A stretch of DNA of 64,000 bases, taken from Streptomyces sp. RPT161. Its GTDB lineage: Bacteria; Actinomycetota; Actinomycetes; Streptomycetales; Streptomycetaceae. The stretch lies in assembly GCF_027533845.1 (NCBI RefSeq), contig NZ_JAPZVN010000002.1, forward strand, positions 248,001 to 312,000, given 5' to 3'. Under the pieces are notes generated by a model. It did no database searches. It worked only from the letters and a program-made list of their open reading frames with translations, and was not told the DNA's origin. Of the stretch, positions 1 through 64,000 are shown one piece after another (the first letter of the stretch is position 1; each line of letters opens with the position of its first letter). A program made the translations under genes and the position numbers.

Positions 1-277
1 ACACCGTGGCGACCAGCACCGCGTCGACGTCCTCGGCGGTCAGACCGGCGTCCGCTATGGCCTTGCCCGCGGCCTCGATCGACATCTCGGCGACGGTCTC
101 CTGCGGGTTCGCCCAGTGCCGGGTGGAGATGCCGGAGCGGGTGCGGATCCACTCGTCGGAGGAGTCGATGTACTTGAGGATCTCCTCGTTCGGCACCACG
201 CGGGTCGGGCGGTAGCCGCCGACGCCGAGGATACGGGCGTACGGCGCGCCCTTGCTCGGCTTGATCTTCGCGGTCAT
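1..277 (-). CDS. fabH: 3-oxoacyl-ACP synthase III (FabH), N-terminal part
   Basis: Only the first 92 codons lie in the window; the gene continues past its left edge. The translation opens MTAKIKPSKGAPYARILGVG and continues with the GGYRPTRVVPNEE and SSDEWIRTRSGI blocks typical of the KASIII N-terminus. KASIII condenses a short acyl-CoA starter with malonyl-ACP to begin fatty-acid chains in the cytosol. The catalytic Cys-His-Asn lie outside the window. A GAGGAG ribosome site precedes the ATG. The gene follows fabD on the same strand by about 50 bp, so the two are probably co-transcribed. Confidence 0.93.
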   Translation of the reverse strand, partial: MTAKIKPSKGAPYARILGVGGYRPTRVVPNEEILKYIDSSDEWIRTRSGISTRHWANPQETVAEMSIEAAGKAIADAGLTAEDVDAVLVATV

Positions 278-326
278 GCTGTGGGGCTCCTCATCGGTTG
301 GCCGATGTCCTGTCGGCTCGTCAGGT

Positions 327-1517
327 TCATTCGGCCGCGGGGTGGATGCGCAGCAGCGGCTGCCCGGGGGCGACCGGGTCGCCGTCCTCGACCAGCCATT
401 CCACGACGGTGCCGCCGTGCTCGGCGGTGACCGCCTGCCGGTCGCGGTTGTTGGCGACGTGCGCCACCGTAGCGCCCGGCTCAAGTACGTCACCGGCCTT
501 GACCGTCCCGGTGTCCACGGTGCCCTTGAACGGGGCCACCGCGAGCCGCCAGGTCGGGCCGTGCTCCAGCGGGTTGCCCGCCGGGTCACCGTGTTCGGCG
601 ATGATCTCGCGGGCCGCGTCGATGTCGTCCGGGGTCTTCAGCGCCAGCGTCCTGACGCCCGGCAGCGCCCGCTTGGCCAGCCCGGTGAGGGTGCCGGCGG
701 GGGACACCTCGATCAGCGCGGTGACGCCGAGCGCCTTGAAGGTCTCCATGCACAGGTCCCAGCGGACCGGACCGGCGACCTGCTTGACCATTCGGCGGAT
801 GATCTCCGCGCCGCTGTGCACCACCTGGCCGTCGGCGTTGGAGACGTACCTGGTCCGCGGGTCGCGCACCGACACACCCGGCACCAGGGCCTCCAGCGTG
901 GCGACCGCGGGCGCCATGTGGTGGGTGTGGAACGCGCCCGCCACCTGGAGCGGGCGCACCCGGGAGCCCTCGGGCTTGTCCTCGGCGAGCGCCGCGAGCT
1001 GCTCCATGGTTCCGGCGGCGACGATCTGGCCGGCGCCGTTCATGTTGGCGGGGGTGAGTCCGTGCGACTCCAGCTTGGCGACCACGTCCTGCGGGTCGCC
1101 GCCCAGCACCGCGGACATGCCGGTCTCGGTGACCGAGGCGGCCTGCGCCATGGCCAGGCCGCGCTGCCGTACCAGCACCATGGCGGACTCGGCGGTGATC
1201 ACGCCGGCACCGGCGGCGGCGGTGATCTCGCCCACGCTGTGCCCGGCGACCGCGCCGACCAGGCGGCGTCCGTCGACCGGGTGCGGGAAGACCGAGAGGG
1301 CGGACACCAGTCCGGCGGCCACCAGCAGCGGCTGCGCCACGGCGGTGTCGCGGATCTCGTCCGCGGTGCCCTTGGTGCCGTAGTGCACGAGGTCGAGTCC
1401 GGCGACAGCGGACCACCAGTTCAACCGGTCGGCCACGCCCGGGAGTTCGAGCCAGGGACTGAGGAAGCCGGGCGTCTGGGCGCCCTGGCCGGGAGCTACG
1501 AGTACGAGCACCTTCAC
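327..1517 (-). CDS. fabD: Malonyl-CoA:ACP transacylase (FabD) with C-terminal lipoyl-like extension
   Basis: FabD moves malonyl groups from CoA to acyl carrier protein for fatty-acid synthesis. The protein has 396 residues. The MCAT part (about 1-310) shows the GQGAQTPG loop, nucleophile S94 in AGHSVGE, R119 in QRGLAM and H197 in the FHTHH block. Ordinary FabD proteins are about 310-320 residues. Here residues 322-392 form an extra segment reading like a barrel-sandwich biotinyl/lipoyl domain (GTVDTGTVKAGDVLEPGATV, then GGTVVEWLVEDGDPVAPGQPL). The hairpin where the modified lysine would sit reads ANNRDRQAV and has no lysine, so attachment of a prosthetic group looks unlikely. Start is a GTG preceded by GAGAGAG. 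The gene lies between fasR and fabH. Confidence 0.9.
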   Translation of the reverse strand: MKVLVLVAPGQGAQTPGFLSPWLELPGVADRLNWWSAVAGLDLVHYGTKGTADEIRDTAVAQPLLVAAGLVSALSVFPHPVDGRRLVGAVAGHSVGEITAAAGAGVITAESAMVLVRQRGLAMAQAASVTETGMSAVLGGDPQDVVAKLESHGLTPANMNGAGQIVAAGTMEQLAALAEDKPEGSRVRPLQVAGAFHTHHMAPAVATLEALVPGVSVRDPRTRYVSNADGQVVHSGAEIIRRMVKQVAGPVRWDLCMETFKALGVTALIEVSPAGTLTGLAKRALPGVRTLALKTPDDIDAAREIIAEHGDPAGNPLEHGPTWRLAVAPFKGTVDTGTVKAGDVLEPGATVAHVANNRDRQAVTAEHGGTVVEWLVEDGDPVAPGQPLLRIHPAAE

Positions 1518-1578
1518 ACTCTCTCTCGCGTCGGGTGGTCACCGCCGGTGAGGACAGGGACCAAGAACGGTCAGGCGA

Positions 1579-1597
1579 TTTGTGGGTGTCCCACAAA
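1579..1597. promoter_or_regulatory. 8-bp inverted repeat upstream of fabD, candidate FasR operator
   Basis: TTTGTGGG-TGT-CCCACAAA is a perfect 8-bp inverted repeat with a 3-bp centre in the 83-bp gap between the fasR stop and the fabD start. FasR is known in Streptomyces as an activator of the fab operon that binds this intergenic region. No T-run follows on the minus strand, which argues against a terminator. Assignment to FasR is inference. Confidence 0.5.
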
Positions 1598-1600
1598 AAC

Positions 1601-2809
1601 TCAATCCTGGTGATTCACGCTTGAGAGTCGGCCGAGGATGAGGGCGATCCGTAGGGTGAACGCGGAGCGTACATCGGAAGGTGACCATCCCGTGACATCC
1701 GTCACACGTCGTAGCCGGTAGCGGACGGTGTTGGGATGAACGAACAACATCCGGGCCGCGCCTTCCAGCGATGACGCCTGTTCCAGGTAGACGCTGAGCG
1801 TCTCCAGCAGCGCCGAGCCCGCTTCCTCCAGTGGTCTGTAGATCTCCTCCACCAGTTGTTCACGGGCCGCGGGATCGCCCGCCATCGCCCGCTCCGGCAG
1901 CAGGTCGTCCGCGAGCACCGGCCGGGGGGCGTCGGGCCAGGCCGCGCACGCCTTGAGCCCGGCGGCGGCGGCCTGCGCGGAACGGGTGGCGGCCAGCAGG
2001 TCGCCCACCACGGGACCGGCCACCACCGGGCCCGCGGCGAACGGGCCGATGAGGTCCTTGGCGGTGCGGATCGGGTCGTCCGAGCCGCCCGCGACGACCA
2101 CCAGGCGGTGCCCCAGCACCCCGGTCAGCACCTGCAGCTTGGCGTGCCGGGCGGCCCGGCGGATCGCCTCCACCGTCAACTCGCTGTCCCCGTCGGGTGC
2201 GGTGCCGAGGACCACGACCACCCGGTCGGGTGAGTTCCAGCCGAGCGCGGCGGCCCGGGACAGCACTCCCTCGTCCGCCTCACCGGACAGCACGGCGTTG
2301 ACGACCAGCGACTCCAGCCGGGCGTCCCAGGCGCCGCGCGCCTCGGCGGCCTGGGCGTAGACCTGCGCGGTGGCGAACGCGATCTCCCGCGCGTAGACCA
2401 GCAGCGCCTCGCGCAGCACGGCCTCGTCGCCGGGGGCGGCGACCTCGTCGATCGCCGCTTCCATCACCTCGATGGTGGTGCGCACCATCTCCACGGTCTG
2501 CCGCAGCGAGATCGCCCGGGTCAGCTCGCGCGGCGCGGTACCGAACACATCCGTGCTGATGGCCTGCGGTGCTTCGGGGTGCCGGAACCACTCGGTGAAG
2601 GCGGCGATACCGGCCTGGGCGACCAGCCCGATCCAGGAACGGTTCTCCGGCGGCATCGCGCGGTACCACGGCAACTGCTCGTCCATGCGCGCGATCGCCG
2701 CGGCCGACAGTCTGCCGGAGGACTGCTCCAGGCGGCGCAGGGTGGCGCTGTGCGGGTGTTCGCTCCGCTGGGACTTCGGGGGTTGCGGGGAATGCGTGGA
2801 CTCGGGCAC
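1601..2809 (-). CDS. fasR: Fatty-acid synthase activator FasR (PucR-type C-terminal HTH)
   Basis: The protein has about 402 residues from the chosen GTG (VPESTHSPQ...). The open frame runs about 117 codons further upstream, but that part is low-complexity Pro/Arg/Ala over the repeat tract and is not protein-like. The C-terminus carries the PucR-family helix-turn-helix (SLEGAARMLFVHPNTVRYRL, about residues 348-367). The middle is the GGDEF-like part of such regulators. In Streptomyces FasR activates the fabD-fabH-acpP-fabF operon, which matches its position here, transcribed toward fabD with 83 bp between. The protein may respond to fatty-acid metabolites; nothing in the sequence shows the ligand. 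Confidence 0.88.
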   Translation of the reverse strand: MPESTHSPQPPKSQRSEHPHSATLRRLEQSSGRLSAAAIARMDEQLPWYRAMPPENRSWIGLVAQAGIAAFTEWFRHPEAPQAISTDVFGTAPRELTRAISLRQTVEMVRTTIEVMEAAIDEVAAPGDEAVLREALLVYAREIAFATAQVYAQAAEARGAWDARLESLVVNAVLSGEADEGVLSRAAALGWNSPDRVVVVLGTAPDGDSELTVEAIRRAARHAKLQVLTGVLGHRLVVVAGGSDDPIRTAKDLIGPFAAGPVVAGPVVGDLLAATRSAQAAAAGLKACAAWPDAPRPVLADDLLPERAMAGDPAAREQLVEEIYRPLEEAGSALLETLSVYLEQASSLEGAARMLFVHPNTVRYRLRRVTDVTGWSPSDVRSAFTLRIALILGRLSSVNHQD

Positions 2810-3100
2810 GGGACAAGCCTGCCTTATCGCCTCCGGCGAGCGGAAAGCGGTACGCGGCCGGCCATGGGGGCCGGCCGCGGGGGCTTGCGCCCGGGGGCGC
2901 GGGGGGTGGCGGCTTGCGCCCGGGGGCGCGGGGAGCGACGGCTTGCGGTCGGGGCGCGGGGGTGGCGGCTTGCGCCCGGGGCGGGCGGGGGTGATGCGGC
3001 TTGCGCCGCGGGGGGCGACGGCTCGCGGTGGGGTGCGCTTGCGCGCGGAGCTGCTTGCTGTGCGGGTGCACTTGCGCGCGGGGGTGCTCGGGGTGCGATT

Positions 3101-3224
3101 GCGGTGCGTTGTGGGGTGCGGCGCCGTTGCGCCTGCGGCGGGCTGTTCCCACCCGCCCACCCCTTTTCGCCTGCGGCGGAGGTGGCGGGGGTCCGGGCGC
3201 GTGGATGCGTTACGGCGGTGCGGG
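3101..3224 (+). repeat. Direct repeat copy A (about 124 bp)
   Basis: It runs from GCGGTGCGTTGTGGGGTGCG through CGCCTGCGGCGG to TTACGGCGGTGCGGG. It matches 3293-3415 at most positions, with scattered substitutions and a 1-bp length difference. Confidence 0.75.
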
Positions 3225-3292
3225 TGCGCTCGCGGTGCGGGTGCGCTTACGTGCGGGTGCTCATGCGCGCGGGGTGCACTTGCGCGCGGGTC

Positions 3293-3415
3293 GCGGTGCG
3301 TTGTGGGGTGCGGCGCCGTTGCGCCTGCGGCGGGGTGTTCCTACCCGCTCGCCCCTTTCGCCTGCGGCGGAGGTGGCTGGGGGCCGGGCGCGTGGGTGTG
3401 TTACGGCGGCGCGGG
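3293..3415 (+). repeat. Direct repeat copy B (about 123 bp)
   Basis: Second copy of the unit at 3101-3224. It ends TTACGGCGGCGCGGG. The two copies are separated by about 70 bp of related GTGCGGGTGC-type sequence. Confidence 0.75.
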
Positions 3416-3487
3416 GGCTGGGGAGCGCCGCCCGCCGCTCCTTCGGCCTCCTGGGCAGCGACGGAGAGTCACCGGAGGCGGGAAAGG

Positions 3488-3528
3488 GCGAGCGGGTGGG
3501 AACAGCTCGCCGCAGGCGAAGAAGCCCG
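3488..3528 (-). repeat. Inverted partial copy of the same repeat
   Basis: GGGTGGGAACAGCTCGCCGC here is nearly the reverse complement of the GCGGCGGGCTGTTCCCACCC part of copy A. The element therefore occurs in both orientations just before the pirin gene. Confidence 0.6.
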
Positions 3529-3567
3529 CCGCAGGAGAGGGGGCGGGAGGGGCGTAGCGTGGGTGGG

Positions 3568-4221
3568 ATGGGAGTGGTTTGGCGGGCGGGGGACCGGTAT
3601 CCCGGCGGGGATGCCGCCCAGGGGATCGAGACGCGGCACGCGTTCTCCTTCGGGGGGCACTACGACCCGGAGAACGTGTCCTTCGGGCTGCTGCTCGCCT
3701 GCAACGAGGAGTACCTCGCCCCCAACGCCGGCTTCCCCCAACACCCGCACCGCGACGTGGAGATCGTCACCTGGGTCATCGAGGGTGAGCTGCGCCACGA
3801 GGACGACGCGGGGCACCGCGCCCTCGTCCGCGAGGGCGAGATCCAACGCCTGAGCGCCGGCACGGGCGTCCTGCACAGCGAACGCAACGCCTCCCCGGAC
3901 AGACCGCTCAGGTTCCTCCAGATGTGGCTGCACCCCGCGGAGTTCGGCGCCCCGCCCGCGTACGAGATCACCCGCGGCCAGGACGTCAGCCCGCTGCGCC
4001 AGCCCGGCGCGCTGCTCGGCGTGCGCGCCGGGACCGCCCGGCTACCGGAAGCCCCGTTCGTGTACGTGCACGTCGTGCGCGGTCAACTCCGGCTGGACGG
4101 TGAGACGTTGGGGCCCGGGGACTCGGCGCGGATCAGCGACGCGGCCGGGCTCACCGCGTACTGCGACGGCCCGGCCGAGTACCTGGTCTGGGCGATGCAC
4201 GGTGTGCCGCGCTACGGCTAG
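3568..4221 (+). CDS. Pirin-family cupin protein
   Basis: The protein has 217 residues from ATG 3568. Upstream in-frame starts lie in the repeat tract and give non-protein-like sequence. The N-terminal cupin shows the pirin metal site: H59 and H61 in FPQHPHRD, and H103 and E105 in GVLHSER. These hold Fe or Ni in pirins and quercetinase-like relatives such as YhhW. A second weaker cupin half ends at PRYG. Pirins vary in role (quercetin 2,3-dioxygenase, redox sensing or enzyme partner), so the substrate is unknown. Its TAG stop overlaps the stop of the convergent hydrolase gene by four bases. Confidence 0.85.
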   Translation: MGVVWRAGDRYPGGDAAQGIETRHAFSFGGHYDPENVSFGLLLACNEEYLAPNAGFPQHPHRDVEIVTWVIEGELRHEDDAGHRALVREGEIQRLSAGTGVLHSERNASPDRPLRFLQMWLHPAEFGAPPAYEITRGQDVSPLRQPGALLGVRAGTARLPEAPFVYVHVVRGQLRLDGETLGPGDSARISDAAGLTAYCDGPAEYLVWAMHGVPRYG

Positions 4222-5030
4222 CCCAGCTCCGCAAGCACCGCGTCCGTCAGCGCGGGCCACAGCGGGTGCGCCCACTCGCCGAAGTCCCGGTCAGTGAGGC
4301 AGACGCACGCCGCGCCCGCGACCGGGTCCACCCACAGAAACGTCCCGGACTGCCCGAAGTGGCCGAACGTGCGTGGCGAGGACGAACCGCCCGTCCAGTG
4401 CGGGGACTTGTGGTTCCGGATCTCGAAGCCGAGGCCCCAGTCGTTGGGGTTCTGGTGCCCGTACCCGGGCAGTACACCCTTCAGCCCGGGGAAGGCGCCC
4501 GCCGTCGCCGCCGCGTGCGTCTGCGGCGCGATCAGCCGCGGGGTGAGCAACTCGGCGGCGAACCGGACCAGGTCGTCCACCGTGGAGACCGCGCCCCACG
4601 CCGGGGAGGCGGTCAGCTCGGTCGCTGCCATGCCCAGCGGCTCCAGCACCGCCTCGCGTAGATAGTCCGCGAACGCGATGTCGGTGGCCTTGGCGATGTG
4701 GTCGGCCAGCACCTCGAAGCCCGCGTTGGAGTACAGCCTGCGGGTGCCCGGCGCGGCCAGCACCTGGTGCTCGTTGAAAGCCAGCCCCGAGGCGTGCGCC
4801 AGCAGATGCCGTACCGACGAACCCTGCGGGCCCGCGGGCTCGTCCAGCTCGACCGCGCCCTCCTCGATCGCGACCAGTGCCGCGTACGCGGTGAGCGGCT
4901 TGGTGACCGAGGCGAGCCGGAAGCGGTGCCCCGTCGGTCCGTACGACCCGGCCACCCGGCCGTCCGCCCGGACCACGGCCGCCGCCGCGGTGGGTACCGG
5001 CCAGTTCTCCATCAACCGCAGACTCTCCAT
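4218..5030 (-). CDS. Serine hydrolase, class-C beta-lactamase / esterase fold
   Basis: The protein has 270 residues from ATG 5030 (MESLRLMENWPVP). The frame extends 24 codons further, but that part would cover the divergent regulator promoter. It shows the SxxK motif (S41-V-T-K44) and the Y100-S-N102 motif of the class-C beta-lactamase/DD-peptidase/esterase superfamily, plus a HFGQSG block near the C-terminus. No signal peptide is visible from this start, so it is probably a cytoplasmic esterase or peptidase-like enzyme rather than a periplasmic lactamase. Substrate is unknown. It converges on the pirin gene with overlapping stop codons. Confidence 0.82.
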   Translation of the reverse strand: MESLRLMENWPVPTAAAAVVRADGRVAGSYGPTGHRFRLASVTKPLTAYAALVAIEEGAVELDEPAGPQGSSVRHLLAHASGLAFNEHQVLAAPGTRRLYSNAGFEVLADHIAKATDIAFADYLREAVLEPLGMAATELTASPAWGAVSTVDDLVRFAAELLTPRLIAPQTHAAATAGAFPGLKGVLPGYGHQNPNDWGLGFEIRNHKSPHWTGGSSSPRTFGHFGQSGTFLWVDPVAGAACVCLTDRDFGEWAHPLWPALTDAVLAELG

Positions 5031-5086
5031 GACGGCGAGCGTACTTGCCCAGGCCAACGCCCATCCCAGGGCCCCGAGCGGCCGGG

Positions 5087-5118
5087 CTTGCCTAGAGTGC
5101 ACTCAAAGTCTCTAGCGT
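5087..5118 (+). promoter_or_regulatory. MerR-type promoter with 19-bp spacer and palindrome
   Basis: CTTGCC (-35 region, TTGCCT at 5088) and TAGCGT (-10 at 5113) are separated by 19 bp, the overlong spacing typical of MerR-controlled promoters. The spacer contains the perfect 10-bp palindrome GAGTGCACTC, and CTAGAG/CTCTAG flank it as an outer inverted repeat. This resembles the AdhR-type operator layout. It drives the regulator and reductase pair just downstream. Confidence 0.7.
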
Positions 5119-5166
5119 GGACAACGTCGGGAGATCGAGAGGACGGCAGCCGGAGGGGTGTACGGC

Positions 5167-5619
5167 ATGACGGTCGTGGAAACCGAACGGAACGCGCTGA
5201 CCAGCTGCTTTGAGGTGATGGCCAGAACCCGCCCGCAGGGCCACGACCGCTACACGATCAGCGAGGTCGTCGCCTACACCGGGATGAGCGCCCACACCCT
5301 GCGCTGGTACGAGCGGATCGGCCTGATGCCGCACGTCGACCGCTCACACACCGGGCAGCGCCGCTACACGGACCGTGACCTGGACTGGCTGGATTTCGTC
5401 GGCAAGCTGCGGCTGACCGGAATGCCGGTGGCGGACATGGTCCGCTACGCCGAGCTGGTGCGCGAGGGCGACCACACCTACCCCGAGCGCCTGGAGCTGC
5501 TGGTGGCGCACCGAGAGGACGTACGCCGCCGGATCACGGAGCTGCGCGACACCCTCGACGTTCTCGACTACAAGATCGACTTGTATGCGGGCGCCACGCC
5601 GGCGCCGGAGAGGCACTGA
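5167..5619 (+). CDS. MerR-family transcriptional regulator (AdhR-like)
   Basis: The protein has 150 residues from ATG 5167, chosen because GGAGG lies 10 bp upstream; an in-frame GTG at 5158 is the alternative. The MerR winged helix is clear: YTISEVVAYTGMSAHTLRWY, then ERIGLMPHVDR and GQRRYTDRDLDWLDF. A dimerising coiled coil (about 85-135) follows. No C-terminal cysteine metal site is present. MerR proteins of this sub-type sense aldehydes or electrophiles and activate a neighbouring oxidoreductase. The 19-bp-spacer promoter upstream and the reductase 7 bp downstream fit that model. Confidence 0.88.
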   Translation: MTVVETERNALTSCFEVMARTRPQGHDRYTISEVVAYTGMSAHTLRWYERIGLMPHVDRSHTGQRRYTDRDLDWLDFVGKLRLTGMPVADMVRYAELVREGDHTYPERLELLVAHREDVRRRITELRDTLDVLDYKIDLYAGATPAPERH

Positions 5620-5625
5620 GGTTTC

Positions 5626-6642
5626 ATGAGCATCGAGAAGATCAGCACGGTGGCGCTCGGCACCAACGGCCCGCAGGTCGGTGTCCAGGGCCTCGGCTGC
5701 ATGGGCATGAGCGAGTTCTACGGGGACACCGACGAGGCCGCGGCGCGGGACGCCCTGGACGCGGCGCTGGAGGCGGGTGTCACGCTGTTCGACACCGCCG
5801 ACGTATACGGGTCCGGCGCGAACGAGGAGTTCATCGCCCCGTTCGTCAAGGCACACCGGGACGAGATCACCCTGGCCACCAAGTTCGCCATCGTCCGCAA
5901 GGCGGACGATCCGCACTACCGCGGCATCCGCAACGACCGGGCGTACGTCCGCGAGGCCGTCGAGGGCAGCCTGCGCCGTCTGGGCGTCGACGTGATCGAC
6001 CTGTACTACATGCACCGCCGGGATCCGCAGGTGCCGTTGGCCGAATCCGTGGGCGCCATGGCCGAGTTGGTGGCCGAGGGCAAGGTCAGGTACCTGGGTC
6101 TGTCCGAGGTGACCGGCGCCGAACTGCGTGAGGCGCACGCGGTGCACCCGATCGCCGCGCTCCAGTCGGAGTGGTCGCTGTTCAGCCGTGACGTGGAGAA
6201 GTCCGCGGTGCCCGCCGCCGCCGAGCTGGGTGTGGCGTTGGTACCGTACTCGCCGCTCGGCCGGGGCTTCCTCGCCGGCGCGTTCGCGGACGCCTCGAAG
6301 GAGCTGTCCAGCGACGACTTCCGGAAGTTCCAGCCGCGCTTCACCGGCGACAACGCCAAGGCCAACGCCGAGCTGCTGGAGCCGGTGCGCCGGGTGGCCG
6401 CCGCCCACGGCGCCACGCTCGGCCAGATCGCGCTGGCCTGGGTGCAGCAGCAGGCTCGGGTGCGGGACCTGGCGGTGGTACCGATCCCGGGCACCCGCAA
6501 GCGGTCCAGGGTGCTGGAGAACACCGCCGCCACCCGGATCACGCTCAGTGACGAGGAACTGGCGCTGCTGGAGCCGATCGCGGGCAAGGTCGCGGGTGAC
6601 CGCTACCCGGACATGTCCTCCACCTCCGCGGCGCGCGAGTAG
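5626..6642 (+). CDS. Aldo/keto reductase
   Basis: The protein has 338 residues and is an NADPH-dependent carbonyl reductase of the AKR superfamily (YajO/AKR11-13-like). The catalytic tetrad is visible: D56 and Y61 (FDTADVYGSG), K86 (LATKFAI) and H130 (LYYMHRRD). The C-terminal IPGTRKRSRVLENTAA block is a typical NADP phosphate-binding segment. The start lies 7 bp after the MerR stop, with TGAGG overlapping that stop as ribosome site, so the two form an operon under the MerR promoter. It probably detoxifies aldehydes or ketones. A strong hairpin follows. Confidence 0.9.
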   Translation: MSIEKISTVALGTNGPQVGVQGLGCMGMSEFYGDTDEAAARDALDAALEAGVTLFDTADVYGSGANEEFIAPFVKAHRDEITLATKFAIVRKADDPHYRGIRNDRAYVREAVEGSLRRLGVDVIDLYYMHRRDPQVPLAESVGAMAELVAEGKVRYLGLSEVTGAELREAHAVHPIAALQSEWSLFSRDVEKSAVPAAAELGVALVPYSPLGRGFLAGAFADASKELSSDDFRKFQPRFTGDNAKANAELLEPVRRVAAAHGATLGQIALAWVQQQARVRDLAVVPIPGTRKRSRVLENTAATRITLSDEELALLEPIAGKVAGDRYPDMSSTSAARE

Positions 6643-6656
6643 CCAACCAGCGGAAG

Positions 6657-6693
6657 GCGGAAGGGTGTCGGGGAAACCCCGACACCCTTCCGC
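6657..6693. terminator. Bidirectional intrinsic terminator
   Basis: Perfect 17-bp stem (GCGGAAGGGTGTCGGGG with its complement) and a 3-base AAA loop. It lies between the convergent aldo/keto reductase and alpha/beta hydrolase genes. There is no T-run, as is common in Streptomyces. Confidence 0.88.
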
Positions 6694-6706
6694 TTCTGCG
6701 TGCCGG

Positions 6707-7975
6707 TCAGGCCGCCGCGGCGCCCGCCCGGCACGAGGTGTCGCTTGTGGCGCAGCTCACCGACTCGTACTCGCCCAACGCTATGCGGGTGAAGTTCTTC
6801 AGGCTCTCCGTACCGGAGGCGAAGTACCCGGTGTGCTGCTGGGCGCCCGCCGCGGAGATCACCCGGGCGCCGAACGAACTGGAGACCGGGTCGGTGCCAT
6901 GGCCGATGCCGGCGACCTCCAGATACGGAACGTCCTGGATCCAGTCGGTGTCGTCCCGCGTCGCCCACACGCGGGCCCGGGTGTGCAGCCCGGCGACATT
7001 CTCCGCGCGCATGCCGGGGCTGCCGTAGACGGTGATGTCCGTCACCTTCTGCTGCGGCAGCCGGGAGGCGGCCACCCCGCAGGTCACCGAACCGTAGGAG
7101 TGGCAGAACAGCTGGACGCTGGTGTTCTGCGGCAGTGCCCGGACCATGCCGTTGAGCCGGACCGCGCCCGCCTCGGCCATGGTGCCGGTGGAGGCGTCCA
7201 GGCCGACGCCCTCCGGCGTCGTGTAGTCCGCCCAGGCGATGACCGCGGTCCGGACCGACGGGTCGGTGGCCCGCTCGGAGTTGTAGAGCGCCTCGGCCAT
7301 CCCGTCGGGGGTGGAGTACGGCTTGACGGACTTCTCGAACGAGAGGATGTCGGTGTCGACACCGGGCACCACAACGGCGGTGCGCTGTGCCGTCTCCAGG
7401 TCGCCGAAGACCTCGGCCACCCGGCCGCGTCCGCTCGGGTCGAACGCGAGGATCTGCCGTCCGGGGTCGTGTAGCGAGCCGAAGCGGTGCGCGAGCTGGA
7501 GCGCGGACTGGCGGCCCTCGGCGGTCAGGTCGGTGGCCTTCGAGCGCTTCAGCTGCCACTGCTCGGCCTCGCCCAGCGCCTGCTGGTTGGCCCGGTAGCG
7601 CAGTTCGACGGGGGCGCCGTTGAGGTTGCCGACGACCAGCGGATAGCGGTCGGCGAGTTGCCGCGCCTGCGCGTTGCTCAACGAGGCGAAGAACCGGGAG
7701 ATGGTCGCCGTGCTGGCGGTGTCCGGGTTCGGCAGCCGGCGTCCGGCCACCGAGCCGTGCAGCCACGCGGACACCGCGGCGGCCCGCGGATCCTGCGGTG
7801 GCTTCTGGTGGCGCATGGCGGTCCAGCCACTCGTCGCCAGCAGCACGAAGACGACCATCACGGCCAACGCCGCTCTCCCCGGCGAGGTCAGGTCCTGCGC
7901 GATGACGCGCAGCCAGTACCAGCCGAGGGATCGAGGGGAGGAGGGAGCGCCGGCGCGCTCGTCGAAGAGATTCAC
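6707..7975 (-). CDS. Membrane-anchored alpha/beta hydrolase (Abhydrolase_8 / DUF1023 type)
   Basis: The protein has 422 residues. A single hydrophobic helix (about 34-50) probably anchors it with the catalytic part outside. The nucleophile elbow is S293 in LFCHSYGSVTCG, and the region from about 200 (VVVPGVDTDILSF) to 370 matches the actinobacterial DUF1023 alpha/beta hydrolases. Two cysteines near the C-terminus (SCATSDTSC) could form an extracellular disulfide. Substrate is unknown. The gene is monocistronic between a shared terminator and the TetR gene. Confidence 0.8.
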   Translation of the reverse strand: MNLFDERAGAPSSPRSLGWYWLRVIAQDLTSPGRAALAVMVVFVLLATSGWTAMRHQKPPQDPRAAAVSAWLHGSVAGRRLPNPDTASTATISRFFASLSNAQARQLADRYPLVVGNLNGAPVELRYRANQQALGEAEQWQLKRSKATDLTAEGRQSALQLAHRFGSLHDPGRQILAFDPSGRGRVAEVFGDLETAQRTAVVVPGVDTDILSFEKSVKPYSTPDGMAEALYNSERATDPSVRTAVIAWADYTTPEGVGLDASTGTMAEAGAVRLNGMVRALPQNTSVQLFCHSYGSVTCGVAASRLPQQKVTDITVYGSPGMRAENVAGLHTRARVWATRDDTDWIQDVPYLEVAGIGHGTDPVSSSFGARVISAAGAQQHTGYFASGTESLKNFTRIALGEYESVSCATSDTSCRAGAAAA

Positions 7976-8098
7976 CGGGGGCCACGATAGGAGAAAGACG
8001 GGCCCGACCGTGAATACGGTGACTCAGATCACGTTTATATCGGCCACAAGCGGCCGTTAGTGGCACAGGGGTGACAGGGACTCAGCGCGAGTGTGATG

Positions 8099-8770
8099 CT
8101 AAGCACCCGGCGCACGCCACCCGCCGGTGAGTGCCGGGCCGATCGTGTTGATGTGTTCTTCGACACTGCGCCGCATCTGTTCGACGCTGTCGTCGGCGCA
8201 CTTCCCCCAGTGCCCGGACGCCGCCCGGATCACCCCGCCGAACGCCGCCACCAGCACCCGTGGGCGCAGGTCCAGCACCGGGTCCAGGCCCTCTCGCCGG
8301 GCGATCTCGGCGACGAGCCGCTGCTCCATCTCCGCCTGTCCGCGCATCCGTGCGGCCAGCAGCGCGGGGGTGGTCTCGACCACCTGGCACATCCGCATGT
8401 ACAGGTCGAGCGGCACCACCTCGTGGATCGCGGTGCTGACGTCGTCCCAGGTGCTCAGCACCGCGTTGCGCAGCGCTTCCAACGGCGGCTCCGCGGCCGG
8501 GCGTTCGCGCAGCGCGGCCATGAAGTGGCCCTCGATCAGTTCCTCGACGGCGAGCGCCGCGTGCTCCTTGCTCTGGAAGTAGCGGAAGAAGGTGCGCTGC
8601 GAGACCTCCACCGACTCGGCGATCTCGTCCACCGTGGTGCCCTCGAACCCGCGGGTGGTGAACAGTTCCATCGCCGCCCGGGTGAGGGCGTCGCGGGTGC
8701 GCTGCTTCTTGCGCTCCCGTAGGCCGGAGGCGCCCGGAGCGGGCTGCGCCGTCGCCGTGATTCCTGTCAT
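8099..8770 (-). CDS. TetR-family repressor of the adjacent MFS exporter
   Basis: The protein has 223 residues from the ATG preceded by AGGAGGT. Longer in-frame starts would cross the divergent promoter. The N-terminal HTH is canonical: RDALTRAAMELFTTRGFEG, TTVDEIAESVEVSQRTFFRY, FQSKEHAALAV. The C-terminal ligand domain resembles QacR/AcrR-type regulators in length only. It is divergent from the MFS gene, and a perfect palindrome overlaps the exporter promoter, so it most likely represses the pump until a drug-like ligand binds. Confidence 0.9.
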   Translation of the reverse strand: MTGITATAQPAPGASGLRERKKQRTRDALTRAAMELFTTRGFEGTTVDEIAESVEVSQRTFFRYFQSKEHAALAVEELIEGHFMAALRERPAAEPPLEALRNAVLSTWDDVSTAIHEVVPLDLYMRMCQVVETTPALLAARMRGQAEMEQRLVAEIARREGLDPVLDLRPRVLVAAFGGVIRAASGHWGKCADDSVEQMRRSVEEHINTIGPALTGGWRAPGA

Positions 8771-8849
8771 CCGCGGCCACCTCCTGTTCGTGTTGTGGCA
8801 GGTCACCATACCTGCGCCGTATCTGTCAGTTACCGGCAGGTGAACTCGT

Positions 8850-8886
8850 TTGTCAAATGTCAGCTGCTGACATAATCTCGCGCCCA
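8850..8886 (+). promoter_or_regulatory. MFS promoter with overlapping TetR-type operator; leaderless start
   Basis: -35 TTGTCA (8850) and -10 TAATCT (8873) are separated by 17 bp. The palindrome ATGTCAGC-T-GCTGACAT (8857-8873) fills the spacer and touches the -10, an ideal place for a repressor. The -10 ends 7 bases before the ATG at 8886, so transcription should begin at or one base before the start codon and give a leaderless mRNA. No ribosome site is visible. Confidence 0.72.
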
Positions 8887-10484
8887 TGAGCCAAGCACCC
8901 CTTGTCACTGACCAGCTGGCGGACCAGATACCGCCGCCCAGAAGGTCGCTGCGCGGCCATCCCTGGCTGACCCTGTTCTCGGTCGCCATCGGCGTGATGA
9001 TGGTGGCGCTGGACGCCACGATCGTCGCGGTCGCCAACCCGGCCATCCAGCAGCACCTCGGGGCCTCGCTCGCCGACGTGCAGTGGATCACCAACGGCTA
9101 TCTGCTCGCGCTGGCCGTCGCACTGATCACCGCGGGCAAGCTCGGCGACCGGTTCGGCCACCGCCAGACGTTCCTGATCGGCATCACCGGATTCGCCCTC
9201 ACCTCGGGCCTGATCGGCCTGTCCAGCAGCGTCGCCATGGTGATCGCGCTACGCGTCTTCCAGGGCCTGTTCGGCGCGTTGCTCCAGCCCGCCGCGCTCG
9301 GACTGCTGCGAGCCACCTTCCCGGCGGAGAAGCTGAACACCGCCATCGGAATCTGGGGTGCGGTCATCGGCGCCTCCACCGCCGCCGGGCCGATCATCGG
9401 CGGCCTGCTGGTGGAGCACGTCAACTGGCAGTCCGTGTTCTTCATCAACGTGCCGGTCGGCGCGATCGCGTTGGCGCTCGGCCTGCTGATCCTCAAGGAC
9501 ATCCGCGCGGAGAAGGCGCCCAAGTCCTTTGACATTCCCGGCATCCTGCTGCTGTCGGCCGGCATGTTCTGCCTGATCTGGGGTCTGATCAAGGCTCCCG
9601 CCTGGCACTGGAGCTCGTTGAGCACCTGGGCGTTCATCGGCGGGGCCGTTGTGCTGTTCGCGGTCTTCGCGGTGTGGGAGACCAGGTCCCGCGAACCGCT
9701 CATCCCGCTGGGACTGTTCCGCTCGGTGCCGTTGTCAGCGGGCACCGTCCTGATGGTGCTGATGGCGTTCGCCTTCATGGGCGGCCTGTTCTTCGTCACC
9801 TTCTACCTGCAGAACGTGCACGGCATGAGCCCGGTGTCCAGCGGCGTCCACCTGCTGCCGCTCACCGCGATGATGATCGTCGCCTCACCGGTGGCCGGTG
9901 CGCTGATCACCCGGTTCGGGCCGCGCATCCCGCTGGTCGGCGGCATGCTGTTCACCACCGCCGCCATGATCGGCATGTCCCGGCTGACCGCGGACAGCGG
10001 CACCGGCACCACCTCGCTGTGGTTCGCGCTGCTCGGTCTCGGACTCGCGCCGGTCATGGTGGGCGCCACCGAAGTCATCGTCGGCAACGCCCCGTTGGAG
10101 CTGTCCGGGGTGGCCGGCGGCCTTCAGCAGGCCGCGATGCAGGTCGGCGGCTCGCTGGGCACCGCCGTGCTCGGCGCGGTGATGGCGGCCAGGGTGGACA
10201 ACCAGCTGCCGGGCCACTGGGCCGCCGCCGGGCTGCCCGCGCTGCCGCCCGCGCAGGCGAAGCAGGCCGCCGACGCGGTGGCCGTCGGCGTGGCGCCGGT
10301 ACCGCCGCACGCGCCCGCCCCGCTGGCCGGCACCATCAGCCGCGTCGCACACGACACCTTCGTCTCCGGGATGGGCCTGTCCTTCACGGTGGCCGCGGTC
10401 GTCGCGGCGGTTGCCGCGGTGGTGGCCGTGTTCACCAAGCGGGGCTCCAACGCGGACGCCGCCGGCGGCGGGGTGCACATCTGA
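8886..10484 (+). CDS. MFS drug exporter, DHA2 (14-TM, QacA/EmrB-type)
   Basis: The protein has 532 residues, the usual length for 14-helix DHA2 proton antiporters. Family motifs include LDATIVAVANPAI (helix 1), GKLGDRFGHRQTFLIG (motif A) and GPIIGGLLVEHVNWQSVFFI (motif C and following). It should expel hydrophobic or cationic drugs, or an endogenous metabolite, across the membrane. It is divergent from its TetR regulator and predicted to be leaderless. A 20-bp hairpin follows. Confidence 0.92.
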   Translation: MSQAPLVTDQLADQIPPPRRSLRGHPWLTLFSVAIGVMMVALDATIVAVANPAIQQHLGASLADVQWITNGYLLALAVALITAGKLGDRFGHRQTFLIGITGFALTSGLIGLSSSVAMVIALRVFQGLFGALLQPAALGLLRATFPAEKLNTAIGIWGAVIGASTAAGPIIGGLLVEHVNWQSVFFINVPVGAIALALGLLILKDIRAEKAPKSFDIPGILLLSAGMFCLIWGLIKAPAWHWSSLSTWAFIGGAVVLFAVFAVWETRSREPLIPLGLFRSVPLSAGTVLMVLMAFAFMGGLFFVTFYLQNVHGMSPVSSGVHLLPLTAMMIVASPVAGALITRFGPRIPLVGGMLFTTAAMIGMSRLTADSGTGTTSLWFALLGLGLAPVMVGATEVIVGNAPLELSGVAGGLQQAAMQVGGSLGTAVLGAVMAARVDNQLPGHWAAAGLPALPPAQAKQAADAVAVGVAPVPPHAPAPLAGTISRVAHDTFVSGMGLSFTVAAVVAAVAAVVAVFTKRGSNADAAGGGVHI

Positions 10485-10498
10485 CCGCCGAAGCCCAA

Positions 10499-10544
10499 AG
10501 AGCCCCGGCCAGCCGCCCGTTGAAGGGCGGCTGGCCGGGGCTCT
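10499..10544. terminator. Bidirectional terminator, 20-bp perfect stem
   Basis: The stem AGAGCCCCGGCCAGCCGCCC and its full complement enclose the loop GTTGAA. It lies between the convergent MFS gene and aceE and serves both. Confidence 0.92.
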
Positions 10545-10560
10545 CGCTTACGGGTGACGG

Positions 10561-13293
10561 TTACGCGTCACCGCCGGCGGCGCCGGGGTCGGCCGCGGCG
10601 ACGTCGAGCAGCTGGTAGCGGTCGATCGCCTGCTTCAGCGCGGAGCGGTCGATCTTGCCCTCCTTGGCCAGCTCGGTCAGCACGGCGAGTACCACCGACT
10701 GCGCGTCGATGTGGAAGAACCGCCGCGCCGCGCCGCGGGTGTCGGCGAAGCCGAAGCCGTCCGCACCCAGCGACTGGTACGTACCCGGCACCCAGCGCGC
10801 GATCTGGTCCGGAACCGACCGCATCCAGTCGGACACGGCCACGAACGGACCCTCGGCGCCGGACAGCTTGCTCGTCACGTACGGAACGCGCTGCTCCTCC
10901 TCCGGGTGGAGCAGGTTGTGCTCCTCGGCGGCGACCGCGTCGCGGCGCAGCTCGTTCCAGGAGGTGGCGGACCACACGTCGGCCTTGACGTTCCACTCCT
11001 CGGCGAGGATCCGCTGCGCCTCGACCGCCCACGGCACCGCCACACCGGACGCCATGATCTGCGCCGGGATCGAACCGCCCTCGGCGGCCTTGTACCGGTA
11101 CAGGCCCTTGAGGATGCCCTCGGCGTCCACGTTCTCCGGCTCGGCGGGCTGCTGGATCGGCTCGTTGTAGACGGTGAGGTAGTAGAAGACGTCCTCGCTG
11201 TCCGGGCCGTACATCCGGCGCAGACCGTCCTTGACGATGTGCGCGATCTCGAAGCCGAAGGCCGGGTCGTACGCGACACACGCCGGGTTGGTCGAGGCCA
11301 GCAGCTGCGAGTGGCCGTCGGCGTGCTGCAGACCCTCACCGGTCAGCGTGGTGCGACCGGCGGTCGCACCCAGCACGAAACCGCGAGCGAGCTGGTCGCC
11401 CATCTGCCAGAACTGGTCACCGGTGCGCTGGAACCCGAACATCGAGTAGAAGACGTAGACCGGGATCATGTGCTCGCCGTGCGTGGCGTACGCCGAGCCC
11501 GCGGCGATCAGCGAGGCGGTGCAGCCAGCCTCGGAGATGCCGTCGTGCAGCATCTGCCCGGTCGGCGACTCCTTGTACGCCAGCAGCAGCTCGCGGTCGA
11601 CCGACTCGTAGGTCTGGCCCAGCGGGTTGTAGATCTTGGCGGACGGGAACAGCGAGTCCATGCCGAAGGTGCGGTACTCGTCCGGCGCGATCGGCACGAA
11701 GCGCTTGCCGATCTCCTTGTCCCGCATCAGGTCCTTGAGCAGTCGGACGAACGCCATGGTGGTGGCGATCGACTGCTGGCCGGAACCCTTCTTGACGGCC
11801 GCGTACGCCTTGTCGTCCGGCAGGTTCAGCGGCTTGGCGCGGACCACGCGGGTGGGCACGTAGCCGCCGTTCTCCTTGCGGCGGTCGTGCATGTACTGGA
11901 TCTCTTCCGAGTTCCGGCCCGGGTGGTAGTACGGCGGCAGGCCGGACTCCAGCTCCTTGTCGGAGATCGGCAGGTGCAGCCGGTCACGGAACCGCTTGAG
12001 GTCCTCGACGGTCAGCTTCTTCATCTGGTGGGTCGCGTTGCGGCCCTCGAAGTTCGGGCCGAGGGTCCAGCCCTTGACGGTCTGCGCCAGGATGACGGTC
12101 GGCTGGCCCTTGTGCTCCTTGGCCGCCTTGTACGCCGCGTAGATCTTGCGGTGGTCGTGACCGCCACGGCCCAGGTGCAGGATCTGGTCGTCGGTCATGT
12201 TCTCGACCATGTTGCGCAGCCGGTGGTCGCCGCCGAAGAAGTGCTCGCGGATGTACGCGCCGGTCTCGGTGGCGTACGTCTGGAACTGGCCGTCCGGCGT
12301 CGAGTTGAGCTTGTTGACCAGCACGCCGTCCCGGTCCTGCGCCAGCAGCGGGTCCCAACTGCGGTCCCAGATCAGCTTGATGACGTTCCAGCCCGCGCCG
12401 CGGAAGACCGACTCAAGCTCCTGGATGATCTTGCCGTTGCCGCGCACCGGGCCGTCGAGCCGCTGCAGGTTGCAGTTGACGACGAAGGTCAGGTTGTCCA
12501 GGCCCTCACGGGCGGCCAGGGACAGCTGGCCGAGCGACTCCGGCTCGTCCATCTCGCCGTCGCCGAGGAACGCCCACACGTGCGAGTCGGCGGTGTCCGC
12601 GATGCCGCGCGCCTCCATGTAGCGGTTCATCCGGGCCTGGTAGATCGCGCCGAGCGGGCCGAGGCCCATCGAGACGGTCGGGAACTCCCAGAAGTCCGGC
12701 ATCAGCCGCGGGTGCGGGTAGCTGGACAGGCCGTACGGGGCCTTGGACTTCTCCTGCCGGAAGGCGTCCAGCTGCTGCTCGGAGAGCCGGTCCAGCATGT
12801 AGGCGCGCGCGTAGATACCGGGGGAGGCGTGCCCCTGGAAGAAGATCTGGTCGCCGCCCTTGCCGTCGTCCTTGCCCCGGAAGAAGTGGTTGAAGCCCAC
12901 GTCGTACAGCGAGGCGGAGGAGGCGAAGGTCGCGATGTGACCGCCGACGCCGATACCGGGGCGCTGGGCGCGTGACACCATGACGGCCGCGTTCCACCGG
13001 GTCGCGTTCAGGATCTTGCGCTCGATCTCCTCGTTACCGGGGAAGAACGGCTCGTCCTTGGTCGCGATGGTGTTGATGTAGTCCGTGCTCCGCATCTCCG
13101 GCACGGCGACACGCTTCTCGCGAGCGCGCTCGATGAGCCGCAGCATCAGGTAGCGGGCACGCTCACGGCCGCGTTCGTCAATAGCCGCGTCGAGCGAGTC
13201 GAGCCATTCCGCCGTCTCCTCGGGATCAAAGTCCGGGACCTGGCTGGGAAGGCCGCCAATGATGATCGGGTTGCGATCGGATCCGGAAGCCAC
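10561..13293 (-). CDS. aceE: Pyruvate dehydrogenase E1 component, homodimeric (AceE)
   Basis: The protein has 910 residues, the normal size for the single-chain E1 of actinobacteria and proteobacteria. It decarboxylates pyruvate with thiamine diphosphate and acetylates the lipoyl domain of E2, feeding acetyl-CoA to the TCA cycle and fatty-acid synthesis. The ThDP-binding [12 protein letters not shown] segment is visible at about 245, as are the conserved [12 protein letters not shown] and [12 protein letters not shown] blocks. E2 and E3 are not in the window. ATG start [14 protein letters not shown]. It is transcribed alone, with a long 5' region and a palindrome about 85 bp upstream. Confidence 0.97.
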
Positions 13294-13378
13294 GCTGTTC
13301 CTTCGCTACTAGGTAGTGCTCTGCTGTGTCGCGCCGCCTCCATCGTGTACCGCGGCTGGAGATCCGTCATCTCTACTG

Positions 13379-13394
13379 AGTGGTAACTACCACT
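13379..13394. promoter_or_regulatory. Palindrome AGTGGTA-AC-TACCACT upstream of aceE
   Basis: It has 7-bp arms with a 2-bp centre. The outer AGTGGT...ACCACT matches the arms of the GntR/HutC-type DasR element (consensus near AGTGGTCTAGACCACT) but not its four-base core. GntR-type control of pyruvate dehydrogenase is known elsewhere (PdhR). A smaller CGGGTC-GA-GACCCG dyad follows about 8 bp further. The rest of the 503-bp gap between aceE and the DUF3052 gene shows no gene. Confidence 0.45.
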
Positions 13395-13796
13395 TGGTGA
13401 GACGGGTCGAGACCCGCGACGGTTGGCGCAGTGGCGCGCGAGCGCCTCCGGTACGAGGCTGGGAGGGGGTACCTCCCATGCCGTTGAGGCCATGGGGGAG
13501 GGCGACGGGCGGGCCAAATCGCAACTCTACGCCCAGTCGGGGCGCGGTCGGACACCCGTCCCGGAAGCGGGCTTCCGTTCGGACCGCCCGGCCCCGATGC
13601 GACGTCCTAACGTCGCAACCCCGGCAAAACGCCGTGACAGGGGTCACAGACGGCGGTGCGATGTGAGGCGACACGTCAACGTTTGGGCGGGATCGGTAGC
13701 TGGGTACTTGCGCGATCCGCCCGCTGCGTGTGGACTACGGCCATCGCCCCGTACACGCGCGGGGCCGACAGACATCCCCAAGTCAGGAGGCAATCC

Positions 13797-14222
13797 GTGA
13801 GCGCGACCGCGGGCCACGCGGAGGAGCGGACCAACCCGGTGAGCCGGTTGGGTTTCGAGCCCGGACAGGTGGTCCTGGAGATCGGCTACGACGACGACGT
13901 CGATCACGAGCTCCGTGAGGGCATCGAGGCCATCATCGGACAGGATCTTGTCGACGAGGACTACGACGACGTGGCCGACGCCGTCCTGCTGTGGTTCCGT
14001 GACGAGGACGGCGACCTTACGGACGCCCTGGTGGACACCATCGGTCTGATGGACGACGACGGCGGTGTGGTGTGGCTGATGACCCCCAAGACCGGCCGTG
14101 ACGGCCACGTCGAGCCCAGTGACATCAGCGAGGCGGCGAAGACCGCCGGCCTGTCCCAGGGCAAGAGCATCAGCGCCGCCAAGGACTGGACCGGCAGCCG
14201 ACTGGTGGCCCCCAAGCGCTGA
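13797..14222 (+). CDS. DUF3052-family protein
   Basis: The protein has 141 residues from a GTG with AGGAGG 6 bases upstream. It is a small acidic protein (runs such as DDDVDHELREG and DEDYDDVADAVLLWF) of the actinobacterial DUF3052 family; function is unknown. Conserved features include RLGFEPGQVVLEIGYDDDVD near the start and VWLMTPKTGRDGHVEPSDIS toward the end. It is divergent from aceE across about 500 bp and followed by a GC hairpin. The soluble fold and synteny with aceE give no direct clue to its role. Confidence 0.85.
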   Translation: MSATAGHAEERTNPVSRLGFEPGQVVLEIGYDDDVDHELREGIEAIIGQDLVDEDYDDVADAVLLWFRDEDGDLTDALVDTIGLMDDDGGVVWLMTPKTGRDGHVEPSDISEAAKTAGLSQGKSISAAKDWTGSRLVAPKR

Positions 14223-14310
14223 GCGCCCCGCCACCGCACCACCCACCCCGACGCATCCCGCGCGCCCCCGCCAGCCCACCGCTGCCGGGGGCGCGACGCG
14301 TCCCACCGCC

Positions 14311-14333
14311 CGCCGCCCTCGCCCAGGGCGGCG
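14311..14333. terminator. GC hairpin after the DUF3052 gene
   Basis: CGCCGCCCT and AGGGCGGCG pair over 9 bp around a 5-base loop, about 90 bp past the DUF3052 stop and before the peroxiredoxin gene. The remaining 14223-14477 sequence is GC-rich without a gene. Confidence 0.5.
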
Positions 14334-14477
14334 CCAGGCCCGCCCGTCACCCGCCGCCCTGGGCCAAGGCGCCGCCGGCCCCGATCACCGGCAGTGCGAG
14401 ACTGTCCGTGCCGCCGCGCCACGAACGGCGCAACGGCACCGGTGAGACGCGCAAGCGAGATCGGAAGGGAAGCATCC

Positions 14478-14936
14478 ATGGCCATTGAGGTCGGCTCCAA
14501 GGCCCCCGACTTCGAGCTGAAGAACCAGCACGGCGAGCTGGTCAGGCTCTCCGACTACAAGGGCGACAAGAACGTCGTCCTGCTGTTCTACCCGTTCGCC
14601 TTCACCGGCGTGTGCACCGGCGAGCTGTGCGCCCTGCGCGACGAGCTGCCCAAGTTCGTCAACGACGACGTCCAGCTGCTCGCGGTCTCCAACGACTCCC
14701 CGTTCAGCCTGCGGGTCTTCGCCGAGCAGGAGGGCCTGGAGTACCCGCTGCTGTCCGACTTCTGGCCGCACGGCGCCGCCAGCCGGGCGTACGGCGTCTT
14801 CGACGAGGAGAAGGGCTGCGCCGTGCGCGGCACCTTCATCATCGACAAGGAGGGCGTGGTCCGCTGGACCGTCGTCAACGCGCTGCCGGACGCCCGTGAC
14901 CTGAACGAGTACACCAAGGCGCTCGCCGAGCTGTGA
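14478..14936 (+). CDS. Peroxiredoxin (AhpE-like, thioredoxin fold)
   Basis: The protein has 152 residues from ATG 14478, with GGAAGGGA upstream. The peroxidatic site is T43-G-V-C46 in AFTGVCTGELC, and a second cysteine C51 follows five residues later. That position can matter in resolving-cysteine chemistry, whereas AhpE of mycobacteria is described as a one-Cys enzyme. RGTFIIDKEGVVRW is the conserved distal block. It reduces peroxides and peroxynitrite in the cytosol using a thiol donor not identifiable here. Confidence 0.9.
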   Translation: MAIEVGSKAPDFELKNQHGELVRLSDYKGDKNVVLLFYPFAFTGVCTGELCALRDELPKFVNDDVQLLAVSNDSPFSLRVFAEQEGLEYPLLSDFWPHGAASRAYGVFDEEKGCAVRGTFIIDKEGVVRWTVVNALPDARDLNEYTKALAEL

Positions 14937-15086
14937 CGTGTTCACGCGGCGTGCTTCGTGGCGCGCCGCGTGAGCGCTCCCCAGCCGGGGAACCGGTCAC
15001 TAGGATCAGGGCGTTGATCCGGTTGTACGTATACGCACCAACGGGGGCAGCGCGCTCGACGTCCCCTCGGACCATTGGGAGGACTC

Positions 15087-15662
15087 GTGGGAGTCAGCCT
15101 CAGCAAGGGCGGCAACGTCTCGCTGACCAAGGAGGCGCCGAACCTCACGGCGGTGCAGGTCGGACTCGGCTGGGACGCCCGGACGACCACCGGCGCGGAC
15201 TTCGACCTGGACGCCAGCGCGCTGCTGACGAACGCGTCCGGAAGGGTCCTCACCGACCAGCACTTCGTCTTCTACAACAACCTCAAGAGCCCGGACGGTT
15301 CGGTCGAGCACACCGGGGACAACCTCACCGGTGAGGGTGAGGGCGACGACGAGGTCATCAACGTCAACCTGGCGCTGGTGCCGCAGGACGTGGACCGGGT
15401 CGTCTTCCCGGTCTCGATCTACGACGCGGAGAACCGCCAGCAGAGCTTCGGCCAGGTGCGCAACGCCTACATACGGGTCGTCAACCAGGCCGACAACCGC
15501 GAGTTGGCGCGCTACGACCTGACCGAGGACGCCTCCACCGAGACCGCCATGGTCTTCGGTGAGCTGTACCGCAACAACGGCGAGTGGAAGTTCCGTGCCA
15601 TCGGCCAGGGTTACGCGTCCGGCCTGCGCGGAATCGCCCAGGACTTCGGCGTCAACGTCTGA
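15087..15662 (+). CDS. terD: TerD-family stress protein, copy 1
   Basis: The protein has 191 residues from GTG 15087 with GGGAGG five bases upstream. It has the full TerD domain with the calcium-binding acidic loop GADFDLDASALL (about 32-43), the FVFYNNLKSPDGSVEHTGDN block and FRAIGQGYASGLRGIAQDFG at the C-terminus. TerD proteins are soluble, bind Ca2+, and act with the TerC membrane protein in responses to tellurite, oxidative or envelope stress; the molecular action is not settled. It is a tandem paralogue of the next gene, same length and nearly the same sequence. It is the first gene of terD-terD-terC-terA. Confidence 0.95.
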   Translation: MGVSLSKGGNVSLTKEAPNLTAVQVGLGWDARTTTGADFDLDASALLTNASGRVLTDQHFVFYNNLKSPDGSVEHTGDNLTGEGEGDDEVINVNLALVPQDVDRVVFPVSIYDAENRQQSFGQVRNAYIRVVNQADNRELARYDLTEDASTETAMVFGELYRNNGEWKFRAIGQGYASGLRGIAQDFGVNV

Positions 15663-15747
15663 CGCCACCTCGTCCGGCGCCGCGCACCGTGCCACCGCGG
15701 CGCCGGACCCGTGGGGGAACCAGAAGCATCGGGGAGGAACGAACCAC

Positions 15748-16323
15748 ATGGGTGTCACGCTCGCCAAGGGGGGCAATGTCTCCCTCAGCAAGGAAGCGCC
15801 GAACCTCACACGCGTCATGATCGGCCTCGGCTGGGAGGCCAGGTCGACCACCGGCGCGGACTTCGACCTGGACGCCAGCGCCCTGCTGTGCTCGGGCGGC
15901 CGGGTGCTGGGCGACGAGTACTTCGTCTTCTACAACAACCTCAAGAGTCCCGAGGGTTCGGTCGAGCACACCGGCGACGAACTGGTCGGGGGCAGCGGTG
16001 GCGACGACGAGACGATAGTCGTGGACCTCACCAAGGTTCCGGACCGCGTCGACAAGGTGGTCTTCCCCGTCTCGATCTACGACGCCGAGGTCCGCTCGCA
16101 GGCCTTCGGGCAGGTGCGCAACGCCTACATCCGGGTCGTCAACCAGGCCGACGACCGAGAGTTGGCGCGCTACGACCTGACCGAGGACGCCTCCACGGAG
16201 ACCGCGATGATCTTCGGTGAGCTCTACCGGTACGGCGGTGAGTGGAAGTTCCGTGCGGTGGGCCAGGGGTACGCATCGGGCCTGCGGGGCATCGCCCTAG
16301 ACTTTGGGGTCAACGTTTCGTAA
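15748..16323 (+). CDS. terD: TerD-family stress protein, copy 2
   Basis: The protein has 191 residues from ATG 15748 (GGGGAGG upstream). It is a close paralogue of the preceding gene: identical GADFDLDASALL calcium loop, YNNLKSPEGSVEHTGDE and GLRGIALDFGVNVS end. Differences are concentrated in the loop after the calcium site (CSGGRVLGDEY) and in the region after the HTGD block. This pattern of paired TerD genes is usual in Streptomyces and suggests mixed oligomers. Only 85 bp separate the two genes. Confidence 0.95.
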   Translation: MGVTLAKGGNVSLSKEAPNLTRVMIGLGWEARSTTGADFDLDASALLCSGGRVLGDEYFVFYNNLKSPEGSVEHTGDELVGGSGGDDETIVVDLTKVPDRVDKVVFPVSIYDAEVRSQAFGQVRNAYIRVVNQADDRELARYDLTEDASTETAMIFGELYRYGGEWKFRAVGQGYASGLRGIALDFGVNVS

Positions 16324-16371
16324 AAATGCGTGCAGCCGCCTGCACCGGGACCGCCAAGGATTGGATTGCCA

Positions 16372-17523
16372 GTGCTCGTCAGAACGTTCGGCTGGTCATT
16401 TGCCATAACCGTCGCCGGGCTGGCGTTCGCGGGGATCCTTTGGGGCTGGCAGGGGCTCGCGGTCGTCGCGATTCTGTCGATCCTGGAGATCTCGCTCTCC
16501 TTCGACAACGCGGTGATCAACGCGGGAATCCTGCGGAAGATGAACGCCTTCTGGCAGAAGATCTTCCTCACCGTCGGCGTGCTGATCGCCGTCTTCGGCA
16601 TGCGGCTGGTCTTCCCGGTCGTCGTCGTCGCCATCACCGCCAGGATCGGGCCGATCGAGGCGGTCAGGGTGGCGGTGAACGATCCGAACCGCTACGAGCA
16701 CCTGGTCACCAGCGCCCATCCGGCGATCGCCGCGTTCGGCGGGGTGTTCCTGCTGATGATCTTCCTGGACTTCCTCTTCGAGGACCGGGACATCCACTGG
16801 ATGGCCTGGCTGGAGCGGCCGCTCGCCAGGGTCGGCAAGCTGGAGACCCTCCCGGTGATCGTCGCCCTGGTGGCACTGCTGGTCGCCGCGACAACGGTGG
16901 CCACCTCGGTCCCGCTGCAGGGCGGCGGTACGGCCGACAAGTCGGCGACGGTGCTGCTGGCCGGGGTCGCCGGACTGGTGACATACCTCGTGGTGGGCGG
17001 CGTCTCCGGCTACTTCGAGGGGCGCCTGGAGGAGGACGCCGAAGGCGCCGAGGCTGACGCGGAGGACGGCGAGCCGTCGGCCGCCCCCGCGCGGAAGGGA
17101 GCCTCGGCGATCGGCCTGGCCGGTAAGGCCGCGCTCTTCATGTTCCTCTACCTGGAGGTCATCGACGCCTCGTTCTCCTTCGACGGTGTCATCGGGGCGT
17201 TCGCCATCACCAACGACATCTTCATGATGGCGCTCGGCCTCGGCATCGGTGCGATGTACATCCGCTCGCTCACCGTCTTCCTGGTGCGCAAGGGCACGTT
17301 GGACGACTACGTGTACCTGGAACACGGCGCGCACTACGCGATCGGCGCGCTCGCGGTCATCCTGCTCGTCACCATCGAGCACGAGGTCAACGAGGTCGTC
17401 ACGGGTCTGGTGGGCGTCGTACTGATCCTCGCCTCGTTCCTGTCGTCCGTGGTACGCAACCGTCGACTCGGGGAAGGCTCCGAACAGTTGGAGGAACAGG
17501 CGGAGATCCCCTCGGGGGTCTGA
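16372..17523 (+). CDS. TerC/DUF475-family integral membrane protein
   Basis: The protein has about 383 residues from GTG 16372 (VLVRTFGWSFAITV), chosen because AAGGA lies 11 bases upstream; a GTG 14 codons earlier is possible. It has roughly nine membrane helices. Two inverted TerC-type repeats carry the acidic intramembrane motifs SFDNAVINAG (N-half) and SFSFDGVIGAFAIT (C-half). A charged Glu/Ala loop (EEDAEGAEADAEDGE) lies between them in the cytoplasm. TerC proteins pair with TerD at the membrane and have been linked to metal handling. Placement between TerD and TerA-like genes supports a complex. Confidence 0.9.
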   Translation: MLVRTFGWSFAITVAGLAFAGILWGWQGLAVVAILSILEISLSFDNAVINAGILRKMNAFWQKIFLTVGVLIAVFGMRLVFPVVVVAITARIGPIEAVRVAVNDPNRYEHLVTSAHPAIAAFGGVFLLMIFLDFLFEDRDIHWMAWLERPLARVGKLETLPVIVALVALLVAATTVATSVPLQGGGTADKSATVLLAGVAGLVTYLVVGGVSGYFEGRLEEDAEGAEADAEDGEPSAAPARKGASAIGLAGKAALFMFLYLEVIDASFSFDGVIGAFAITNDIFMMALGLGIGAMYIRSLTVFLVRKGTLDDYVYLEHGAHYAIGALAVILLVTIEHEVNEVVTGLVGVVLILASFLSSVVRNRRLGEGSEQLEEQAEIPSGV

Positions 17524-17556
17524 GCCTGGACGTTGGCCACGGCAGGGGAGGGCTAC

Positions 17557-18294
17557 ATGGCTGGCGTATGGCAGTTCCTGCGGGGCGGGGACAAGTCACC
17601 CCAGTTCGACATGGGGATCGCGCACACGGTCACGCTGACCAAGCGGAACCAGGTCGTCTCGCTCAACCACCAGGGTTCGGCCCACGGCAACCTGCGGGTC
17701 AACCTCACCTGGTCGATGCGGACTTCGGACTTCAACGACATGAACCGCGAACGAGGCGGTCTGTTCCGCAAGCCGTTCGGTCTGTTCAGGCCGGAGTTGG
17801 TGCAGGCGCAGGGGCCCGCGATGGTCAACGTCGACCTCGACCTTGCCTGTATGTACGAGCTGGCGGACGGCAAGAAGGGGGTCGTCCAGCCGCTGGGCAA
17901 CTTCCTGGGGTCTTTCAACGAGGCGCCGTACATACAGCTCAGCGGCGACGACCGGTTCGGGTCGGGCTCCGGCGAGACGATATACATCAACCTCGACCAC
18001 AAGGACCAGTTGCGCAGGCTGCTGGTGTTCGTCTACATCTACGACGGCACCCCGGCCTTCGACCGCACGCACGCGGTCGTCACGCTCTACCCCAGCGCGG
18101 GCCCGAGTATCGAGATCGCCCTCACCGAGCGTGCCCCGGAAGCACGTTCCTGCGCGGTGGTGCTGATCGAGAACAACAAGGGCGAACTGACCGTGCGGCG
18201 CGAGGTGAAGTACGTCTACGGCTTCCAGTCCGAACTGGACCGGCTCTACGGCTGGGGCCTGCAGTGGGGCCGCGGCTACAAGTCCAAGATCTGA
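17557..18294 (+). CDS. TerA-like tellurium-resistance/stress protein
   Basis: The protein has 245 residues from ATG 17557 with GGGGAGGG upstream. It is a diverged TerD-fold protein: [18 protein letters not shown] carries the acidic loop, followed by [18 protein letters not shown] and a C-terminal [21 protein letters not shown] block as seen in TerA/TerF proteins. The N-terminus [20 protein letters not shown] is unlike TerD. It ends the terD-terD-terC run and converges on the YGYP-tailed TerD gene 27 bp away. It probably acts with the other Ter proteins at the membrane. Confidence 0.85.
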
Positions 18295-18321
18295 GCCTGG
18301 CGGCGCCCAACGGGCCGAGGT

Positions 18322-19305
18322 CTACCGTCCGTTCTGGAACTGCGGCCCCTGCGGCGGCAACGTGACCGCCGGAACGGTCGGCGCCGCCGCCTGCTGGGCG
18401 ACGGTGGCCTGCTGCGGATATCCGTACGCCGGATGCGGCGGATAGCCGTAACCGCTCTGCTGCGCGGTGGCGGCAGGCTCAGCGGGTGGTGGGAAGCCAT
18501 AGCCGCCGGGCTGTTGCGGATAGCCGTAAGGCGTCTGCGGATACCCGTAGCCGCCTGCCTGGGCCGCCGGTTGCTGCGGATAGCCGTAGGCGGGCTGGGA
18601 GTTGGGCATGGGCGGCACCAGGGGCGGCAGCGGAACGCTGGGCTCCGCGGACGCCGGGGCGGTCCCCGTACCCGTTGTCGCAGCGGAAGCCTCCGCCGGG
18701 GGCGGTGCGGCGGAGGGCGACGCGCCCGTCGGCTCGGGTGCCGCGGGCGCCTGAGCCTCCGCGTCGTCCACCGCGATGCCGAACTCCGTTGCCAGCCCCA
18801 CCAGCCCGGTGGCGTACCCCTGCCCCAGCGCGCGGAACTTCCAGCCCGTACCGCGCCGGTACAGCTCACCGCAGATCATCGCGGTCTCGCCGCCGGTGTC
18901 CGGCGCGATGTCGAAGGCCGCTATGGGCTCCGCGTCCTCTTCCGCCGCGAGGTCGAGGAGCAGCAGCCGCAGCCCGGGAACGCTGCCGAACGTCCCGCCG
19001 TCCGCGGAGGCGGCCAGCACCACCCGGTCCACCGAGGGTTCGAGCCCGGCGAGTTCGACATCGACGCTGTCCGTCAGACCGCGCCCGTCGCGCCGCTTGG
19101 GGCGGTGCCTCACCAGACCGGACGGATGCCGCGGCTGGTTGTAGAAGACGAAGTCCGCGTCCGAGCGCACCCGTCCGTCGCCGCCCAGCAGCAGCGCCGA
19201 GGCGTCCACGTCGGGCACACCCGCGCCCGTGTTCCACCGCAGCACCGCCCGGACCGCGGACGCCTGAAGCGGGACGTTGGACCCCTTCACCATCGCGTGC
19301 GTCAT
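18322..19305 (-). CDS. TerD-domain protein with long Pro/Ala and YGYP-repeat tail
   Basis: The protein has 327 residues from ATG 19305 ([13 protein letters not shown]). Residues 1-180 are a TerD domain: [11 protein letters not shown] as a reduced calcium loop, [14 protein letters not shown], and [22 protein letters not shown]. The rest is low-complexity: Ala/Pro/Thr to about 225, then five YGYP units plus one YGFP, mostly as YGYPQQP, among Gln/Ala. Such aromatic-spaced tails favour self-association or surface contact. It converges on the TerA-like gene and is divergent from the PRTase operon. Confidence 0.85.
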
Positions 19306-19599
19306 ACCGGTAATCCTGCCCTCCCGCCCCACGGCCGGACAACGCGGGTGCGTGCCGAACGTGGTTCCGGTGGCCGGTCAGCGATTGATGCGGAGCCGGT
19401 CACCTGTTGATGCGAATCTGACACCCGATGGTCAAGACTTTGCCAAGAGCCTGCGTGCGATGATCATCCACGCGCGGCAGGGCGACGATCCGCCAACCAC
19501 CGCACACCAACTACCCGGGAGCTGTATGCGCCACCTTGGACCCGCCGCGCCACCCGCGCGGAACTCCGCGTTCCGCAACATCTCCGGTGACGAGCCCGC
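19306..19599. other. Divergent promoter region between the YGYP-TerD gene and the PRTase operon
   Basis: 294 bp with no credible gene. It must hold promoters in both directions. I see no convincing palindrome or -35/-10 pair. Confidence 0.5.
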
Positions 19600-20958
19600 A
19601 TGAGCACCGCCACCGCCGTCTGGACCGGCCGGTGGACCGCCGACCACCTCGGTGTCACGCTCACCGGCTCACCGGAACTGCCCAGGCTGCTCGGTCTCGC
19701 GGTACGGGTGAACGACAAGCGCGCCCACCTGCTGGTCTCCAACGTCCTGGGCAAGTACGTACCGCAGCGCCCGGACATCGTCTACGAGACCGGGCTGGCC
19801 CTCGGCCGCCGGGTGCTGGTGCTGCTCGGCGAGCAGAGCGCGTCGCGTGCAGTGGTCCTCGGCTACGCGGAGGCCGCGGCCGGGCTCGGCCAGTGCGTGG
19901 CGGACGGCCTCGGGTGCGCACCGTATCTGCACTCGACGCGTCGGCCGGTTCCCTCGGTCCCGCTCGTGGGGCGGTTCGAGGAGGAGCACAGCCACGCCGT
20001 ACGCCATCTGCTGCTGCCCGCAGATCCGGAACTGCTTGCCGGAGGCGGCCCGTTGGTACTCGTGGACGACGAACTGACCACCGGGAGGACCCTGCTCAAC
20101 ACGGTGCGGGCACTGCACGCCCGCTATCCGCGCGAACGCTACGTGGTGGCCGCGCTGGCCGACCTGCGCGGCCCGCTGGACCGCGCCCGGCTGGAGGGCC
20201 ACGCCGCCGAACTCGGCGTCCGCCTCGACGTGCTGGCACTCGCCACCGGCGAAGTTCGGCTACCCGCCGATGTGTTGACCCGTGCCGCGCACCTGGTGCG
20301 CCGCTACGGCACGGCGCCGCAGAGCACGGCCGCCTGGCCGCCGGGCACCGTGGCGCGCGTCGACCTCGGCTGGCCGCCCGGGCTGCCCGACGGCGGGCGG
20401 CACGGCTTCACGCCCCGGCACCGGGCCCTGCTCGAAGCGTCGCTACCAGGCATGGCGAAACGTCTCGGAAGCGCACTGCCGCGCGGTGCGCGCCGCGTAC
20501 TGGTGCTCGGCTGCGAGGAGTTGATGTACACCCCGCTACAGCTGGCGGCGGCGCTTGACGCCGACGTCGACGGCGTGGAGGTGTACTTCTCGTCCACCAC
20601 ACGCTCCCCGGCACTCGCCGTTGACGACCCCGGCTACCCACTGCACACCCGTATCGCCTTCCCCACGCACGACAACCCGTTGGACGGTGCGGGTGAACGT
20701 TATGCCTACAACGTGGCGCCGAGCGCCCACGGTGTGCGACGCTTCGACGCGATCGCCGTCGTCGTGGACTCCGCTGGCGACACCCCTCGCCTGACGGCGC
20801 CCGACGGACTGCTGTCCCGGCTCGCAGCCCACACCGACCGGCTGCTGCTCGCCGCCATCCCCTCGTACGTACCCGAACGGCAGAACCACTCCCACCGGCA
20901 CTCCACCTTCCCACGGAAGCACACCCCCCAACGGCAGGACCGGAACCATGCCCTGTGA
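19600..20958 (+). CDS. Phosphoribosyltransferase-TRSP domain protein of the Ter biosynthetic operon
   Basis: The protein has 452 residues. The N-terminal half is a PRTase_2-type phosphoribosyltransferase with a PRPP-loop VLVDDELTTGRTLL (about 150-163). The C-terminal half is the TRSP domain, including its name motif in FSSTTRSPAL. Comparative genomics of Ter systems (Anantharaman, Iyer and Aravind) placed such proteins with StiP and HAD enzymes in a predicted pathway for a nucleoside-like metabolite. The last about 25 residues are His/Arg/Gln-rich. The gene overlaps the next by 11 bp, so translation is probably coupled. Confidence 0.85.
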   Translation: MSTATAVWTGRWTADHLGVTLTGSPELPRLLGLAVRVNDKRAHLLVSNVLGKYVPQRPDIVYETGLALGRRVLVLLGEQSASRAVVLGYAEAAAGLGQCVADGLGCAPYLHSTRRPVPSVPLVGRFEEEHSHAVRHLLLPADPELLAGGGPLVLVDDELTTGRTLLNTVRALHARYPRERYVVAALADLRGPLDRARLEGHAAELGVRLDVLALATGEVRLPADVLTRAAHLVRRYGTAPQSTAAWPPGTVARVDLGWPPGLPDGGRHGFTPRHRALLEASLPGMAKRLGSALPRGARRVLVLGCEELMYTPLQLAAALDADVDGVEVYFSSTTRSPALAVDDPGYPLHTRIAFPTHDNPLDGAGERYAYNVAPSAHGVRRFDAIAVVVDSAGDTPRLTAPDGLLSRLAAHTDRLLLAAIPSYVPERQNHSHRHSTFPRKHTPQRQDRNHAL

Positions 20959-22111
20959 ACCCCTGCGCGGCCCGGCGTTCTCCAGCTACGCCCCCGACGA
21001 GGTCGGCTGGCTGCTCAAGGACCTCTCCGACGTGGCGCTCGAACGGCCGATCGAGGAGCGCGAGGAGGCGGTGCAGAACGGCGCGCACTACGCCGAGTCG
21101 CTGCCCGTCGAGTACCAGCCGAGCGCCGAGTACCAGCGGTTGTTCCGCACCGCGCTCGCCCGGTCCGCGGAGCGGATCGCCCGGGCCGTCGGCGTCGTCA
21201 CCGAGACGGTGCTCAGCGAGCGCTCACCGGCCCCGGTACTGGTCTCACTGGCCCGCGCCGGAACGCCGGTCGGCGTACTGATGCGCCGCTGGGCGCAGCA
21301 GGCACACGCTCTGGAGCTGCCGCACTACGCCGTGTCGATCGTGCGCGGCCGGGGCATCGACACCACCGCGCTGCGCTGGATCGCGGAGCGGCATGATCCG
21401 ACGGACGTGGTCTTCGTCGACGGCTGGACCGGCAAGGGCGCCATCTGCCGTGAACTCGGCGCCGCGCTCGCCGGGTTGCGGCGCTCCGGTTGGCACGAGG
21501 AGTTCGATCCGCGGCTCGCGGTGCTCGCCGACCCCGGCCGCTGTGTGGACACCTTCGGCACCCGCGAGGACTTCCTGATCCCCTCGGCCTGTCTGAACTC
21601 AACGGTGACGGGGCTGGTCTCACGTACCGTGCTGCGGCCGGACCTGATCGGGCCCGGCCAGTTCCACGGTGCCAAGTTCTACCGGGAGTTGGCGGACGTG
21701 GACGCCTCCGGGCTGTTCCTGGACACCGTGACGAAGCGTTTCGGCGATGTGGTGGACACCGTCGTCACCGAGGTCAAGGAGGCGGGCGAGCGGGACCGCA
21801 CCCCCACCTGGGCGGGCTGGGCCGCGGTCCAGCGGATCAGCGCGGAGTACGGGATCGGCGAGGCCAACCTGGTCAAGCCCGGAGTCGGCGAGGCCACCCG
21901 GGTGCTGCTGCGCCGGGTGCCCTGGCGGATCCTGGTACAGCGCGACGCCGGGCCGGAGTTGGACCACATACGGCTGCTGGCCGACCAGCGCGGGGTGCCG
22001 GTCGAGGAGGTGGACGACGCGATCGGCCCGTACCGCTGCGTGGGCCTTGTGCACCCGAGGTACACCGCGGGGGCGGTCGGCGCGGACGGCAGGGCGGTGG
22101 TGCGCGGATGA
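20948..22111 (+). CDS. StiP-family PRTase-like protein with PELOTA-type C-terminus
   Basis: The protein has 387 residues. The region about 90-170 is PRTase-fold (VLVSLARAGTPVGVLMRRW, then VVFVDGWTGKGAI), matching the family annotated as 'cysteine protease StiP'. The last about 75 residues (GEATRVLLRRVPWRILVQ, DHIRLLADQRGVPVEEVD) look like the PELOTA RNA-binding domain found in this family. Comparative work treats it as an enzyme or ligase of the Ter-linked nucleoside-like pathway; no biochemical role is proven. It overlaps the upstream gene by 11 bp and the downstream gene by ATGA. Confidence 0.82.
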   Translation: MPCEPLRGPAFSSYAPDEVGWLLKDLSDVALERPIEEREEAVQNGAHYAESLPVEYQPSAEYQRLFRTALARSAERIARAVGVVTETVLSERSPAPVLVSLARAGTPVGVLMRRWAQQAHALELPHYAVSIVRGRGIDTTALRWIAERHDPTDVVFVDGWTGKGAICRELGAALAGLRRSGWHEEFDPRLAVLADPGRCVDTFGTREDFLIPSACLNSTVTGLVSRTVLRPDLIGPGQFHGAKFYRELADVDASGLFLDTVTKRFGDVVDTVVTEVKEAGERDRTPTWAGWAAVQRISAEYGIGEANLVKPGVGEATRVLLRRVPWRILVQRDAGPELDHIRLLADQRGVPVEEVDDAIGPYRCVGLVHPRYTAGAVGADGRAVVRG

Positions 22112-22938
22112 CGTTCACCCCCGGCGGTACGTTGATCGCGGCCGACCTCGACCGCACCCTCATCTACTCGGCACAGGCGCTCGCCCTCGCCATGCCCGAC
22201 GACCAGGCGCCGCGGCTGCTGTGCGTGGAGGTGTGCCACGGCAGGCCGCTCAGCTACCTCACCGAGCGCGCCGCGGCGCTGCTGGCGGAGCTGGCCGCCG
22301 TCACCGAGTTCGTCCCCGTCACCACCCGCACCCGGCAGCAGTACCGCAGGGTGCATCTGCCGGGCACCGAACCGCGGTTCGCGATCTGCGCCAACGGCGG
22401 GCACATCCTGGTCGACGGCCGCACCGATCGGGACTGGCACCACCAGGTGCGGCGCTCACTGGAGTCGGTGTGCGCCTCGCTCGGCGAGGTGCTCGACCAG
22501 CTGACGCGGGCCGCCGACCGCGACTGGCTGCACAACGTACGGGTGGCCGAGGACCTGTTCGCCTACCTGGTGGTGGACCGGCAGCGGCTGCCGGAGGGCT
22601 GGTTGAAGGAGCTGTCCGGCTGGGCGGAGGCCCGCGGCTGGACCGTCTCGCTCCAGGGGCGCAAGGTCTACGCGGTGCCCAAGCCGCTGACCAAGTCCGC
22701 CGCCCTGGCCGAGGTGGTACGGCGCACCGGCGCGGCCCGGGTACTGGCCGCCGGGGACTCGCTGCTCGACACCGACCTGCTGCTCGCCGCCGACAAGGGC
22801 TGGCGCCCCGGGCACGGCGAACTCGCCGACGCCGGTTGGCAGGCCGCGCACGTCACCGCCCTCGACGCGGTCGGCGCCGCGGCGGGGGAGGGGATCCTCC
22901 GGCGGATGGCGGCGTGGGTGGAGGGCACGGGGTTATAG
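22108..22938 (+). CDS. HAD-superfamily phosphatase of the Ter operon
   Basis: The protein has 276 residues; its ATG overlaps the StiP stop (ATGA). HAD motifs are visible: I, DLDRTLI (D14 nucleophile, D16 acid/base); II, PVTTRTRQQY; III, the lysine in KPLTKSAALAEV; IV, AAGDSLLDTDLLLAAD. The C2-type cap with FAICANGGHILVDG resembles sucrose-phosphatase/Cof-like HADs. It presumably dephosphorylates the product of the two preceding PRTase-fold enzymes. The ATP-grasp and aldolase genes that often complete such operons are absent here. Confidence 0.85.
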   Translation: MTFTPGGTLIAADLDRTLIYSAQALALAMPDDQAPRLLCVEVCHGRPLSYLTERAAALLAELAAVTEFVPVTTRTRQQYRRVHLPGTEPRFAICANGGHILVDGRTDRDWHHQVRRSLESVCASLGEVLDQLTRAADRDWLHNVRVAEDLFAYLVVDRQRLPEGWLKELSGWAEARGWTVSLQGRKVYAVPKPLTKSAALAEVVRRTGAARVLAAGDSLLDTDLLLAADKGWRPGHGELADAGWQAAHVTALDAVGAAAGEGILRRMAAWVEGTGL

Positions 22939-22943
22939 CACCA

Positions 22944-22982
22944 CGTGGTGTACCCGGGACCTATGGCACCGGGTACACCACG
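22944..22982. terminator. Bidirectional hairpin formed partly from coding sequence
   Basis: A 14-bp perfect stem (CGTGGTGTACCCGG and its complement) with an 11-base loop lies between the convergent HAD and kinase genes. The right arm encodes the kinase's last residues (VVYPV), so the terminator is built into the gene's 3' end. Confidence 0.75.
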
Positions 22983-23605
22983 CGGGTGCAGTTGGCCCTG
23001 GACCGCTCCACGCGTTCGGCGTTGGACCGCTCGCTGGCCGCGATGAACTCCCGCGCCTGCTCCCGCGTGCGGCCACCGCGCAGATGCCTGCGCAGCAACC
23101 GCTCCTCGCGCACCCTGGGCGGAGTGTCCACGTACCACAGCGCGTCCAGCAGTTCGCGCACCTCACACCAGCCCTCGCCGTCGTCGGCGAGGTAGTTGCC
23201 CTCGGTGATCACCAGCCGGGCGGTCGGCGGCACGACCAGACCGGCCGCGACCGGCTCCTCCAGCCGACGGTCGAAGTCCGGTACGTAGACCGGGTGTTGC
23301 GGTACGTTCCGTAGTCGCCGCAGCAGGTGTACATAGCCGTGGACATCAAAGGTGTCCGGAGCGCCCTTGCGCCCGCGCCGTCCCAGCCGGTCCAACTGCG
23401 CGGTGGACAAGTGAAATCCATCCATCGGGACATATCCCACCGAATCCACGCCAAGCCGCTGGGTCGCACCGCGCACCAGCCGCTGGGCCAGCGTCGACTT
23501 GCCCGCCGCGGGCGCACCCGCCAGCCCCAACAGCGCCCTGCGGCCTGCCATGCTGGGCACCAGGGCCACCGCCGCATCGATCAAGCTGTCAGAAACGGTC
23601 GACAT
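22961..23605 (-). CDS. P-loop nucleoside/nucleotide kinase family protein (uridine kinase-like)
   Basis: The protein has 214 residues. Walker A is GLAGAPAAGKSTLAQ (about 28-42). The segment YVPMDGFHLSTAQLDRLG is the substrate-binding region of the PRK/uridine kinase/pantothenate kinase group, and VITEGNYLADDGEGW holds the catalytic acidic region. The basic lid RLLRRHLRGGRTREQAREF is near the end. It phosphorylates a sugar, nucleoside or related alcohol; the true substrate cannot be read from sequence. It is convergent with the Ter operon, so partnership with that pathway is possible but unproven. Confidence 0.82.
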   Translation of the reverse strand: MSTVSDSLIDAAVALVPSMAGRRALLGLAGAPAAGKSTLAQRLVRGATQRLGVDSVGYVPMDGFHLSTAQLDRLGRRGRKGAPDTFDVHGYVHLLRRLRNVPQHPVYVPDFDRRLEEPVAAGLVVPPTARLVITEGNYLADDGEGWCEVRELLDALWYVDTPPRVREERLLRRHLRGGRTREQAREFIAASERSNAERVERSRANCTRVVYPVP

Positions 23606-23658
23606 GGCGTAACCCTACGCAACGGTAATCACGAGCGTGAACCACTGAGGAGCGTCTG

Positions 23659-24330
23659 GTGACCGAGAGCAAGAACCCGCCGCTAACGCCGGAACTCTAC
23701 GCATACGTGCTGGAGCACAACCCGCCGCTCGACCCGGTCCAGCGCGAGCTGGTCGACTTCACCCACACCCGGTTCGCGGACGACGCCGGCCTGCAGACCG
23801 CGCAGGAGCAGGGACCGCTGCTGAGCTTCCTGGTACGGCTGGTCGGCGCCAGGCGGATCGTCGAGGTCGGCACCTTCACCGGCTTCTCCACGCTGTCCAT
23901 GGCCCTGGCGCTGCCGGAGGACGGCCGGATCATCGCCTGCGACATCTCCGAGGAGTGGACCGCGGTGGGCCGCGAGGCCTGGGCGAAGGCGGGCGTCGCG
24001 GACCGCATCGACCTGCGGATCGCCCCCGCGCTTGACACCCTGCGCGCGCTGCCGGACGACGAGCCGTGGATCGACCTGTCGTTCCTCGACGCCGACAAGG
24101 AGAACTACCCGCTGTACTGGGAGGAGTTGGTGCGCCGCACCCGGCCCGGCGGTCTGCTGGTGGCGGACAACACCCTGCTGCACGGCTCGGTGGTGACCGA
24201 CACCAGCAGCGACGGCCGGGCCGCCGCCATGCGGGCCTTCAACGAACTCGTGCTGACCGACGAACGCGTCGAGGCGGTACTGCTCACTGTTGCGGACGGA
24301 GTGACGTTGGCCCGGAGGACCGGGGCCTGA
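23659..24330 (+). CDS. SAM-dependent O-methyltransferase (family 3, caffeoyl-CoA type)
   Basis: The protein has 223 residues from a GTG with GAGG upstream. It is a class I methyltransferase of the cation-dependent catechol/caffeoyl-CoA group: VEVGTFTGFSTLSMALALP (SAM motif I), ACDISEEW (motif II), FLDADKENYPLYWEEL and LLVADNTLLHGSV, with the metal-binding Asp/Asn pattern. Members methylate catechol-type hydroxyls on small molecules. Its last 47 bases overlap the 3' end of the convergent DUF4383 gene. Confidence 0.9.
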   Translation: MTESKNPPLTPELYAYVLEHNPPLDPVQRELVDFTHTRFADDAGLQTAQEQGPLLSFLVRLVGARRIVEVGTFTGFSTLSMALALPEDGRIIACDISEEWTAVGREAWAKAGVADRIDLRIAPALDTLRALPDDEPWIDLSFLDADKENYPLYWEELVRRTRPGGLLVADNTLLHGSVVTDTSSDGRAAAMRAFNELVLTDERVEAVLLTVADGVTLARRTGA

Positions 24331-24844
24331 CCTGCTGGCGCCCGGAGGCGGCCGCCTCGCGCGCCGCCTCCTCACGGGCAGCGCGCTCCGGGTTGCGCAG
24401 CCGCCAGTACGGGTTGTCGTGCGGCAGATGGCTGTGCACCCGCCCGTACATCCCGAACGTCATCAGCACCAGCCCGAACACAAAGCTGAACAGCACGTTC
24501 GGCATGCGGAACGCCAGGAAGTTGACCTTGGTGTCCAGCACCGCGAGGTTCACGAAGCCGCTGAGCACGAACAGCACGCCCAGCACCATGTTGAGGGTGG
24601 ACGCGAAGTTGCGGCCGATGACCATCCCCACGAACAGCAGCGCGCCGATCACTATGGACAGCACGCTGAGCGCGCCGTTCGAGCTCAGCCCCGCGACCCG
24701 CTGGCCGTGCAGCGAGAAGAACCCGACGTGGTTGAGCAGGCCCAGGATCCCGAAGGCCACCAGCACGAGGCCCATCAGCCCCGCACCGATCCGGTACACC
24801 TGGCTGAGCCGGTGATCCACCGGCAGATGATCGTCCAGTTTCAT
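24284..24844 (-). CDS. DUF4383-type membrane protein
   Basis: The protein has 186 residues from ATG 24844 (AAGGAGC upstream). Four hydrophobic helices (about 20-42, 55-77, 85-104, 112-132) follow a short polar N-terminus (MKLDDHLPVDHRLSQVYRIG). The C-terminal tail is cytoplasmic and rich in Ala/Arg/Glu. It matches the actinobacterial DUF4383 four-helix proteins; function is unknown. Its 3' end overlaps the methyltransferase gene by 47 bp on the opposite strand, which could allow antisense interference. Confidence 0.8.
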   Translation of the reverse strand: MKLDDHLPVDHRLSQVYRIGAGLMGLVLVAFGILGLLNHVGFFSLHGQRVAGLSSNGALSVLSIVIGALLFVGMVIGRNFASTLNMVLGVLFVLSGFVNLAVLDTKVNFLAFRMPNVLFSFVFGLVLMTFGMYGRVHSHLPHDNPYWRLRNPERAAREEAAREAAASGRQQVRPRSSGPTSLRPQQ

Positions 24845-24955
24845 GCCCGGCTCCTTGGGAGGATGCGGTTGCCAGCCCGCGCTCACGCGCCTCTTCCGCG
24901 CCGCTCACGCTGGTGCTGACTTCCAGCATCCGCCCATCCGGCCGGTGCGGCCAGC

Positions 24956-25165
24956 TCAGCCGCAGCAGCCGCCTCCGCAGCAGCCGCCACCCCCGCTACT
25001 GGGCGGCGTGGCCGCGGCGGCACCGGTCACCGCGACGGTGGAGAGCAGCTTGACTGTGTCCTCATGCCCGTCCGGGCAGCTCGCGGGTGCGGAGGACTCG
25101 GCCATCGGCCGGTTCAACTCGAACGTGGTGCCACAGGCGCGGCAACGGTACTCATAACGAGGCAT
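24956..25165 (-). CDS. FmdB-type zinc-ribbon protein with Gly/Cys tail
   Basis: The protein has 69 residues. MPRYEYRCRACGTTFEL opens the small zinc ribbon typical of FmdB-family proteins; the second half of the site is CPDGH, so one ligand pair is C-x2-C and the other C-x3-H. It ends in SSGGGGCCGGGCCG with four extra cysteines in two CC pairs. Family members are called regulatory but have no established function. It is a monocistronic gene. Confidence 0.82.
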   Translation of the reverse strand: MPRYEYRCRACGTTFELNRPMAESSAPASCPDGHEDTVKLLSTVAVTGAAAATPPSSGGGGCCGGGCCG

Positions 25166-25262
25166 GCCCGCAGGATAAACGGGTGGGCGGACGGGGAGAA
25201 CCGCCGTTCAGCGGGCGCATACGAGGCCGAGGGCAAACGGGTGGGCGGGAAGCGAACCCCGC

Positions 25263-26507
25263 TCAACGGGCGCGGGCCCGCTCCTCACGGATGTTCGCGA
25301 CGACCCGCTCCGCCACCCGCCGCACGGCGTCCATCTCGGTGAGGAACGCCCAGTAGTCCGGATGCCGCCCGGTGAGCCCCTCGACGGCGCGGTCCAGCCG
25401 CTCCACCGCCTCGTCCAGCGGCCGGGCGTGCCTGGGTTCGGGCGTCGTACGCCCCTGCATCACCAGCCGCTGCGCGTCCCGCAGCACGAACCGCGTCCTG
25501 TCGATCTCCGCCCGCGGATCCCGGCTGACCTCGTTGAGCCGCCGCAGCCGGTCACCGGCCGCCGCGACCGCCGCGTCGGAGTCGCCCAGCAGCTCCCGCA
25601 CCGCGCTCAGCGCGGCGGTCGCGTCCGGCCACCGCTGCTCGTCCCGCGCGGCCTGCGCCTCGGCCAGCTTCCGCTCGGCGGCGGCCACCGCGGCCGCCGC
25701 CTCGTCCGGCACCTGCTGGAGGTCCTGCCAGCAGGCGACGCTGAACCTGCGGCGCAGCTCGCTCAGCGTGGGCCCGACCTGGGCGGCCCGGGTGGCCAGC
25801 GCCTGCGCCCTGGTACGCAGCGAGACCAGCCGCTTGTCGACCTCCGCCGCGCGCTGCGGCAAACGCTCCGCCTCGGCGCGGATCTCCTCGGCGGCCCGGC
25901 GGGTGTCATCGGCCCGCCGGATCGTCCCCTGCACGCCGTGCGCCGCCGCGCCCTGGTTGAGCTTGGTCAACTCCGGCCCCAGCGCGGCCAGTCGGGCGGC
26001 CAGGTCATCCGCGGCCAGACCCGAGGCGCGTACCGCGTCCAGTGCGTTGGCCGCCGCCAGCAGTGACTGGCGGGCCCGCTCCACGGCGGGCGCCAACCGG
26101 GCCAGCTCGTTCTCCGCCCGGGCAAGCACACCGCTCAGACCCTGCGCGAACCGGTCCAGCTCCGCCCGGGTCCTCAGGATGTCGTCCCTGGCCAGCGTGA
26201 ACGCGTTGCGCGCCCGGGTCGCGGTGGCCAGGTCGAGGTCGACGGCGTCCAGGTCATGCGCGTCCACCGCCGCTATGTACCCGCTGCTGACCTGGTCGAT
26301 CCGTCGGCCCAGGGACTCGAAGTCGCCGACGGCCTTGCGCCCGGCCGGGCTGCGGTCGACCGCGGTGATCGTCTCGATGGCGATGCGCAGTTCGCGCTGG
26401 GCGGTGTCCAACTCGTAGAACGCCTCGGCGGCGGCCTCCTTGGCCGCCTGCGCCTCGGCGCGATGGTTGTCCTCCCCGCGCCGCCACCACGAACGTGCCG
26501 TCGTCAC
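25263..26507 (-). CDS. Large alpha-helical coiled-coil protein, unknown function
   Basis: The protein has 414 residues from GTG 26507, which has GGGAG six bases upstream. Almost all of it is Ala/Arg/Glu/Leu helix with heptad character (e.g. AEAQAAKEAAAEAFYELDTA, LARAENELARLAPAVERARQ); it ends VVANIREERARAR. It looks like a PspA-like or TPM-associated structural protein of actinomycetes, but I cannot assign a family. The frame stays open upstream to 26855, where another GTG with GGAGAG begins a signal-anchor-like stretch; see findings. Start is therefore uncertain. Confidence 0.65.
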   Translation of the reverse strand: MTTARSWWRRGEDNHRAEAQAAKEAAAEAFYELDTAQRELRIAIETITAVDRSPAGRKAVGDFESLGRRIDQVSSGYIAAVDAHDLDAVDLDLATATRARNAFTLARDDILRTRAELDRFAQGLSGVLARAENELARLAPAVERARQSLLAAANALDAVRASGLAADDLAARLAALGPELTKLNQGAAAHGVQGTIRRADDTRRAAEEIRAEAERLPQRAAEVDKRLVSLRTRAQALATRAAQVGPTLSELRRRFSVACWQDLQQVPDEAAAAVAAAERKLAEAQAARDEQRWPDATAALSAVRELLGDSDAAVAAAGDRLRRLNEVSRDPRAEIDRTRFVLRDAQRLVMQGRTTPEPRHARPLDEAVERLDRAVEGLTGRHPDYWAFLTEMDAVRRVAERVVANIREERARAR

Positions 26508-27025
26508 ATCCCTCTCCCGCTGGTCCGGCCGGGTACCGCGGACATCCTCCCACCCGGGACCGGCGGACACAGCTGCCGGGGCAGCCCAGCCCGCCCCGCG
26601 CCCCGCGCCGCAGCCGTTGCCGCTGTGCGCGGCGACCACGTGGCCGCAGGCCGGGTCCTGCGGTAGGTCGATGTGCGCAGGTGGCCCGCGGTGTACGCCG
26701 AGGATGGCGGTCGCGTCGAACCACCGCGTCACGCAGCCCCCAGCACCGGGCCTTCGCGCCCTCGGGATGCCCGGCGAGCGCCAGCCCGCCCCCACCATCA
26801 CCAGCGCCCCAACGGACGCCACGGCCAGCGCGACGCTACGGCTTCGGGTGGACACGGGCTGCTCTCCATGGCTCGCGGGACGACCGCCCCCTCGCACCGA
26901 TGAACCCGAGCCCCCAACATCGGCTGGCCCGCCCCCAACCCTTGGCTGGGCTTTCCCCGCCCCGTGATTTGTCGACCAGGGGCCAGGACAGGGTAATCTG
27001 TCCATCCCGCGCCGGTAGGACGCGA

Positions 27026-27097
27026 GGGCGCATAGCTCAGCGGTAGAGCGCTGCTCTTACAAAGCAGATGTCGGCGGTTCGAATCCGTCTGTGCCCA
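27026..27097 (+). tRNA. tRNA-Val (anticodon UAC)
   Basis: Full cloverleaf: acceptor GGGCGCA/TGTGCCC, D arm GCTC-AGCGGTA-GAGC, anticodon arm CTGCT-CTTACAA-AGCAG with anticodon TAC (reads GUA), and T arm GGCGG-TTCGAAT-CCGTC. Discriminator A is followed by CC but then G, so CCA is not encoded. It is the integration target of the AICE: the 3' part from the anticodon loop onward is repeated at 41903-41948. Confidence 0.97.
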
Positions 27098-27101
27098 CCG
27101 A
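27056..27101 (+). repeat. attL: 46-bp direct repeat inside tRNA-Val
   Basis: It starts CTTACAAAGCAGATG in the anticodon loop and ends CCCACCGA just past the tRNA. It is identical over 46 bp to 41903-41948. The integrase gene lies next to it, as usual for AICEs. Confidence 0.95.
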
Positions 27102-27110
27102 CTCACTTAC

Positions 27111-27164
27111 ACGATGAAGGCCCAGGTCAACCGGCATGTATCCGGAAGCCTGGGCCTTGATCGT
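27111..27164. terminator. Hairpin just inside attL
   Basis: ACGATGAAGGCCCAGG pairs with CCTGGGCCTTGATCGT (one mismatch) around a 22-base loop. It lies between the tRNA and the integrase stop and can end both transcripts. It shares GGCCCAGGTCA with the chromosomal hairpin beyond attR. Confidence 0.75.
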
Positions 27165-27202
27165 TTCCCCTCGCGGGACCGGCGGGGGCCGGGCCGTGCC
27201 AC

Positions 27203-28336
27203 TTACGTGCCAGATAGCTTGCCGCGCCCCCGCTTTGCCTGGCGGATCTGCTCGTCTACGTGGTCGGCGATGGCGTGGTCACGGCCGTTGACCAGGTGCT
27301 GGTAGATCAGCGCGGCACGCACCGACGAATGCCCCATGCGGTGCATGAGTTCACGGGTCGTGGCGCCACCGGTCGCGGCGAGGGTGTTGCCGGTGTGCCG
27401 GAGGTCGTGGAAGTGAACGTCCGACAGACCAGCGGCGCGCAGCGCAGGAAGCCACACCCGGCGGAAGTTGTTCCGACGCAGCCGTCCGCCGCGTTGGCCG
27501 ACGAAGACCAGCCCGTTCCGGCCCGGTTCGGCGTACAGGTCGAGGTGAGTCGTCAACTCTTCGACCAGCGAGGCAGGAAAAGCCACGGACCGAATACCGG
27601 CGTTGCTTTTCGGCGTCTTGATGACCAAGCCCTCTGCCCTTGTCTCCGCTTGAGCCCGTCGCACAGAGATCGTACGGCGCTCCAGATCCACATCGTGACG
27701 CTGCAACGCCGCCAGTTCGCCGAATCGCAGGCCCGTGAACGCGGCGAGGAGCACCAGGACGCGGAAGCATGCGGGCACCTTGTCGGCTAGGCGGTAGACC
27801 TCCGGCACGGTGAGGTATGGCCGCTCGGCTGTCTTGGCCGCACCGGCACCCTTCACCCGGCACGGGTTGCGCTGGATCAGCCCGTCGTCCACGGCAGTGT
27901 TCATGATGGCGCGGAGAATCTGATAAGCCTTCACCACGGTCGTCTCGCCGATCCCTTTGTCGAGCAGTGCGGCACGCCACTGCCTGACGTGCGGCGTGGT
28001 GATCTTCGAGATGGGGGAGCGGTCGAAGGCCGGGAGGATGTGGAGCCGCAGGGCACTCTCGTTGCGCTCGCGGGTCGTTGCGGCGTAGCCACGCTCTTTG
28101 AGCCACGCCGTGGCGTATTCGCCGAAGGCGATCTCCTCATGTGGGTCCTGCCAGCGCCCCTCCACGATCTCGGCCTCTTTGCGCACAAGCCAGACCTCGG
28201 CGTCCCGTTGCGTCGGGAAGGTCTTGTCTGCGTTACGGAGCTGACCGTCCGGGCCCGGATAGCGAGCCTGGAAGCGCCCGGACGGAAGCCGTCGTACTGA
28301 GCCGAAGCGACGGCGCTTGCCACGTGCGTTGGGCAT
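27203..28336 (-). CDS. int: Tyrosine recombinase (AICE integrase)
   Basis: The protein has 377 residues. It has an N-terminal arm-binding AP2-like part (about 10-60), a SAM-like core-binding domain (about 70-155) and a C-terminal catalytic domain. The full active set is visible: R204 (TGLRFGE), K243 (TPKS), H310-x-x-R313 (HFHDLRHT), H336 (MGHSSV) and nucleophile Y345. It catalyses site-specific integration into, and with Xis excision from, tRNA-Val. Its start and the xis stop overlap by one base (TGATG), so the two are translationally coupled. Confidence 0.96.
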   Translation of the reverse strand: MPNARGKRRRFGSVRRLPSGRFQARYPGPDGQLRNADKTFPTQRDAEVWLVRKEAEIVEGRWQDPHEEIAFGEYATAWLKERGYAATTRERNESALRLHILPAFDRSPISKITTPHVRQWRAALLDKGIGETTVVKAYQILRAIMNTAVDDGLIQRNPCRVKGAGAAKTAERPYLTVPEVYRLADKVPACFRVLVLLAAFTGLRFGELAALQRHDVDLERRTISVRRAQAETRAEGLVIKTPKSNAGIRSVAFPASLVEELTTHLDLYAEPGRNGLVFVGQRGGRLRRNNFRRVWLPALRAAGLSDVHFHDLRHTGNTLAATGGATTRELMHRMGHSSVRAALIYQHLVNGRDHAIADHVDEQIRQAKRGRGKLSGT

Positions 28337-28548
28337 CAGGCCACCGCCCCGAAGCGTGCCCGGCTGATCGACACGGGCTGGACGGTGTTCGCTTCGATAA
28401 AGGCCCGCAGTGCAGCCTCAGGGATGCGGACGTGCCGACCGACCTTGACGAAGGTGATGCGCCGCTCGGCGATCAGGCGACGCGGGAACCGCTCGGAGGT
28501 GCCGAGCAGTTCGGCGACCTGGGCGACGGACAGGTACCGGTCAGCCAT
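28336..28548 (-). CDS. xis: Excisionase (Xis), MerR-like helix-turn-helix
   Basis: The protein has 70 residues: MADRYLSVAQVAELLGTSER begins the winged-helix excisionase domain, followed by RRLIAERRITFVKVGRHVRI. It bends att DNA and steers the integrase toward excision. It sits directly upstream of int (one-base stop/start overlap), and its own start overlaps the end of the replication gene by 8 bp, as in pSAM2 and relatives. Confidence 0.93.
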   Translation of the reverse strand: MADRYLSVAQVAELLGTSERFPRRLIAERRITFVKVGRHVRIPEAALRAFIEANTVQPVSISRARFGAVA

Positions 28549-29911
28549 GGGTGGGTTCTCCTTCCGTTCCTGGGGAGGGCGCGATCGAAGCGGCGAGCCA
28601 TTCTTCGCCGGGGGTGAGGCCGGTTCCGGCGAAGGTCCAGTGGGCGAGGACCAGCGTCGTCTCGCCGGTTTCGGCGTCCGTTGGCCGGTTGTCGGTGTCG
28701 CAGCGGGCCGTGATGGCTTGGGCGCGTCGCCATTCGGCGCGGGCGGTGCGGAGGGCGCCGAGGGTGGTGGAGTAGCGGCGGGTCTTGGTGGAGAAGTGGC
28801 CGCGGAAGCCGAGCATGTGCGCCCAGGCGCGGAGCCGGAGATCCTCCAACTCCCGCCGCCCGCCGAGCGCCCAGGCGGTGCGGATCATGCGTCGGGCGTG
28901 GTCGCTGATGGCGAGGCGGGCCAGCTCGGCGAGGAACTTGATCGGCCGATCCAGGGTGCCGGTCGCCGACTCGGCGCCCTTGGTGGCGTACTTGGCGATG
29001 TAGGCGGCGACCGCGCGATCGGTCAGCTCGGCTTGGCCGTTGAACTCGGCGCTGCGGATGGTGCGTACGTCGAGTTGGCGGCCGAAGGCGAAGACGTGTT
29101 GCCGCCCGTCAAGGACTGGGCCGGTGATGCGTGCGGTGGTAGCGGCGGCGCGGATGGCGTCGGTCAGCAGCTCGGCGGTGGCCCAGGCCGGGGGCGGGGT
29201 GGTGCCGCCGTCGGGGCCGTCGAGGCGGATGACGGCGTGGAAGTGGACCAGGCCGCGCCGCTGGTACTCGGCGACCTTCGCGAAGCTGACCCGGGCGTAC
29301 CGGCGGAAGGCGCGTTGGGTCAGCCCTGCCCGCTTGGCGACCTCACGGCGCAGGTAGATGGAGAAGCGCCGCCACAGCGCACCGGCGTGGGCGTTCCAGA
29401 GAACCGCGGCTTCGTAGTCGTACGACTCCGGGTCGAGCGGCGTACCCAACTCCGGCGCGTCGGCAGGGTGGGCGGCTCCGCAGCGGCAGCGGCCGGAGTC
29501 CGGGCGGTTGTGGACTGGGCCGAAGCTGGGCGCGGTGAAGGTGGCGAAGACGCGGGGGTGTGTGGCGACTTGCTCAGGGGTGCCCTTGCCTCCGCGCAGT
29601 CCGGCGGTGATGAGCTGGTAGGTGTCGCGGCGGTAGACCTCGGCGCAGGCCGGGCAGCGGGTCACGCGGCGGTTGTTGCAGCGGACCAGGAGGTGACCGG
29701 CGGGAAGCTGGTCAGAGGCGATGTGGTGGAGGAGTGGGCCGATCTCGCCGGTGGCGGTGTCCAGCGCGTACTCGGAGCGGTGGCCGTCGAGGCGGATCGG
29801 GTTGGTGCAGCCGCCCAGGCCGGAGAGCTGGCGTACCAGCGCGGGCATGGTGCCGAGCGAGGCCAGCATGCCGAGTTCCGGCAGCGGGGGCGGGGTGGCC
29901 CGGGTGATGAT
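28541..29911 (-). CDS. RepSA-like rolling-circle replication initiator
   Basis: From the first ATG (29869) it has 442 residues, but that ATG has no ribosome site. AAAGGAG lies just before in-frame ATC codons at 29911 and 29908, and the extra residues (TRATPPPLPELG) look like a normal N-terminus, so an AUC start is likely. It shows the HUH motif H209-F-H211 (LVHFHAVIRLD) and the tyrosine region VAAYIAKYATKG (Y290/Y294), numbering from the ATG. Zinc-like pairs CPAC and CRCG are near residues 72 and 128. It nicks the element's double-strand origin. The next element gene upstream is spdD. Confidence 0.9.
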   Translation of the reverse strand: MITRATPPPLPELGMLASLGTMPALVRQLSGLGGCTNPIRLDGHRSEYALDTATGEIGPLLHHIASDQLPAGHLLVRCNNRRVTRCPACAEVYRRDTYQLITAGLRGGKGTPEQVATHPRVFATFTAPSFGPVHNRPDSGRCRCGAAHPADAPELGTPLDPESYDYEAAVLWNAHAGALWRRFSIYLRREVAKRAGLTQRAFRRYARVSFAKVAEYQRRGLVHFHAVIRLDGPDGGTTPPPAWATAELLTDAIRAAATTARITGPVLDGRQHVFAFGRQLDVRTIRSAEFNGQAELTDRAVAAYIAKYATKGAESATGTLDRPIKFLAELARLAISDHARRMIRTAWALGGRRELEDLRLRAWAHMLGFRGHFSTKTRRYSTTLGALRTARAEWRRAQAITARCDTDNRPTDAETGETTLVLAHWTFAGTGLTPGEEWLAASIAPSPGTEGEPTHG

Positions 29912-30000
29912 GGTGATCTCCTTTGCGGCTCAGGTCGTGGAGGGGTGGGCTGCCGGGGCGGCGATGCTTGGCGGTATCGGGCCGCCCCGGCAGTTGTTGA

Positions 30001-30285
30001 TCAGCGGTGGCGCGGGGTGCCGAGCAGGGAGCGCAGGACCACGGCGGCGACCGCCACGGACACGGCCCCGATGGCGACAGCGGTCACCAGGGCGGTCAGC
30101 ACGATGCCGACCAGGACGACGGCGGCGACCGCACCGACGCCGAGCCCGACAACGGAGGCGATCCCGCGGGTCGGAGGCGCCGGGATGTGGGCGCAGGGGC
30201 AGGCCGACTCATGACCGTGCACCACGGCGGTTGTCGTGTGGGTGCGCGGCTCGGGAAGTGCGGGGTAGGTGGGTCGGAGCAGCAT
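30001..30285 (-). CDS. SpdD-like plasmid-spread membrane protein
   Basis: The protein has 94 residues from ATG 30285 (GAAAGGA upstream). The polar N-terminus MLLRPTYPALPEPRTH contains a CPCAH motif, followed by two adjacent hydrophobic helices (about 43-66 and 67-85) rich in Val/Ala/Gly. Size, composition and place between rep and tra match SpdD of Streptomyces conjugative plasmids, which is needed for plasmid spreading within the recipient mycelium. Confidence 0.8.
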   Translation of the reverse strand: MLLRPTYPALPEPRTHTTTAVVHGHESACPCAHIPAPPTRGIASVVGLGVGAVAAVVLVGIVLTALVTAVAIGAVSVAVAAVVLRSLLGTPRHR

Positions 30286-30298
30286 GGCGCTGGTCCTT

Positions 30299-30493
30299 TC
30301 AGCGGTGGGTGCCGTTGACGACGCCGACGCCCGTGCGGGTGCCGCTGTCGATGGCGGGGGCAAGGAAGGTGTGGGCGAGGTAGAAGCCGAACAGGGCGAT
30401 CACGACGGCGACCCACAGGCGGATGTTCATGAACTTGATCGCGGCCCAGGCGACGACGCCGAGCACGACGACCAGGGGCAGGCTGACGGTCAC
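30299..30493 (-). CDS. Small membrane protein of the AICE transfer operon
   Basis: The protein has 64 residues from GTG 30493 (VTVSLPLVVVLGVVAWAAIK), with GAAAGG upstream. It has two hydrophobic stretches (about 3-20 and 26-42) and a short polar tail ending VVNGTHR. It lies 13 bp before spdD in the same operon. Small proteins like this are regular parts of AICE spread modules; the individual role is unknown. Confidence 0.7.
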   Translation of the reverse strand: MTVSLPLVVVLGVVAWAAIKFMNIRLWVAVVIALFGFYLAHTFLAPAIDSGTRTGVGVVNGTHR

Positions 30494-30503
30494 TGGGGGC
30501 CTT

Positions 30504-30695
30504 TCAGCGGACGGGGCAGCGGTGGGTACGGGCCGCCAACTCGGCGGCGGCGCGGGAGTCGTAGTCGCAGGAGAAGCCGCAGCGCGGCGCGGTGCAGGCA
30601 GCGGTGTGCTTCTCGCGGCCTCGGCTGTCGTAGGCGGTGCCGACCTGGACCGGGCCGATGCAGACGACGTTGCGGAAGCGGCGGTTGGCGGACAC
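30504..30695 (-). CDS. AICE mobile-element transfer protein (small, Cys-rich)
   Basis: The protein has 63 residues. The conserved pattern is CIGPVQVGTAYDSRGREKHT, then C..PRCGFSCDYDSRAAAELAARTHRC, which suggests a small zinc-binding unit. Such about 60-residue proteins occur between the DUF2637 and SpdD genes in many pSAM2-like elements and are annotated as transfer proteins. Biochemical role is unknown. Confidence 0.75.
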   Translation of the reverse strand: MSANRRFRNVVCIGPVQVGTAYDSRGREKHTAACTAPRCGFSCDYDSRAAAELAARTHRCPVR

Positions 30696-30708
30696 GGGAG
30701 GACTCCTT

Positions 30709-31359
30709 TCAGAGCTGGGCGGCGATGGCTTCGGCGAGCGGCGCGGGGACGCCGAGCTGGGCGCGCAGGGTCGGGGTGTCGATGGACCGCCCGGTGCGTT
30801 CCTGGTGGGCGGTGGCGAGCTTGCGGGCGTGTTCGACCAGGGCGGCGGGTACCGCGGGCGTGGTCGGTTGGTCGGCCGGTTCCGGCGGTGCCGGAGCGGG
30901 AGTGCCGCCGTCCGCCTCGGCGCGAGGAGCCGTTTCTTCCTCGTCGGTCAGGTCCAACTGGGCTGTCAAGGCGGGCGGTTGGATGTGTCGAGGTGTCGTG
31001 GCGGTGTGCGCGAGGAGTGTTCCGCCGAGGAAGGCGACCGCGGGCCATCCGGCGACGAGGATGCGCAGCCAGGCCGGGACGGCGCCCAAGTCGAGAAGTC
31101 CGGCGGTGGCCACGTTCGCCCCGAGCGAGGCGGCAAGCGCGATCACGAACCAGCACCACCCGGCCGCCTTGGACGAGCCAGTTCGCAGCCGCCGCCAGGC
31201 CGCGACGAGTAGCAGGTCGACCGAGACCGGGTAGGCCCAGGCTTTCCAGCCGTTCTGTCCGGCCGCCGAGGCGATGTCGTGCAGGTGCGCGAAGGACAAC
31301 GCGGCGGCGATGACCGCCTGGACGAGCACCGCGTCAACGCGGGCCAGGTGAGCGCGCAT
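30709..31359 (-). CDS. DUF2637-type membrane protein (SpdB-like)
   Basis: The protein has 216 residues. Four hydrophobic segments (about 8-30, 42-55, 65-90, 98-118) are followed by an acidic Pro/Ala linker and a small C-terminal helical part (LVEHARKLATAHQERTGR, then TLRAQLGVPAPLAEAI) that looks like a short DNA-binding wing. This is the architecture of DUF2637/SpdB proteins, which assist intramycelial spreading with the Tra pump. It is located directly downstream of tra. Confidence 0.82.
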   Translation of the reverse strand: MRAHLARVDAVLVQAVIAAALSFAHLHDIASAAGQNGWKAWAYPVSVDLLLVAAWRRLRTGSSKAAGWCWFVIALAASLGANVATAGLLDLGAVPAWLRILVAGWPAVAFLGGTLLAHTATTPRHIQPPALTAQLDLTDEEETAPRAEADGGTPAPAPPEPADQPTTPAVPAALVEHARKLATAHQERTGRSIDTPTLRAQLGVPAPLAEAIAAQL

Positions 31360-31444
31360 GGCGCGGCCTCCTTCCTGGTTCAGGCATGGCGGGGGTAGGG
31401 ACGTGGCGTGAGGCGGTCACGCCGACCGTTGGAGGGGGAGGGGG

Positions 31445-32821
31445 TTAGTCGGTCACCGGTAGCGGCTTGACCAGCGACACCGGGCGGTCAACAGGCTTGA
31501 CAGGCACGGCGGGCCGGAACGGATCAAGCGCGGGAATGTCCGGCACGAGGTGAGCCGTCTCGGCACACACCGCCGCAGCGTCGCCGAGCGACAGATACGG
31601 GGTGCGGATGCGGGACCAGCCGCCGGAGGTATCCCCAGCGACCGCCAGGCCAGGCGACTCGGGCGCGATGGCGCAGGCCGCGCCGACCGCTTCGGGTGCG
31701 ATGTCGCCGAGCGCCATCTTGGCCGAGGCTTCGTCGTTCACCCGGTGGCAGACCCGACCGGTGAGCTGGGCGCGGAGCATCGTGGCACCCTTGCCCAACT
31801 CGGCACCGAACCGCTGACCGCACACCTCCAGGTAGATGCCTGCGGCACGGCCGAGTTGGGCGAGCCGGATGAGCTGGGTGACCATCTCGTCCCGCCGTTC
31901 CTCGTCCTTCTTCGTGGCGACCAGGAACAGCTCGGCCACCTCGTCCACCACCAGCACGACCGGTACGGGGCGTTCGGCCTCGGGCAGGCCCCAGATGTCC
32001 GAGGTGATCTCCTCATCCGGCGTACCCGGCGCGATGCCCTGCCGCGCCTTGATCAGGTCGTACCGGTCCTCCATCAACTCGACCAGCACCGGCAGCAGTT
32101 CAGCCGCCTGCTCCGGATCGGTCGTCAGCGCCGAGAGCCGAGGAGCGAACGGCGCCAACTCCACGCCCCGCTTGCAGTCGATCCCCACCAGCGCCACCGG
32201 TTGGGGAGCGAGCCCGGCGACCACGTGCCGCAGGAACATCGACTTGCCCGACAGCGTGGCACCGAGGGTGAGTTGGTGGGGTATCGCGCGGTAGTCCCGC
32301 ACGAACGCCGTCGCGTCCTCCCGCAGCGCCACCGGCACCTTCAGGAAGCCGCCGCCGGTCTTGCGCGGCATGCGCACTTTCCGCAGCACATCGAACCCGA
32401 CCAGCCGCAGCTCGACCACGCCCGGCTTGACCACGGTGACGTACACGGCGTGAACGCCCCAGGCGTGCCGCAGCCGTTCGGCCGAGGCCGCCACGTCCGC
32501 CGGTTCCTGCCCCGGAGCGAGCCGCAACCTCAGCCGCATCCCGGTCGAGGTCGGCCGGATCATCCCGCGCCGTGGCGGGACGGGCCGCACCTCCCGCCGG
32601 GTGGTCGCCTGAACCAGCAGAGCCCGGAGCCTGGACGGCTGGACGGTCAGCCCGCACGCGTCCATGGTCGAGCCGTACGAGCCCAGCAGCTTCGCCGTCG
32701 AGACCGGCAGGCCGAGCGTGCACCAGTAGGCGGCCGGGTGCCGGGCCCGGAGGTAGGCAGCCCCGCCACCGAACGCGGCGACCGGACCACCCACCTCCAC
32801 CAACGTCATCAGATCGGACAC
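31445..32821 (-). CDS. FtsK/SpoIIIE-type DNA translocase (Tra)
   Basis: The protein has 458 residues. Walker A is GATLSGKS (187-194) and Walker B is VVLVVDEVAELF (D293-E294). GRVCHRVNDEASAKMALGD is the conserved FtsK-like segment further on. Only a short hydrophobic N-terminal stretch is seen. In pSAM2-type elements one such hexameric pump moves double-stranded DNA between mycelia, recognising short clt repeats through a C-terminal winged helix. The C-terminus here is short (ends KPLPVTD). Confidence 0.93.
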   Translation of the reverse strand: MSDLMTLVEVGGPVAAFGGGAAYLRARHPAAYWCTLGLPVSTAKLLGSYGSTMDACGLTVQPSRLRALLVQATTRREVRPVPPRRGMIRPTSTGMRLRLRLAPGQEPADVAASAERLRHAWGVHAVYVTVVKPGVVELRLVGFDVLRKVRMPRKTGGGFLKVPVALREDATAFVRDYRAIPHQLTLGATLSGKSMFLRHVVAGLAPQPVALVGIDCKRGVELAPFAPRLSALTTDPEQAAELLPVLVELMEDRYDLIKARQGIAPGTPDEEITSDIWGLPEAERPVPVVLVVDEVAELFLVATKKDEERRDEMVTQLIRLAQLGRAAGIYLEVCGQRFGAELGKGATMLRAQLTGRVCHRVNDEASAKMALGDIAPEAVGAACAIAPESPGLAVAGDTSGGWSRIRTPYLSLGDAAAVCAETAHLVPDIPALDPFRPAVPVKPVDRPVSLVKPLPVTD

Positions 32822-32823
32822 GA

Positions 32824-33174
32824 TCAGGCCCCCACCTCAGCCGGGAAGGAAGCCGGAGCCACCACCTCGGCCCGGTAGGCGATCCCGTGCCGCTGCTGAC
32901 CGTTGAACGTCGACTCCCACGGCCGCGCCACCAGGCCCACGAGCGAGACCGGAGCCCCGACCGCCAGACCCTCGGTGATGCCCCGCTCGGGAACGGTGAC
33001 CTTGATCAGCGAGGACTCGCCGCCCTCGATGTAGACCACGCCGAGCGTCATCAGCGTCTCGCCGGTGACCGCGTCGGTGGCGATCTCGCCCGACTGCCGG
33101 TCCTTGACCTTCTTCTCCGGAGCCTCGGTCAACAGGATCGTCGCCGCCGAGGTCTCCACACGGATGGAACGCAC
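32824..33174 (-). CDS. SCO3933-family AICE protein
   Basis: The protein has 116 residues: MRSIRVETSAATILLTEAPE, then KDRQSGEIATDAVTGETLMT, and ends EVVAPASFPAEVGA. It is a predicted all-beta OB-like protein of the family named after SCO3933, found just upstream of tra in many AICEs and called regulatory. It ends 2 bp before the tra start, so they are co-transcribed. It is the first gene of the long leftward transfer-replication-integration operon; the promoter must lie in 33175-33491. Confidence 0.8.
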   Translation of the reverse strand: MRSIRVETSAATILLTEAPEKKVKDRQSGEIATDAVTGETLMTLGVVYIEGGESSLIKVTVPERGITEGLAVGAPVSLVGLVARPWESTFNGQQRHGIAYRAEVVAPASFPAEVGA

Positions 33175-33491
33175 AGAACTACTCCCTTGCGCGCGCCCCT
33201 CGTCGTGAGGAGCGCAATTGCTGACGAATGCCTACGCAACGGGAGGTTGACCGCATACGGACTGGGCGCGATACGCTCTAGGAGCGTTGTGCCAACGACG
33301 CACCCGGCCTGAGTGGGCTGCCTCCCGCTCAGGCCACATTCATGTCTGTGGCCCTTATCGCTCGCGCCCCGGTGCAGGTCTGCCTTCCTGCTCCGGCGCG
33401 TTCGCATGCCCGCATCACCCACTCCGCCGGATGCGGAGGAGTCTGCCGACACTCACCACAGTAAGCCGTACTCCAAGTACTGTCTAGTACT
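33175..33491. other. Promoter region of the AICE transfer operon
   Basis: 317 bp without a gene. It contains a 12-bp-armed hairpin (GGCCTGAGTGGG with CCCGCTCAGGCC, one G-T pair, about 33308-33337), which may end the XRE transcript, and at its right edge the operator-like repeats listed next. I could not fix a -10/-35 pair. Confidence 0.5.
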
Positions 33492-33502
33492 TCATGTACT
33501 AG
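33484..33502. promoter_or_regulatory. Operator-like palindrome CTAGTACT-TCA-TGTACTAG
   Basis: CTAGTAC/GTACTAG is a perfect 7-bp inverted repeat with 5 bp between, overlapping the XRE stop codon. Further AGTAC/GTAC units flank it (AAGTAC at 33475, TGTAC at 33514). The CTAGTACT-N3-TGTAC core recurs at 35147-35162 upstream of the next regulatory unit. Confidence 0.6.
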
Positions 33503-34718
33503 TCCGCACTTCCTGTACGCCCAACTCGCTTGCAAGCGACCGCAACTGATCCGACGGCGGCTGACTCATGGTCAGCAGGTCCGCCACGAGCTGCTTCACA
33601 CTCGGCATGGCGCGGACCATCTCAGGCGAGAGCTGGCGGGCCTTCAGTAGCGCGGAGACAGCGCTGTCGACCTGCCGACGTTGGGCATGCGCACGCGCGA
33701 TGTCGATCTGGAACCGTGTCTGTCGCTCGGAGGAGAGCACCGACGCGTCGATGCTCTCCGCGGCCCTGAGAGCCACTCCGGCGTCACCGAGATCGACGGC
33801 GACCGAGACCTCATGAAGCCCGACGTTGGTGGGACCGAACTCGGTGTTGTAGTCGTTGCGCCCGGAGCCAACCTGGTCAGCCATGCCCCGGGCGTCCCGC
33901 AGGTACGCGTACGCGGCCTCGGCGTCATTCGCCTTGGCTGCGGCTACTGCCCGCTGCAAGGTCAGTGCCCCGCGCAGGGCAACAGCTTCGACCTGCCCGG
34001 ACTCCGCCAGGGGGCGAAGTGCGTCCGCGGCAGTCCCCGAGGCTTGGGCGGCCTGGTCGAAGTGGCGCGCACCGAGGAAGACGATGGACAGTCGGAACTC
34101 GCCGGCTGCCATCAACAACGGATCGTTGGCCCGTTCGGCGGCGACCACCGAGCGGTCAACGGCGATCCAGGCTGCCTCGGGCTCTCCCATGTTTGCCAGG
34201 GCGGCACTGCACGTGTGGTACATCGCGGCCAGCAGCCGGAAGAGCTCAGGCCGTTGTTTCTCCGGAGTCGATCGCGCGGCTCCTTCCAGCCTGGGGACCA
34301 GCCGTTCCAACAGGTCTGCCAAATCCGCGTACTTGGCCTGGTGCGTCAGTTCCCATGCGCGGTCGACCTCAGACCGAAGCGCAGGCACGTCCGGCGGCTC
34401 GTGGTGCCCGAGGATCGCCTTCAGAGAATGGGCGGCGCTCAGCACTAGGCGCAGGCGGCTGGCCCCCGGGGGCTCACCTTCGGCCACCGATGCCACAATC
34501 GGCGCTTCCGCCGCCAGTTCCGCCAAAGGCAGCTCGAGGACTTCAGCGACCTTTTCCAACACCGTCATACGGTCGATGCGGCGTACACCCCGCTCTACCT
34601 GGGACACCCAGGCTTCGGAACGGTCCAGCAGGCGAGCGAACTCTTTCTGTGAGAGCCCACGGCGCTTGCGGTTGAAGGCGATCTTGCGACCAAGCGCCTT
34701 CTCATAGTCAGTGCTCAA
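33492..34718 (-). CDS. XRE-family regulator with helical-repeat C-terminus
   Basis: The protein has about 408 residues from TTG 34718, which has AAGG nine bases upstream; a GTG at 34727 is possible but abuts that site. The Cro/CI-type HTH spans about 7-60 (IAFNRKRRGLSQKEFARLLD, then SEAWVSQVERGVRRIDR). The rest is TPR-like helical repeats (AAWIAVDRSVVAAERANDPL, FDQAAQASGTAADALRPLAE), typical of actinomycete regulators that respond to a ligand or peptide. It overlaps the preceding monooxygenase-fold gene by 11 bp. It is probably the master switch of the element. Confidence 0.85.
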   Translation of the reverse strand: MSTDYEKALGRKIAFNRKRRGLSQKEFARLLDRSEAWVSQVERGVRRIDRMTVLEKVAEVLELPLAELAAEAPIVASVAEGEPPGASRLRLVLSAAHSLKAILGHHEPPDVPALRSEVDRAWELTHQAKYADLADLLERLVPRLEGAARSTPEKQRPELFRLLAAMYHTCSAALANMGEPEAAWIAVDRSVVAAERANDPLLMAAGEFRLSIVFLGARHFDQAAQASGTAADALRPLAESGQVEAVALRGALTLQRAVAAAKANDAEAAYAYLRDARGMADQVGSGRNDYNTEFGPTNVGLHEVSVAVDLGDAGVALRAAESIDASVLSSERQTRFQIDIARAHAQRRQVDSAVSALLKARQLSPEMVRAMPSVKQLVADLLTMSQPPSDQLRSLASELGVQEVRTST

Positions 34719-35022
34719 CGTCCACACCCTTGCCGGACACGAAGTCCAAGCGATCGACCTCGGTTGAGGCAAGGTACTGCTCGCGCGCGGAGAGGAAGGC
34801 CTTCACGTAGTCCTTCGACTCGTGAGCTTCGAAGGCGTCCTTGTCCCGGTAGAGCTCGTAGAAGATGCGTTCCAGCGGGCGACCGTCAACCCGGTGCACC
34901 GTGTAGATCACCGTCCCGGGCTCGTTCGCGCGGATCTGTTCGCCGGTCCGCGCCACCAAGGAATCGAACTCGGCAGCCGCCGACTCGTCCTTGCACGTGA
35001 AGCGCACCATCAGCCCGAACAT
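34708..35022 (-). CDS. Antibiotic biosynthesis monooxygenase (ABM)-fold protein
   Basis: The protein has 104 residues from ATG 35022 (GAGAGGGGA upstream). It is a ferredoxin-like ABM/quinol monooxygenase fold: MFGLMVRFTCKDESAAAEFD, PGTVIYTVHRVDGRPLERIF, YELYRDKDAFEAHESKDYVK. Members oxidise quinols or polyketides, degrade haem, or serve as dimerising domains. Its coupling by overlap to the XRE regulator inside a mobile element is unusual. It may produce or sense the regulator's ligand, which is inference only. Confidence 0.82.
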   Translation of the reverse strand: MFGLMVRFTCKDESAAAEFDSLVARTGEQIRANEPGTVIYTVHRVDGRPLERIFYELYRDKDAFEAHESKDYVKAFLSAREQYLASTEVDRLDFVSGKGVDVEH

Positions 35023-35146
35023 GCGGTTCCCCTCTCGATCGACGTCTCAGCTCAGCACCACACCTCGGCGTGAACGCTATGCGCCAGGCGACCCGCACGA
35101 AAAGTGCGATCCCGCACTCGGAGTACCCGCACACTCGGTACGGTGC

Positions 35147-35162
35147 TAGTACTAATTGTACG
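35147..35162. promoter_or_regulatory. Second copy of operator core CTAGTACT-AAT-TGTAC
   Basis: It matches 33484-33499 except for the 3-bp centre. It lies in the divergent gap between the ABM-XRE unit and the HATPase unit and probably overlaps their promoters. GGAGTACCCG and CGGTACGG half-sites lie just upstream. Confidence 0.6.
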
Positions 35163-35237
35163 GCTCACTGCGATCCGCGTCAGCAGGACGAGGTAGTTGG
35201 CGCAGAAATCCGCAGGTCACCGAGATGGAGGCGGTCC

Positions 35238-35645
35238 ATGCCCACGTACCGACGCACCTTTCCCGGGCGGCCGGAGGAGCTCCGCAATGTCCGCCAGTGG
35301 ACGCGACACATCCTGAGCGGCAGTCCGCGTGTCGAGGACGCCGCCCTGGTTGTGACCGAGCTCGGTTCCAACGCCCTTCTCCACACCGCGAGCGGCGACG
35401 AGCCCGGCACCTTCCGTGTCTCGCTAGCCACGTCTGGCGGAGGCATCACGGTCTCGGTTGCCGACCTCGGAGCCGCGAAGAACGAGCCGAGCGTCCAGGA
35501 CCCCGCCGAAGAGGACCCCCACGGCCGCGGGCTCGGGCTGGTCGTTGCTCTGGCTCAGCACGTCGACATCGACGGCGACGAGCACGGCCGCACGATCACC
35601 GCCTACTTGATGCCAGTGCCAGCTGAGCCGGTGATCGCGTGCTGA
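35238..35645 (+). CDS. HATPase (RsbW/SpoIIAB-like anti-sigma type kinase fold)
   Basis: The protein has 135 residues from ATG 35238 with GGAGG upstream; longer frames cross the promoter. GHKL motifs are N-box VVTELGSNALLHTASG, G1 VSVADLG and G2 GRGLGLVVALAQ. Streptomyces has many such small ATP-binding proteins paired with regulators. In the element it begins the rightward operon and ends in a GTGCTGA overlap with the next gene. Partner and target are unknown. Confidence 0.85.
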   Translation: MPTYRRTFPGRPEELRNVRQWTRHILSGSPRVEDAALVVTELGSNALLHTASGDEPGTFRVSLATSGGGITVSVADLGAAKNEPSVQDPAEEDPHGRGLGLVVALAQHVDIDGDEHGRTITAYLMPVPAEPVIAC

Positions 35646-35950
35646 CTCTCTTCAACTACTGGTGCGAAGCCGTCGCCCACGTAGGGGAGAGCGGAAGCGC
35701 CCACCTGCTGAGCACGCAACCGGCCAGCACGCCACGCCTGGCGCTGCGTTGGCTCCGCGGTCGCGTACGGGATGTCGCCGACCAACTCGACTCGGCGCCC
35801 GCTCGACCGGCCAGTCACTGGCTCGACGACCAGGTCGAGCACGAACGCGCCTTATCCGCACTAGCCGCAGGTGAGACGTACGCCTTCATCCTCGCCGACG
35901 ACACCACCCGATACGTCCTGTCAGTCCGCCCTATAGGGACCGCACGATGA
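35639..35950 (+). CDS. Small AICE protein, paralogue 1
   Basis: The protein has 103 residues from a GTG that overlaps the HATPase stop. It shares a pattern with the next gene: YWCE near the start, ALRWLRGRVRDVADQLDS in the middle and YAFILADDTTRYVLSVRPI at the end. No known domain recognised. The block HATPase, paralogue 1, paralogue 2, Nudix reads as one operon. The presence of two divergent copies suggests a heteromeric partner for the HATPase, but this is inference. Confidence 0.65.
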   Translation: MLTLFNYWCEAVAHVGESGSAHLLSTQPASTPRLALRWLRGRVRDVADQLDSAPARPASHWLDDQVEHERALSALAAGETYAFILADDTTRYVLSVRPIGTAR

Positions 35951-36333
35951 AGAACCCCGACCTCAACGTTCGCCGCGGCTACTGGTGCGAGTGCTGGACC
36001 ACAAGCCCCACAACTGGCAGTGCTCCTGGTCTCTTTGCTTCGTTCGAAGCGGTCACCGCCACACAAGCTGTGCGATGGATCAGGGGGGTCCTACAGACTA
36101 TTGTGTCGGCCCTTGAACCAGACGCAGCCGATCGAGCCTGGGCCTGGATGACCAGCGGCTACGTGGCTGCCATCGGCGACCTGGAGCGCGCCCAGCCATG
36201 CGCCGTCGCCGTCAGCCACGGCAGCACCCGCATCGAGTGGACCGCCCGCCCAGTGCTCTTTGTGGCACTGGCCCACCGCCAGGTTGGACAACTCCCAACC
36301 TGCGCAGAACAGTTCTGTGGCCACGTCAGGTGA
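35947..36333 (+). CDS. Small AICE protein, paralogue 2
   Basis: The protein has 128 residues; its start overlaps the preceding stop (ATGA). It aligns with paralogue 1 at YWCECW, AVRWIRGVLQTIVSALEP and CAVAVSHGSTRIEWTARPV. It has a longer Cys-containing C-terminus (LPTCAEQFCGHVR). No known domain recognised. Confidence 0.62.
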   Translation: MKNPDLNVRRGYWCECWTTSPTTGSAPGLFASFEAVTATQAVRWIRGVLQTIVSALEPDAADRAWAWMTSGYVAAIGDLERAQPCAVAVSHGSTRIEWTARPVLFVALAHRQVGQLPTCAEQFCGHVR

Positions 36334-36391
36334 TGCCGCACTCGGCTCGCGTACGGTGAAACGACCAGCCAGCCGAGGGGAACCGAGGATC

Positions 36392-36823
36392 GTGAGCGCC
36401 CAACGCCCGCACTCTGTAAGCGTCGCCGGAGTCGTAGTCGACCACCAGGGCCGGGCTCTGCTCATACAGCGTCGGGACAACGGCCACTGGGAACCACCCG
36501 GCGGAGTCCTGGAGGCAGGGGAGACGATCACGGAAGCCCTCCGGCGCGAGGTGCTAGAGGAGACCGGGATCACGATCGAACTCCCGGCAACGCTCACAGG
36601 CGTCTACAAGAACATGACCGGCCTGGTGGTCGCCCTGGTCTTCCGATGCAAGGCGATGGGCGGCAGTCTCACGACCGGAGCGGAGACCCGGGCACTGCGC
36701 TGGGCCACCCGCGAAGAGGTACGCCAACTCGCCGACGAGGCATACGCGATCCGCGTCCTGGACGCACTCGACGCGGCATCCTCACCCGCCGTGCGTGCGC
36801 ATGACGGCGTGAAGCTCGCCTAG
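36392..36823 (+). CDS. Nudix hydrolase, Pif-like plasmid immunity candidate
   Basis: The protein has 143 residues from GTG 36392. It has a perfect Nudix box (GX5EX7REUXEEXGU) at residues 38-60: G38, E44, R52-E53, E56-E57, G59. In pSAM2 the Pif protein contains a Nudix motif needed for immunity against transfer between donors; position on the right arm of this AICE supports that role. A generic Nudix role (nucleoside diphosphate derivative clean-up) is the alternative. Confidence 0.82.
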   Translation: MSAQRPHSVSVAGVVVDHQGRALLIQRRDNGHWEPPGGVLEAGETITEALRREVLEETGITIELPATLTGVYKNMTGLVVALVFRCKAMGGSLTTGAETRALRWATREEVRQLADEAYAIRVLDALDAASSPAVRAHDGVKLA

Positions 36824-37347
36824 CACTGGTTCGCCAGCCCCAGGCGCATGGCGAGTAACAACCTTCTCTACGGGTTCAAGGCGGCTCGCTCCGCTCCCCG
36901 CGCGCGGCCCGGCCCCCGGCCGGGCCTGCGCTCCTGTCTCCGCCCCGCTCCAGCCCGGCCGGCGCCCGTGCCGCGCGCACAGCGATCAGCCGCTTGCCGC
37001 CAGAGAAGGGGTACGTCGTGGCTGGGGCGGTCGGCTCCGCGATTTTAGGCAGCCACTTTGGCGCGAGCCTCGAAGATCACGGCCCCAACGTCGTGCTTTA
37101 CCGGGCAGGTCCACTACCTGCCCGACGCGCCGCAAGCTTACGGGGCCGTGATCACTCGCGCCAAAGCAGCTCCAGCCCAAAATCGCTACGCCGACCTAGT
37201 GCGTCAACCACCCGACCTGCCGCCAAATAGCACGATTGAATGCGCCAGCTCACCACCGCTGCACCACTGAACTTGAGTGGGTGATATCAGGTCATCTGCC
37301 TGACAGTTGCAGGGAGGGTCCGGTAGATCTGGGCATTTTGGAATTAT
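36824..37347. other. Gene-free AICE segment with GC tract and large palindrome
   Basis: The first part (36880-36990) is very GC-rich with short CCGGCC-type dyads. The second holds the palindrome listed next. After about 37200 the sequence drops sharply in G+C. No gene is supported. Confidence 0.6.
37039..37186. repeat. 148-bp hyphenated palindrome (possible origin or transfer locus)
   Basis: Nested inverted repeats: GCGATTTT/AAAATCGC (outer), CTTTGGCGCGAG/CTCGCGCCAAAG (12 bp), GATCACGGCCCC/GGGGCCGTGATC (12 bp), and a central hairpin CGGGCAGGT-CCACT-ACCTGCCCG (9 bp). Together they could fold as one long stem or cruciform. Rolling-circle elements use such structures as single-strand or double-strand origins; a clt/transfer site or a structured RNA are alternatives. 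Confidence 0.75.
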
Positions 37348-38667
37348 TCACGCCAATCCCTCACCCGAATCGCATTCGCGCAAGCCCTCAATTCGACGAG
37401 AAATCCAACGATCCAACCGACCAGTGCTATTTTCCGCGGCGACATATTCACCCGTCGGAAGAATTGCCAACTGGCATTTCTGCGTGATGAGCTTTAGGCT
37501 TTGCCCGGAGAAAGCGACAAGGCGGGTTTGCAACAAGCGGTTGCACACGTCGTTAAATTCCATGCCGCGAGACTCTAGCCATGACAGTATTTCAGTGTCA
37601 TCATAACGGACTTCTTTCCCTTCACACAACCGCATGAGCAAAACAAATTCCTCCTTTCCGATAAACTCCGGACACCACTGCTCCGTCACCGGAATCTCGC
37701 TTAGCGCTCCATCGCCAAACTCATGCGATCGTACTTGCCAGCCCCTTCTTCCATCGACACGTGCAGCACGAAAGCTCAATAGGGTCCTTCCGACCTCCAC
37801 CTCAAGATCTTCTCCCCACAATTCACGACCAAATCCATACATTTCATCCAGCCGCGTCCAAACGAACTCCAGTAGCAGCCTCAGTGGATTTGCTGATGTC
37901 GAGAAGTAAAATGGCCACCATCCATCGACCAGAGGTGCCATGAATGGCCGCCCATTGGTCTTCACGAGGGAATAGCTACCCGATATGATCAATTGAGGAA
38001 AACCCGTCGGGCCGAACCCCTTCTTCCCAATGTTCTGCTCAAGATAGTCGACCATTGACGATCGGAACGCCCGCTCACTCTTGAATCCGTGCATTCCAAG
38101 TATGACTCGAATCGCAGACACTTGCTCTAGGAGAAGCGCGTGAAATATAGCCTCCTCTTCGTACGGGAGAGCAGTGGGCCCTTCCACATCCCGAACGATT
38201 CTCCCCGTCATCTCGGAAAACGTTCTAGCGGACGGGGCCATGTTGCGATCAGGGTCGTCCAGTTCCTCGTCTTCACTTTGGTAATAAGAGTGCTCGATCG
38301 CGCTTACCGTCTTGAGCTGCGCGAACGCATCGCGAAGCTCAGCCGAGTGGAGGTTTTTCTTGACTTCGATGACGGCAATGATATCTTTAACATGCCATAC
38401 GTACGAGTCGGTGTATGGCAGTTTCTCCCCCTCTCCCCGCACCACCATGCAGTCAAGTTGACCGGATAGGCATCCTCGGCCATCGCGAGCAAATCCGGAT
38501 ACCACCCGCAGCCCCAAGCCATCTGGAAGGGCGCGATTCAATATCTCGGAAGACAATCCCTCATACATGTCTCCAATGGTCGGAGCATGCTTTACGGGAG
38601 CATTATCGAGTTTAGGCAACTCATCTCGGAGAATGCCTGAAAGAAGGTCGGCAACTGTGCGAATCAC
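37348..38667 (-). CDS. DUF6602-like protein with D...ExK nuclease-type signature (cargo)
   Basis: The protein has 439 residues from GTG 38667 with GGGGGTG upstream. The N-terminal 110 residues read as a restriction-endonuclease-like fold: E36/E41, D72 in SGQLDCMVVRGEG, then E101-x-K103 in IIAVIEVKKNL. This order and spacing fit PD-(D/E)XK enzymes and the DUF6602 family. The remaining 330 residues have no recognised domain. Codon use is visibly less GC-rich than the rest of the window, a sign of recent transfer. It lies 107 bp downstream of the HEPN gene on the same strand and probably forms an operon with it. Confidence 0.7.
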   Translation of the reverse strand: MIRTVADLLSGILRDELPKLDNAPVKHAPTIGDMYEGLSSEILNRALPDGLGLRVVSGFARDGRGCLSGQLDCMVVRGEGEKLPYTDSYVWHVKDIIAVIEVKKNLHSAELRDAFAQLKTVSAIEHSYYQSEDEELDDPDRNMAPSARTFSEMTGRIVRDVEGPTALPYEEEAIFHALLLEQVSAIRVILGMHGFKSERAFRSSMVDYLEQNIGKKGFGPTGFPQLIISGSYSLVKTNGRPFMAPLVDGWWPFYFSTSANPLRLLLEFVWTRLDEMYGFGRELWGEDLEVEVGRTLLSFRAARVDGRRGWQVRSHEFGDGALSEIPVTEQWCPEFIGKEEFVLLMRLCEGKEVRYDDTEILSWLESRGMEFNDVCNRLLQTRLVAFSGQSLKLITQKCQLAILPTGEYVAAENSTGRLDRWISRRIEGLRECDSGEGLA

Positions 38668-38774
38668 TAGACGTCACCCCCAGCTTGATCTGCTTTACAT
38701 GCCATCGGAACTGCCTAAGGTCACCCAAGTCGATCTGCGACACTGGTACCACCGTGCCCAAGCCCGGAGCTTAT

Positions 38775-39710
38775 TTATTCACTCGCATCGGCTGCCACAA
38801 GAAGCTCTTGGATCAGCTCTTCTTCCGTGAGGATGCACTGCCGATTAAGCAGCGCCCGCACGGTGTGCGTCAAAATGCTCCAGGCTTCCAACCATGGATC
38901 GGCACCCTCTCTGGATTTCAGCTCACCCCCATGAGCCACCTTGGAGCGATCTCCGTAAGACCGCTTAGCTCTTTGGAAGAAATCCTGACGGTCTCCCAAA
39001 GAGGACTGAAGTTGGGCAAGATACAAAGCCAGGCGAAAGCTTACCTCGGATTGCACCTTAGGGAATATTGATTCGAGCCCAGTCCAGACATGCAAAAGCG
39101 ACTGCCCGGTATCAGCAACAACCGGGCTGGACATCAGAACCCGCTCAATAAAGCGGCAGACTGGATATCTGCTCCGGAGATTGTTCCAACGGCCAACATC
39201 ATCAACGACCTGGGCGAGCAAGTCAGGCGTGACTGTGCGAGCGAGTGCTTCCTTGCGGAATGCGGCCCCCGAAGCGTATGGAGCCGGCCACACTTCTACG
39301 CAGTCCGTAGCACTAGTGATCCCAGTGCGCATCCCCTCAGGTAGGAGCTCAAGTCCATGGCTAGACTTCCGCGAGCAAATCCCTGCATAGTCATTGATGG
39401 AATAGCTGGATACGAGTTGCACTGAGAACGGATGGAAGCCGCGGGCGTACATCACCACATGGAAAGCAAGGATCTTATCCCGTACATCATCGACAGAAGA
39501 TGCAGAGACCGCAAGTTCCATATTGCAGCTCTTGAGAAGCAGATCTCCCGCCGTGTATGAGATATGCAACTTATGCTTGCTCTGCAGCTCCGCCCAATCG
39601 AAAATGCTGACGTCCCACTTCCGTGCTATAAACGCATAGTCGCCAGCCCAGACGGGCTCAGCGAGGTCATGTGGAATCAGCCCCGAAAGCGGCGCGTAAT
39701 ACCTACCCAC
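38775..39710 (-). CDS. Apea-like HEPN-domain protein (cargo, candidate RNase effector)
   Basis: The protein has 311 residues from GTG 39710, chosen because GGGGGAGGG lies six bases upstream; ATGs at 39734 and 39728 are alternatives. The C-terminal about 110 residues match the Apea-like HEPN pattern: LLHVWTGLESIF, then RLALYLAQLQSSLGDRQDFF, then YGDRSKVAHGG, giving the Rx4H ribonuclease signature (R255, H260). The N-terminal 190 residues are unassigned and may sense the trigger. HEPN RNases act in abortive infection and toxin systems. Low G+C and position inside an AICE support a defence role with the adjacent DUF6602-like gene. Confidence 0.7.
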   Translation of the reverse strand: MGRYYAPLSGLIPHDLAEPVWAGDYAFIARKWDVSIFDWAELQSKHKLHISYTAGDLLLKSCNMELAVSASSVDDVRDKILAFHVVMYARGFHPFSVQLVSSYSINDYAGICSRKSSHGLELLPEGMRTGITSATDCVEVWPAPYASGAAFRKEALARTVTPDLLAQVVDDVGRWNNLRSRYPVCRFIERVLMSSPVVADTGQSLLHVWTGLESIFPKVQSEVSFRLALYLAQLQSSLGDRQDFFQRAKRSYGDRSKVAHGGELKSREGADPWLEAWSILTHTVRALLNRQCILTEEELIQELLVAADASE

Positions 39711-40124
39711 ATGCAGCCCTCCCCCCATCCGCATCGAAGCATTATGCGCCAGCTCAGGGACTCATGTCTGCCGACTTCCGTATTAAGGCTGGGGTGCGCG
39801 GGCATCCGTGTCGACCTGGTCCACGGCGACCATGGGACCGGCAGGCTCAGGCGGAGCTGTCCCCATCAACGTGAGCAAGCGTCAGAGATCGTCCCAGACC
39901 CGTGCCAGATCGTGCGGGGAACTACGGGGAGCGCCGGGAACGCGATCGGCGGTCAACGGGCGTCGACGCCTTTCCGCCGCAGGTCAGCAAGGTCCCCGCC
40001 TCTGCATCACCCAAGCTTCCCAAGCTGAGGGCGCCGTAGTGCAGCCGCACAGTGTGCTGTACAGCAGCCTCCCGCGCACCGGACGATGGCCGAGGTCAGC
40101 ACCAGAACTCGGGCAGGAGACCGC
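39711..40124. other. Promoter region of the cargo pair and gap before the GNAT-like gene
   Basis: About 410 bp. The left part must hold the promoter for the HEPN-DUF6602 unit. G+C rises again from about 39780, marking the edge of the imported segment. No gene is supported. Confidence 0.45.
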
Positions 40125-40628
40125 ATGGCTGACATGGAGGCGGCAGTCCGCGCTGTGTCGCGCCGCTCTGACTGCGTGTACTGGGTGCGGGAGTGGCCCG
40201 ACGAGCCGACCTGGCGGGATCGGCTCCGCCGATGGGTGAACCCCGCGTCCTACCACTTCGACGGGACCGCGATCCCACCGGAACCTTGGGTGGACCGGCC
40301 CGCCGGCTACTACGAGCGAACAGGTTGGCGCATCCGAGCGGCCTACGTCCGATCCGACCTCGCTTTCGAGGTCGAGAACGTAGTCTGTGATCTATGTAAG
40401 ATCGGCTGGGTTGAATCCCCTCACTCGTACGAGGGGTATAAGCGCTATGGCCTCGCGTCAGCCGCTCTCCGGTCCCTGCGCCGTCGGTACCCAGAAGTCC
40501 AATGGCACACGGGCGGCGGCCATTTCCGCGAGGCCGAGCCCTTCTGGAGTTCCGTCAGCGTCGGCGTGCCCGGCGGCTACACCCAGCGGCAAAGGTGTCG
40601 TCACGTGGAACCGTGGCGAGCACGGTGA
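40125..40628 (+). CDS. GNAT-like acetyltransferase-related protein
   Basis: The protein has 167 residues from ATG 40125 (AGGAG upstream); earlier ATG 40086 lacks a ribosome site. The C-terminal part resembles a GNAT acetyl-CoA site: CDLCKIGWVESPHSYEGYKR, then YGLASAALRSLRRRYPEVQW and HTGGGHFREAEPFW. The N-terminal half is Arg/Trp-rich. Proteins of this type are common as hypotheticals in Streptomyces mobile regions. Substrate is unknown. Confidence 0.62.
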   Translation: MADMEAAVRAVSRRSDCVYWVREWPDEPTWRDRLRRWVNPASYHFDGTAIPPEPWVDRPAGYYERTGWRIRAAYVRSDLAFEVENVVCDLCKIGWVESPHSYEGYKRYGLASAALRSLRRRYPEVQWHTGGGHFREAEPFWSSVSVGVPGGYTQRQRCRHVEPWRAR

Positions 40629-40835
40629 CCAGGTAACTCGTGATGGCAGTCCGTCTCAGTTTCCGTCTTATTCAGTCCCGTTCACGGTCGTTCAGGCGAG
40701 ACCCGAAGCCGTCCACGTGCCTTCAGCCAGCCACCCATGAACCCAGGTGAACGCCCCTGCACGCACCCCCACACCCCACCAACACGGTTGGAAATGTTGG
40801 GCATGGCAGGTCGTGAGCCGGGGTGTTGAGTTCAG

Positions 40836-41594
40836 CTACAGGCTGTCGCGCTCGATCAGCGAGCCATCAGGCCCCATTGTGTAGAAGCGCGGCGGACCCA
40901 TGGCCTCCATGGCCCTTCGCAGCTCTGCTTGCTTCTCGGCGGGATCAGGCCCGTTCGGGTCACGCACGCGAAATCCGTGGAGTTCAATGCGGTCAGCGTC
41001 GACGTCGTCGGGCTCCGGGCGGCCCTCCTGGATGAACCCGCAAAGCGCGCGCAGCGCGTCTTCACCGAGGCTCAGTGGGTGGAATGGCAGCGCGTACGGC
41101 GCTTGCTGCTCACCAGGCCAGGGAATGACGTCCGCAGGACGGTCACCATTCCAGTAGGGCAGTTCGAAGGGGAGCGGTTCGCCGATGTTCTCGATGATCC
41201 CGCTGTCCGGCGACAGGCTTAGGGAGCGAACGAGGCGCCCGTCTTCCCACACGGCGAACGCGAGGCAATCGACCACGCTGTGCATGGCATGCAAGACGAG
41301 GCTTCGGCCGACACTTGCCGCAACGAGATGCTCCGGAAGCCGCGACGGGAGGTCGTTCACTACCCGCCGATCGCAGACGATCTCCACGCCCGGCCAGCTG
41401 GCTGCGTAGACCATCCCATCCGGGGGGTACACGCCATCTGAAAGATTCGAGCCCGCACTCTCCTCGATCTGCCAGCCCGGGTAGAGACGCTGCATCATCG
41501 CGGACGTCCGCGCCAGGTCCGCCGTAGCCACCTGACGCAGTAGTGCCGGCACGTGGCCGTTGGCATACGCGAGCAGTCCCGTCTTGGCTCCCAA
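40836..41594 (-). CDS. DUF6928-like Streptomyces protein
   Basis: The protein has 252 residues from TTG 41594 (LGAKTGLLAYANG), preceded by GGGGAGGG; the frame opens 20 codons earlier at ATG 41654 without a ribosome site. Conserved family features: LYPGWQIEE, VYPPDGMVYAASWPGVEIVC, MHSVVDCLAFAVWEDGRLVR, SLSLSPDSGIIENIGEPLPF and DDVDADRIELHGFRV. A soluble actinobacterial protein of unknown function. It is the last gene of the element before attR. Confidence 0.72.
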   Translation of the reverse strand: MGAKTGLLAYANGHVPALLRQVATADLARTSAMMQRLYPGWQIEESAGSNLSDGVYPPDGMVYAASWPGVEIVCDRRVVNDLPSRLPEHLVAASVGRSLVLHAMHSVVDCLAFAVWEDGRLVRSLSLSPDSGIIENIGEPLPFELPYWNGDRPADVIPWPGEQQAPYALPFHPLSLGEDALRALCGFIQEGRPEPDDVDADRIELHGFRVRDPNGPDPAEKQAELRRAMEAMGPPRFYTMGPDGSLIERDSL

Positions 41595-41902
41595 TGTCCC
41601 TCCCCGAAGCACCACGTTCGATAGCGGTCGCACCATAGCCGCCCGCACTGACATCAGGACCGGCTCAGCCGACGCGGAGCGCCGGCCGGCCTACGGGCCG
41701 TCCGAGGCAGCTCACCACTACACGACAACAGCCGCCGACGACCACCCGACACCGGCGGCTCACGGCTGCGTGCCAGATCCGTGCCAGAACAGGCGGTCAG
41801 CCACGGTCAATGAGGGTGTCCGGGGTGCGGACACCGCGTCGTCGGCCAGATGGCAGTGTGCGCATGGTGACCGGCGAAGACGTCCCACCACAGACCACCA
41901 GG

Positions 41903-41948
41903 CTTACAAAGCAGATGTCGGCGGTTCGAATCCGTCTGTGCCCACCGA
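41903..41948 (+). repeat. attR: 46-bp copy of the tRNA-Val 3' half
   Basis: Identical to 27056-27101, from the anticodon loop to CCCACCGA. It lacks the tRNA 5' half, so it is not a functional tRNA. Confidence 0.95.
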
Positions 41949-41973
41949 GAAGCAGCAGGTAAGTAAGCCCAAC

Positions 41974-42005
41974 GGCCCAGGTCAGAGCAGTAGTTGACCT
42001 GGGCC
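41974..42005. terminator. Original tRNA-Val terminator beyond attR
   Basis: The 11-bp perfect stem GGCCCAGGTCA / TGACCTGGGCC with a 10-base loop lies 26 bp after attR. Before integration it would have followed the tRNA gene. Confidence 0.75.
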
Positions 42006-42198
42006 CCACTGTTAGGCCTACCTTCTCCCCAACCTCTGACTACCCTCTCGCGAACCCTCCGTGACCCACCCCGTCTCCCGAATCTCTCCCAGGTGATCAT
42101 GAAGTAGACGCAGGTCACGGCACACAAACGTGCGCCCCCCTCCGACTCGTCGGGCCGAAGCCGGGGCCAACCAATTCCAAGCCAGACACATCTGGGAG

Positions 42199-42226
42199 GG
42201 ACGCTGCGGGGCAGCGTCCGGATTTT
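42199..42226 (+). terminator. Hairpin with T-run, isolated
   Basis: GGACGCTGC-GGG-GCAGCGTCC followed by GGATTTTGC. A 9-bp stem with a short T-run, reading rightward. No intact gene precedes it; it may be a relic. The rest of 42006-42293 shows no gene. Confidence 0.45.
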
Positions 42227-42293
42227 GCTACGTAGAAGCCACCGCCACCGTTCGTAGCCTTGCGTTTCCGTGACCGAGATCGCCGACGCGTGA

Positions 42294-42833
42294 ATGGATC
42301 ATCCGCCCCACCAGCGGATCGCAGACCACCTGCGGCGCCGCATCCGTTTCGGCGAATGGCCAGTTGGTCGACTGCTGCCGTCTTGGCGCGAACTGCAGGC
42401 CGCTACACCGTTGGTCAAGGCGCGATCCGCCTCGCGTTCGAGCAGCTCCGTTCGGAGGGACTCGTTACCCTCCGGCCGTGCGCACCCTGACGGACCCGGA
42501 CGCTGACTGGCCGCACGGCCGCGGCGACGGCCAGTCGGGCACCTGCCGGGCCAGCGCAGATGCTTGCGGGCCGGCTCCAGGTTCCGGAGCGGCGCGCGTC
42601 TCACTTGGGAGAGGCGCGAGCTGTTGGATCCGGGTGGCCGTCCCGCGATGGTGGTGACCACCTGGCAGCGGGGCGTGCGGCAACACGACTACGTGGGTGT
42701 GCGGTGTGAGGTGTGCCCTCACGCGTTGACTGGCGAGGAGGCGACTCTGCTGGGCCTGGCGCGGGGTACGGTCGCGTTCCGTGTGGAGGGCTGCGCAGTG
42801 TCCGCAGTGTGGGCAGGGCGAGCCGAGGTGTGA
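42294..42833 (+). pseudogene. Decayed GntR/UTRA-type regulator
   Basis: Frame 1 begins with a GntR winged helix (IADHLRRRIRFGEWPVGRLL, PSWRELQAA). The helix continues in another frame as VGQGAIRLAFEQLRSEGLVTLRP and then stops. A third stretch (42600-42790) reads like the end of a UTRA domain (LTWERRELLDPGGRPAMVVT, then LTGEEATLLGLARGTVAF). At least one frameshift and missing middle sequence break the gene. KorSA of pSAM2 is of this family, so it may be a relic of an earlier element at the same tRNA. Confidence 0.6.
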
Positions 42834-42993
42834 ACCGGGGGCAAGGGGCCATAGCGGCAGTAGCGGTTCGGGGTGGCGTGCTGCGGTGACGATGAGGAAG
42901 CCGACGATGGCGCTGGAGGCGAGGGCCAGGCTGCGGCGGACGGTTCGGCGCATGGTGGCCTCCGGCCAACAATCGTGCATTTGGGCATGCCGA

Positions 42994-43023
42994 AGGCCCC
43001 GACCGTCCAGCGGTTCGGGGCCT
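42994..43023. terminator. Terminator of the DUF4352-like lipoprotein gene
   Basis: AGGCCCCGACCG pairs with CGGTTCGGGGCCT (one bulged base) around TCCAG, 19 bp past the lipoprotein stop on the minus strand. Confidence 0.6.
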
Positions 43024-43041
43024 AGGGGTGGAGCTATGCGG

Positions 43042-43614
43042 CTACTTGATGGCCCACTGGCCGGTGGAGTTGGACATCCCAGAGTCCGGCGTGTACTGCA
43101 CGCTGGCGACCTTCGACCCGGACGGAACCTGGAACACGACCCAACCGAGGCCCTTGTCGCCGGGTGCCAGTTTCAGGTCGGAGGTCATCATCGGGCCGTT
43201 GGTGATGCTGTTGACGATCGTCGCGGGGAATCGCTGTCCGGACGAGTCGGCGGCTTGGACGCAGTTGTCGGGGCTGTCTGAGTAGGTGTTGCTGCCGCTG
43301 TTGACGATCTGGATCTGTGCGGCGACCCAGGTCTTGCCTGGGTCGGGGCTCTCCATGCCGTCGCTGCTGGCGACGTTGGTGGACCACTTCGTGAGGGTGA
43401 TGGTGAGCTTTTCGCCGGGGTTTTGCCCGGTGAGGGTGAGGGCGTCGCCGACGGTGGCGGTCTTGGCGGGGGTGCTGGGCTTAGCGGGGCTGCTGTTTGT
43501 GGCGGCGCCGCTGTAGGGGGTGCTGGTGATGGTGGTGCCGGTGGATCCGCAGGCTGTGAGTGCTGTGGCGAGTGCTGCGATGGTGATGGTGCTGGCGGCG
43601 AGGCGACGGCTCAT
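43042..43614 (-). CDS. DUF4352-like secreted lipoprotein
   Basis: The protein has 190 residues. Lipoprotein signal: MSRRLAASTITIAALATALT with lipobox LTAC (C22). A Ser/Thr/Pro linker follows to about 55, then a beta-sandwich domain with LTLTGQNPGEKLTITLTKWS, WVAAQIQIVNSGSNTY and GLGWVVFQVPSG, matching DUF4352 immunoglobulin-like domains. It is anchored to the outer face of the membrane. Function is unknown; such proteins often bind ligands or other proteins. Two cysteines beyond the lipobox are not both present, so no disulfide is suggested. Confidence 0.82.
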   Translation of the reverse strand: MSRRLAASTITIAALATALTACGSTGTTITSTPYSGAATNSSPAKPSTPAKTATVGDALTLTGQNPGEKLTITLTKWSTNVASSDGMESPDPGKTWVAAQIQIVNSGSNTYSDSPDNCVQAADSSGQRFPATIVNSITNGPMMTSDLKLAPGDKGLGWVVFQVPSGSKVASVQYTPDSGMSNSTGQWAIK

Positions 43615-43690
43615 GGGTCCCCCTTGGTGGTTCAGGCTTGAACCACCGATTCTGATGAGGTGTCGGCTACATGCCCGGGACTTGGCTAAG

Positions 43691-43915
43691 TCATGGCGTC
43701 AGCGTGACGGACTGGTGATGGTTCTGTGTTTCCTTAGGAGTGAACCCCGCCGGGCGCCCGCGTGACGGGCAGGGCGGCCCGTCGTGCCACGAGCGGGTCT
43801 CGCCAAGCCACGCCGCGGCGCCGCAGCGGGAGCACTGGTGGGGGATCGGCTGCCAACCGGCCTGCCTGACCGGGGCGTCGAGGGAGCGCCATTGTTCGGG
43901 GGTGCGGGCAGTCAC
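43691..43915 (-). CDS. Possible small Cys/Trp-rich protein
   Basis: The protein has 74 residues from GTG 43915 (VTARTPEQWRSLDAPVRQAG) with GAGG five bases upstream. CSRCG and a later PPCPS could form a partial zinc ribbon. Third-codon G/C is high over most of its length. No family recognised. It may be a fragment; the frame stays open further upstream. The rest of 43615-44144 shows no other gene. Confidence 0.35.
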   Translation of the reverse strand: MTARTPEQWRSLDAPVRQAGWQPIPHQCSRCGAAAWLGETRSWHDGPPCPSRGRPAGFTPKETQNHHQSVTLTP

Positions 43916-44144
43916 TCGGACCTCACGTCCCCGCGTTGATGACAAGCACGTCCGTCCTGGGCTGTGGCCGGCACCTCGGAGTGCGGGCCAGGTCTTGAGG
44001 TCGTCGTGCCGACGCAGCGCGGAAGCGCCACTGTGGTCAGGTGTCCGGGCGCCGCTAGTCAGATCCCGATCTATGGCCTCCATCAGAACCACCAGGGGGC
44101 GCTCCCTTGCTTCCACTTCCGTGATGTCTGTTACTGTCCGGAAA

Positions 44145-44813
44145 ATGATCAATGGGGGGAAGGAAGCGGCTCAGCGCGTTCTGCGACTCAACCGCCAGAC
44201 CATCAACGTGGGTACGGCCTACCTGGCCGTCGTAACCGTGGCATTGGCCGCGGAAGTACTGCTCGGACTGCGGTATCTGATCGTCAGCTTTATAGCCGCC
44301 GGGATGCTCATGCTGATGGTCGGCGGCTACCTGGTGGTGCGCAACAACCTCGCCGCCTCTGAACTGGCGGAGAACTCAGGAGTGGCCGCACGCGCCGGGG
44401 CTTGGTTCTCGCTGACTTTCTTGTTTGCCCTGATCGCGATCGGCGGACTCGCCGGAGCCGGGGGTCAAGTACGGGACATCCTCGTCATGCGCTCGCGAAC
44501 AGTCGCGGTGATCGACTCGTGCGACGGTTCCGGGAAGGGGGCCACCTGCTCCTACCACTGGACCATCGACGGCCGTACCCACAGCACCTACGACAACCGG
44601 ATCACGGACCGGCCTACCGGCGACCGGGTGCGGGTGTGGTACACCCCGAGCGACCCGTCCTACGTTCTGCCCACCCCAGGAGGCGTCGTCCCCGTTTGGA
44701 TCCCCAGCGGAACCGCACTCTTCGCGGGGTCCGTTGGGCTGTTCACACACGGGCGTCGAGAGCGCCGCACACGCCGGGAGTATGTCGCGGAAGTCAGTGC
44801 CCTGACCGCGTGA
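44145..44813 (+). CDS. DUF3592-like membrane protein
   Basis: The protein has 222 residues from ATG 44145; the start is uncertain because no clear ribosome site is present and ATG 44124 is also in frame. Helices are at about 20-40, 43-62, 80-100 and 183-200. Between the last two lies an extracytoplasmic loop with VIDSCDGSGKGATCSYHWTI, DGRTHSTYDNRIT and VRVWYTPSDPSYVLP, the typical beta segment of DUF3592 proteins. Two cysteines (C-x7-C) may form a disulfide. Function is unknown. Confidence 0.68.
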   Translation: MINGGKEAAQRVLRLNRQTINVGTAYLAVVTVALAAEVLLGLRYLIVSFIAAGMLMLMVGGYLVVRNNLAASELAENSGVAARAGAWFSLTFLFALIAIGGLAGAGGQVRDILVMRSRTVAVIDSCDGSGKGATCSYHWTIDGRTHSTYDNRITDRPTGDRVRVWYTPSDPSYVLPTPGGVVPVWIPSGTALFAGSVGLFTHGRRERRTRREYVAEVSALTA

Positions 44814-44876
44814 AAGAACCGGAGCCCGTGACATGCGAAAGCCCCATGCACGATCCGCGGGGCTGACGGCATCGGG

Positions 44877-45104
44877 TCAGGCTCGGAGGAAGCCATCTCC
44901 GTGAGAGCTGATGTGGGCCTCCAAGGCGCTGAGGGCGCTCTGAGTGGCCTCTGGTGTGCCGGAGTCGCGCCGCTCCGCGTAGTCGGCTGCGCCGAGCTTC
45001 CTCAGCAGGTCATTCCCTGCGCGCTGCTGCTGGGTGATGACCAGCCCGATGGGGGCGTTCTCATATCCCGCAAGGTACTTACGTGCCGGAATGTAGTCAC
45101 CCAC
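44877..45104 (-). CDS. Short open frame, possibly a gene remnant
   Basis: The protein has 75 residues from GTG 45104 (VGDYIPARKYLAGYENAPIG), ending SSHGDGFLRA. Composition is protein-like but I recognise no family and no ribosome site. The upstream reading in another frame (NPIQDLDKWVTTF) hints that a longer gene was broken by a frameshift. Confidence 0.3.
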   Translation of the reverse strand: MGDYIPARKYLAGYENAPIGLVITQQQRAGNDLLRKLGAADYAERRDSGTPEATQSALSALEAHISSHGDGFLRA

Positions 45105-45268
45105 TTGTCGAGATCTTGGATGGGGTTTACGGCCGTCTTCTGTCGACGCCCATCCACCCCCGAGTGGGGTCCGCGGCTACATCGTTGGGTGCAGTGCCCC
45201 AAATCCCTCTGGCAACAAGCTTGTTCGCGTGTTTTTGTCGATCAAGGGTGAGGTCGGGGGAGAGGTGC

Positions 45269-45883
45269 ATGGGCGCGGCGATTGAGGTGGACCGGCAGGG
45301 GGACTGGGTCGGCCGGACGGTGAAGGATCTGATCGCCTGGCTGGCTTGGCGGCCTGTCGCCCGGCCTGGGGACGTCATGATCGGGCACTCCTCCGCACTG
45401 CGGACCACTGTGTTCCTCTTGGTCGGTGCCGAGGTGCTGGTCGAAGGCATGATGGACATGTCGGTGATCCCGCCCGCCTTGCGGCCGTTCCACTACCTGT
45501 GGATGGCCCTGATGATCGATCTGTCCACCCTCTTCGCCGCGCTGACCAAGCGCAACCCGCATCGGCTCACCTCGGGCGCGCTGCACATCCGGGCCGGGCT
45601 GTACGACGAGATCGCCGTGCCGCTCAACACCATTCGTGCCGTTCGGCGGGAGATGCTTTCGGCCAAGGGGCGTGGGGTGCGGCAGGTACCAGACCGGGAC
45701 GGGGACGTGATGTGCACCGTCGCCGGTTCCGCCGAGATCGCGGTGGATCTCATCGAGCCGATGGACTTGCGGTTGGCGAACGGCTCCCGACTGACTGCGC
45801 GGCGCCTCTACTTGGCGGCCGATGCCCCGGGCATCGCCCATCGGGAGCTGGCACACGCGGTGCGCAGGGCCAGCAGCGGATGA
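45269..45883 (+). CDS. Two-helix membrane protein of unknown function
   Basis: The protein has 204 residues from ATG 45269 (GGGGAGAGG upstream). Polar N-terminus to about 45, then two helices (TTVFLLVGAEVLVEGMM; FHYLWMALMIDLSTLFAALT) and a cytoplasmic beta-rich domain (LHIRAGLYDEIAVPLNTIRA, MCTVAGSAEIAVDLIEPMDL) resembling a PH-like fold of small membrane proteins. No family name can be given with confidence. It is convergent with the following lipoprotein gene. Confidence 0.65.
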   Translation: MGAAIEVDRQGDWVGRTVKDLIAWLAWRPVARPGDVMIGHSSALRTTVFLLVGAEVLVEGMMDMSVIPPALRPFHYLWMALMIDLSTLFAALTKRNPHRLTSGALHIRAGLYDEIAVPLNTIRAVRREMLSAKGRGVRQVPDRDGDVMCTVAGSAEIAVDLIEPMDLRLANGSRLTARRLYLAADAPGIAHRELAHAVRRASSG

Positions 45884-45917
45884 ACGTGGCGGTGGCGCTT
45901 CGCCGTTCGCCGGGGCG

Positions 45918-46445
45918 TCAGCGGTAGTCCTCCGGGTGGGACTGCATCCAGGTGTTGATCCTGTCGCGGGTGCCGGTCAACAGTGCCTGGTGCTTCCTGA
46001 GATTGGGGAAGGAGGAATCGCCAGCCAGGGTCGTCCGCATCTGGTTGACCCATGCGAGGGGTTGTTTGAAGTGGGCGGGGCCCTCGGGACTGGCCTTCAT
46101 GGAGGCGTCGAGGGCGTTGAGGTTGTCCAGTATTCGCTTCAGGAAGTACTCGCAGTTTCCCTCGGAGGCGGCGCAGCCGGGGTCGCTGTAGGTGGCCTGG
46201 AGTACGGCGAAGGCATCGCGGACCTCTGCGACTGGTACTACCGGTGCTGCTGAGGAACCCGTGGGGGATGGGCTAGTGCGGGTAGTGGCTGGGGCGGTGG
46301 ACGGAGCGCTGGATGCCGTCCCCGCGCCAGAGGGATGGCCCGCTTCGGAGGGCTGGGCCGTACCAGAGGAGCATGCAGTCAGTGCTCCTACCAGGAGCAC
46401 TGATGGGATCGCGATCCTGATGACTGGGCTGACGTGCATGACCAT
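45918..46445 (-). CDS. Secreted lipoprotein, unknown function
   Basis: The protein has 175 residues; start ATG 46445 or ATG 46439, after CGGGGGG. Signal peptide VIRIAIPSVLLVGALTAC with lipobox LTAC at about C25. A Ser/Thr/Pro/Ala linker runs to about 70, then a helical domain (VRDAFAVLQATYSDPGCAAS, CEYFLKRILDNLNALDASMK, ending WMQSHPEDYR) with two cysteines nine residues apart. The domain is not recognised. Confidence 0.75.
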   Translation of the reverse strand: MVMHVSPVIRIAIPSVLLVGALTACSSGTAQPSEAGHPSGAGTASSAPSTAPATTRTSPSPTGSSAAPVVPVAEVRDAFAVLQATYSDPGCAASEGNCEYFLKRILDNLNALDASMKASPEGPAHFKQPLAWVNQMRTTLAGDSSFPNLRKHQALLTGTRDRINTWMQSHPEDYR

Positions 46446-46526
46446 CCCCCCGGATACCGCTGAAGGGTGTTGATCATAGGTGGGGAGTGCCCGTTGTGTT
46501 GGCGGGCCGTGCCCGGTGGGGGTGGC

Positions 46527-47348
46527 TTAGCGCCAGTGGGCTGGGCGGGCGAGCGTGGGGGGAAGGTTCGTGGTGGCGTCGCCCCTGGCGGCGTTGAGTT
46601 GGGGCTGGGTGAGGAAGATGACGCCGTTGAGGTCGGCGCCGTGGAGGTTGGCGTCTCGGAGGTCAGCGCCGATGAGGTCGGCGGTTCTCAGATCGGCGCC
46701 GGTCAGGTCGGCGGCTATCAGGTAGGCACCCCGCAGGTTCGCGCCGCGTAGGTCGGCGCCCTTCAGCTGGGCGCCGATCAGGTCCGCGCCGCGGTGGTTC
46801 CTCTTGCGGCCGGGGACGTCCGCCCGTACCAGTTCGCTGGTGCGTAGCAGCAGGGCGTTGATGTCGGCGCGGTGTGCCGCGATGTCCAGGTCCGCGAGTT
46901 GTTCGGCGCTGTTCCGGGTGAGGCGGTCGGTGTTGTCCAGCGCGCGGCGCAGGTCGGCGTGGATGGGCCGGGTCTGCGGCAGCGTCAGTGCCTCGGTCAA
47001 GTACCAGAGCAGTTCATGGAGTTGGCGCATCACCGGGAACACGTCGAACATCTGCCGCGCGGTGTGCGGGGCCTGGCGCCAGTCCTGGCCGCCGAACGTG
47101 ACCCGGGAGACCTTCTGGCCGGCGCCGAAGCAGTCGAAGACCGTACAGCCGGAGAAGCCCTTGTCGCGTAGGCGGGTGTGGATGCCGCAGCGGAAGTCGG
47201 CCTGGAGGTTCGTGCACGGCTGACCGGCGTCCTTGTCGACCGCGAAGTCGGCCGACCTGGCGAAGGGCAGGGCCACGCAGCACAGGGCGAAGCAGTTCGC
47301 GCAGTCGGCCTGTAGGTCGGTGGGCCGTGCTACGTGCTGCTGGGTCAA
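46527..47348 (-). CDS. Pentapeptide-repeat protein with Cys-rich N-terminus
   Basis: The protein has 273 residues from TTG 47348. Residues 10-70 hold eight cysteines (CANCFALCC, C..LQADFRCGIH, GCTVFDCFG), probably a metal-binding unit. A helical middle follows, and about 187-245 is a run of pentapeptide repeats of the A-D-L-x-x type (LIGAQLKGADLRGANLRGAY and onward), forming a right-handed quadrilateral beta helix of about two turns or more. Such helices can mimic DNA. Related Streptomyces proteins have the same three-part layout. A TetR-type palindrome lies upstream. Confidence 0.82.
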   Translation of the reverse strand: MTQQHVARPTDLQADCANCFALCCVALPFARSADFAVDKDAGQPCTNLQADFRCGIHTRLRDKGFSGCTVFDCFGAGQKVSRVTFGGQDWRQAPHTARQMFDVFPVMRQLHELLWYLTEALTLPQTRPIHADLRRALDNTDRLTRNSAEQLADLDIAAHRADINALLLRTSELVRADVPGRKRNHRGADLIGAQLKGADLRGANLRGAYLIAADLTGADLRTADLIGADLRDANLHGADLNGVIFLTQPQLNAARGDATTNLPPTLARPAHWR

Positions 47349-47427
47349 GGCGAGTTCCGTTTCCCGTGGCTCTGGATGCGCTGCATTCTCCCATGCCGCG
47401 AGGCGCTCCGACCGGGCGGCCAGACGC

Positions 47428-47443
47428 CTGACCGACCGGTCAG
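47428..47443. promoter_or_regulatory. TetR-type palindrome CTGACCG-AC-CGGTCAG
   Basis: Perfect 7-bp arms with a 2-bp centre, about 80 bp upstream of the pentapeptide-repeat gene in the 147-bp gap before the HAD gene. GACCGNCCGGTC-like sites are common TetR operators in actinomycetes. No TetR gene is adjacent. Confidence 0.45.
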
Positions 47444-47495
47444 AGCGGTCGTCGTCAGTGGGCCTCAGCGGGTATCGCTGGTGGCCGGGCTGGTG

Positions 47496-48143
47496 TCAGG
47501 GCGCGGTGATCTCGGTGATCGCGGTCAGCTCGGTCAGGGAGTCGATGCGCCAGTCGGCGGCTGCCGCTTCGGGGGTGTCGGCCCACAAGTGGCCCCAGGG
47601 GCCGCGCCGGATGTGGGCGGTGCGTAGGCCCGCGGCCCGGGCGGGGGTGATGTCGACGGCGGGGTAGTCGCCGACGTAGACGGTGCGGTGTGGGGCGCGG
47701 CCGGTGAGGGCCATGACGTGGTCGAAGAACTTCCTGTGCGGTTTGGACACGCCCCATTCGCCGGAGGTGGCGATCGCGTCGGCGGGCAGATCGAGGGCGC
47801 GGAGCAACTCGGCTGCCCTGGCGGACTGGTTGCCCGCCACGAACACGCCGATCCGCCGCGCTCGCAGGGCGGAGAGGGTGGGACGGACGTCCGGGTAGAG
47901 GTCGGTCTCTGCGAGGTGTTCGCCGCGTCCGGCGGCTTCGCGGGCCGCGTACTCGGCGGGCGGGTCGATGCCAGGGCGCAGCAGACGGAGTGCGTCGGCG
48001 TTGTCGCGGCCCTGTGCGACGACCGCGCCGATCAGCGCGGAGAGGGTGTGGCGGGGGACGCCCAGCCAGTCCGCCCAGGCGGCCCAGTAGCGGTCGTCGT
48101 GGACCAGGGTCTCGCCGATGTCGAAGACGACGGCTTCGATCAT
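47496..48143 (-). CDS. HAD-family hydrolase
   Basis: The protein has 215 residues from ATG 48143; the open frame extends far upstream through a GC-rich non-protein-like stretch. HAD motifs: I, VVFDIGETLV (D8); II, VFVAGNQS; III, the lysine in GVSKPHRKFF; IV, VYVGDYPAVDI. Position 10 is Gly rather than the usual Asp of phosphatases (D-I-G), a known variant in some HADs that may lower phosphatase activity. A small helical cap lies about 20-80. Substrate is unknown. Confidence 0.8.
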   Translation of the reverse strand: MIEAVVFDIGETLVHDDRYWAAWADWLGVPRHTLSALIGAVVAQGRDNADALRLLRPGIDPPAEYAAREAAGRGEHLAETDLYPDVRPTLSALRARRIGVFVAGNQSARAAELLRALDLPADAIATSGEWGVSKPHRKFFDHVMALTGRAPHRTVYVGDYPAVDITPARAAGLRTAHIRRGPWGHLWADTPEAAAADWRIDSLTELTAITEITAP

Positions 48144-48507
48144 GTCGCCCAAGTCTATTGCCTTTCCGGTGGATTTGGGGGTTGGGAGAGGGTGCGGTTG
48201 GCCTTTCGGCTTGCGCCGGGATGTGGGTCGTTGGGCTGGGGTGGGCTCGGCGCCGCGGGGCCAGCGCTGTGGGGGCGCTCGCCATTGCGGCGGGGAGAGA
48301 GATTCGCGGGTGCGGCGGGGTGGGCGCGCTCGGGTGCGCTCGGGGTCGCGTGGGCTGAGGCGGGCCTGGTGATCGCCGGGCCGCGCCGCGGGACGCTCGC
48401 CCCCGCGGTCGGGAGGTTTCGCGGGGGCCGGCAGCCCTCCGTCGCCCCCGCCGCTTCCGGACCCCCTGGGACGTGGGAAAATGGGGTCTTGAGGTGATCC
48501 CGGCACG
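48144..48507. other. Divergent promoter region between HAD and pabAB genes
   Basis: 364 bp, GC-rich with GGGGTGGG-type runs. It must hold promoters in both directions. I see no convincing operator or gene. Confidence 0.45.
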
Positions 48508-50613
48508 ATGCGCACGCTTCTGATCGACAACTACGACTCCTTCACCTACAACCTGGTGCACGGAATCGCCGCCGCTACCGGCCGGGAACCCGTTGTCATC
48601 CGCAACGACGATCCGCAATGGCGGATCGAACGGTTGGCGGAGTTCGACTGCGTGGTGATCTCCCCAGGCCCCGGCACCCCGGAGCGCGCGGCGGACTTCG
48701 GCATCTGCCGTGAGGTCATCGAGCGGTGCGAGCTGCCGCTGCTCGGCATCTGCCTGGGCCACCAGGGCCTCGCCGCCGGCTTCGGGGGCACCGTCGAGCG
48801 CGCCCCGGAACCGCGCCATGGCCGTACCTCGCCGGTGCTGCACACCGGAACCGGCATCTTCGAGGGCATCCCCTCCCCGTTCGAGGTGGTCCGGTACCAC
48901 TCGCTCACCGTTACCGCGCTCCCGGACGAGCTGGAGGCCGTCGCCCACACCCCGGACGGGGTGCTGATGGGCATCCGGCATCGGCACCGGCCGATGTGGG
49001 GCCTGCAGTTCCACCCCGAGTCGATCTGCACCCAGTACGGCGACCGCCTGCTGCGCAACTTCGCGGAACTCGTACGGCGGCACCACGCACCCCGAGCGCT
49101 CCCGGTGCCCGCGCCCCGACCGGCGGCCGCCCCGACCGCACCGGCTGGGACCACCACTTACGAACTCCTGGTGGAGTCCATACCCACCCGCTGGGACGAC
49201 GAGGCCGCCTACGACGTGGTCTTTCGTGATCGGCCGTACGCGTTCTGGCTGGACAGCAGCCGTCCCGACGCCGGAGCCGGACGCTTCTCGATCATGGGCG
49301 ACGCCTCCGGGCCGCTCGCCCGGGTCGCCACCGCCGATGTGTGGACCGGCACCCTGACCGTGCACTCCAAGGACGGCGAGCACCTGGTCACCGGTGACTT
49401 CCTGGACTGGCTCGACCAGGACCTGCGGGCCACGGATCTGGCCACCCCCGACAGCCTGCCGCCGTGCGGCTTCGCGCTGGGCTGGGTCGGCTACCTCGGC
49501 TACGAGCTGAAGGCGCAGTGCGGCGGCCGCAAGGCGCACCGCTCGTCCGAGCCCGACGCCGTGATGGTCTTCGCCGACCGTGGCGTGGTCGTGGACCACG
49601 CCACCGGCACCACCCATCTGCTGGCCCTCGCCCGGCCCGGCACGCCCGGCCCCGCCCGGGCCTGGCTGGACGAGACCGCCGCGCTGCTCGGCGGGCTGAC
49701 CGGCCGTACCGCCGTGCCCGTACCGCGGCCCGCCGCGCCGGACGCCGTCCGGCTGCGCCATGACCGGGACCGCTACCTGGAGTTGATCGGCATCGCGCAG
49801 GAGGAGATCGCGGCCGGTGAGACGTACGAGGTGTGCCTGACCAACATGGTCGAGGTGGAGGCGGTCGCCGACGCCTGGCAGTCGTACCGGCTGCTGCGGC
49901 AGGCGTCACCGGCGCCGTTCGGCGCGCTGTTGCAGTTCGACGGGGTCTCGGTGCTGAGTACTTCGCCGGAACGGTTCCTCAGCGTGACCGCCGACGGGCG
50001 CGCCGAGTCCCGTCCGATCAAGGGCACCCGGCCGCGCGGTGCGACCCCCGAGCGGGATGCCGCGCTGCGCCGGGAGTTGGCCACTGACGAGAAGGACCAC
50101 TCCGAGAACCTGATGATCGTCGACCTGGTCCGCAACGACCTGGGCCGCTGTGCCGAGACCGGTTCGGTGGAGGCGCGCGATCTGTTCGAGGTGGAGACGT
50201 ACGACACCGTGCACCAACTGGTCAGCACGGTAAGGGCGCGGCTGCGCGCCGACCGCACCGCCGTCGACTGCGTGCGTGCGGCGTTCCCCGGCGGGTCGAT
50301 GACCGGTGCGCCCAAGATCCGGACCATGCGGATCATCGACCGGCTCGAGGAAGGCCCGCGCGGCGTCTACTCCGGCGCGATCGGCTACTTCTCGCTCACC
50401 GGCGCCGCCGACCTGAGCATCGTGATCCGTACCGCCGTGCTCACTCCCGGCCGGATCCGTTACGGCACCGGAGGTGCCATCGTCGCGCTGTCCGATCCCG
50501 AGCAGGAGTTCGAGGAGACCGCGGTCAAGGCCGCACCGCTGCTCGCGCTGACCGGCGGTGAGTTTCCGCAGCGCCACATGGCCCGCACCGCTCCGCACGG
50601 CCATTCCGACTGA
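48508..50613 (+). CDS. pabAB: Fused aminodeoxychorismate synthase (PabA-PabB)
   Basis: The protein has 701 residues and converts chorismate and glutamine to 4-amino-4-deoxychorismate for p-aminobenzoate and folate, or PABA-primed antibiotics. The N-terminal glutamine amidotransferase (1-190) has C82 in GICLGHQG and H169/E171 in FHPES. A linker (190-215) is followed by the TrpE/PabB-like half with PIKGTRPRGATPERD at about 500 (PIKGT is the PabB-specific signature), EKDHSENLMIVDLVRNDLGR and GGSMTGAPKIRTM. The lyase PabC is not in the window. Fused PabAB is common in Streptomyces. It is monocistronic. Confidence 0.93.
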   Translation: MRTLLIDNYDSFTYNLVHGIAAATGREPVVIRNDDPQWRIERLAEFDCVVISPGPGTPERAADFGICREVIERCELPLLGICLGHQGLAAGFGGTVERAPEPRHGRTSPVLHTGTGIFEGIPSPFEVVRYHSLTVTALPDELEAVAHTPDGVLMGIRHRHRPMWGLQFHPESICTQYGDRLLRNFAELVRRHHAPRALPVPAPRPAAAPTAPAGTTTYELLVESIPTRWDDEAAYDVVFRDRPYAFWLDSSRPDAGAGRFSIMGDASGPLARVATADVWTGTLTVHSKDGEHLVTGDFLDWLDQDLRATDLATPDSLPPCGFALGWVGYLGYELKAQCGGRKAHRSSEPDAVMVFADRGVVVDHATGTTHLLALARPGTPGPARAWLDETAALLGGLTGRTAVPVPRPAAPDAVRLRHDRDRYLELIGIAQEEIAAGETYEVCLTNMVEVEAVADAWQSYRLLRQASPAPFGALLQFDGVSVLSTSPERFLSVTADGRAESRPIKGTRPRGATPERDAALRRELATDEKDHSENLMIVDLVRNDLGRCAETGSVEARDLFEVETYDTVHQLVSTVRARLRADRTAVDCVRAAFPGGSMTGAPKIRTMRIIDRLEEGPRGVYSGAIGYFSLTGAADLSIVIRTAVLTPGRIRYGTGGAIVALSDPEQEFEETAVKAAPLLALTGGEFPQRHMARTAPHGHSD

Positions 50614-50753
50614 CCGCGCCCGGGGGGATGCCCGCCGCGACCGGGCCCGGTGGGACCGCCACTCGCTTAGCCGCGTAAGCACGGCTCCCGTGCGCCACCC
50701 GGCGTAGGGTCGGTCACGATCCTGCCCCGGTCATCTCGCGAGGAGGCGTCACC

Positions 50754-52493
50754 TTGGCCACCCCCAAGATCGCGGACCAGTTCATCTCCGTGCTGCGGCA
50801 AGAGGGAGTCGAGCGGATCTACGGCGTGGTGGGGGACAGCCTCAACCCGCTGGTCGACGCGGTCCGCCGCACCGACGGCATCGACTGGGTGCACGTACGC
50901 AACGAGGAGGCGGGCGCGTTCGCCGCGGCGGCCGAGGCGCAGATCACCGGGCGGCTCGCGGTGTGCGCGGGATCCTGCGGGCCCGGCAACACCCACCTGG
51001 TGCAGGGGCTGTACGACGCCCAGCGCAGTGCCGCCCCGGTGCTGGCCATCGCCTCGCACATCCCGGCCGGGCAGATCGGTACCGGCTACTTCCAGGAGAC
51101 CCACCCCGAGAAGCTGTTCGCCGACGCCGCCGACTACTGCGAGTTGGTCTCCCAGCCGGAGCAGATGCCGCGCATCCTGCGGATCGCCGTCCAGCACGCG
51201 ATCGCCACCCCGGGCGTCTCCGTGCTCGTGCTCCCCGGTGACATCGCCGACCGCCCCGCCGCCCATCCCACCGGGCGGCCCTCACCGCCGGCGGCGCCCG
51301 GTGTCGTCCACCCCGACGAGACCGCCGTCCGCACGCTGGCCGAGGCACTCAACGAGGCCGACAAGGTGGCCCTGTTCTGCGGGGCCGGGGTGCGCGACTC
51401 GCACACCGAGGTGATGCGGCTCGCCGAGGCGGTCAAGGCGCCGGTAGGCCACACGCTGCGCGGCAAGGAGTGGATCCAGTACGACAACCCGTACGACGTC
51501 GGCATGATCGGGCTGCTGGGCTACGGCGCCTGCCATGAGGCGCTGCACGAGGCCGATCTGACGCTGATGCTGGGCACCGACTTCCCGTACGACGCGTTCC
51601 TGCCGCAGGCGCACACCATCCAGGTCGACCGGGACGCCCGGAAGCTGGGCAAGCGCACCCCGCTGGAACTCGCCGTGCACGGGGATGTCGGGGTCACGCT
51701 GCGGGCGGTGCTGCCGTTGCTGGACGCCAAGCGGGACCGGCGCTTCCTCGACGACATGCTGCGCAAGCACGAACGGGCGCTGACCAAGGTGGTCGGCGCC
51801 TACACCCGCAACGTGGAAAGCCATCTGCCCATCCATCCCGAGTACCCGGCCAGTCTGCTGGACCAACTCGCCGCCGACGACGCGGTGTTCACCGTGGACA
51901 CCGGGATGAACAACGTGTGGGCGGCGCGTTATCTGAGCCCCAACGGCCGCCGCCGGGTGATCGGTTCGTTCAGCCACGGCACGATGGCCAACGCGCTGCC
52001 GCACGCCATCGGCGCGGCCTTCGCCGATCCCGGACGGCAGATCGTCTCGCTCTCCGGAGACGGCGGGCTGAGCATGCTGCTCGGTGAGTTGATCACCGTG
52101 CGACAGCACGATCTGAACATCAAGACCGTGGTCTTCAACAACTCCTCGCTGGGCATGGTGAAGTTGGAGATGATGGTGGACGGGCTGCCGAGCTACCAGA
52201 CCGACCATCCGCCGGTCGACTACACCAGCATCGCCCGTGGCGTCGGCATCCCGGCGGTGCGCGTGGAGCGGCCGGACGCCGTCCGCGACGCGCTCAGCGA
52301 GACACTGGACCGGCCGGGCCCGGCGCTGGTCGAGCTGATCACCGACCCCAACGCGCTGTCCATCCCGTCCCGGATCACCGCGGACCAGGTCAGGGGCTTC
52401 GCGCTCTCCGCGGGCCGCACCGTACTGGAGGGCGGGGTCGGCACGATGCTGGAGATGGCCCGCTCCAACCTGCGCAACATTCCCCGCCCCTGA
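50754..52493 (+). CDS. poxB: ThDP-dependent pyruvate oxidase/dehydrogenase (PoxB-like)
   Basis: The protein has 579 residues from TTG 50754 with GAGGAGG eight bases upstream. Domain order is Pyr (1-175), FAD/DHS-like centre (about 190-340) and PP (about 350-560). The catalytic glutamate lies in VHVRNEEAGAFAAAAEA. The ThDP motif is LSGDGGLSMLLGELITVRQH to VVFNNSSLGM. It oxidatively decarboxylates pyruvate to acetate and CO2 at the membrane with quinones as acceptor. Acetolactate synthase is a less likely alternative. It is transcribed toward the deacetylase gene. Confidence 0.9.
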   Translation: MATPKIADQFISVLRQEGVERIYGVVGDSLNPLVDAVRRTDGIDWVHVRNEEAGAFAAAAEAQITGRLAVCAGSCGPGNTHLVQGLYDAQRSAAPVLAIASHIPAGQIGTGYFQETHPEKLFADAADYCELVSQPEQMPRILRIAVQHAIATPGVSVLVLPGDIADRPAAHPTGRPSPPAAPGVVHPDETAVRTLAEALNEADKVALFCGAGVRDSHTEVMRLAEAVKAPVGHTLRGKEWIQYDNPYDVGMIGLLGYGACHEALHEADLTLMLGTDFPYDAFLPQAHTIQVDRDARKLGKRTPLELAVHGDVGVTLRAVLPLLDAKRDRRFLDDMLRKHERALTKVVGAYTRNVESHLPIHPEYPASLLDQLAADDAVFTVDTGMNNVWAARYLSPNGRRRVIGSFSHGTMANALPHAIGAAFADPGRQIVSLSGDGGLSMLLGELITVRQHDLNIKTVVFNNSSLGMVKLEMMVDGLPSYQTDHPPVDYTSIARGVGIPAVRVERPDAVRDALSETLDRPGPALVELITDPNALSIPSRITADQVRGFALSAGRTVLEGGVGTMLEMARSNLRNIPRP

Positions 52494-52556
52494 GTACCGG
52501 TAACGTTCCCGAGTGGCGAAACAGCAAACGACCAGCACATTCGGGAGCACAGCGCG

Positions 52557-53417
52557 GTGAAGCGGCACCACGGGCGGAGCAGGTTCTACGGGGCGCTGGC
52601 GGGCGCGGTCACCCTGGCCGTGACCGCCGGCGGCTGCGGCGCGGCGCACTCCTCGTCCGACGCGGCACCGCCCTCGGCCGCCGTCGGCACGAGCGCGTCC
52701 GGCAGCGCACCGGCCGTGGACACGACGGCATGGCGCAAGTGGGGTCTGCCACCGCTGCCCGCCGCCCCGGAACCGCCCGCCGACAAGCCCGTCAAGCTCT
52801 CGGCCACCGGCACCGTTCCGGTGTTCGCGCACATCCCCACCACGCAGAAGGTCGTCTTCGTCACCCTCGACGACGGAGCGGAGAAGGACCCGAAGTTCAT
52901 CGAGATGATGCGGGACCTGAAGGTGCCGATCACGATGTTCCTGATGAACGACGCCATCAAGGACGGCTACGGGTACTTCAAACCGCTGCAGGAAATGGGT
53001 AACCACATCCAGAACCACACCCTGCACCACCCGGTGATGAACACCGTCCCGCTGGCCCGCCAGAAGGAGGAGGTGTGCGGGGACCAGAAGATCCTCACCC
53101 ACCAGTACGGCACCGCGCCGCTGTTGTTCCGGCCGCCGTACGGCGCGTACAACGCGAACACCAGGGCCGCGGTGGGCGAGTGCGGGCCCCGGGCGATCGT
53201 GTGGTGGCGCGAGTCGATGCAGATAAACGACATGCAGTACCAGGCCGGGGACCACAAGCTGCGCCCCGGCGACATCATCCTGGCCCACTTCCGCGGGCCC
53301 GGTGAGCTCAAGGGCACCACCATGACCGAGATGTTCGGCAACCTCCTCAAGCGGATCCAGGAACAAGGCTTCGCTGTCGCCCGCCTGGAGGACTACATCC
53401 AGGCGCCGTCGGCGTAG
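52557..53417 (+). CDS. Secreted polysaccharide deacetylase (NodB fold)
   Basis: The protein has 286 residues from GTG 52557 with GGGAG upstream. The signal peptide ends near AGGC (C27), a weak lipobox, so it may be a lipoprotein. A Ser/Ala/Pro linker runs to about 85. NodB motifs: D105-D106 in FVTLDDGAEKD, metal histidines H154 and H158 in QNHTLHHP, and FRPPYGAYN. It de-N-acetylates a glycan outside the cell, probably peptidoglycan or an exopolysaccharide. It is 63 bp after poxB. Confidence 0.88.
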   Translation: MKRHHGRSRFYGALAGAVTLAVTAGGCGAAHSSSDAAPPSAAVGTSASGSAPAVDTTAWRKWGLPPLPAAPEPPADKPVKLSATGTVPVFAHIPTTQKVVFVTLDDGAEKDPKFIEMMRDLKVPITMFLMNDAIKDGYGYFKPLQEMGNHIQNHTLHHPVMNTVPLARQKEEVCGDQKILTHQYGTAPLLFRPPYGAYNANTRAAVGECGPRAIVWWRESMQINDMQYQAGDHKLRPGDIILAHFRGPGELKGTTMTEMFGNLLKRIQEQGFAVARLEDYIQAPSA

Positions 53418-53523
53418 TGGCTGTGATGGGTTGTGGCGGTGGCGCGACCGCCGGTGCACGGCGTCGTGGTCGCTCGCCGTCGCGGCGGGGTCTGCTCGCC
53501 GCCGCGGCGCGGGTGGGCGTGTG

Positions 53524-55254
53524 ATGCCGCGTTCGGCGCCGGTCCGGGCGGTCAGCCGGCTGACCAGGCTGAGCTGGGTGGACCTGCTGGTGGCCGGGGC
53601 GGTACTGGTCGGCCTGTACGTGGTGCTGCGGGTGGGCCGGGGTACGGCGGTGTCGTTCACCCCCAGCCGGACGGCGGCGGTCAGCACCGACCCGGCCAAC
53701 CTGCCCTACTACGCTGCGCGCAGTCTGCTGCGGATGTTCGCCGCGCTGCTGGTGTCCACCGTCTTCTCGCTGCTGTACGCCCACACCGCGGCCCGCGGCA
53801 GGCGACTGCACCGGATCCTGATCCCGGCGCTGGACATCCTGCAGTCGGTACCCGTGCTCGGCTTCCTGACCATCGCCGTCACCGGCTTCACCGCCCTGTT
53901 CCCGGGTTCGCTGCTGGGTCTGGAGTGCGCCGCGATCTTCGCGATCTTCACCTCGCAGGCATGGAACATGACGTTCGGCTTCTACCAGTCGCTGATCACC
54001 CTGCCGCGTGAACTCGACGAGGTGTCACGGTCGTTGGGCTTCACCCGCTGGATGCGGTTCTGGCGCATCGAGCTGCCGTCCGGTGCCATCGGGCTGGTGT
54101 GGAACGGCATGATGAGCTTCGGCGGCGGCTGGTTCTTCCTGGTCGCCTCCGAGGCGATCAGCGTCTCCCACCACAGCTACGCGCTGCCGGGCGTGGGTTC
54201 GTACGCCGGGGCGGCGATCGCCGAGGGCGACTTGGGGAAGGTCGGCTGGGCGGTGCTGACCATGACCGTGATGGTGGTCGGCGTCAACTTCTTCTTCTGG
54301 CGGCCGCTGACCGCGTGGGCGGAGCGGTTCAAGAACGAGCAGGCGGAGGCCACCGAGGTACAGCGGTCGGTGGTGCTCGACCTGCTGCGCCGCTCGCACT
54401 GGCCCCGGCTGCTCGGCCGCGCGCTGGCGCCCGCCGCCCGGGCGGCGGGCCGGGCGGGTCGGGTGTTCGGGGTGGACGACCGCCCGCTGCTGGTACGCCC
54501 GGTACGCCGCAGGGCGGGCGACCTGGCCTTCGGGGCCGCCGCCACCGTGGTGATCGGCTGGGGCCTGTTCGACCTCGGCCGCTACCTCCGGCAGCACACC
54601 GGGCTGGGGGTGTTCGGCACGCCGCTGCTGCTCGGGCTGGCCACCCTGGGACGGGTGCTGGTGCTGCTGGTGGTGGCCACGGTGGTGTGGGTACCGGTCG
54701 GCGTGAAGATCGGCTTCTCTCCCCGACTGGCCCGGATCGCCCAGCCGTTGGTGCAGATCCTCGCCAGCTTCCCGGCCAACTTCCTCTTCCCGCTGGCCAC
54801 TTGGTTCTTCCTGCGGACCGGGTTGAGCCTGAACGTCGGCGGCATCCTGCTGATGGCGCTGGGCGCCCAGTGGTACATCCTGTTCAACACCATCGCCGGT
54901 GCCATGGCCATCCCCACCGATCTGCGCGAGGCGATGGACGACCTCGGGGTGCGCGGCTGGCAGCGCTGGCGGCGGCTGGTCATCCCCGGCATCTTCCCGG
55001 CGTACGTCACCGGTGGCGTCACCGCCTCGGGCGGCGCCTGGAACGCCTCCATCGTCTCGGAGGTGGTCAGCTTCGGCGGCAGCACGCTGACCGCGACCGG
55101 GCTCGGCGCGTACATCGCGCACGCCACCGCGGCCGGCGACTACCCGCATCTGCTGGCCGGGGTCGCGGTGATGAGCCTGTACGTCGTCGCCCTCAACCGG
55201 CTTGTGTGGCGGCGGCTGTACCGGCTGGCGGAGACCCGGTACAGCATGGGGTGA
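53524..55254 (+). CDS. Fused double ABC permease, nitrate/sulfonate/taurine type
   Basis: The protein has 576 residues from ATG 53524 (GTG 53521 also in frame); earlier starts add only an Arg-rich run. It contains two BPD-transporter permease domains in one chain, each with the EAA-like loop: LPRELDEVSRSLGFTRWMRF with GAIGLVWNGM, and IPTDLREAMDDLGVRGWQRW with FPAYVTGGV. A charged linker (about 260-335) joins the halves. Roughly 12 membrane helices. It forms the whole channel of an importer with the next gene; no substrate-binding protein is encoded nearby. Confidence 0.88.
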   Translation: MPRSAPVRAVSRLTRLSWVDLLVAGAVLVGLYVVLRVGRGTAVSFTPSRTAAVSTDPANLPYYAARSLLRMFAALLVSTVFSLLYAHTAARGRRLHRILIPALDILQSVPVLGFLTIAVTGFTALFPGSLLGLECAAIFAIFTSQAWNMTFGFYQSLITLPRELDEVSRSLGFTRWMRFWRIELPSGAIGLVWNGMMSFGGGWFFLVASEAISVSHHSYALPGVGSYAGAAIAEGDLGKVGWAVLTMTVMVVGVNFFFWRPLTAWAERFKNEQAEATEVQRSVVLDLLRRSHWPRLLGRALAPAARAAGRAGRVFGVDDRPLLVRPVRRRAGDLAFGAAATVVIGWGLFDLGRYLRQHTGLGVFGTPLLLGLATLGRVLVLLVVATVVWVPVGVKIGFSPRLARIAQPLVQILASFPANFLFPLATWFFLRTGLSLNVGGILLMALGAQWYILFNTIAGAMAIPTDLREAMDDLGVRGWQRWRRLVIPGIFPAYVTGGVTASGGAWNASIVSEVVSFGGSTLTATGLGAYIAHATAAGDYPHLLAGVAVMSLYVVALNRLVWRRLYRLAETRYSMG

Positions 55255-55299
55255 TCGGTGACGATGGAGGGGAGCGACACCGTACGTAAGGAGGCCGCG

Positions 55300-56619
55300 A
55301 TGGCCGCGCCGAGTGCCTGTGGCGAGATCCTGCTGTCCGCCCGCGGGGTGACCAAGTCCTATGCGGGCGCCGACGGTGAGCTGCCGGTGCTGGCCGGTGT
55401 CGACCTGGACGTACGGGACGGCGAGGTGGTGGCGCTGCTGGGCAAGTCGGGTTCCGGCAAGTCCACGCTGCTGCGCTGCCTGGCCGGGCTCATCCCGGTG
55501 AGCTCCGGCACCGTCTCCTACCGTGGCAGGCCTCTGACCGGCACCAACCCCGGTACCGCGCTGGTGTTCCAGACGTTCGCGCTGCTGCCCTGGCTGACCG
55601 TCCGGCAGAACGTGGAGGTCGGCCTTGAGGCCCGCGGGGTCCCGCCCCGGGAGCGGGCCGAGGCCGCGGTCAAGGCGATCGACCTGATCGGCCTGGACGG
55701 CTTCGAGTCGGCGTTCCCCAAGGAGCTGTCCGGCGGCATGCGGCAACGGGTGGGGTTCGCCCGGGCGCTGGTGGTCGAGCCGGACGTGCTGATGATGGAC
55801 GAGCCGTTCTCCGCCCTCGACGTGCTCACCGCGGAGAACCTGCGCGGTGAGTTGATGGAGCTGTGGGAGTCGGGGCAGTTCCCGACCCGGGCCATCGTGC
55901 TGGTGACCCACAACATCGAGGAGGCGGTGCTGATGGCGGACCGGGTCGTCGTCCTCGGCACCCATCCCGGCACCCTGCGGGCCGCGTTCCCGGTGCCGCT
56001 TGAGCGGCCCCGCGACCGGCACTCGGCGGCCTTCCAGGAGATGGTCGACACGCTGTACCAGACCATGACCGGGCGGCCGACGGACACGCTGCGGCCGAGG
56101 GGCCCGGTGCCCGCGGAGACGGGGGGCGGGCGGCGCACCATCGCCACCGCGCCGCTGCCGCGGGCCAGCGTGGACGGGCTGTCCGGGCTGGCCGAGATCC
56201 TCGCCCAGCACGACGGGCGCTGCGATCTGGCGGACCTCGCCGACGACCTGGGACTGGCGGTGGACGATCTGCTGCCGCTGGTCGACGCGTTGGAGGCGCT
56301 GGGCATGGCGTTCGTCGAGGACAACGACCTGCTGCTGACGCCGCGCGGGGTGGGGTTCGCGGGCGCCGATGTCCGGCAGTCGAAGAAGATCTTCGCGGAG
56401 GCGGTGTGGGATGTGCCGCTGGTGCGGTTGATCGCCACCAGTGTGCGCAAGTCCGCCGGCGGCCTGCTGCGGGACGGGTTCGTCCGGGACCTGCTCGCCC
56501 ATCACTACACGAGCGAGCAGGTGGCCCAGCAACTGGAGACCGCCACCGACTGGGGCCGGTACGCGGAGCTGTACGAGTACGACGCCGGGCCGCGCCAGTT
56601 CGCCCGCGTCGACGGGTGA
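55300..56619 (+). CDS. ABC ATPase with C-terminal AAA-associated domain
   Basis: The protein has 439 residues from ATG 55300 with AAGGAGG five bases upstream; frame opens at 55258. ATPase domain about 10-265: Walker A GKSGSGKST, signature ELSGGMRQRVGFARAL, Walker B VLMMDEPFSALD, H-loop LVTHNIEEAV. The C-terminal domain (about 290-430, LAEILAQHDGRCDLADLADD and SKKIFAEAVWDVPLVRLIAT) is the AAA_assoc_C type found on nitrate/bicarbonate-like ATPases, probably regulatory. It is 45 bp after the fused permease; the two form the transporter. Confidence 0.9.
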   Translation: MAAPSACGEILLSARGVTKSYAGADGELPVLAGVDLDVRDGEVVALLGKSGSGKSTLLRCLAGLIPVSSGTVSYRGRPLTGTNPGTALVFQTFALLPWLTVRQNVEVGLEARGVPPRERAEAAVKAIDLIGLDGFESAFPKELSGGMRQRVGFARALVVEPDVLMMDEPFSALDVLTAENLRGELMELWESGQFPTRAIVLVTHNIEEAVLMADRVVVLGTHPGTLRAAFPVPLERPRDRHSAAFQEMVDTLYQTMTGRPTDTLRPRGPVPAETGGGRRTIATAPLPRASVDGLSGLAEILAQHDGRCDLADLADDLGLAVDDLLPLVDALEALGMAFVEDNDLLLTPRGVGFAGADVRQSKKIFAEAVWDVPLVRLIATSVRKSAGGLLRDGFVRDLLAHHYTSEQVAQQLETATDWGRYAELYEYDAGPRQFARVDG

Positions 56620-56626
56620 TCCGGGC

Positions 56627-57082
56627 CTACGTCGGCCTGCGCACCGGGCGCAGGCCCACCGTCCTCGGCCAGCGCAGGGCGCGCGGGGCGGGGGCCGGTT
56701 CGGCGGCCGAGTCGGGGCCGGAGTCGCCCGGCCCGGTGCCGGAGTCACCGCTGGAGCCCGCGACCACCACGACCTCCTCCAGCAGCCCCCGGACGTGTTC
56801 GCCGGAGACGCGGTAGAAGATCCGGGTGCCGTCCCGGCGGGAGGCCACCAGGCCCGCCGTGCGCAGCTTCGCCAGGTGCTGCGAGACCGCGGCGACGTGG
56901 GCGCCGACCAGCTCCGCCAACCTGCCCACCGGCAGTTCCTGTTGGCTGAGCGCCCACAGCAGGCGGAAGCGCGTCGGGTCGGCCACCGCCTTCAGCACCG
57001 CGACCGCTTCCTCGACCCCGTCGCCATGCGGTCCGTCCGAACTCCGGCCATCCGATTCCCGTGACGAAGCTTGCGCGTCCAT
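56627..57082 (-). CDS. ArsR-family metalloregulator downstream of the CDF gene
   Basis: The protein has 151 residues. The winged helix spans about 25-95: EAVAVLKAVADPTRFRLLWA, then VGRLAELVGAHVAAVSQHLA and SRRDGTRIFYRVSGEHVRGL. There is no ELCVC metal box. The N-terminus has His/Asp (DGPHGDG) and the C-terminal tail is Gly/Ser/Pro/Ala-rich and long for the family. It is transcribed in the same direction as the CDF exporter, 30 bp after it, so the two form an operon; its last bases converge on the ABC ATPase gene. Confidence 0.85.
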   Translation of the reverse strand: MDAQASSRESDGRSSDGPHGDGVEEAVAVLKAVADPTRFRLLWALSQQELPVGRLAELVGAHVAAVSQHLAKLRTAGLVASRRDGTRIFYRVSGEHVRGLLEEVVVVAGSSGDSGTGPGDSGPDSAAEPAPAPRALRWPRTVGLRPVRRPT

Positions 57083-57112
57083 GCAAAGAGGTTAACCGGC
57101 CAACCCTGGGCT

Positions 57113-58138
57113 TCACGCGGCGTGGTGGGCCAGCTCATCGTGCGGATCGTGTGCACCGGCGCCCACGGGCGCGTGGTCGACGTGCACGGTGGCGCCCGTG
57201 AGCCTGGGCACCGCGTGGATCATGGCGTGCTCGGCCCGTACCGCGACCGCGTGGGCGGCGACCACGCTGAGTTCGGGGGCGACCACGATGTCGGCCTCGG
57301 CGCGCAGGGCGTGCCCGATCCACCGCATCCGGACGGCGCCCACCGCCCGTACCCCCTCGGCCCGGGCCAGTGCGGTCTCGGCCAGGTCGATCAGCGCCGG
57401 GTCGACCGAGTCCATCAGTCGCCGGTAGACCTCCCGCGCCGCGTCCCGCAGCACCAGCGCGATCGCCGCCGTGATCAGCAGGCCCACCACCGGGTCGGCC
57501 ACCGGCCAGCCCAGCGCCGCACCGCCCGCGCCGAGCAGCACCGCGAGCGAGGTGAAGCCGTCGGTGCGGGCGTGCAGCCCGTCGGCGACCAGGGCGGCGG
57601 AACCGATCCTGCGCCCGGTGCGCATCCGGTAGCGGGCCACCAGCTCGTTGCCCGCGAAGCCGATCAGCGCCGCCGCCGCGACCGCGCCCGGATGAGACAT
57701 CGCCCACGGATGGATCAGCCGGTCCACCGCCTGGTACCCGGCGAACAGCGAGGACGCGGCGATGGTCAGCACGATGGCGACGCCTGCCAGGTCCTCGGCG
57801 CGCCCGTAGCCGTACGGGTAGCGGCGGTTCGCCGCCCGCCGCCCGAGGACGAAGGCGATGCCGAGCGGTACGGCGGTCAGGGTGTCGGCGGCGTTGTGCA
57901 CGGTGTCCCCGAGCAGCGCCACCGAGCCGGAGAGGGCCACCACCGCGGCCTGGAGCGCGGCGGTCAGCGCCAGTACCGCCAGGGAGATCCACAGGGTGCG
58001 CATCCCCTCGGCGGAGGCCTCCATCGCCTGGTCGACCTTGTCGGTCGTCGCGTGCGAGTGCGGTCGCAGGACATGGCCCACGCGGTGCCGTATGCCGGAG
58101 GTGTGGTGGTGATGGTGGCGGTGCTCATGCTCGCTCAT
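57113..58138 (-). CDS. CDF cation-efflux transporter (Zn/Co/Cd type)
   Basis: The protein has 341 residues from ATG 58138 (CGGGAG upstream). His-rich N-terminus MSEHEHRHHHHHTSGIRHRV. Six membrane helices include HNAADTLTAVP in helix 2 and HARTDGFTSLAVLLG in helix 5, carrying the paired H-x3-D and H-x3-D metal site. The cytoplasmic C-terminal domain (about 250-325) ends with a His/Asp-rich tail (VDHAPVGAGAHDPHDELAHH). It exports divalent metal in exchange for protons. It is flanked by one ArsR gene downstream and another divergent from it. Confidence 0.9.
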   Translation of the reverse strand: MSEHEHRHHHHHTSGIRHRVGHVLRPHSHATTDKVDQAMEASAEGMRTLWISLAVLALTAALQAAVVALSGSVALLGDTVHNAADTLTAVPLGIAFVLGRRAANRRYPYGYGRAEDLAGVAIVLTIAASSLFAGYQAVDRLIHPWAMSHPGAVAAAALIGFAGNELVARYRMRTGRRIGSAALVADGLHARTDGFTSLAVLLGAGGAALGWPVADPVVGLLITAAIALVLRDAAREVYRRLMDSVDPALIDLAETALARAEGVRAVGAVRMRWIGHALRAEADIVVAPELSVVAAHAVAVRAEHAMIHAVPRLTGATVHVDHAPVGAGAHDPHDELAHHAA

Positions 58139-58197
58139 GGGCATCTCCCGGGGCACGGTGGTGGACGCGGAGCGGTCCCATGCGCCATTGTGTGCGT

Positions 58198-58557
58198 ATG
58201 AGTGCACGCATGCAACTATCAGCTGCGCATGGTTCGCATCCGCGCAACCCGAGCGCCGAGCAACTCACCCACGCCGCCACCGTGCTCGGGCTGCTGGCCG
58301 ACCGCACCCGGCTGGCGCTGCTGCACTGCCTGTCGCAGGGCGAGGCGGACGTCAGCACACTCACCGCACGCTGCGGCGCCGCCCGTCCCGCGGTGAGCCA
58401 GCACCTGGCCAGACTGCGGCTGTCCGGCCTGGTCACCACCCGCAAGGAAGGCCGCCGGGTGATCTACGGGATGCCTGACGGGCACTTGCGGCGACTGGTC
58501 ACCGAGGCGCTGAACTTCGCCGACCACCAACTCGGCGGAGCCCCTGCGCACGCCTGA
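58198..58557 (+). CDS. ArsR-family metalloregulator divergent from the CDF gene
   Basis: The protein has 119 residues from ATG 58198; ATGs at 58180 and 58210 are alternatives and none has a clear ribosome site, so the mRNA may be leaderless. HTH: AATVLGLLADRTRLALLHCL, then VSTLTARCGAARPAVSQHLA, then TTRKEGRRVIYGM. The C-terminal helix HLRRLVTEALNFADHQLG offers an Asp/His pair like the alpha-5 metal site of CzrA-type sensors. An imperfect dyad AGTGCA-CGCA-TGCAACT (58201-58217) overlaps its start and may be its operator. Confidence 0.82.
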   Translation: MSARMQLSAAHGSHPRNPSAEQLTHAATVLGLLADRTRLALLHCLSQGEADVSTLTARCGAARPAVSQHLARLRLSGLVTTRKEGRRVIYGMPDGHLRRLVTEALNFADHQLGGAPAHA

Positions 58558-58740
58558 GCGGCGTACCGACGCATCGCCGCGGCCTGCGTACACCCACCGG
58601 AGTACACACGTCAGCCCCCGGGCGCACGCCCGGCGGCCTGAGGTTCCGTCCGGCGGGGATCGTGCCGCTTGGCGCGGCCGCCTAGCGTGGTGGCGCAGCC
58701 GGACCCGTCTGGGGGAGGCGCACGCCGACGAGGAAGCAGC

Positions 58741-59685
58741 ATGATCGAAGCCACCGCACTCACCAAACGCTACGGACCCAAGACCGCGGTCGAGGACCTC
58801 AGCTTCCAGGTCAAGCCCGGCGTGGTCACCGGCTTCCTCGGTCCGAACGGCGCCGGGAAGTCCACCACCATGCGAATGCTGCTCGGCCTCGACACCCCCA
58901 CCTCCGGCAGCGCGCTGGTCAACGGCAGGAGCTACGCCGACCACGCGGCGCCGCTGCACGAGGTCGGCGCCATGCTGGAGGCCCGCGCGATCCACACCGG
59001 GCGCACCGCCTTCAACCACCTGCTGGCCCTCGCCGCCACGACCGGCATTCCGCGCTCGCGGGTGGACGAGGTGATCGAACTCGTCGGCCTCGCCGACGTG
59101 GCGCGCAAGCGGGCGGGCGGCTTCTCGCTCGGCATGGGCCAGCGACTCGGCATCGCCAGCGCCCTGCTCGGCGACCCGGCGACGGTGATCCTGGACGAGC
59201 CGGTCAACGGACTCGACCCCGAGGGTATTCTCTGGATCCGCAACCTGCTGAAGAGTCTCGCGGCCGAGGGGCGGACGGTGTTCGTCTCCTCCCACCTGAT
59301 GAGCGAGATGGCGCTCACCGCCGAGCACCTGATCATCGTCGGCCGCGGTCGGCTGATCGCCGACACCTCGGTCGAGGAGTTCACCCAGCAGGCGTCCACC
59401 AACACCGTACGGGTCCGTACCCCCGACGCCGAGCGGCTGCGCGAGCGGCTGGCCGGGCCCGACGTGACGATCACCAGCGAGGAGGCCGGTGTGCTGACGG
59501 TCTCCGGGCTGAGCAGCGAGCAGATCGGCATCACCGCCGCCGAGCACCAGGTGGTGCTGTACGAACTGGCCACCCAGCAGGCCTCGCTGGAAGAGGCCTT
59601 CATGGAACTGACCCGGGACGCGGTGGAGTACCAGGCGGTCCCCTCCGCCACCCGCGCCAACGTGACCGAAGGAACCGCAGCATGA
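58741..59685 (+). CDS. ABC exporter ATPase (drug/antibiotic type)
   Basis: The protein has 314 residues from ATG 58741 (GAGGAAG upstream). Walker A GPNGAGKST (34-42), signature FSLGMGQRLGIASAL, Walker B TVILDEPVNGLDPEG, H-loop FVSSHLMSEM. The C-terminal about 80 residues are the usual regulatory tail of the DrrA/CcmA-like group. It powers the permease that follows; start and stop of the pair overlap by ATGA. The four genes 58741-62421 are all overlapped, an operon of exporter plus its own two-component system. Confidence 0.92.
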   Translation: MIEATALTKRYGPKTAVEDLSFQVKPGVVTGFLGPNGAGKSTTMRMLLGLDTPTSGSALVNGRSYADHAAPLHEVGAMLEARAIHTGRTAFNHLLALAATTGIPRSRVDEVIELVGLADVARKRAGGFSLGMGQRLGIASALLGDPATVILDEPVNGLDPEGILWIRNLLKSLAAEGRTVFVSSHLMSEMALTAEHLIIVGRGRLIADTSVEEFTQQASTNTVRVRTPDAERLRERLAGPDVTITSEEAGVLTVSGLSSEQIGITAAEHQVVLYELATQQASLEEAFMELTRDAVEYQAVPSATRANVTEGTAA

Positions 59686-60545
59686 GCACCGCCCACCCGT
59701 CGCCCACCACCACCCTCAACGGTGGCCCTTCGGGCCTCGGCGCTGACTCCGCCCCCGCGCGCACGGGGAAGGTGACTCTGGGCCGGGTCCTGAACTCGGA
59801 GTGGATCAAGTTCCGTTCGCTGCGCTCCACTTACCTCACCCTGCTGATCGCGGTCGCCGCCATGATCGGCATCGCCCTGCTCGCCTGCTGGGCCGCCGCC
59901 AACCGCTGGAACCACCTGCCCATGGCCGAGCGGGCCGCCTTCGACGCCGCGGGCCGCAGCATCGACGGCTACGTCTTCGCACAGCTCGCCATCGGCGTGC
60001 TCGGGGTACTGGTGATCACCGGGGAGTACTCGACCGGCATGATCCGCGCCACCCTGTCCGCGGTGCCCAAGCGGCTTCCGGTGCTGTGGGCGAAGATGGC
60101 GGTGTTCGGCGGGGTGACCCTGGTGCTGGCATCCATCGCCTCGCTGCTGTCCTTCTTCGTCGGACAGTCGATGCTCGCCTCCCAGCACATCCAGACCACG
60201 CTGTCGGCGCCCGGTGTGCCCCGGGTGGTCTTCGGCACGGCGATCTACCTCACCCTGGTCGGGCTGTTCGGCGTCGCCATGGGCGCGGTGACCCGGTCCA
60301 CGCCGGGCGGCATCGCCAGCGTCTTCGGCATGCTGTTCGTGCTGCCGCTGATCCTGCACGCGCTGCCGTCCTCCTGGGTCGACAACATCGGCCCGTACCT
60401 GCCGAGCAACGCCGGGCAGGCGCTGACCGTGCTGCACGCCGAACCCCACCAGCTCGCGCCATGGACCGGTGCCGGACTGTTCGCCGGTTACGTGGCCGTG
60501 ACCGTGGTGATCGCGGCGGTGCTGCTCAAGCGGCGGGATGCGTGA
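59682..60545 (+). CDS. ABC-2 type exporter permease
   Basis: The protein has 287 residues. After a polar about 35-residue start, LNSEWIKFRSLRSTYLTLLI is the amphipathic entry to six membrane helices (about 50-70, 100-120, 150-175, 185-210, 215-235 and 262-282). It is an ABC-2 family permease of the ATP-driven drug or lipid export group; substrate is unknown. It overlaps the ATPase before it (ATGA) and the kinase after it (GTGA). Confidence 0.88.
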   Translation: MSTAHPSPTTTLNGGPSGLGADSAPARTGKVTLGRVLNSEWIKFRSLRSTYLTLLIAVAAMIGIALLACWAAANRWNHLPMAERAAFDAAGRSIDGYVFAQLAIGVLGVLVITGEYSTGMIRATLSAVPKRLPVLWAKMAVFGGVTLVLASIASLLSFFVGQSMLASQHIQTTLSAPGVPRVVFGTAIYLTLVGLFGVAMGAVTRSTPGGIASVFGMLFVLPLILHALPSSWVDNIGPYLPSNAGQALTVLHAEPHQLAPWTGAGLFAGYVAVTVVIAAVLLKRRDA

Positions 60546-61765
60546 CGCGGTACGACCAAGTCCAGGGCCCCGGGGCGGAGTTGCCGCCCTGGGGCTCCGC
60601 CCTGCGCACGTTCGCCGGGCGTCACCCGGTGGTGGGCGACGCCCTGCTGACGGCGCTGCTGGCGCTGGTGGCCTCGGCGCCCATGCACCTCATGTTCGGC
60701 CGCCATCCGGAGCTGCTGTGCTACCAACTGGCGCTGCTGCTGCCGCTGGCCTGGCGGCGCCGCGCGCCACTCGTGGTCTTCGCCGTGATCTCCGCCGTCG
60801 CCCTCGTGCAGTGGCTGTACGCGGGGCGCGTACTGCCCGGCGACGTGGCGCTGCTGGTCGCCCTCTACACGGTGGCCGCGCACTGCCCCCGGCGCCGCAC
60901 CCTGGCCGCCTCCGGGGTGATCGCGCTGGGCAACCTGCTGGCGGTGGTGCGCTGGTCGAGCCCGGAACGCGGCGCCAAGACGTTCGTCGGGCTGTGCGCG
61001 CTGGCCCTGGCCGCCGGGATGATCGGCGCCAACATGCGCAACCGCCGCGCGTACCTGGCCGCGCTGGAGGACCGCGCGGCGCGGCTGGAGCGCGAGCGCG
61101 ACCAGCGCGCCCAACTCGCGGTGGCGGGCGAACGGGCCCGGATCGCCCGTGAGATGCACGACATCGTCACCCACAGCCTGTCGGTCATGGTGGCGCTCGC
61201 CGACGGGGCCGCCTTCGCCGCCACCCGCGCACCGGAGAAGTCCGCCGCGGCCATGGAGCAGGTCTCCGGCACCGGACGGCAGGCGCTCACCGACATGCGC
61301 CGCTTCCTCGGCGTGCTGCGCGCCGACGAACCCGACGCGCTGCGCCATCCGCAGCCCGGTATCGGCCAGTTGGACGGGCTGGCCGCCCAGGTCCGCGCGG
61401 TGGGGCTGCCGGTGCGGCTGCGGGTCGAAGGCGATGTGGCGTCGGTACCGGCGGCGGCCCAGTTGACCGTGTACCGGCTGGTTCAGGAGGCGCTGACCAA
61501 CACCCTCAAGCACGCCGCCGCCGGTGCCCGCGCCTCGGTCCGCGTAAGCTGCCCCGGCGACCGGGTGGAGGTCGAGGTCCGCGACGACGGCCACCCCGTG
61601 CCGTCTTCCGGGGAGGGCGGGCACGGGATCGACGGGATGCGGGACCGGGTCGCCGCCTACGGCGGACAGGTCGAGGCCGGGCCGCTGCCCGGCGGGGGCT
61701 GGCGGGTGGCCGCCTGCCTGAAGCTGGAGGATCCGGAACCGGCGGACGTGGAAGGGGAGTCGTGA
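60542..61765 (+). CDS. Two-component sensor histidine kinase (HisKA_3)
   Basis: The protein has 407 residues from a GTG overlapping the permease stop. Four or five N-terminal helices (about 35-165), almost no extracellular loop, then a coiled coil and HisKA_3 box RARIAREMHDIVTHSLSV (H206 phosphorylated). The ATPase part has LVQEALTNTLKHAAAG (N-box) and GHGIDGMRDRVAAYGG (G-box). The intramembrane-sensing layout and the neighbouring ABC exporter suggest it detects a membrane-active compound, as in bacitracin-type modules. Confidence 0.9.
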   Translation: MTRYDQVQGPGAELPPWGSALRTFAGRHPVVGDALLTALLALVASAPMHLMFGRHPELLCYQLALLLPLAWRRRAPLVVFAVISAVALVQWLYAGRVLPGDVALLVALYTVAAHCPRRRTLAASGVIALGNLLAVVRWSSPERGAKTFVGLCALALAAGMIGANMRNRRAYLAALEDRAARLERERDQRAQLAVAGERARIAREMHDIVTHSLSVMVALADGAAFAATRAPEKSAAAMEQVSGTGRQALTDMRRFLGVLRADEPDALRHPQPGIGQLDGLAAQVRAVGLPVRLRVEGDVASVPAAAQLTVYRLVQEALTNTLKHAAAGARASVRVSCPGDRVEVEVRDDGHPVPSSGEGGHGIDGMRDRVAAYGGQVEAGPLPGGGWRVAACLKLEDPEPADVEGES

Positions 61766-62421
61766 CGATCGGAGTGCTGCTCGTCGACGACCAGCCGTTG
61801 ATGCGGGTCGCGTTCAACCTGGTGCTGGAGTCACAGCCCGATCTGGCGGTGCTGGGCGAGGCGGGCGACGGTACGGAGGCGGTGCGGCTGGCCCGGCAAC
61901 TGCGGCCGGACGTGGTGCTGATGGACGTACGGATGCCCGGCAAGGACGGCATCGAGGCGACCGAGGAGATCATCGCTGCCTGCCCGGACACCCGGGTGCT
62001 GATCCTGACCACCTTCGACCTCGACGAGTACGCCTTCGCCGGGCTGCGCGCGGGCGCCTCCGGCTTCCTGATCAAGAACGCGCTGCCGGAGGAACTGCTG
62101 GCGGCGATCCGCACCGTCGCCGCCGGTGACGCGGTGGTCTCGCCCCGGGTGACCCGTCGGCTGCTGGAGACCTGCGCGCACCAACTGCCCACGCCGGACG
62201 GCCCGGTGGACTCCCGTCTCGACCGACTGACCGCCCGCGAGCTGGAGATCCTCACCGAGGTGGCCAGGGGCAAGTCCAACGCGGAGATCGCCGCGGAGCT
62301 CCACCTGGCGGAGGCCACCGTGAAGACCCACCTCAGCCGGGTCCTGGTCAAGCTCGAACTGCGCGACCGGGTGCAGGCGGTGGTCTTCGCCTACGAGACC
62401 CGGCTGATCAAGCCGTCCTGA
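61762..62421 (+). CDS. NarL/FixJ-type response regulator
   Basis: The protein has 219 residues from a GTG that overlaps the kinase stop. Receiver domain 1-120: D9-D10, phosphoacceptor D55 in VVLMDVRMPG, T84/T85, K104 in FLIKNALP. LuxR HTH about 150-212: LTARELEILTEVARGKSNAE, IAAELHLAEATVKTHLSRVL. It probably activates the exporter operon and perhaps other genes after phosphorylation by the overlapping kinase. Confidence 0.93.
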   Translation: MTIGVLLVDDQPLMRVAFNLVLESQPDLAVLGEAGDGTEAVRLARQLRPDVVLMDVRMPGKDGIEATEEIIAACPDTRVLILTTFDLDEYAFAGLRAGASGFLIKNALPEELLAAIRTVAAGDAVVSPRVTRRLLETCAHQLPTPDGPVDSRLDRLTARELEILTEVARGKSNAEIAAELHLAEATVKTHLSRVLVKLELRDRVQAVVFAYETRLIKPS

Positions 62422-62534
62422 AGCACTTGGACCGAACATCGGACACGCACGGCAGTTGACCCGCTACGGTGTGTGTGCGAAAAGTGTACGAAGCGCTCGG
62501 CGGGGAATGGCGGAGCGAGGCGCGGGAGGGCCAC

Positions 62535-63065
62535 ATGGACAACACGCGATCGGGCGGCGACGCCGCGGGGCCGCACGACGACGATCCGGACAGTCATCTC
62601 GACCGGCTGCTGGCCCGGGCGCACAACGTGGCCGAGTTGGACCCGGCGCTGCTGCGGCGGCTGCGCGGCGCGCTGATGCACTGCGTGGACCTGCACTCGA
62701 TGCGCTTCTCCAAGGGGCCGACCCGCACCCGCGGCCACCGCACCGTCAAGCACGTCTTCCTGCTGCCGGACGGCGGCAGCGCGACGCTGTGGGAGGTCGA
62801 GGACGACACCGGCGACGCCGACGCGGTGGTGCGCGAGTTGTTCACCAGCCAGGCGGCGGTGGAGCAGCGGCTGCGGGAGCGGTTCGCCGACTCCGTCTTC
62901 CCCGAATTCGACTTCGGCCAGGGGTGGTTGATCGCGGAGGTCCACTTCGACGTGCGCCGCGAGGGCCCGTACGGCGGTGCGGGTTTCGCCGAGGCGCGCC
63001 ATGAGTACGCGCAGGACGACTTCCCCGATCCCGGGGGCAGGCCCGCGGATCCGGGGCCGTGGTGA
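62535..63065 (+). CDS. DUF6227-like Streptomyces protein
   Basis: The protein has 176 residues from ATG 62535 with GGGAGGG upstream. LDRLLARAHNVAELDPALLR, then MHCVDLHSMRFSKG and HRTVKHVFLLPDGGSATLWE resemble the Streptomyces DUF6227 family, soluble proteins of unknown function. The C-terminus is Asp/Pro/Gly-rich. It follows the response regulator by 113 bp but is probably a separate unit. Family assignment is moderately sure. Confidence 0.65.
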   Translation: MDNTRSGGDAAGPHDDDPDSHLDRLLARAHNVAELDPALLRRLRGALMHCVDLHSMRFSKGPTRTRGHRTVKHVFLLPDGGSATLWEVEDDTGDADAVVRELFTSQAAVEQRLRERFADSVFPEFDFGQGWLIAEVHFDVRREGPYGGAGFAEARHEYAQDDFPDPGGRPADPGPW

Positions 63066-63066
63066 G

Positions 63067-63687
63067 CTAGGCCTCGATGGAGACCGGGTCCTGCTCGCGC
63101 TCCCGGCGGAAGACGTACGCCGCGACGGCGCCCGCCCCGAACAGGGCGATCAGTGAGACCACGGTGGCCAGCCAGGTGGCGCCAAACCACTTGCCGCCCA
63201 CGTAGCCGAGTCCCACGCCGTAGGCGGCCCAGGCCAGACCGGCCAGCGCGGACCAGGGGAGGAACTCGGCAGGGCGGCGGTGGGCCGCGCCCGCGCCCAG
63301 GCTCACCACGGAGCGCCCGGCGGGCGCGAACCGGGCCAGCACCACCAGTGCACCGCCGCCGCGCAGCAGTACCTGGCCCAGCCGCTCCTGCGCTGAGGAC
63401 AGCCGCCGGGACCGCTCAAGGCGCCGGTCCAGCCAGTCACCGCCGCGGTACGCGAGCCGGTACGCCGCGAGGTCGCCCAGGCAGGACGCGGCGGACGCGC
63501 ACAGCAGCAGTTCGACGACGTCCTGGAAGTCCTTGGCCCCGTTGGAGCCGGCCGTGCCCGCGGTGGCGGCGGATATCAGCAGCACGCCGCTGGGCAGCAC
63601 CGGAAGGAAGACATCGAGCAGCACGGAGAGCCCGACCAGCAGGAGCGCCCATGGCGAGTCGACAAGTGAACCCACTCGATCGAGCAC
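63067..63687 (-). CDS. DedA-family membrane protein
   Basis: The protein has 206 residues from GTG 63687. Five or six helices. DedA signatures: LLDVFLPVLPSGVLLISAAT, CLGDLAAYRLAYRGGDWLDR, LARFAPAGRSVVSLGAG and WAAYGVGLGYVGGKW. DedA proteins are lipid-carrier flippases or proton-linked transporters, including undecaprenyl-phosphate recycling. The conserved arginine pair of the RFxPxxR-type motif is visible (R in ARFAPAGR). It converges on the preceding gene with one base between stops. Confidence 0.88.
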   Translation of the reverse strand: MLDRVGSLVDSPWALLLVGLSVLLDVFLPVLPSGVLLISAATAGTAGSNGAKDFQDVVELLLCASAASCLGDLAAYRLAYRGGDWLDRRLERSRRLSSAQERLGQVLLRGGGALVVLARFAPAGRSVVSLGAGAAHRRPAEFLPWSALAGLAWAAYGVGLGYVGGKWFGATWLATVVSLIALFGAGAVAAYVFRREREQDPVSIEA

Positions 63688-63807
63688 CGTCGTTTCTCCT
63701 GGTCCGCACGGACTGCCGGGGCGGGCGGTCTGCGCGCCACAGCCGTACAGCGTACGCGCGGGGCTCCGCGGTTGATCGCGCGGGGCGGCGTGACGTTGTT
63801 CTCATAA

Positions 63808-63843
63808 GGGACTCACAGCGACCGCCGGGTCGCCGTGAGTCCC
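63808..63843 (-). terminator. Terminator of the DoxX-like gene
   Basis: GGGACTCACAGCGAC pairs with GTCGCCGTGAGTCCC (one mismatch) around CGCCGG, 16 bp past the DoxX stop on the minus strand. Confidence 0.75.
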
Positions 63844-63858
63844 ACGCGGTTCGCCCGA

Positions 63859-64000
63859 TCAGGCGGCGGCGACCCCGGCGGTACGCGTCCGCCGGGCGGT
63901 GAACAGCGACTCCAGCGCCCAGGCGCCCGGCCCGGTGAAGACGATCAGCAGGAACGCCCAGGAGTACAGCGCGGCGGGCTCGCCGCCGTTCTGCAGCGGC
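63859..64000 (-). CDS. DoxX-family membrane protein, C-terminal fragment
   Basis: Only the last 46 codons are in the window; the start lies beyond its right edge. The translation contains PLQNGGEPAALYSWAFLLIV followed by FTGPGAWALESL, the conserved last helix of DoxX/SURF-type small quinone-linked membrane proteins, and ends RTAGVAAA. DoxX proteins have four helices and take part in redox or sulfur metabolism; partner is unknown. Confidence 0.8.
   Translation of the reverse strand, partial: PLQNGGEPAALYSWAFLLIVFTGPGAWALESLFTARRTRTAGVAAA

Follow-up and report, generated by a model that had tools for sequence, protein, structure and literature searches.

A Ter-linked operon of Streptantibioticus that lacks its aldolase and carries changed PRTase residues

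Comparative genomics by Anantharaman, Iyer and Aravind reportedly describes gene clusters linked to Ter genes that usually include an ATP-grasp ligase and a citrate-lyase-like aldolase. We checked this description of the operons solely by way of citing papers and annotated plasmids. To our knowledge, neither a product nor a reaction order has been described for the Ter-linked biosynthetic operon.

The operon and its neighborhood

We analyzed a stretch of 64,000 nucleotides (hereafter, the window), which lies within a 763-kb contig of a 7.69-Mb genome. A first-pass annotation had proposed that the window contains a three-gene, Ter-linked nucleoside-like operon, and the coordinates, overlaps and Pfam domains agree with this proposal. 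On the forward strand, a PRTase_2 gene with a TRSP domain (19600–20958; PF15609 PRTase_2, 7e-61, and PF12500 TRSP, 4e-35, both far above the cut-off) is followed by a StiP-PELOTA gene (20948–22111; PF11202 StiP, 6e-104; PF15608 PELOTA_1, 2e-33) and a HAD phosphatase gene (22108–22938). The overlaps between neighbors are 11 bases (PRTase/StiP) and 4 bases (StiP/HAD). The HAD protein, which is trehalose-phosphatase/MPGP-like, matched a solved trehalose phosphatase (2e-18) and had no match in Pfam. With PRTase_2-TRSP, StiP-PELOTA, HAD and a TerD/TerC link all present, the locus belongs to the proposed class. PADLOC returned no match for the Ter, PRTase, StiP or HAD proteins. In fold comparison, StiP is a second PRTase-fold protein, resembling PyrR and HGPRT (Z about 10), with a C-terminal L7Ae/L30e-like domain; among the matches listed, the meaningful ones were PyrR/HGPRT-type PRTases and L7Ae, so that the Pfam/NCBI name 'cysteine protease' is unsupported by the fold.

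The gene order upstream is shared with Streptomyces: aceE, DUF3052, peroxiredoxin, two TerD genes (15075–15662 and 15748–16323, forward strand; start of the latter set by eye at MGVTL), a TerC/DUF475 membrane protein (16330–17523, forward strand), a 'TerA-like' gene (17533–18294, forward strand) and a divergent TerD-domain gene with a long C-terminal tail (18322–19332, reverse strand). Pfam matches confirmed the TerD and TerC neighbors named in the first-pass annotation; its TerA label found no Pfam or NCBIfam match, and the synteny of this gene is kept in Streptomyces. The intergenic segment between the divergent TerD gene and the operon (19333–19525) is presumed from the gene layout to be a regulatory region shared by both.

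The link of the operon to the Ter genes is no more than a matter of proximity. Other Actinomycetes and rhizobial plasmids carry this module with no TerD close by, and in six actinobacterial aldolase-PRTase-StiP-HAD operons no TerD/TerC homologue was detected in the stretch, which indicates that the module is separable from the Ter genes. Downstream, the next gene is convergent and kinase-like, as had been noted (22961–23605, reverse strand; nucleoside/nucleotide kinase family NF006743). This kinase gene occupies the same place in aldolase-bearing Actinacidiphila; accordingly, gene association gives no reason to regard it as a substitute for the aldolase, and we rejected this candidate. Near the operon locus, positions 27026–32821 contain tRNA-Val (tac), an adjacent tyrosine integrase, a RepSA (pSAM2-type) replication initiator and an FtsK/SpoIIIE protein, and constitute an integrated actinomycete conjugative element (AICE).

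Loss of the aldolase gene and its relic

The ATP-grasp ligase and the aldolase had both been noted as missing from the operon, and both are indeed absent. No match to PF15632 (ATP-grasp_Ter) exceeded the cut-off in the operon or in the whole 7.69-Mb genome, where the weak ATP-grasp matches were carbamoyl-phosphate synthase and a generic ATP-grasp protein. However, no ATP-grasp was recognized in the sampled actinobacterial neighborhoods of the operon either. The core in Actinomycetes is aldolase-PRTase-StiP-HAD; the missing ATP-grasp is ordinary, an ATP-grasp not being defining in this phylum, and only the absence of the aldolase is unusual here.

Neither the operon nor the rest of the genome contains a full-length aldolase (PF15617, C-C_Bond_Lyase), and the same holds genome-wide for all of the three Streptantibioticus species examined, namely, that of the window and its congeners S. 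ferralitis and S. rubrisoli (the type species, Streptantibioticus cattleyicolor, was not among the genomes searched). Genome-wide profile matches in the window's genome were weak and generic, those to the aldolase family being HpcH/CitE proteins; the suggestion that the missing enzymes are encoded elsewhere was therefore rejected, and for the aldolase it also fails in the two congeners. An artefact of a contig break was likewise rejected, since the operon lies inside its contig, synteny continues to either side of it, and the three species agree.

The surveys placed this absence in context. StiP was found in 104 of 119 genomes of the order, and in 103 of these 104 the PRTase is immediately preceded by a full-length aldolase; the only exception was the window's genome, with the aldolase present in 103/103 other Streptomycetaceae. 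In the class, a full StiP occurred in 68 of 297 genomes and a full aldolase in 66 of the 68. One exception is again the window's genome, and the other is an assembly of 94% completeness whose operon runs into the end of a contig. Contig-edge cases apart, the aldolase was directly upstream of the PRTase in all actinobacterial loci viewed. Within the family, 14 of 395 genomes had no full aldolase. Three of them are Streptantibioticus, which keep StiP and PRTase; 10 others also lacked StiP, and the PRTase was missing from all nine tested for it (for G492, an aldolase-less genome of 71% completeness, the test covered StiP alone). In another genus of Streptomycetaceae (G392), StiP-PELOTA stands alone at the same synteny (L176, 8793–10079; 50% identity to that of the window), the aldolase, PRTase and HAD genes having gone from this locus, and no PRTase_2 was found in the genome. 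A 76%-complete assembly (G448, L177) contains frameshifts in the aldolase, StiP and TerD genes that are probably sequencing errors.

Immediately upstream of the PRTase gene, positions 19526–19603 of the forward strand contain a 25-codon open reading frame, MRHLGPAAPPARNSAFRNISGDEPA, whose first approximately 20 codons correspond to the start of the aldolase (MRHFGH[LI]APEVRxxLFHxEP). The first-pass annotation had overlooked this frame. Of the 3,069 frames in the window that begin with a start codon, it gave the best score when compared with a profile built from 74 aldolase N-termini, and shuffling yielded an equally good score in 1 to 3 of 100,000 trials, depending on the species (1 for the window). 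Orthologous relics (L040 and L041) make the frame common to all three Streptantibioticus species, and its TGA stop overlaps the ATG of the PRTase. The relic measures 66, 78 or 90 bases, the differences being multiples of three. The ribosome-binding site that once belonged to the aldolase gene (GGGAG, 19517–19521, forward strand) gives an anti-SD duplex of –6.6 kcal/mol in all three species, compared with –2.2 to –4.2 kcal/mol for the PRTase's own upstream sequence, and its sequence, GGGAGCTGTATG, recurs unchanged ahead of the aldolase of L080, which the PRTase tree shows to be the nearest relative. As judged from these sequence features, the frame is a scar of an aldolase gene deletion. Translation of the PRTase may be coupled to the relic frame, with which the weaker anti-SD pairing of the PRTase is consistent.

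The three remaining genes are under purifying selection in Streptantibioticus. By simple Nei-Gojobori counts, dN/dS within the genus was 0.27–0.32 for the PRTase, 0.19–0.24 for StiP and 0.22–0.24 for HAD, and the medians in Streptomyces pairs were 0.29, 0.18 and 0.29, respectively. Given this similarity, relaxed selection across the trio was rejected. Among class-universal positions, HAD keeps 48/48 and StiP 122/123.

PRTase residues in aldolase-less lineages

The PRTase of all three Streptantibioticus species carries H53Y, T92A and T94A at positions that are class-invariant elsewhere, compared with one such change in StiP and none in HAD. The PRPP loop (VLVDDE..TG.T) is kept. The predicted fold (pLDDT 91) matches that of adenine PRTases, with a Z of 14.3 and 174 residues superposed at an rmsd of 3.3. 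On the basis of secondary structure, strand order and sequence analogy to APRT, residues 89–92 are placed in the loop that follows the first core strand and that we take to be the pyrophosphate loop of type I PRTases, and position 53 presumably lies in the loop ahead of the preceding helix.

We scanned, without bias toward any position, the columns that are invariant in aldolase-bearing operons, and H53 ranked first. In raw counts, position 53 is His in 52 of 52 aldolase-bearing operons and is replaced in five of six aldolase-less lineages; T92 is Thr in 55 of 55 and Ala in three of six, and came next after H53 when the ranking is confined to columns where both groups show real substitutions. 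Proteobacterial operons that possess an aldolase have Val at position 94, which makes T94 a less specific marker. T333 and D342 deviated in proteobacterial and phage rows only, where D342 is a gap column.

The replacements at position 53 are Tyr in Streptantibioticus, Acinetobacter phage vB_AbaM_ME3 and Bradyrhizobium (B. elkanii/barranii), Phe in Rhizobium etli/phaseoli and Asp in Rhizobium T1473; Mesorhizobium has no full aldolase in the stretch, yet keeps His53. The first two cases were noticed post hoc, and the rhizobial cases were checked as a prediction. Our search of phage records found no aldolase in ME3, and none of the rhizobial cases had a full aldolase in the stretch, B. barranii retaining a stub of approximately 60 residues; outside Streptantibioticus and ME3, absence refers to the local stretch or to plasmids. 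In a plasmid-wide search the PRTase was present on 34 Rhizobium plasmids, and Rhizobium was not among the ten leading genera of the aldolase tally. In 33 Rhizobium plasmids, the majority of them from Phaseolus, the PRTase-StiP-HAD trio is >99% identical; on p42d of R. etli CFN 42 it occupies positions 6001–9257 of locus L201. A scan of viral contigs yielded only two new operons, both with an aldolase and His53. An unannotated faecal scaffold filed as 'Bacteriophage sp.' (MT836648), which contains StiP, PRTase, aldolase and three TerD-like genes, may be bacterial in origin.

On a tree built without the H53 and T92 columns, the aldolase-less state needs four separate losses, each of which includes a member without His53. 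The four origins would be Streptantibioticus, phage ME3, Bradyrhizobium and a Rhizobium/Mesorhizobium clade. The same otherwise invariant residue changed in separate aldolase-less lineages, which ties the PRTase to the aldolase as a neighboring step.

Interpretation and comparison with known systems

From what is established directly, namely, the absence of the aldolase, its relic, the selection on the trio, the residue changes and their repeated association, the following course of events can be proposed. In a Streptantibioticus ancestor, the aldolase gene at the head of the standard actinobacterial aldolase-PRTase-StiP-HAD operon would have been almost entirely deleted. Its ribosome-binding site, its start and approximately 20 codons would have stayed behind as a short leader that ends in a stop overlapping the ATG of the PRTase, and the rest of the operon would still be translated by coupling via this leader. 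The other three enzymes would persist as a functioning module. The PRTase would bind PRPP and pass ribose-5-phosphate to an acceptor, StiP may act as a second PRTase-fold enzyme or as a ligand or RNA binder, and the HAD protein would strip a phosphate. If the aldolase normally makes or consumes the compound at the PRTase step, its loss would be expected to leave the PRTase with a different or unprocessed acceptor and to give a shorter or different product, and the lost His53 and Thr92/Thr94 may mark a retuned acceptor/pyrophosphate site. We assign a probability of about 0.5 to this reading, in which the acceptor site was retuned after the loss of the aldolase step to give a shortened route. 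The earlier suggestion that the pathway is shortened and yields another product gains support from the purifying selection and the repeated residue change, and the acceptor and product themselves are guesses. More tentatively, and at odds well short of even, the aldolase-less operons might represent a second Ter-linked nucleotide pathway, reached at least four times independently, in which position 53 (His to Tyr/Phe) is a specificity switch and the output is a different, shorter nucleotide signal.

Three other explanations were weighed. Residues 53 and 92 might have formed a docking surface for the aldolase and have drifted freely once it was gone, with the substrate unchanged. The adjacency of the aldolase and PRTase genes in Actinomycetes and the confinement of the changes to aldolase-less lineages would fit such a surface; however, aromatic residues prevail among the replacements at position 53 (Tyr, Tyr, Tyr, Phe), which are hence non-random, T92 is placed in the pyrophosphate loop, and the proteobacterial aldolase gene adjoins StiP instead of the PRTase. 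We consider docking unlikely. It is rather improbable that a generic HpcH/CitE-type lyase encoded elsewhere took over the aldolase step with the same product, because Streptomyces also has weak PF15617 paralogues and keeps the operon aldolase nonetheless, and the changes at H53 and T92 would be left unexplained, even though the window's genome encodes at least two generic PF03328 HpcH/HpaI proteins that might serve.

The remaining explanation is that the operon is decaying, the aldolase being the first gene out and the others following. Family members that lack the whole operon or retain StiP alone would represent later stages, and the StiP proteins of the genus are related to one another by identities toward the bottom of the range seen in matched Streptomyces pairs. 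Nevertheless, the frames are intact in three species, dN/dS is normal and the universal residues of HAD and StiP are kept as described above, which makes decay quite an unlikely account. An operon that has lost one enzyme and is otherwise under selection constitutes a natural knock-out separating the pathway steps, and residues 53 and 92 are named as mutation targets by which the pathway becomes testable with purified enzymes.

Among known systems, the operons of Streptomyces and Actinacidiphila (for example, L111 and L053) resemble that of the window in synteny, gene order, the PRTase-TRSP, StiP-PELOTA and HAD domains and the lack of an ATP-grasp; in contrast, an aldolase heads them and their PRTase has His53, Thr92 and Thr94. 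The plasmid operons of Klebsiella (L182), Salmonella (IncHI2, L192) and Pseudomonas putida (L184) similarly place PRTase, HAD and StiP beside Ter genes, but possess an ATP-grasp and an HpcH aldolase, follow the order PRTase-HAD-StiP-HpcH and keep His53. The stretches of R. etli p42d, Bradyrhizobium (L199) and Mesorhizobium (L196) share PRTase, StiP and HAD without a full aldolase nearby, and no ATP-grasp was found in them; they differ in that Ter genes were not found in the stretch and that position 53 is Phe, Tyr and His, respectively. The Ter operon of phage ME3 (L183) likewise lacks aldolase and ATP-grasp and has Tyr53 in its PRTase, with the genes in the order PRTase-HAD-StiP, whereas it resides in a phage genome, its PRTase is only 24% identical to that of the window, and Thr92 is kept.
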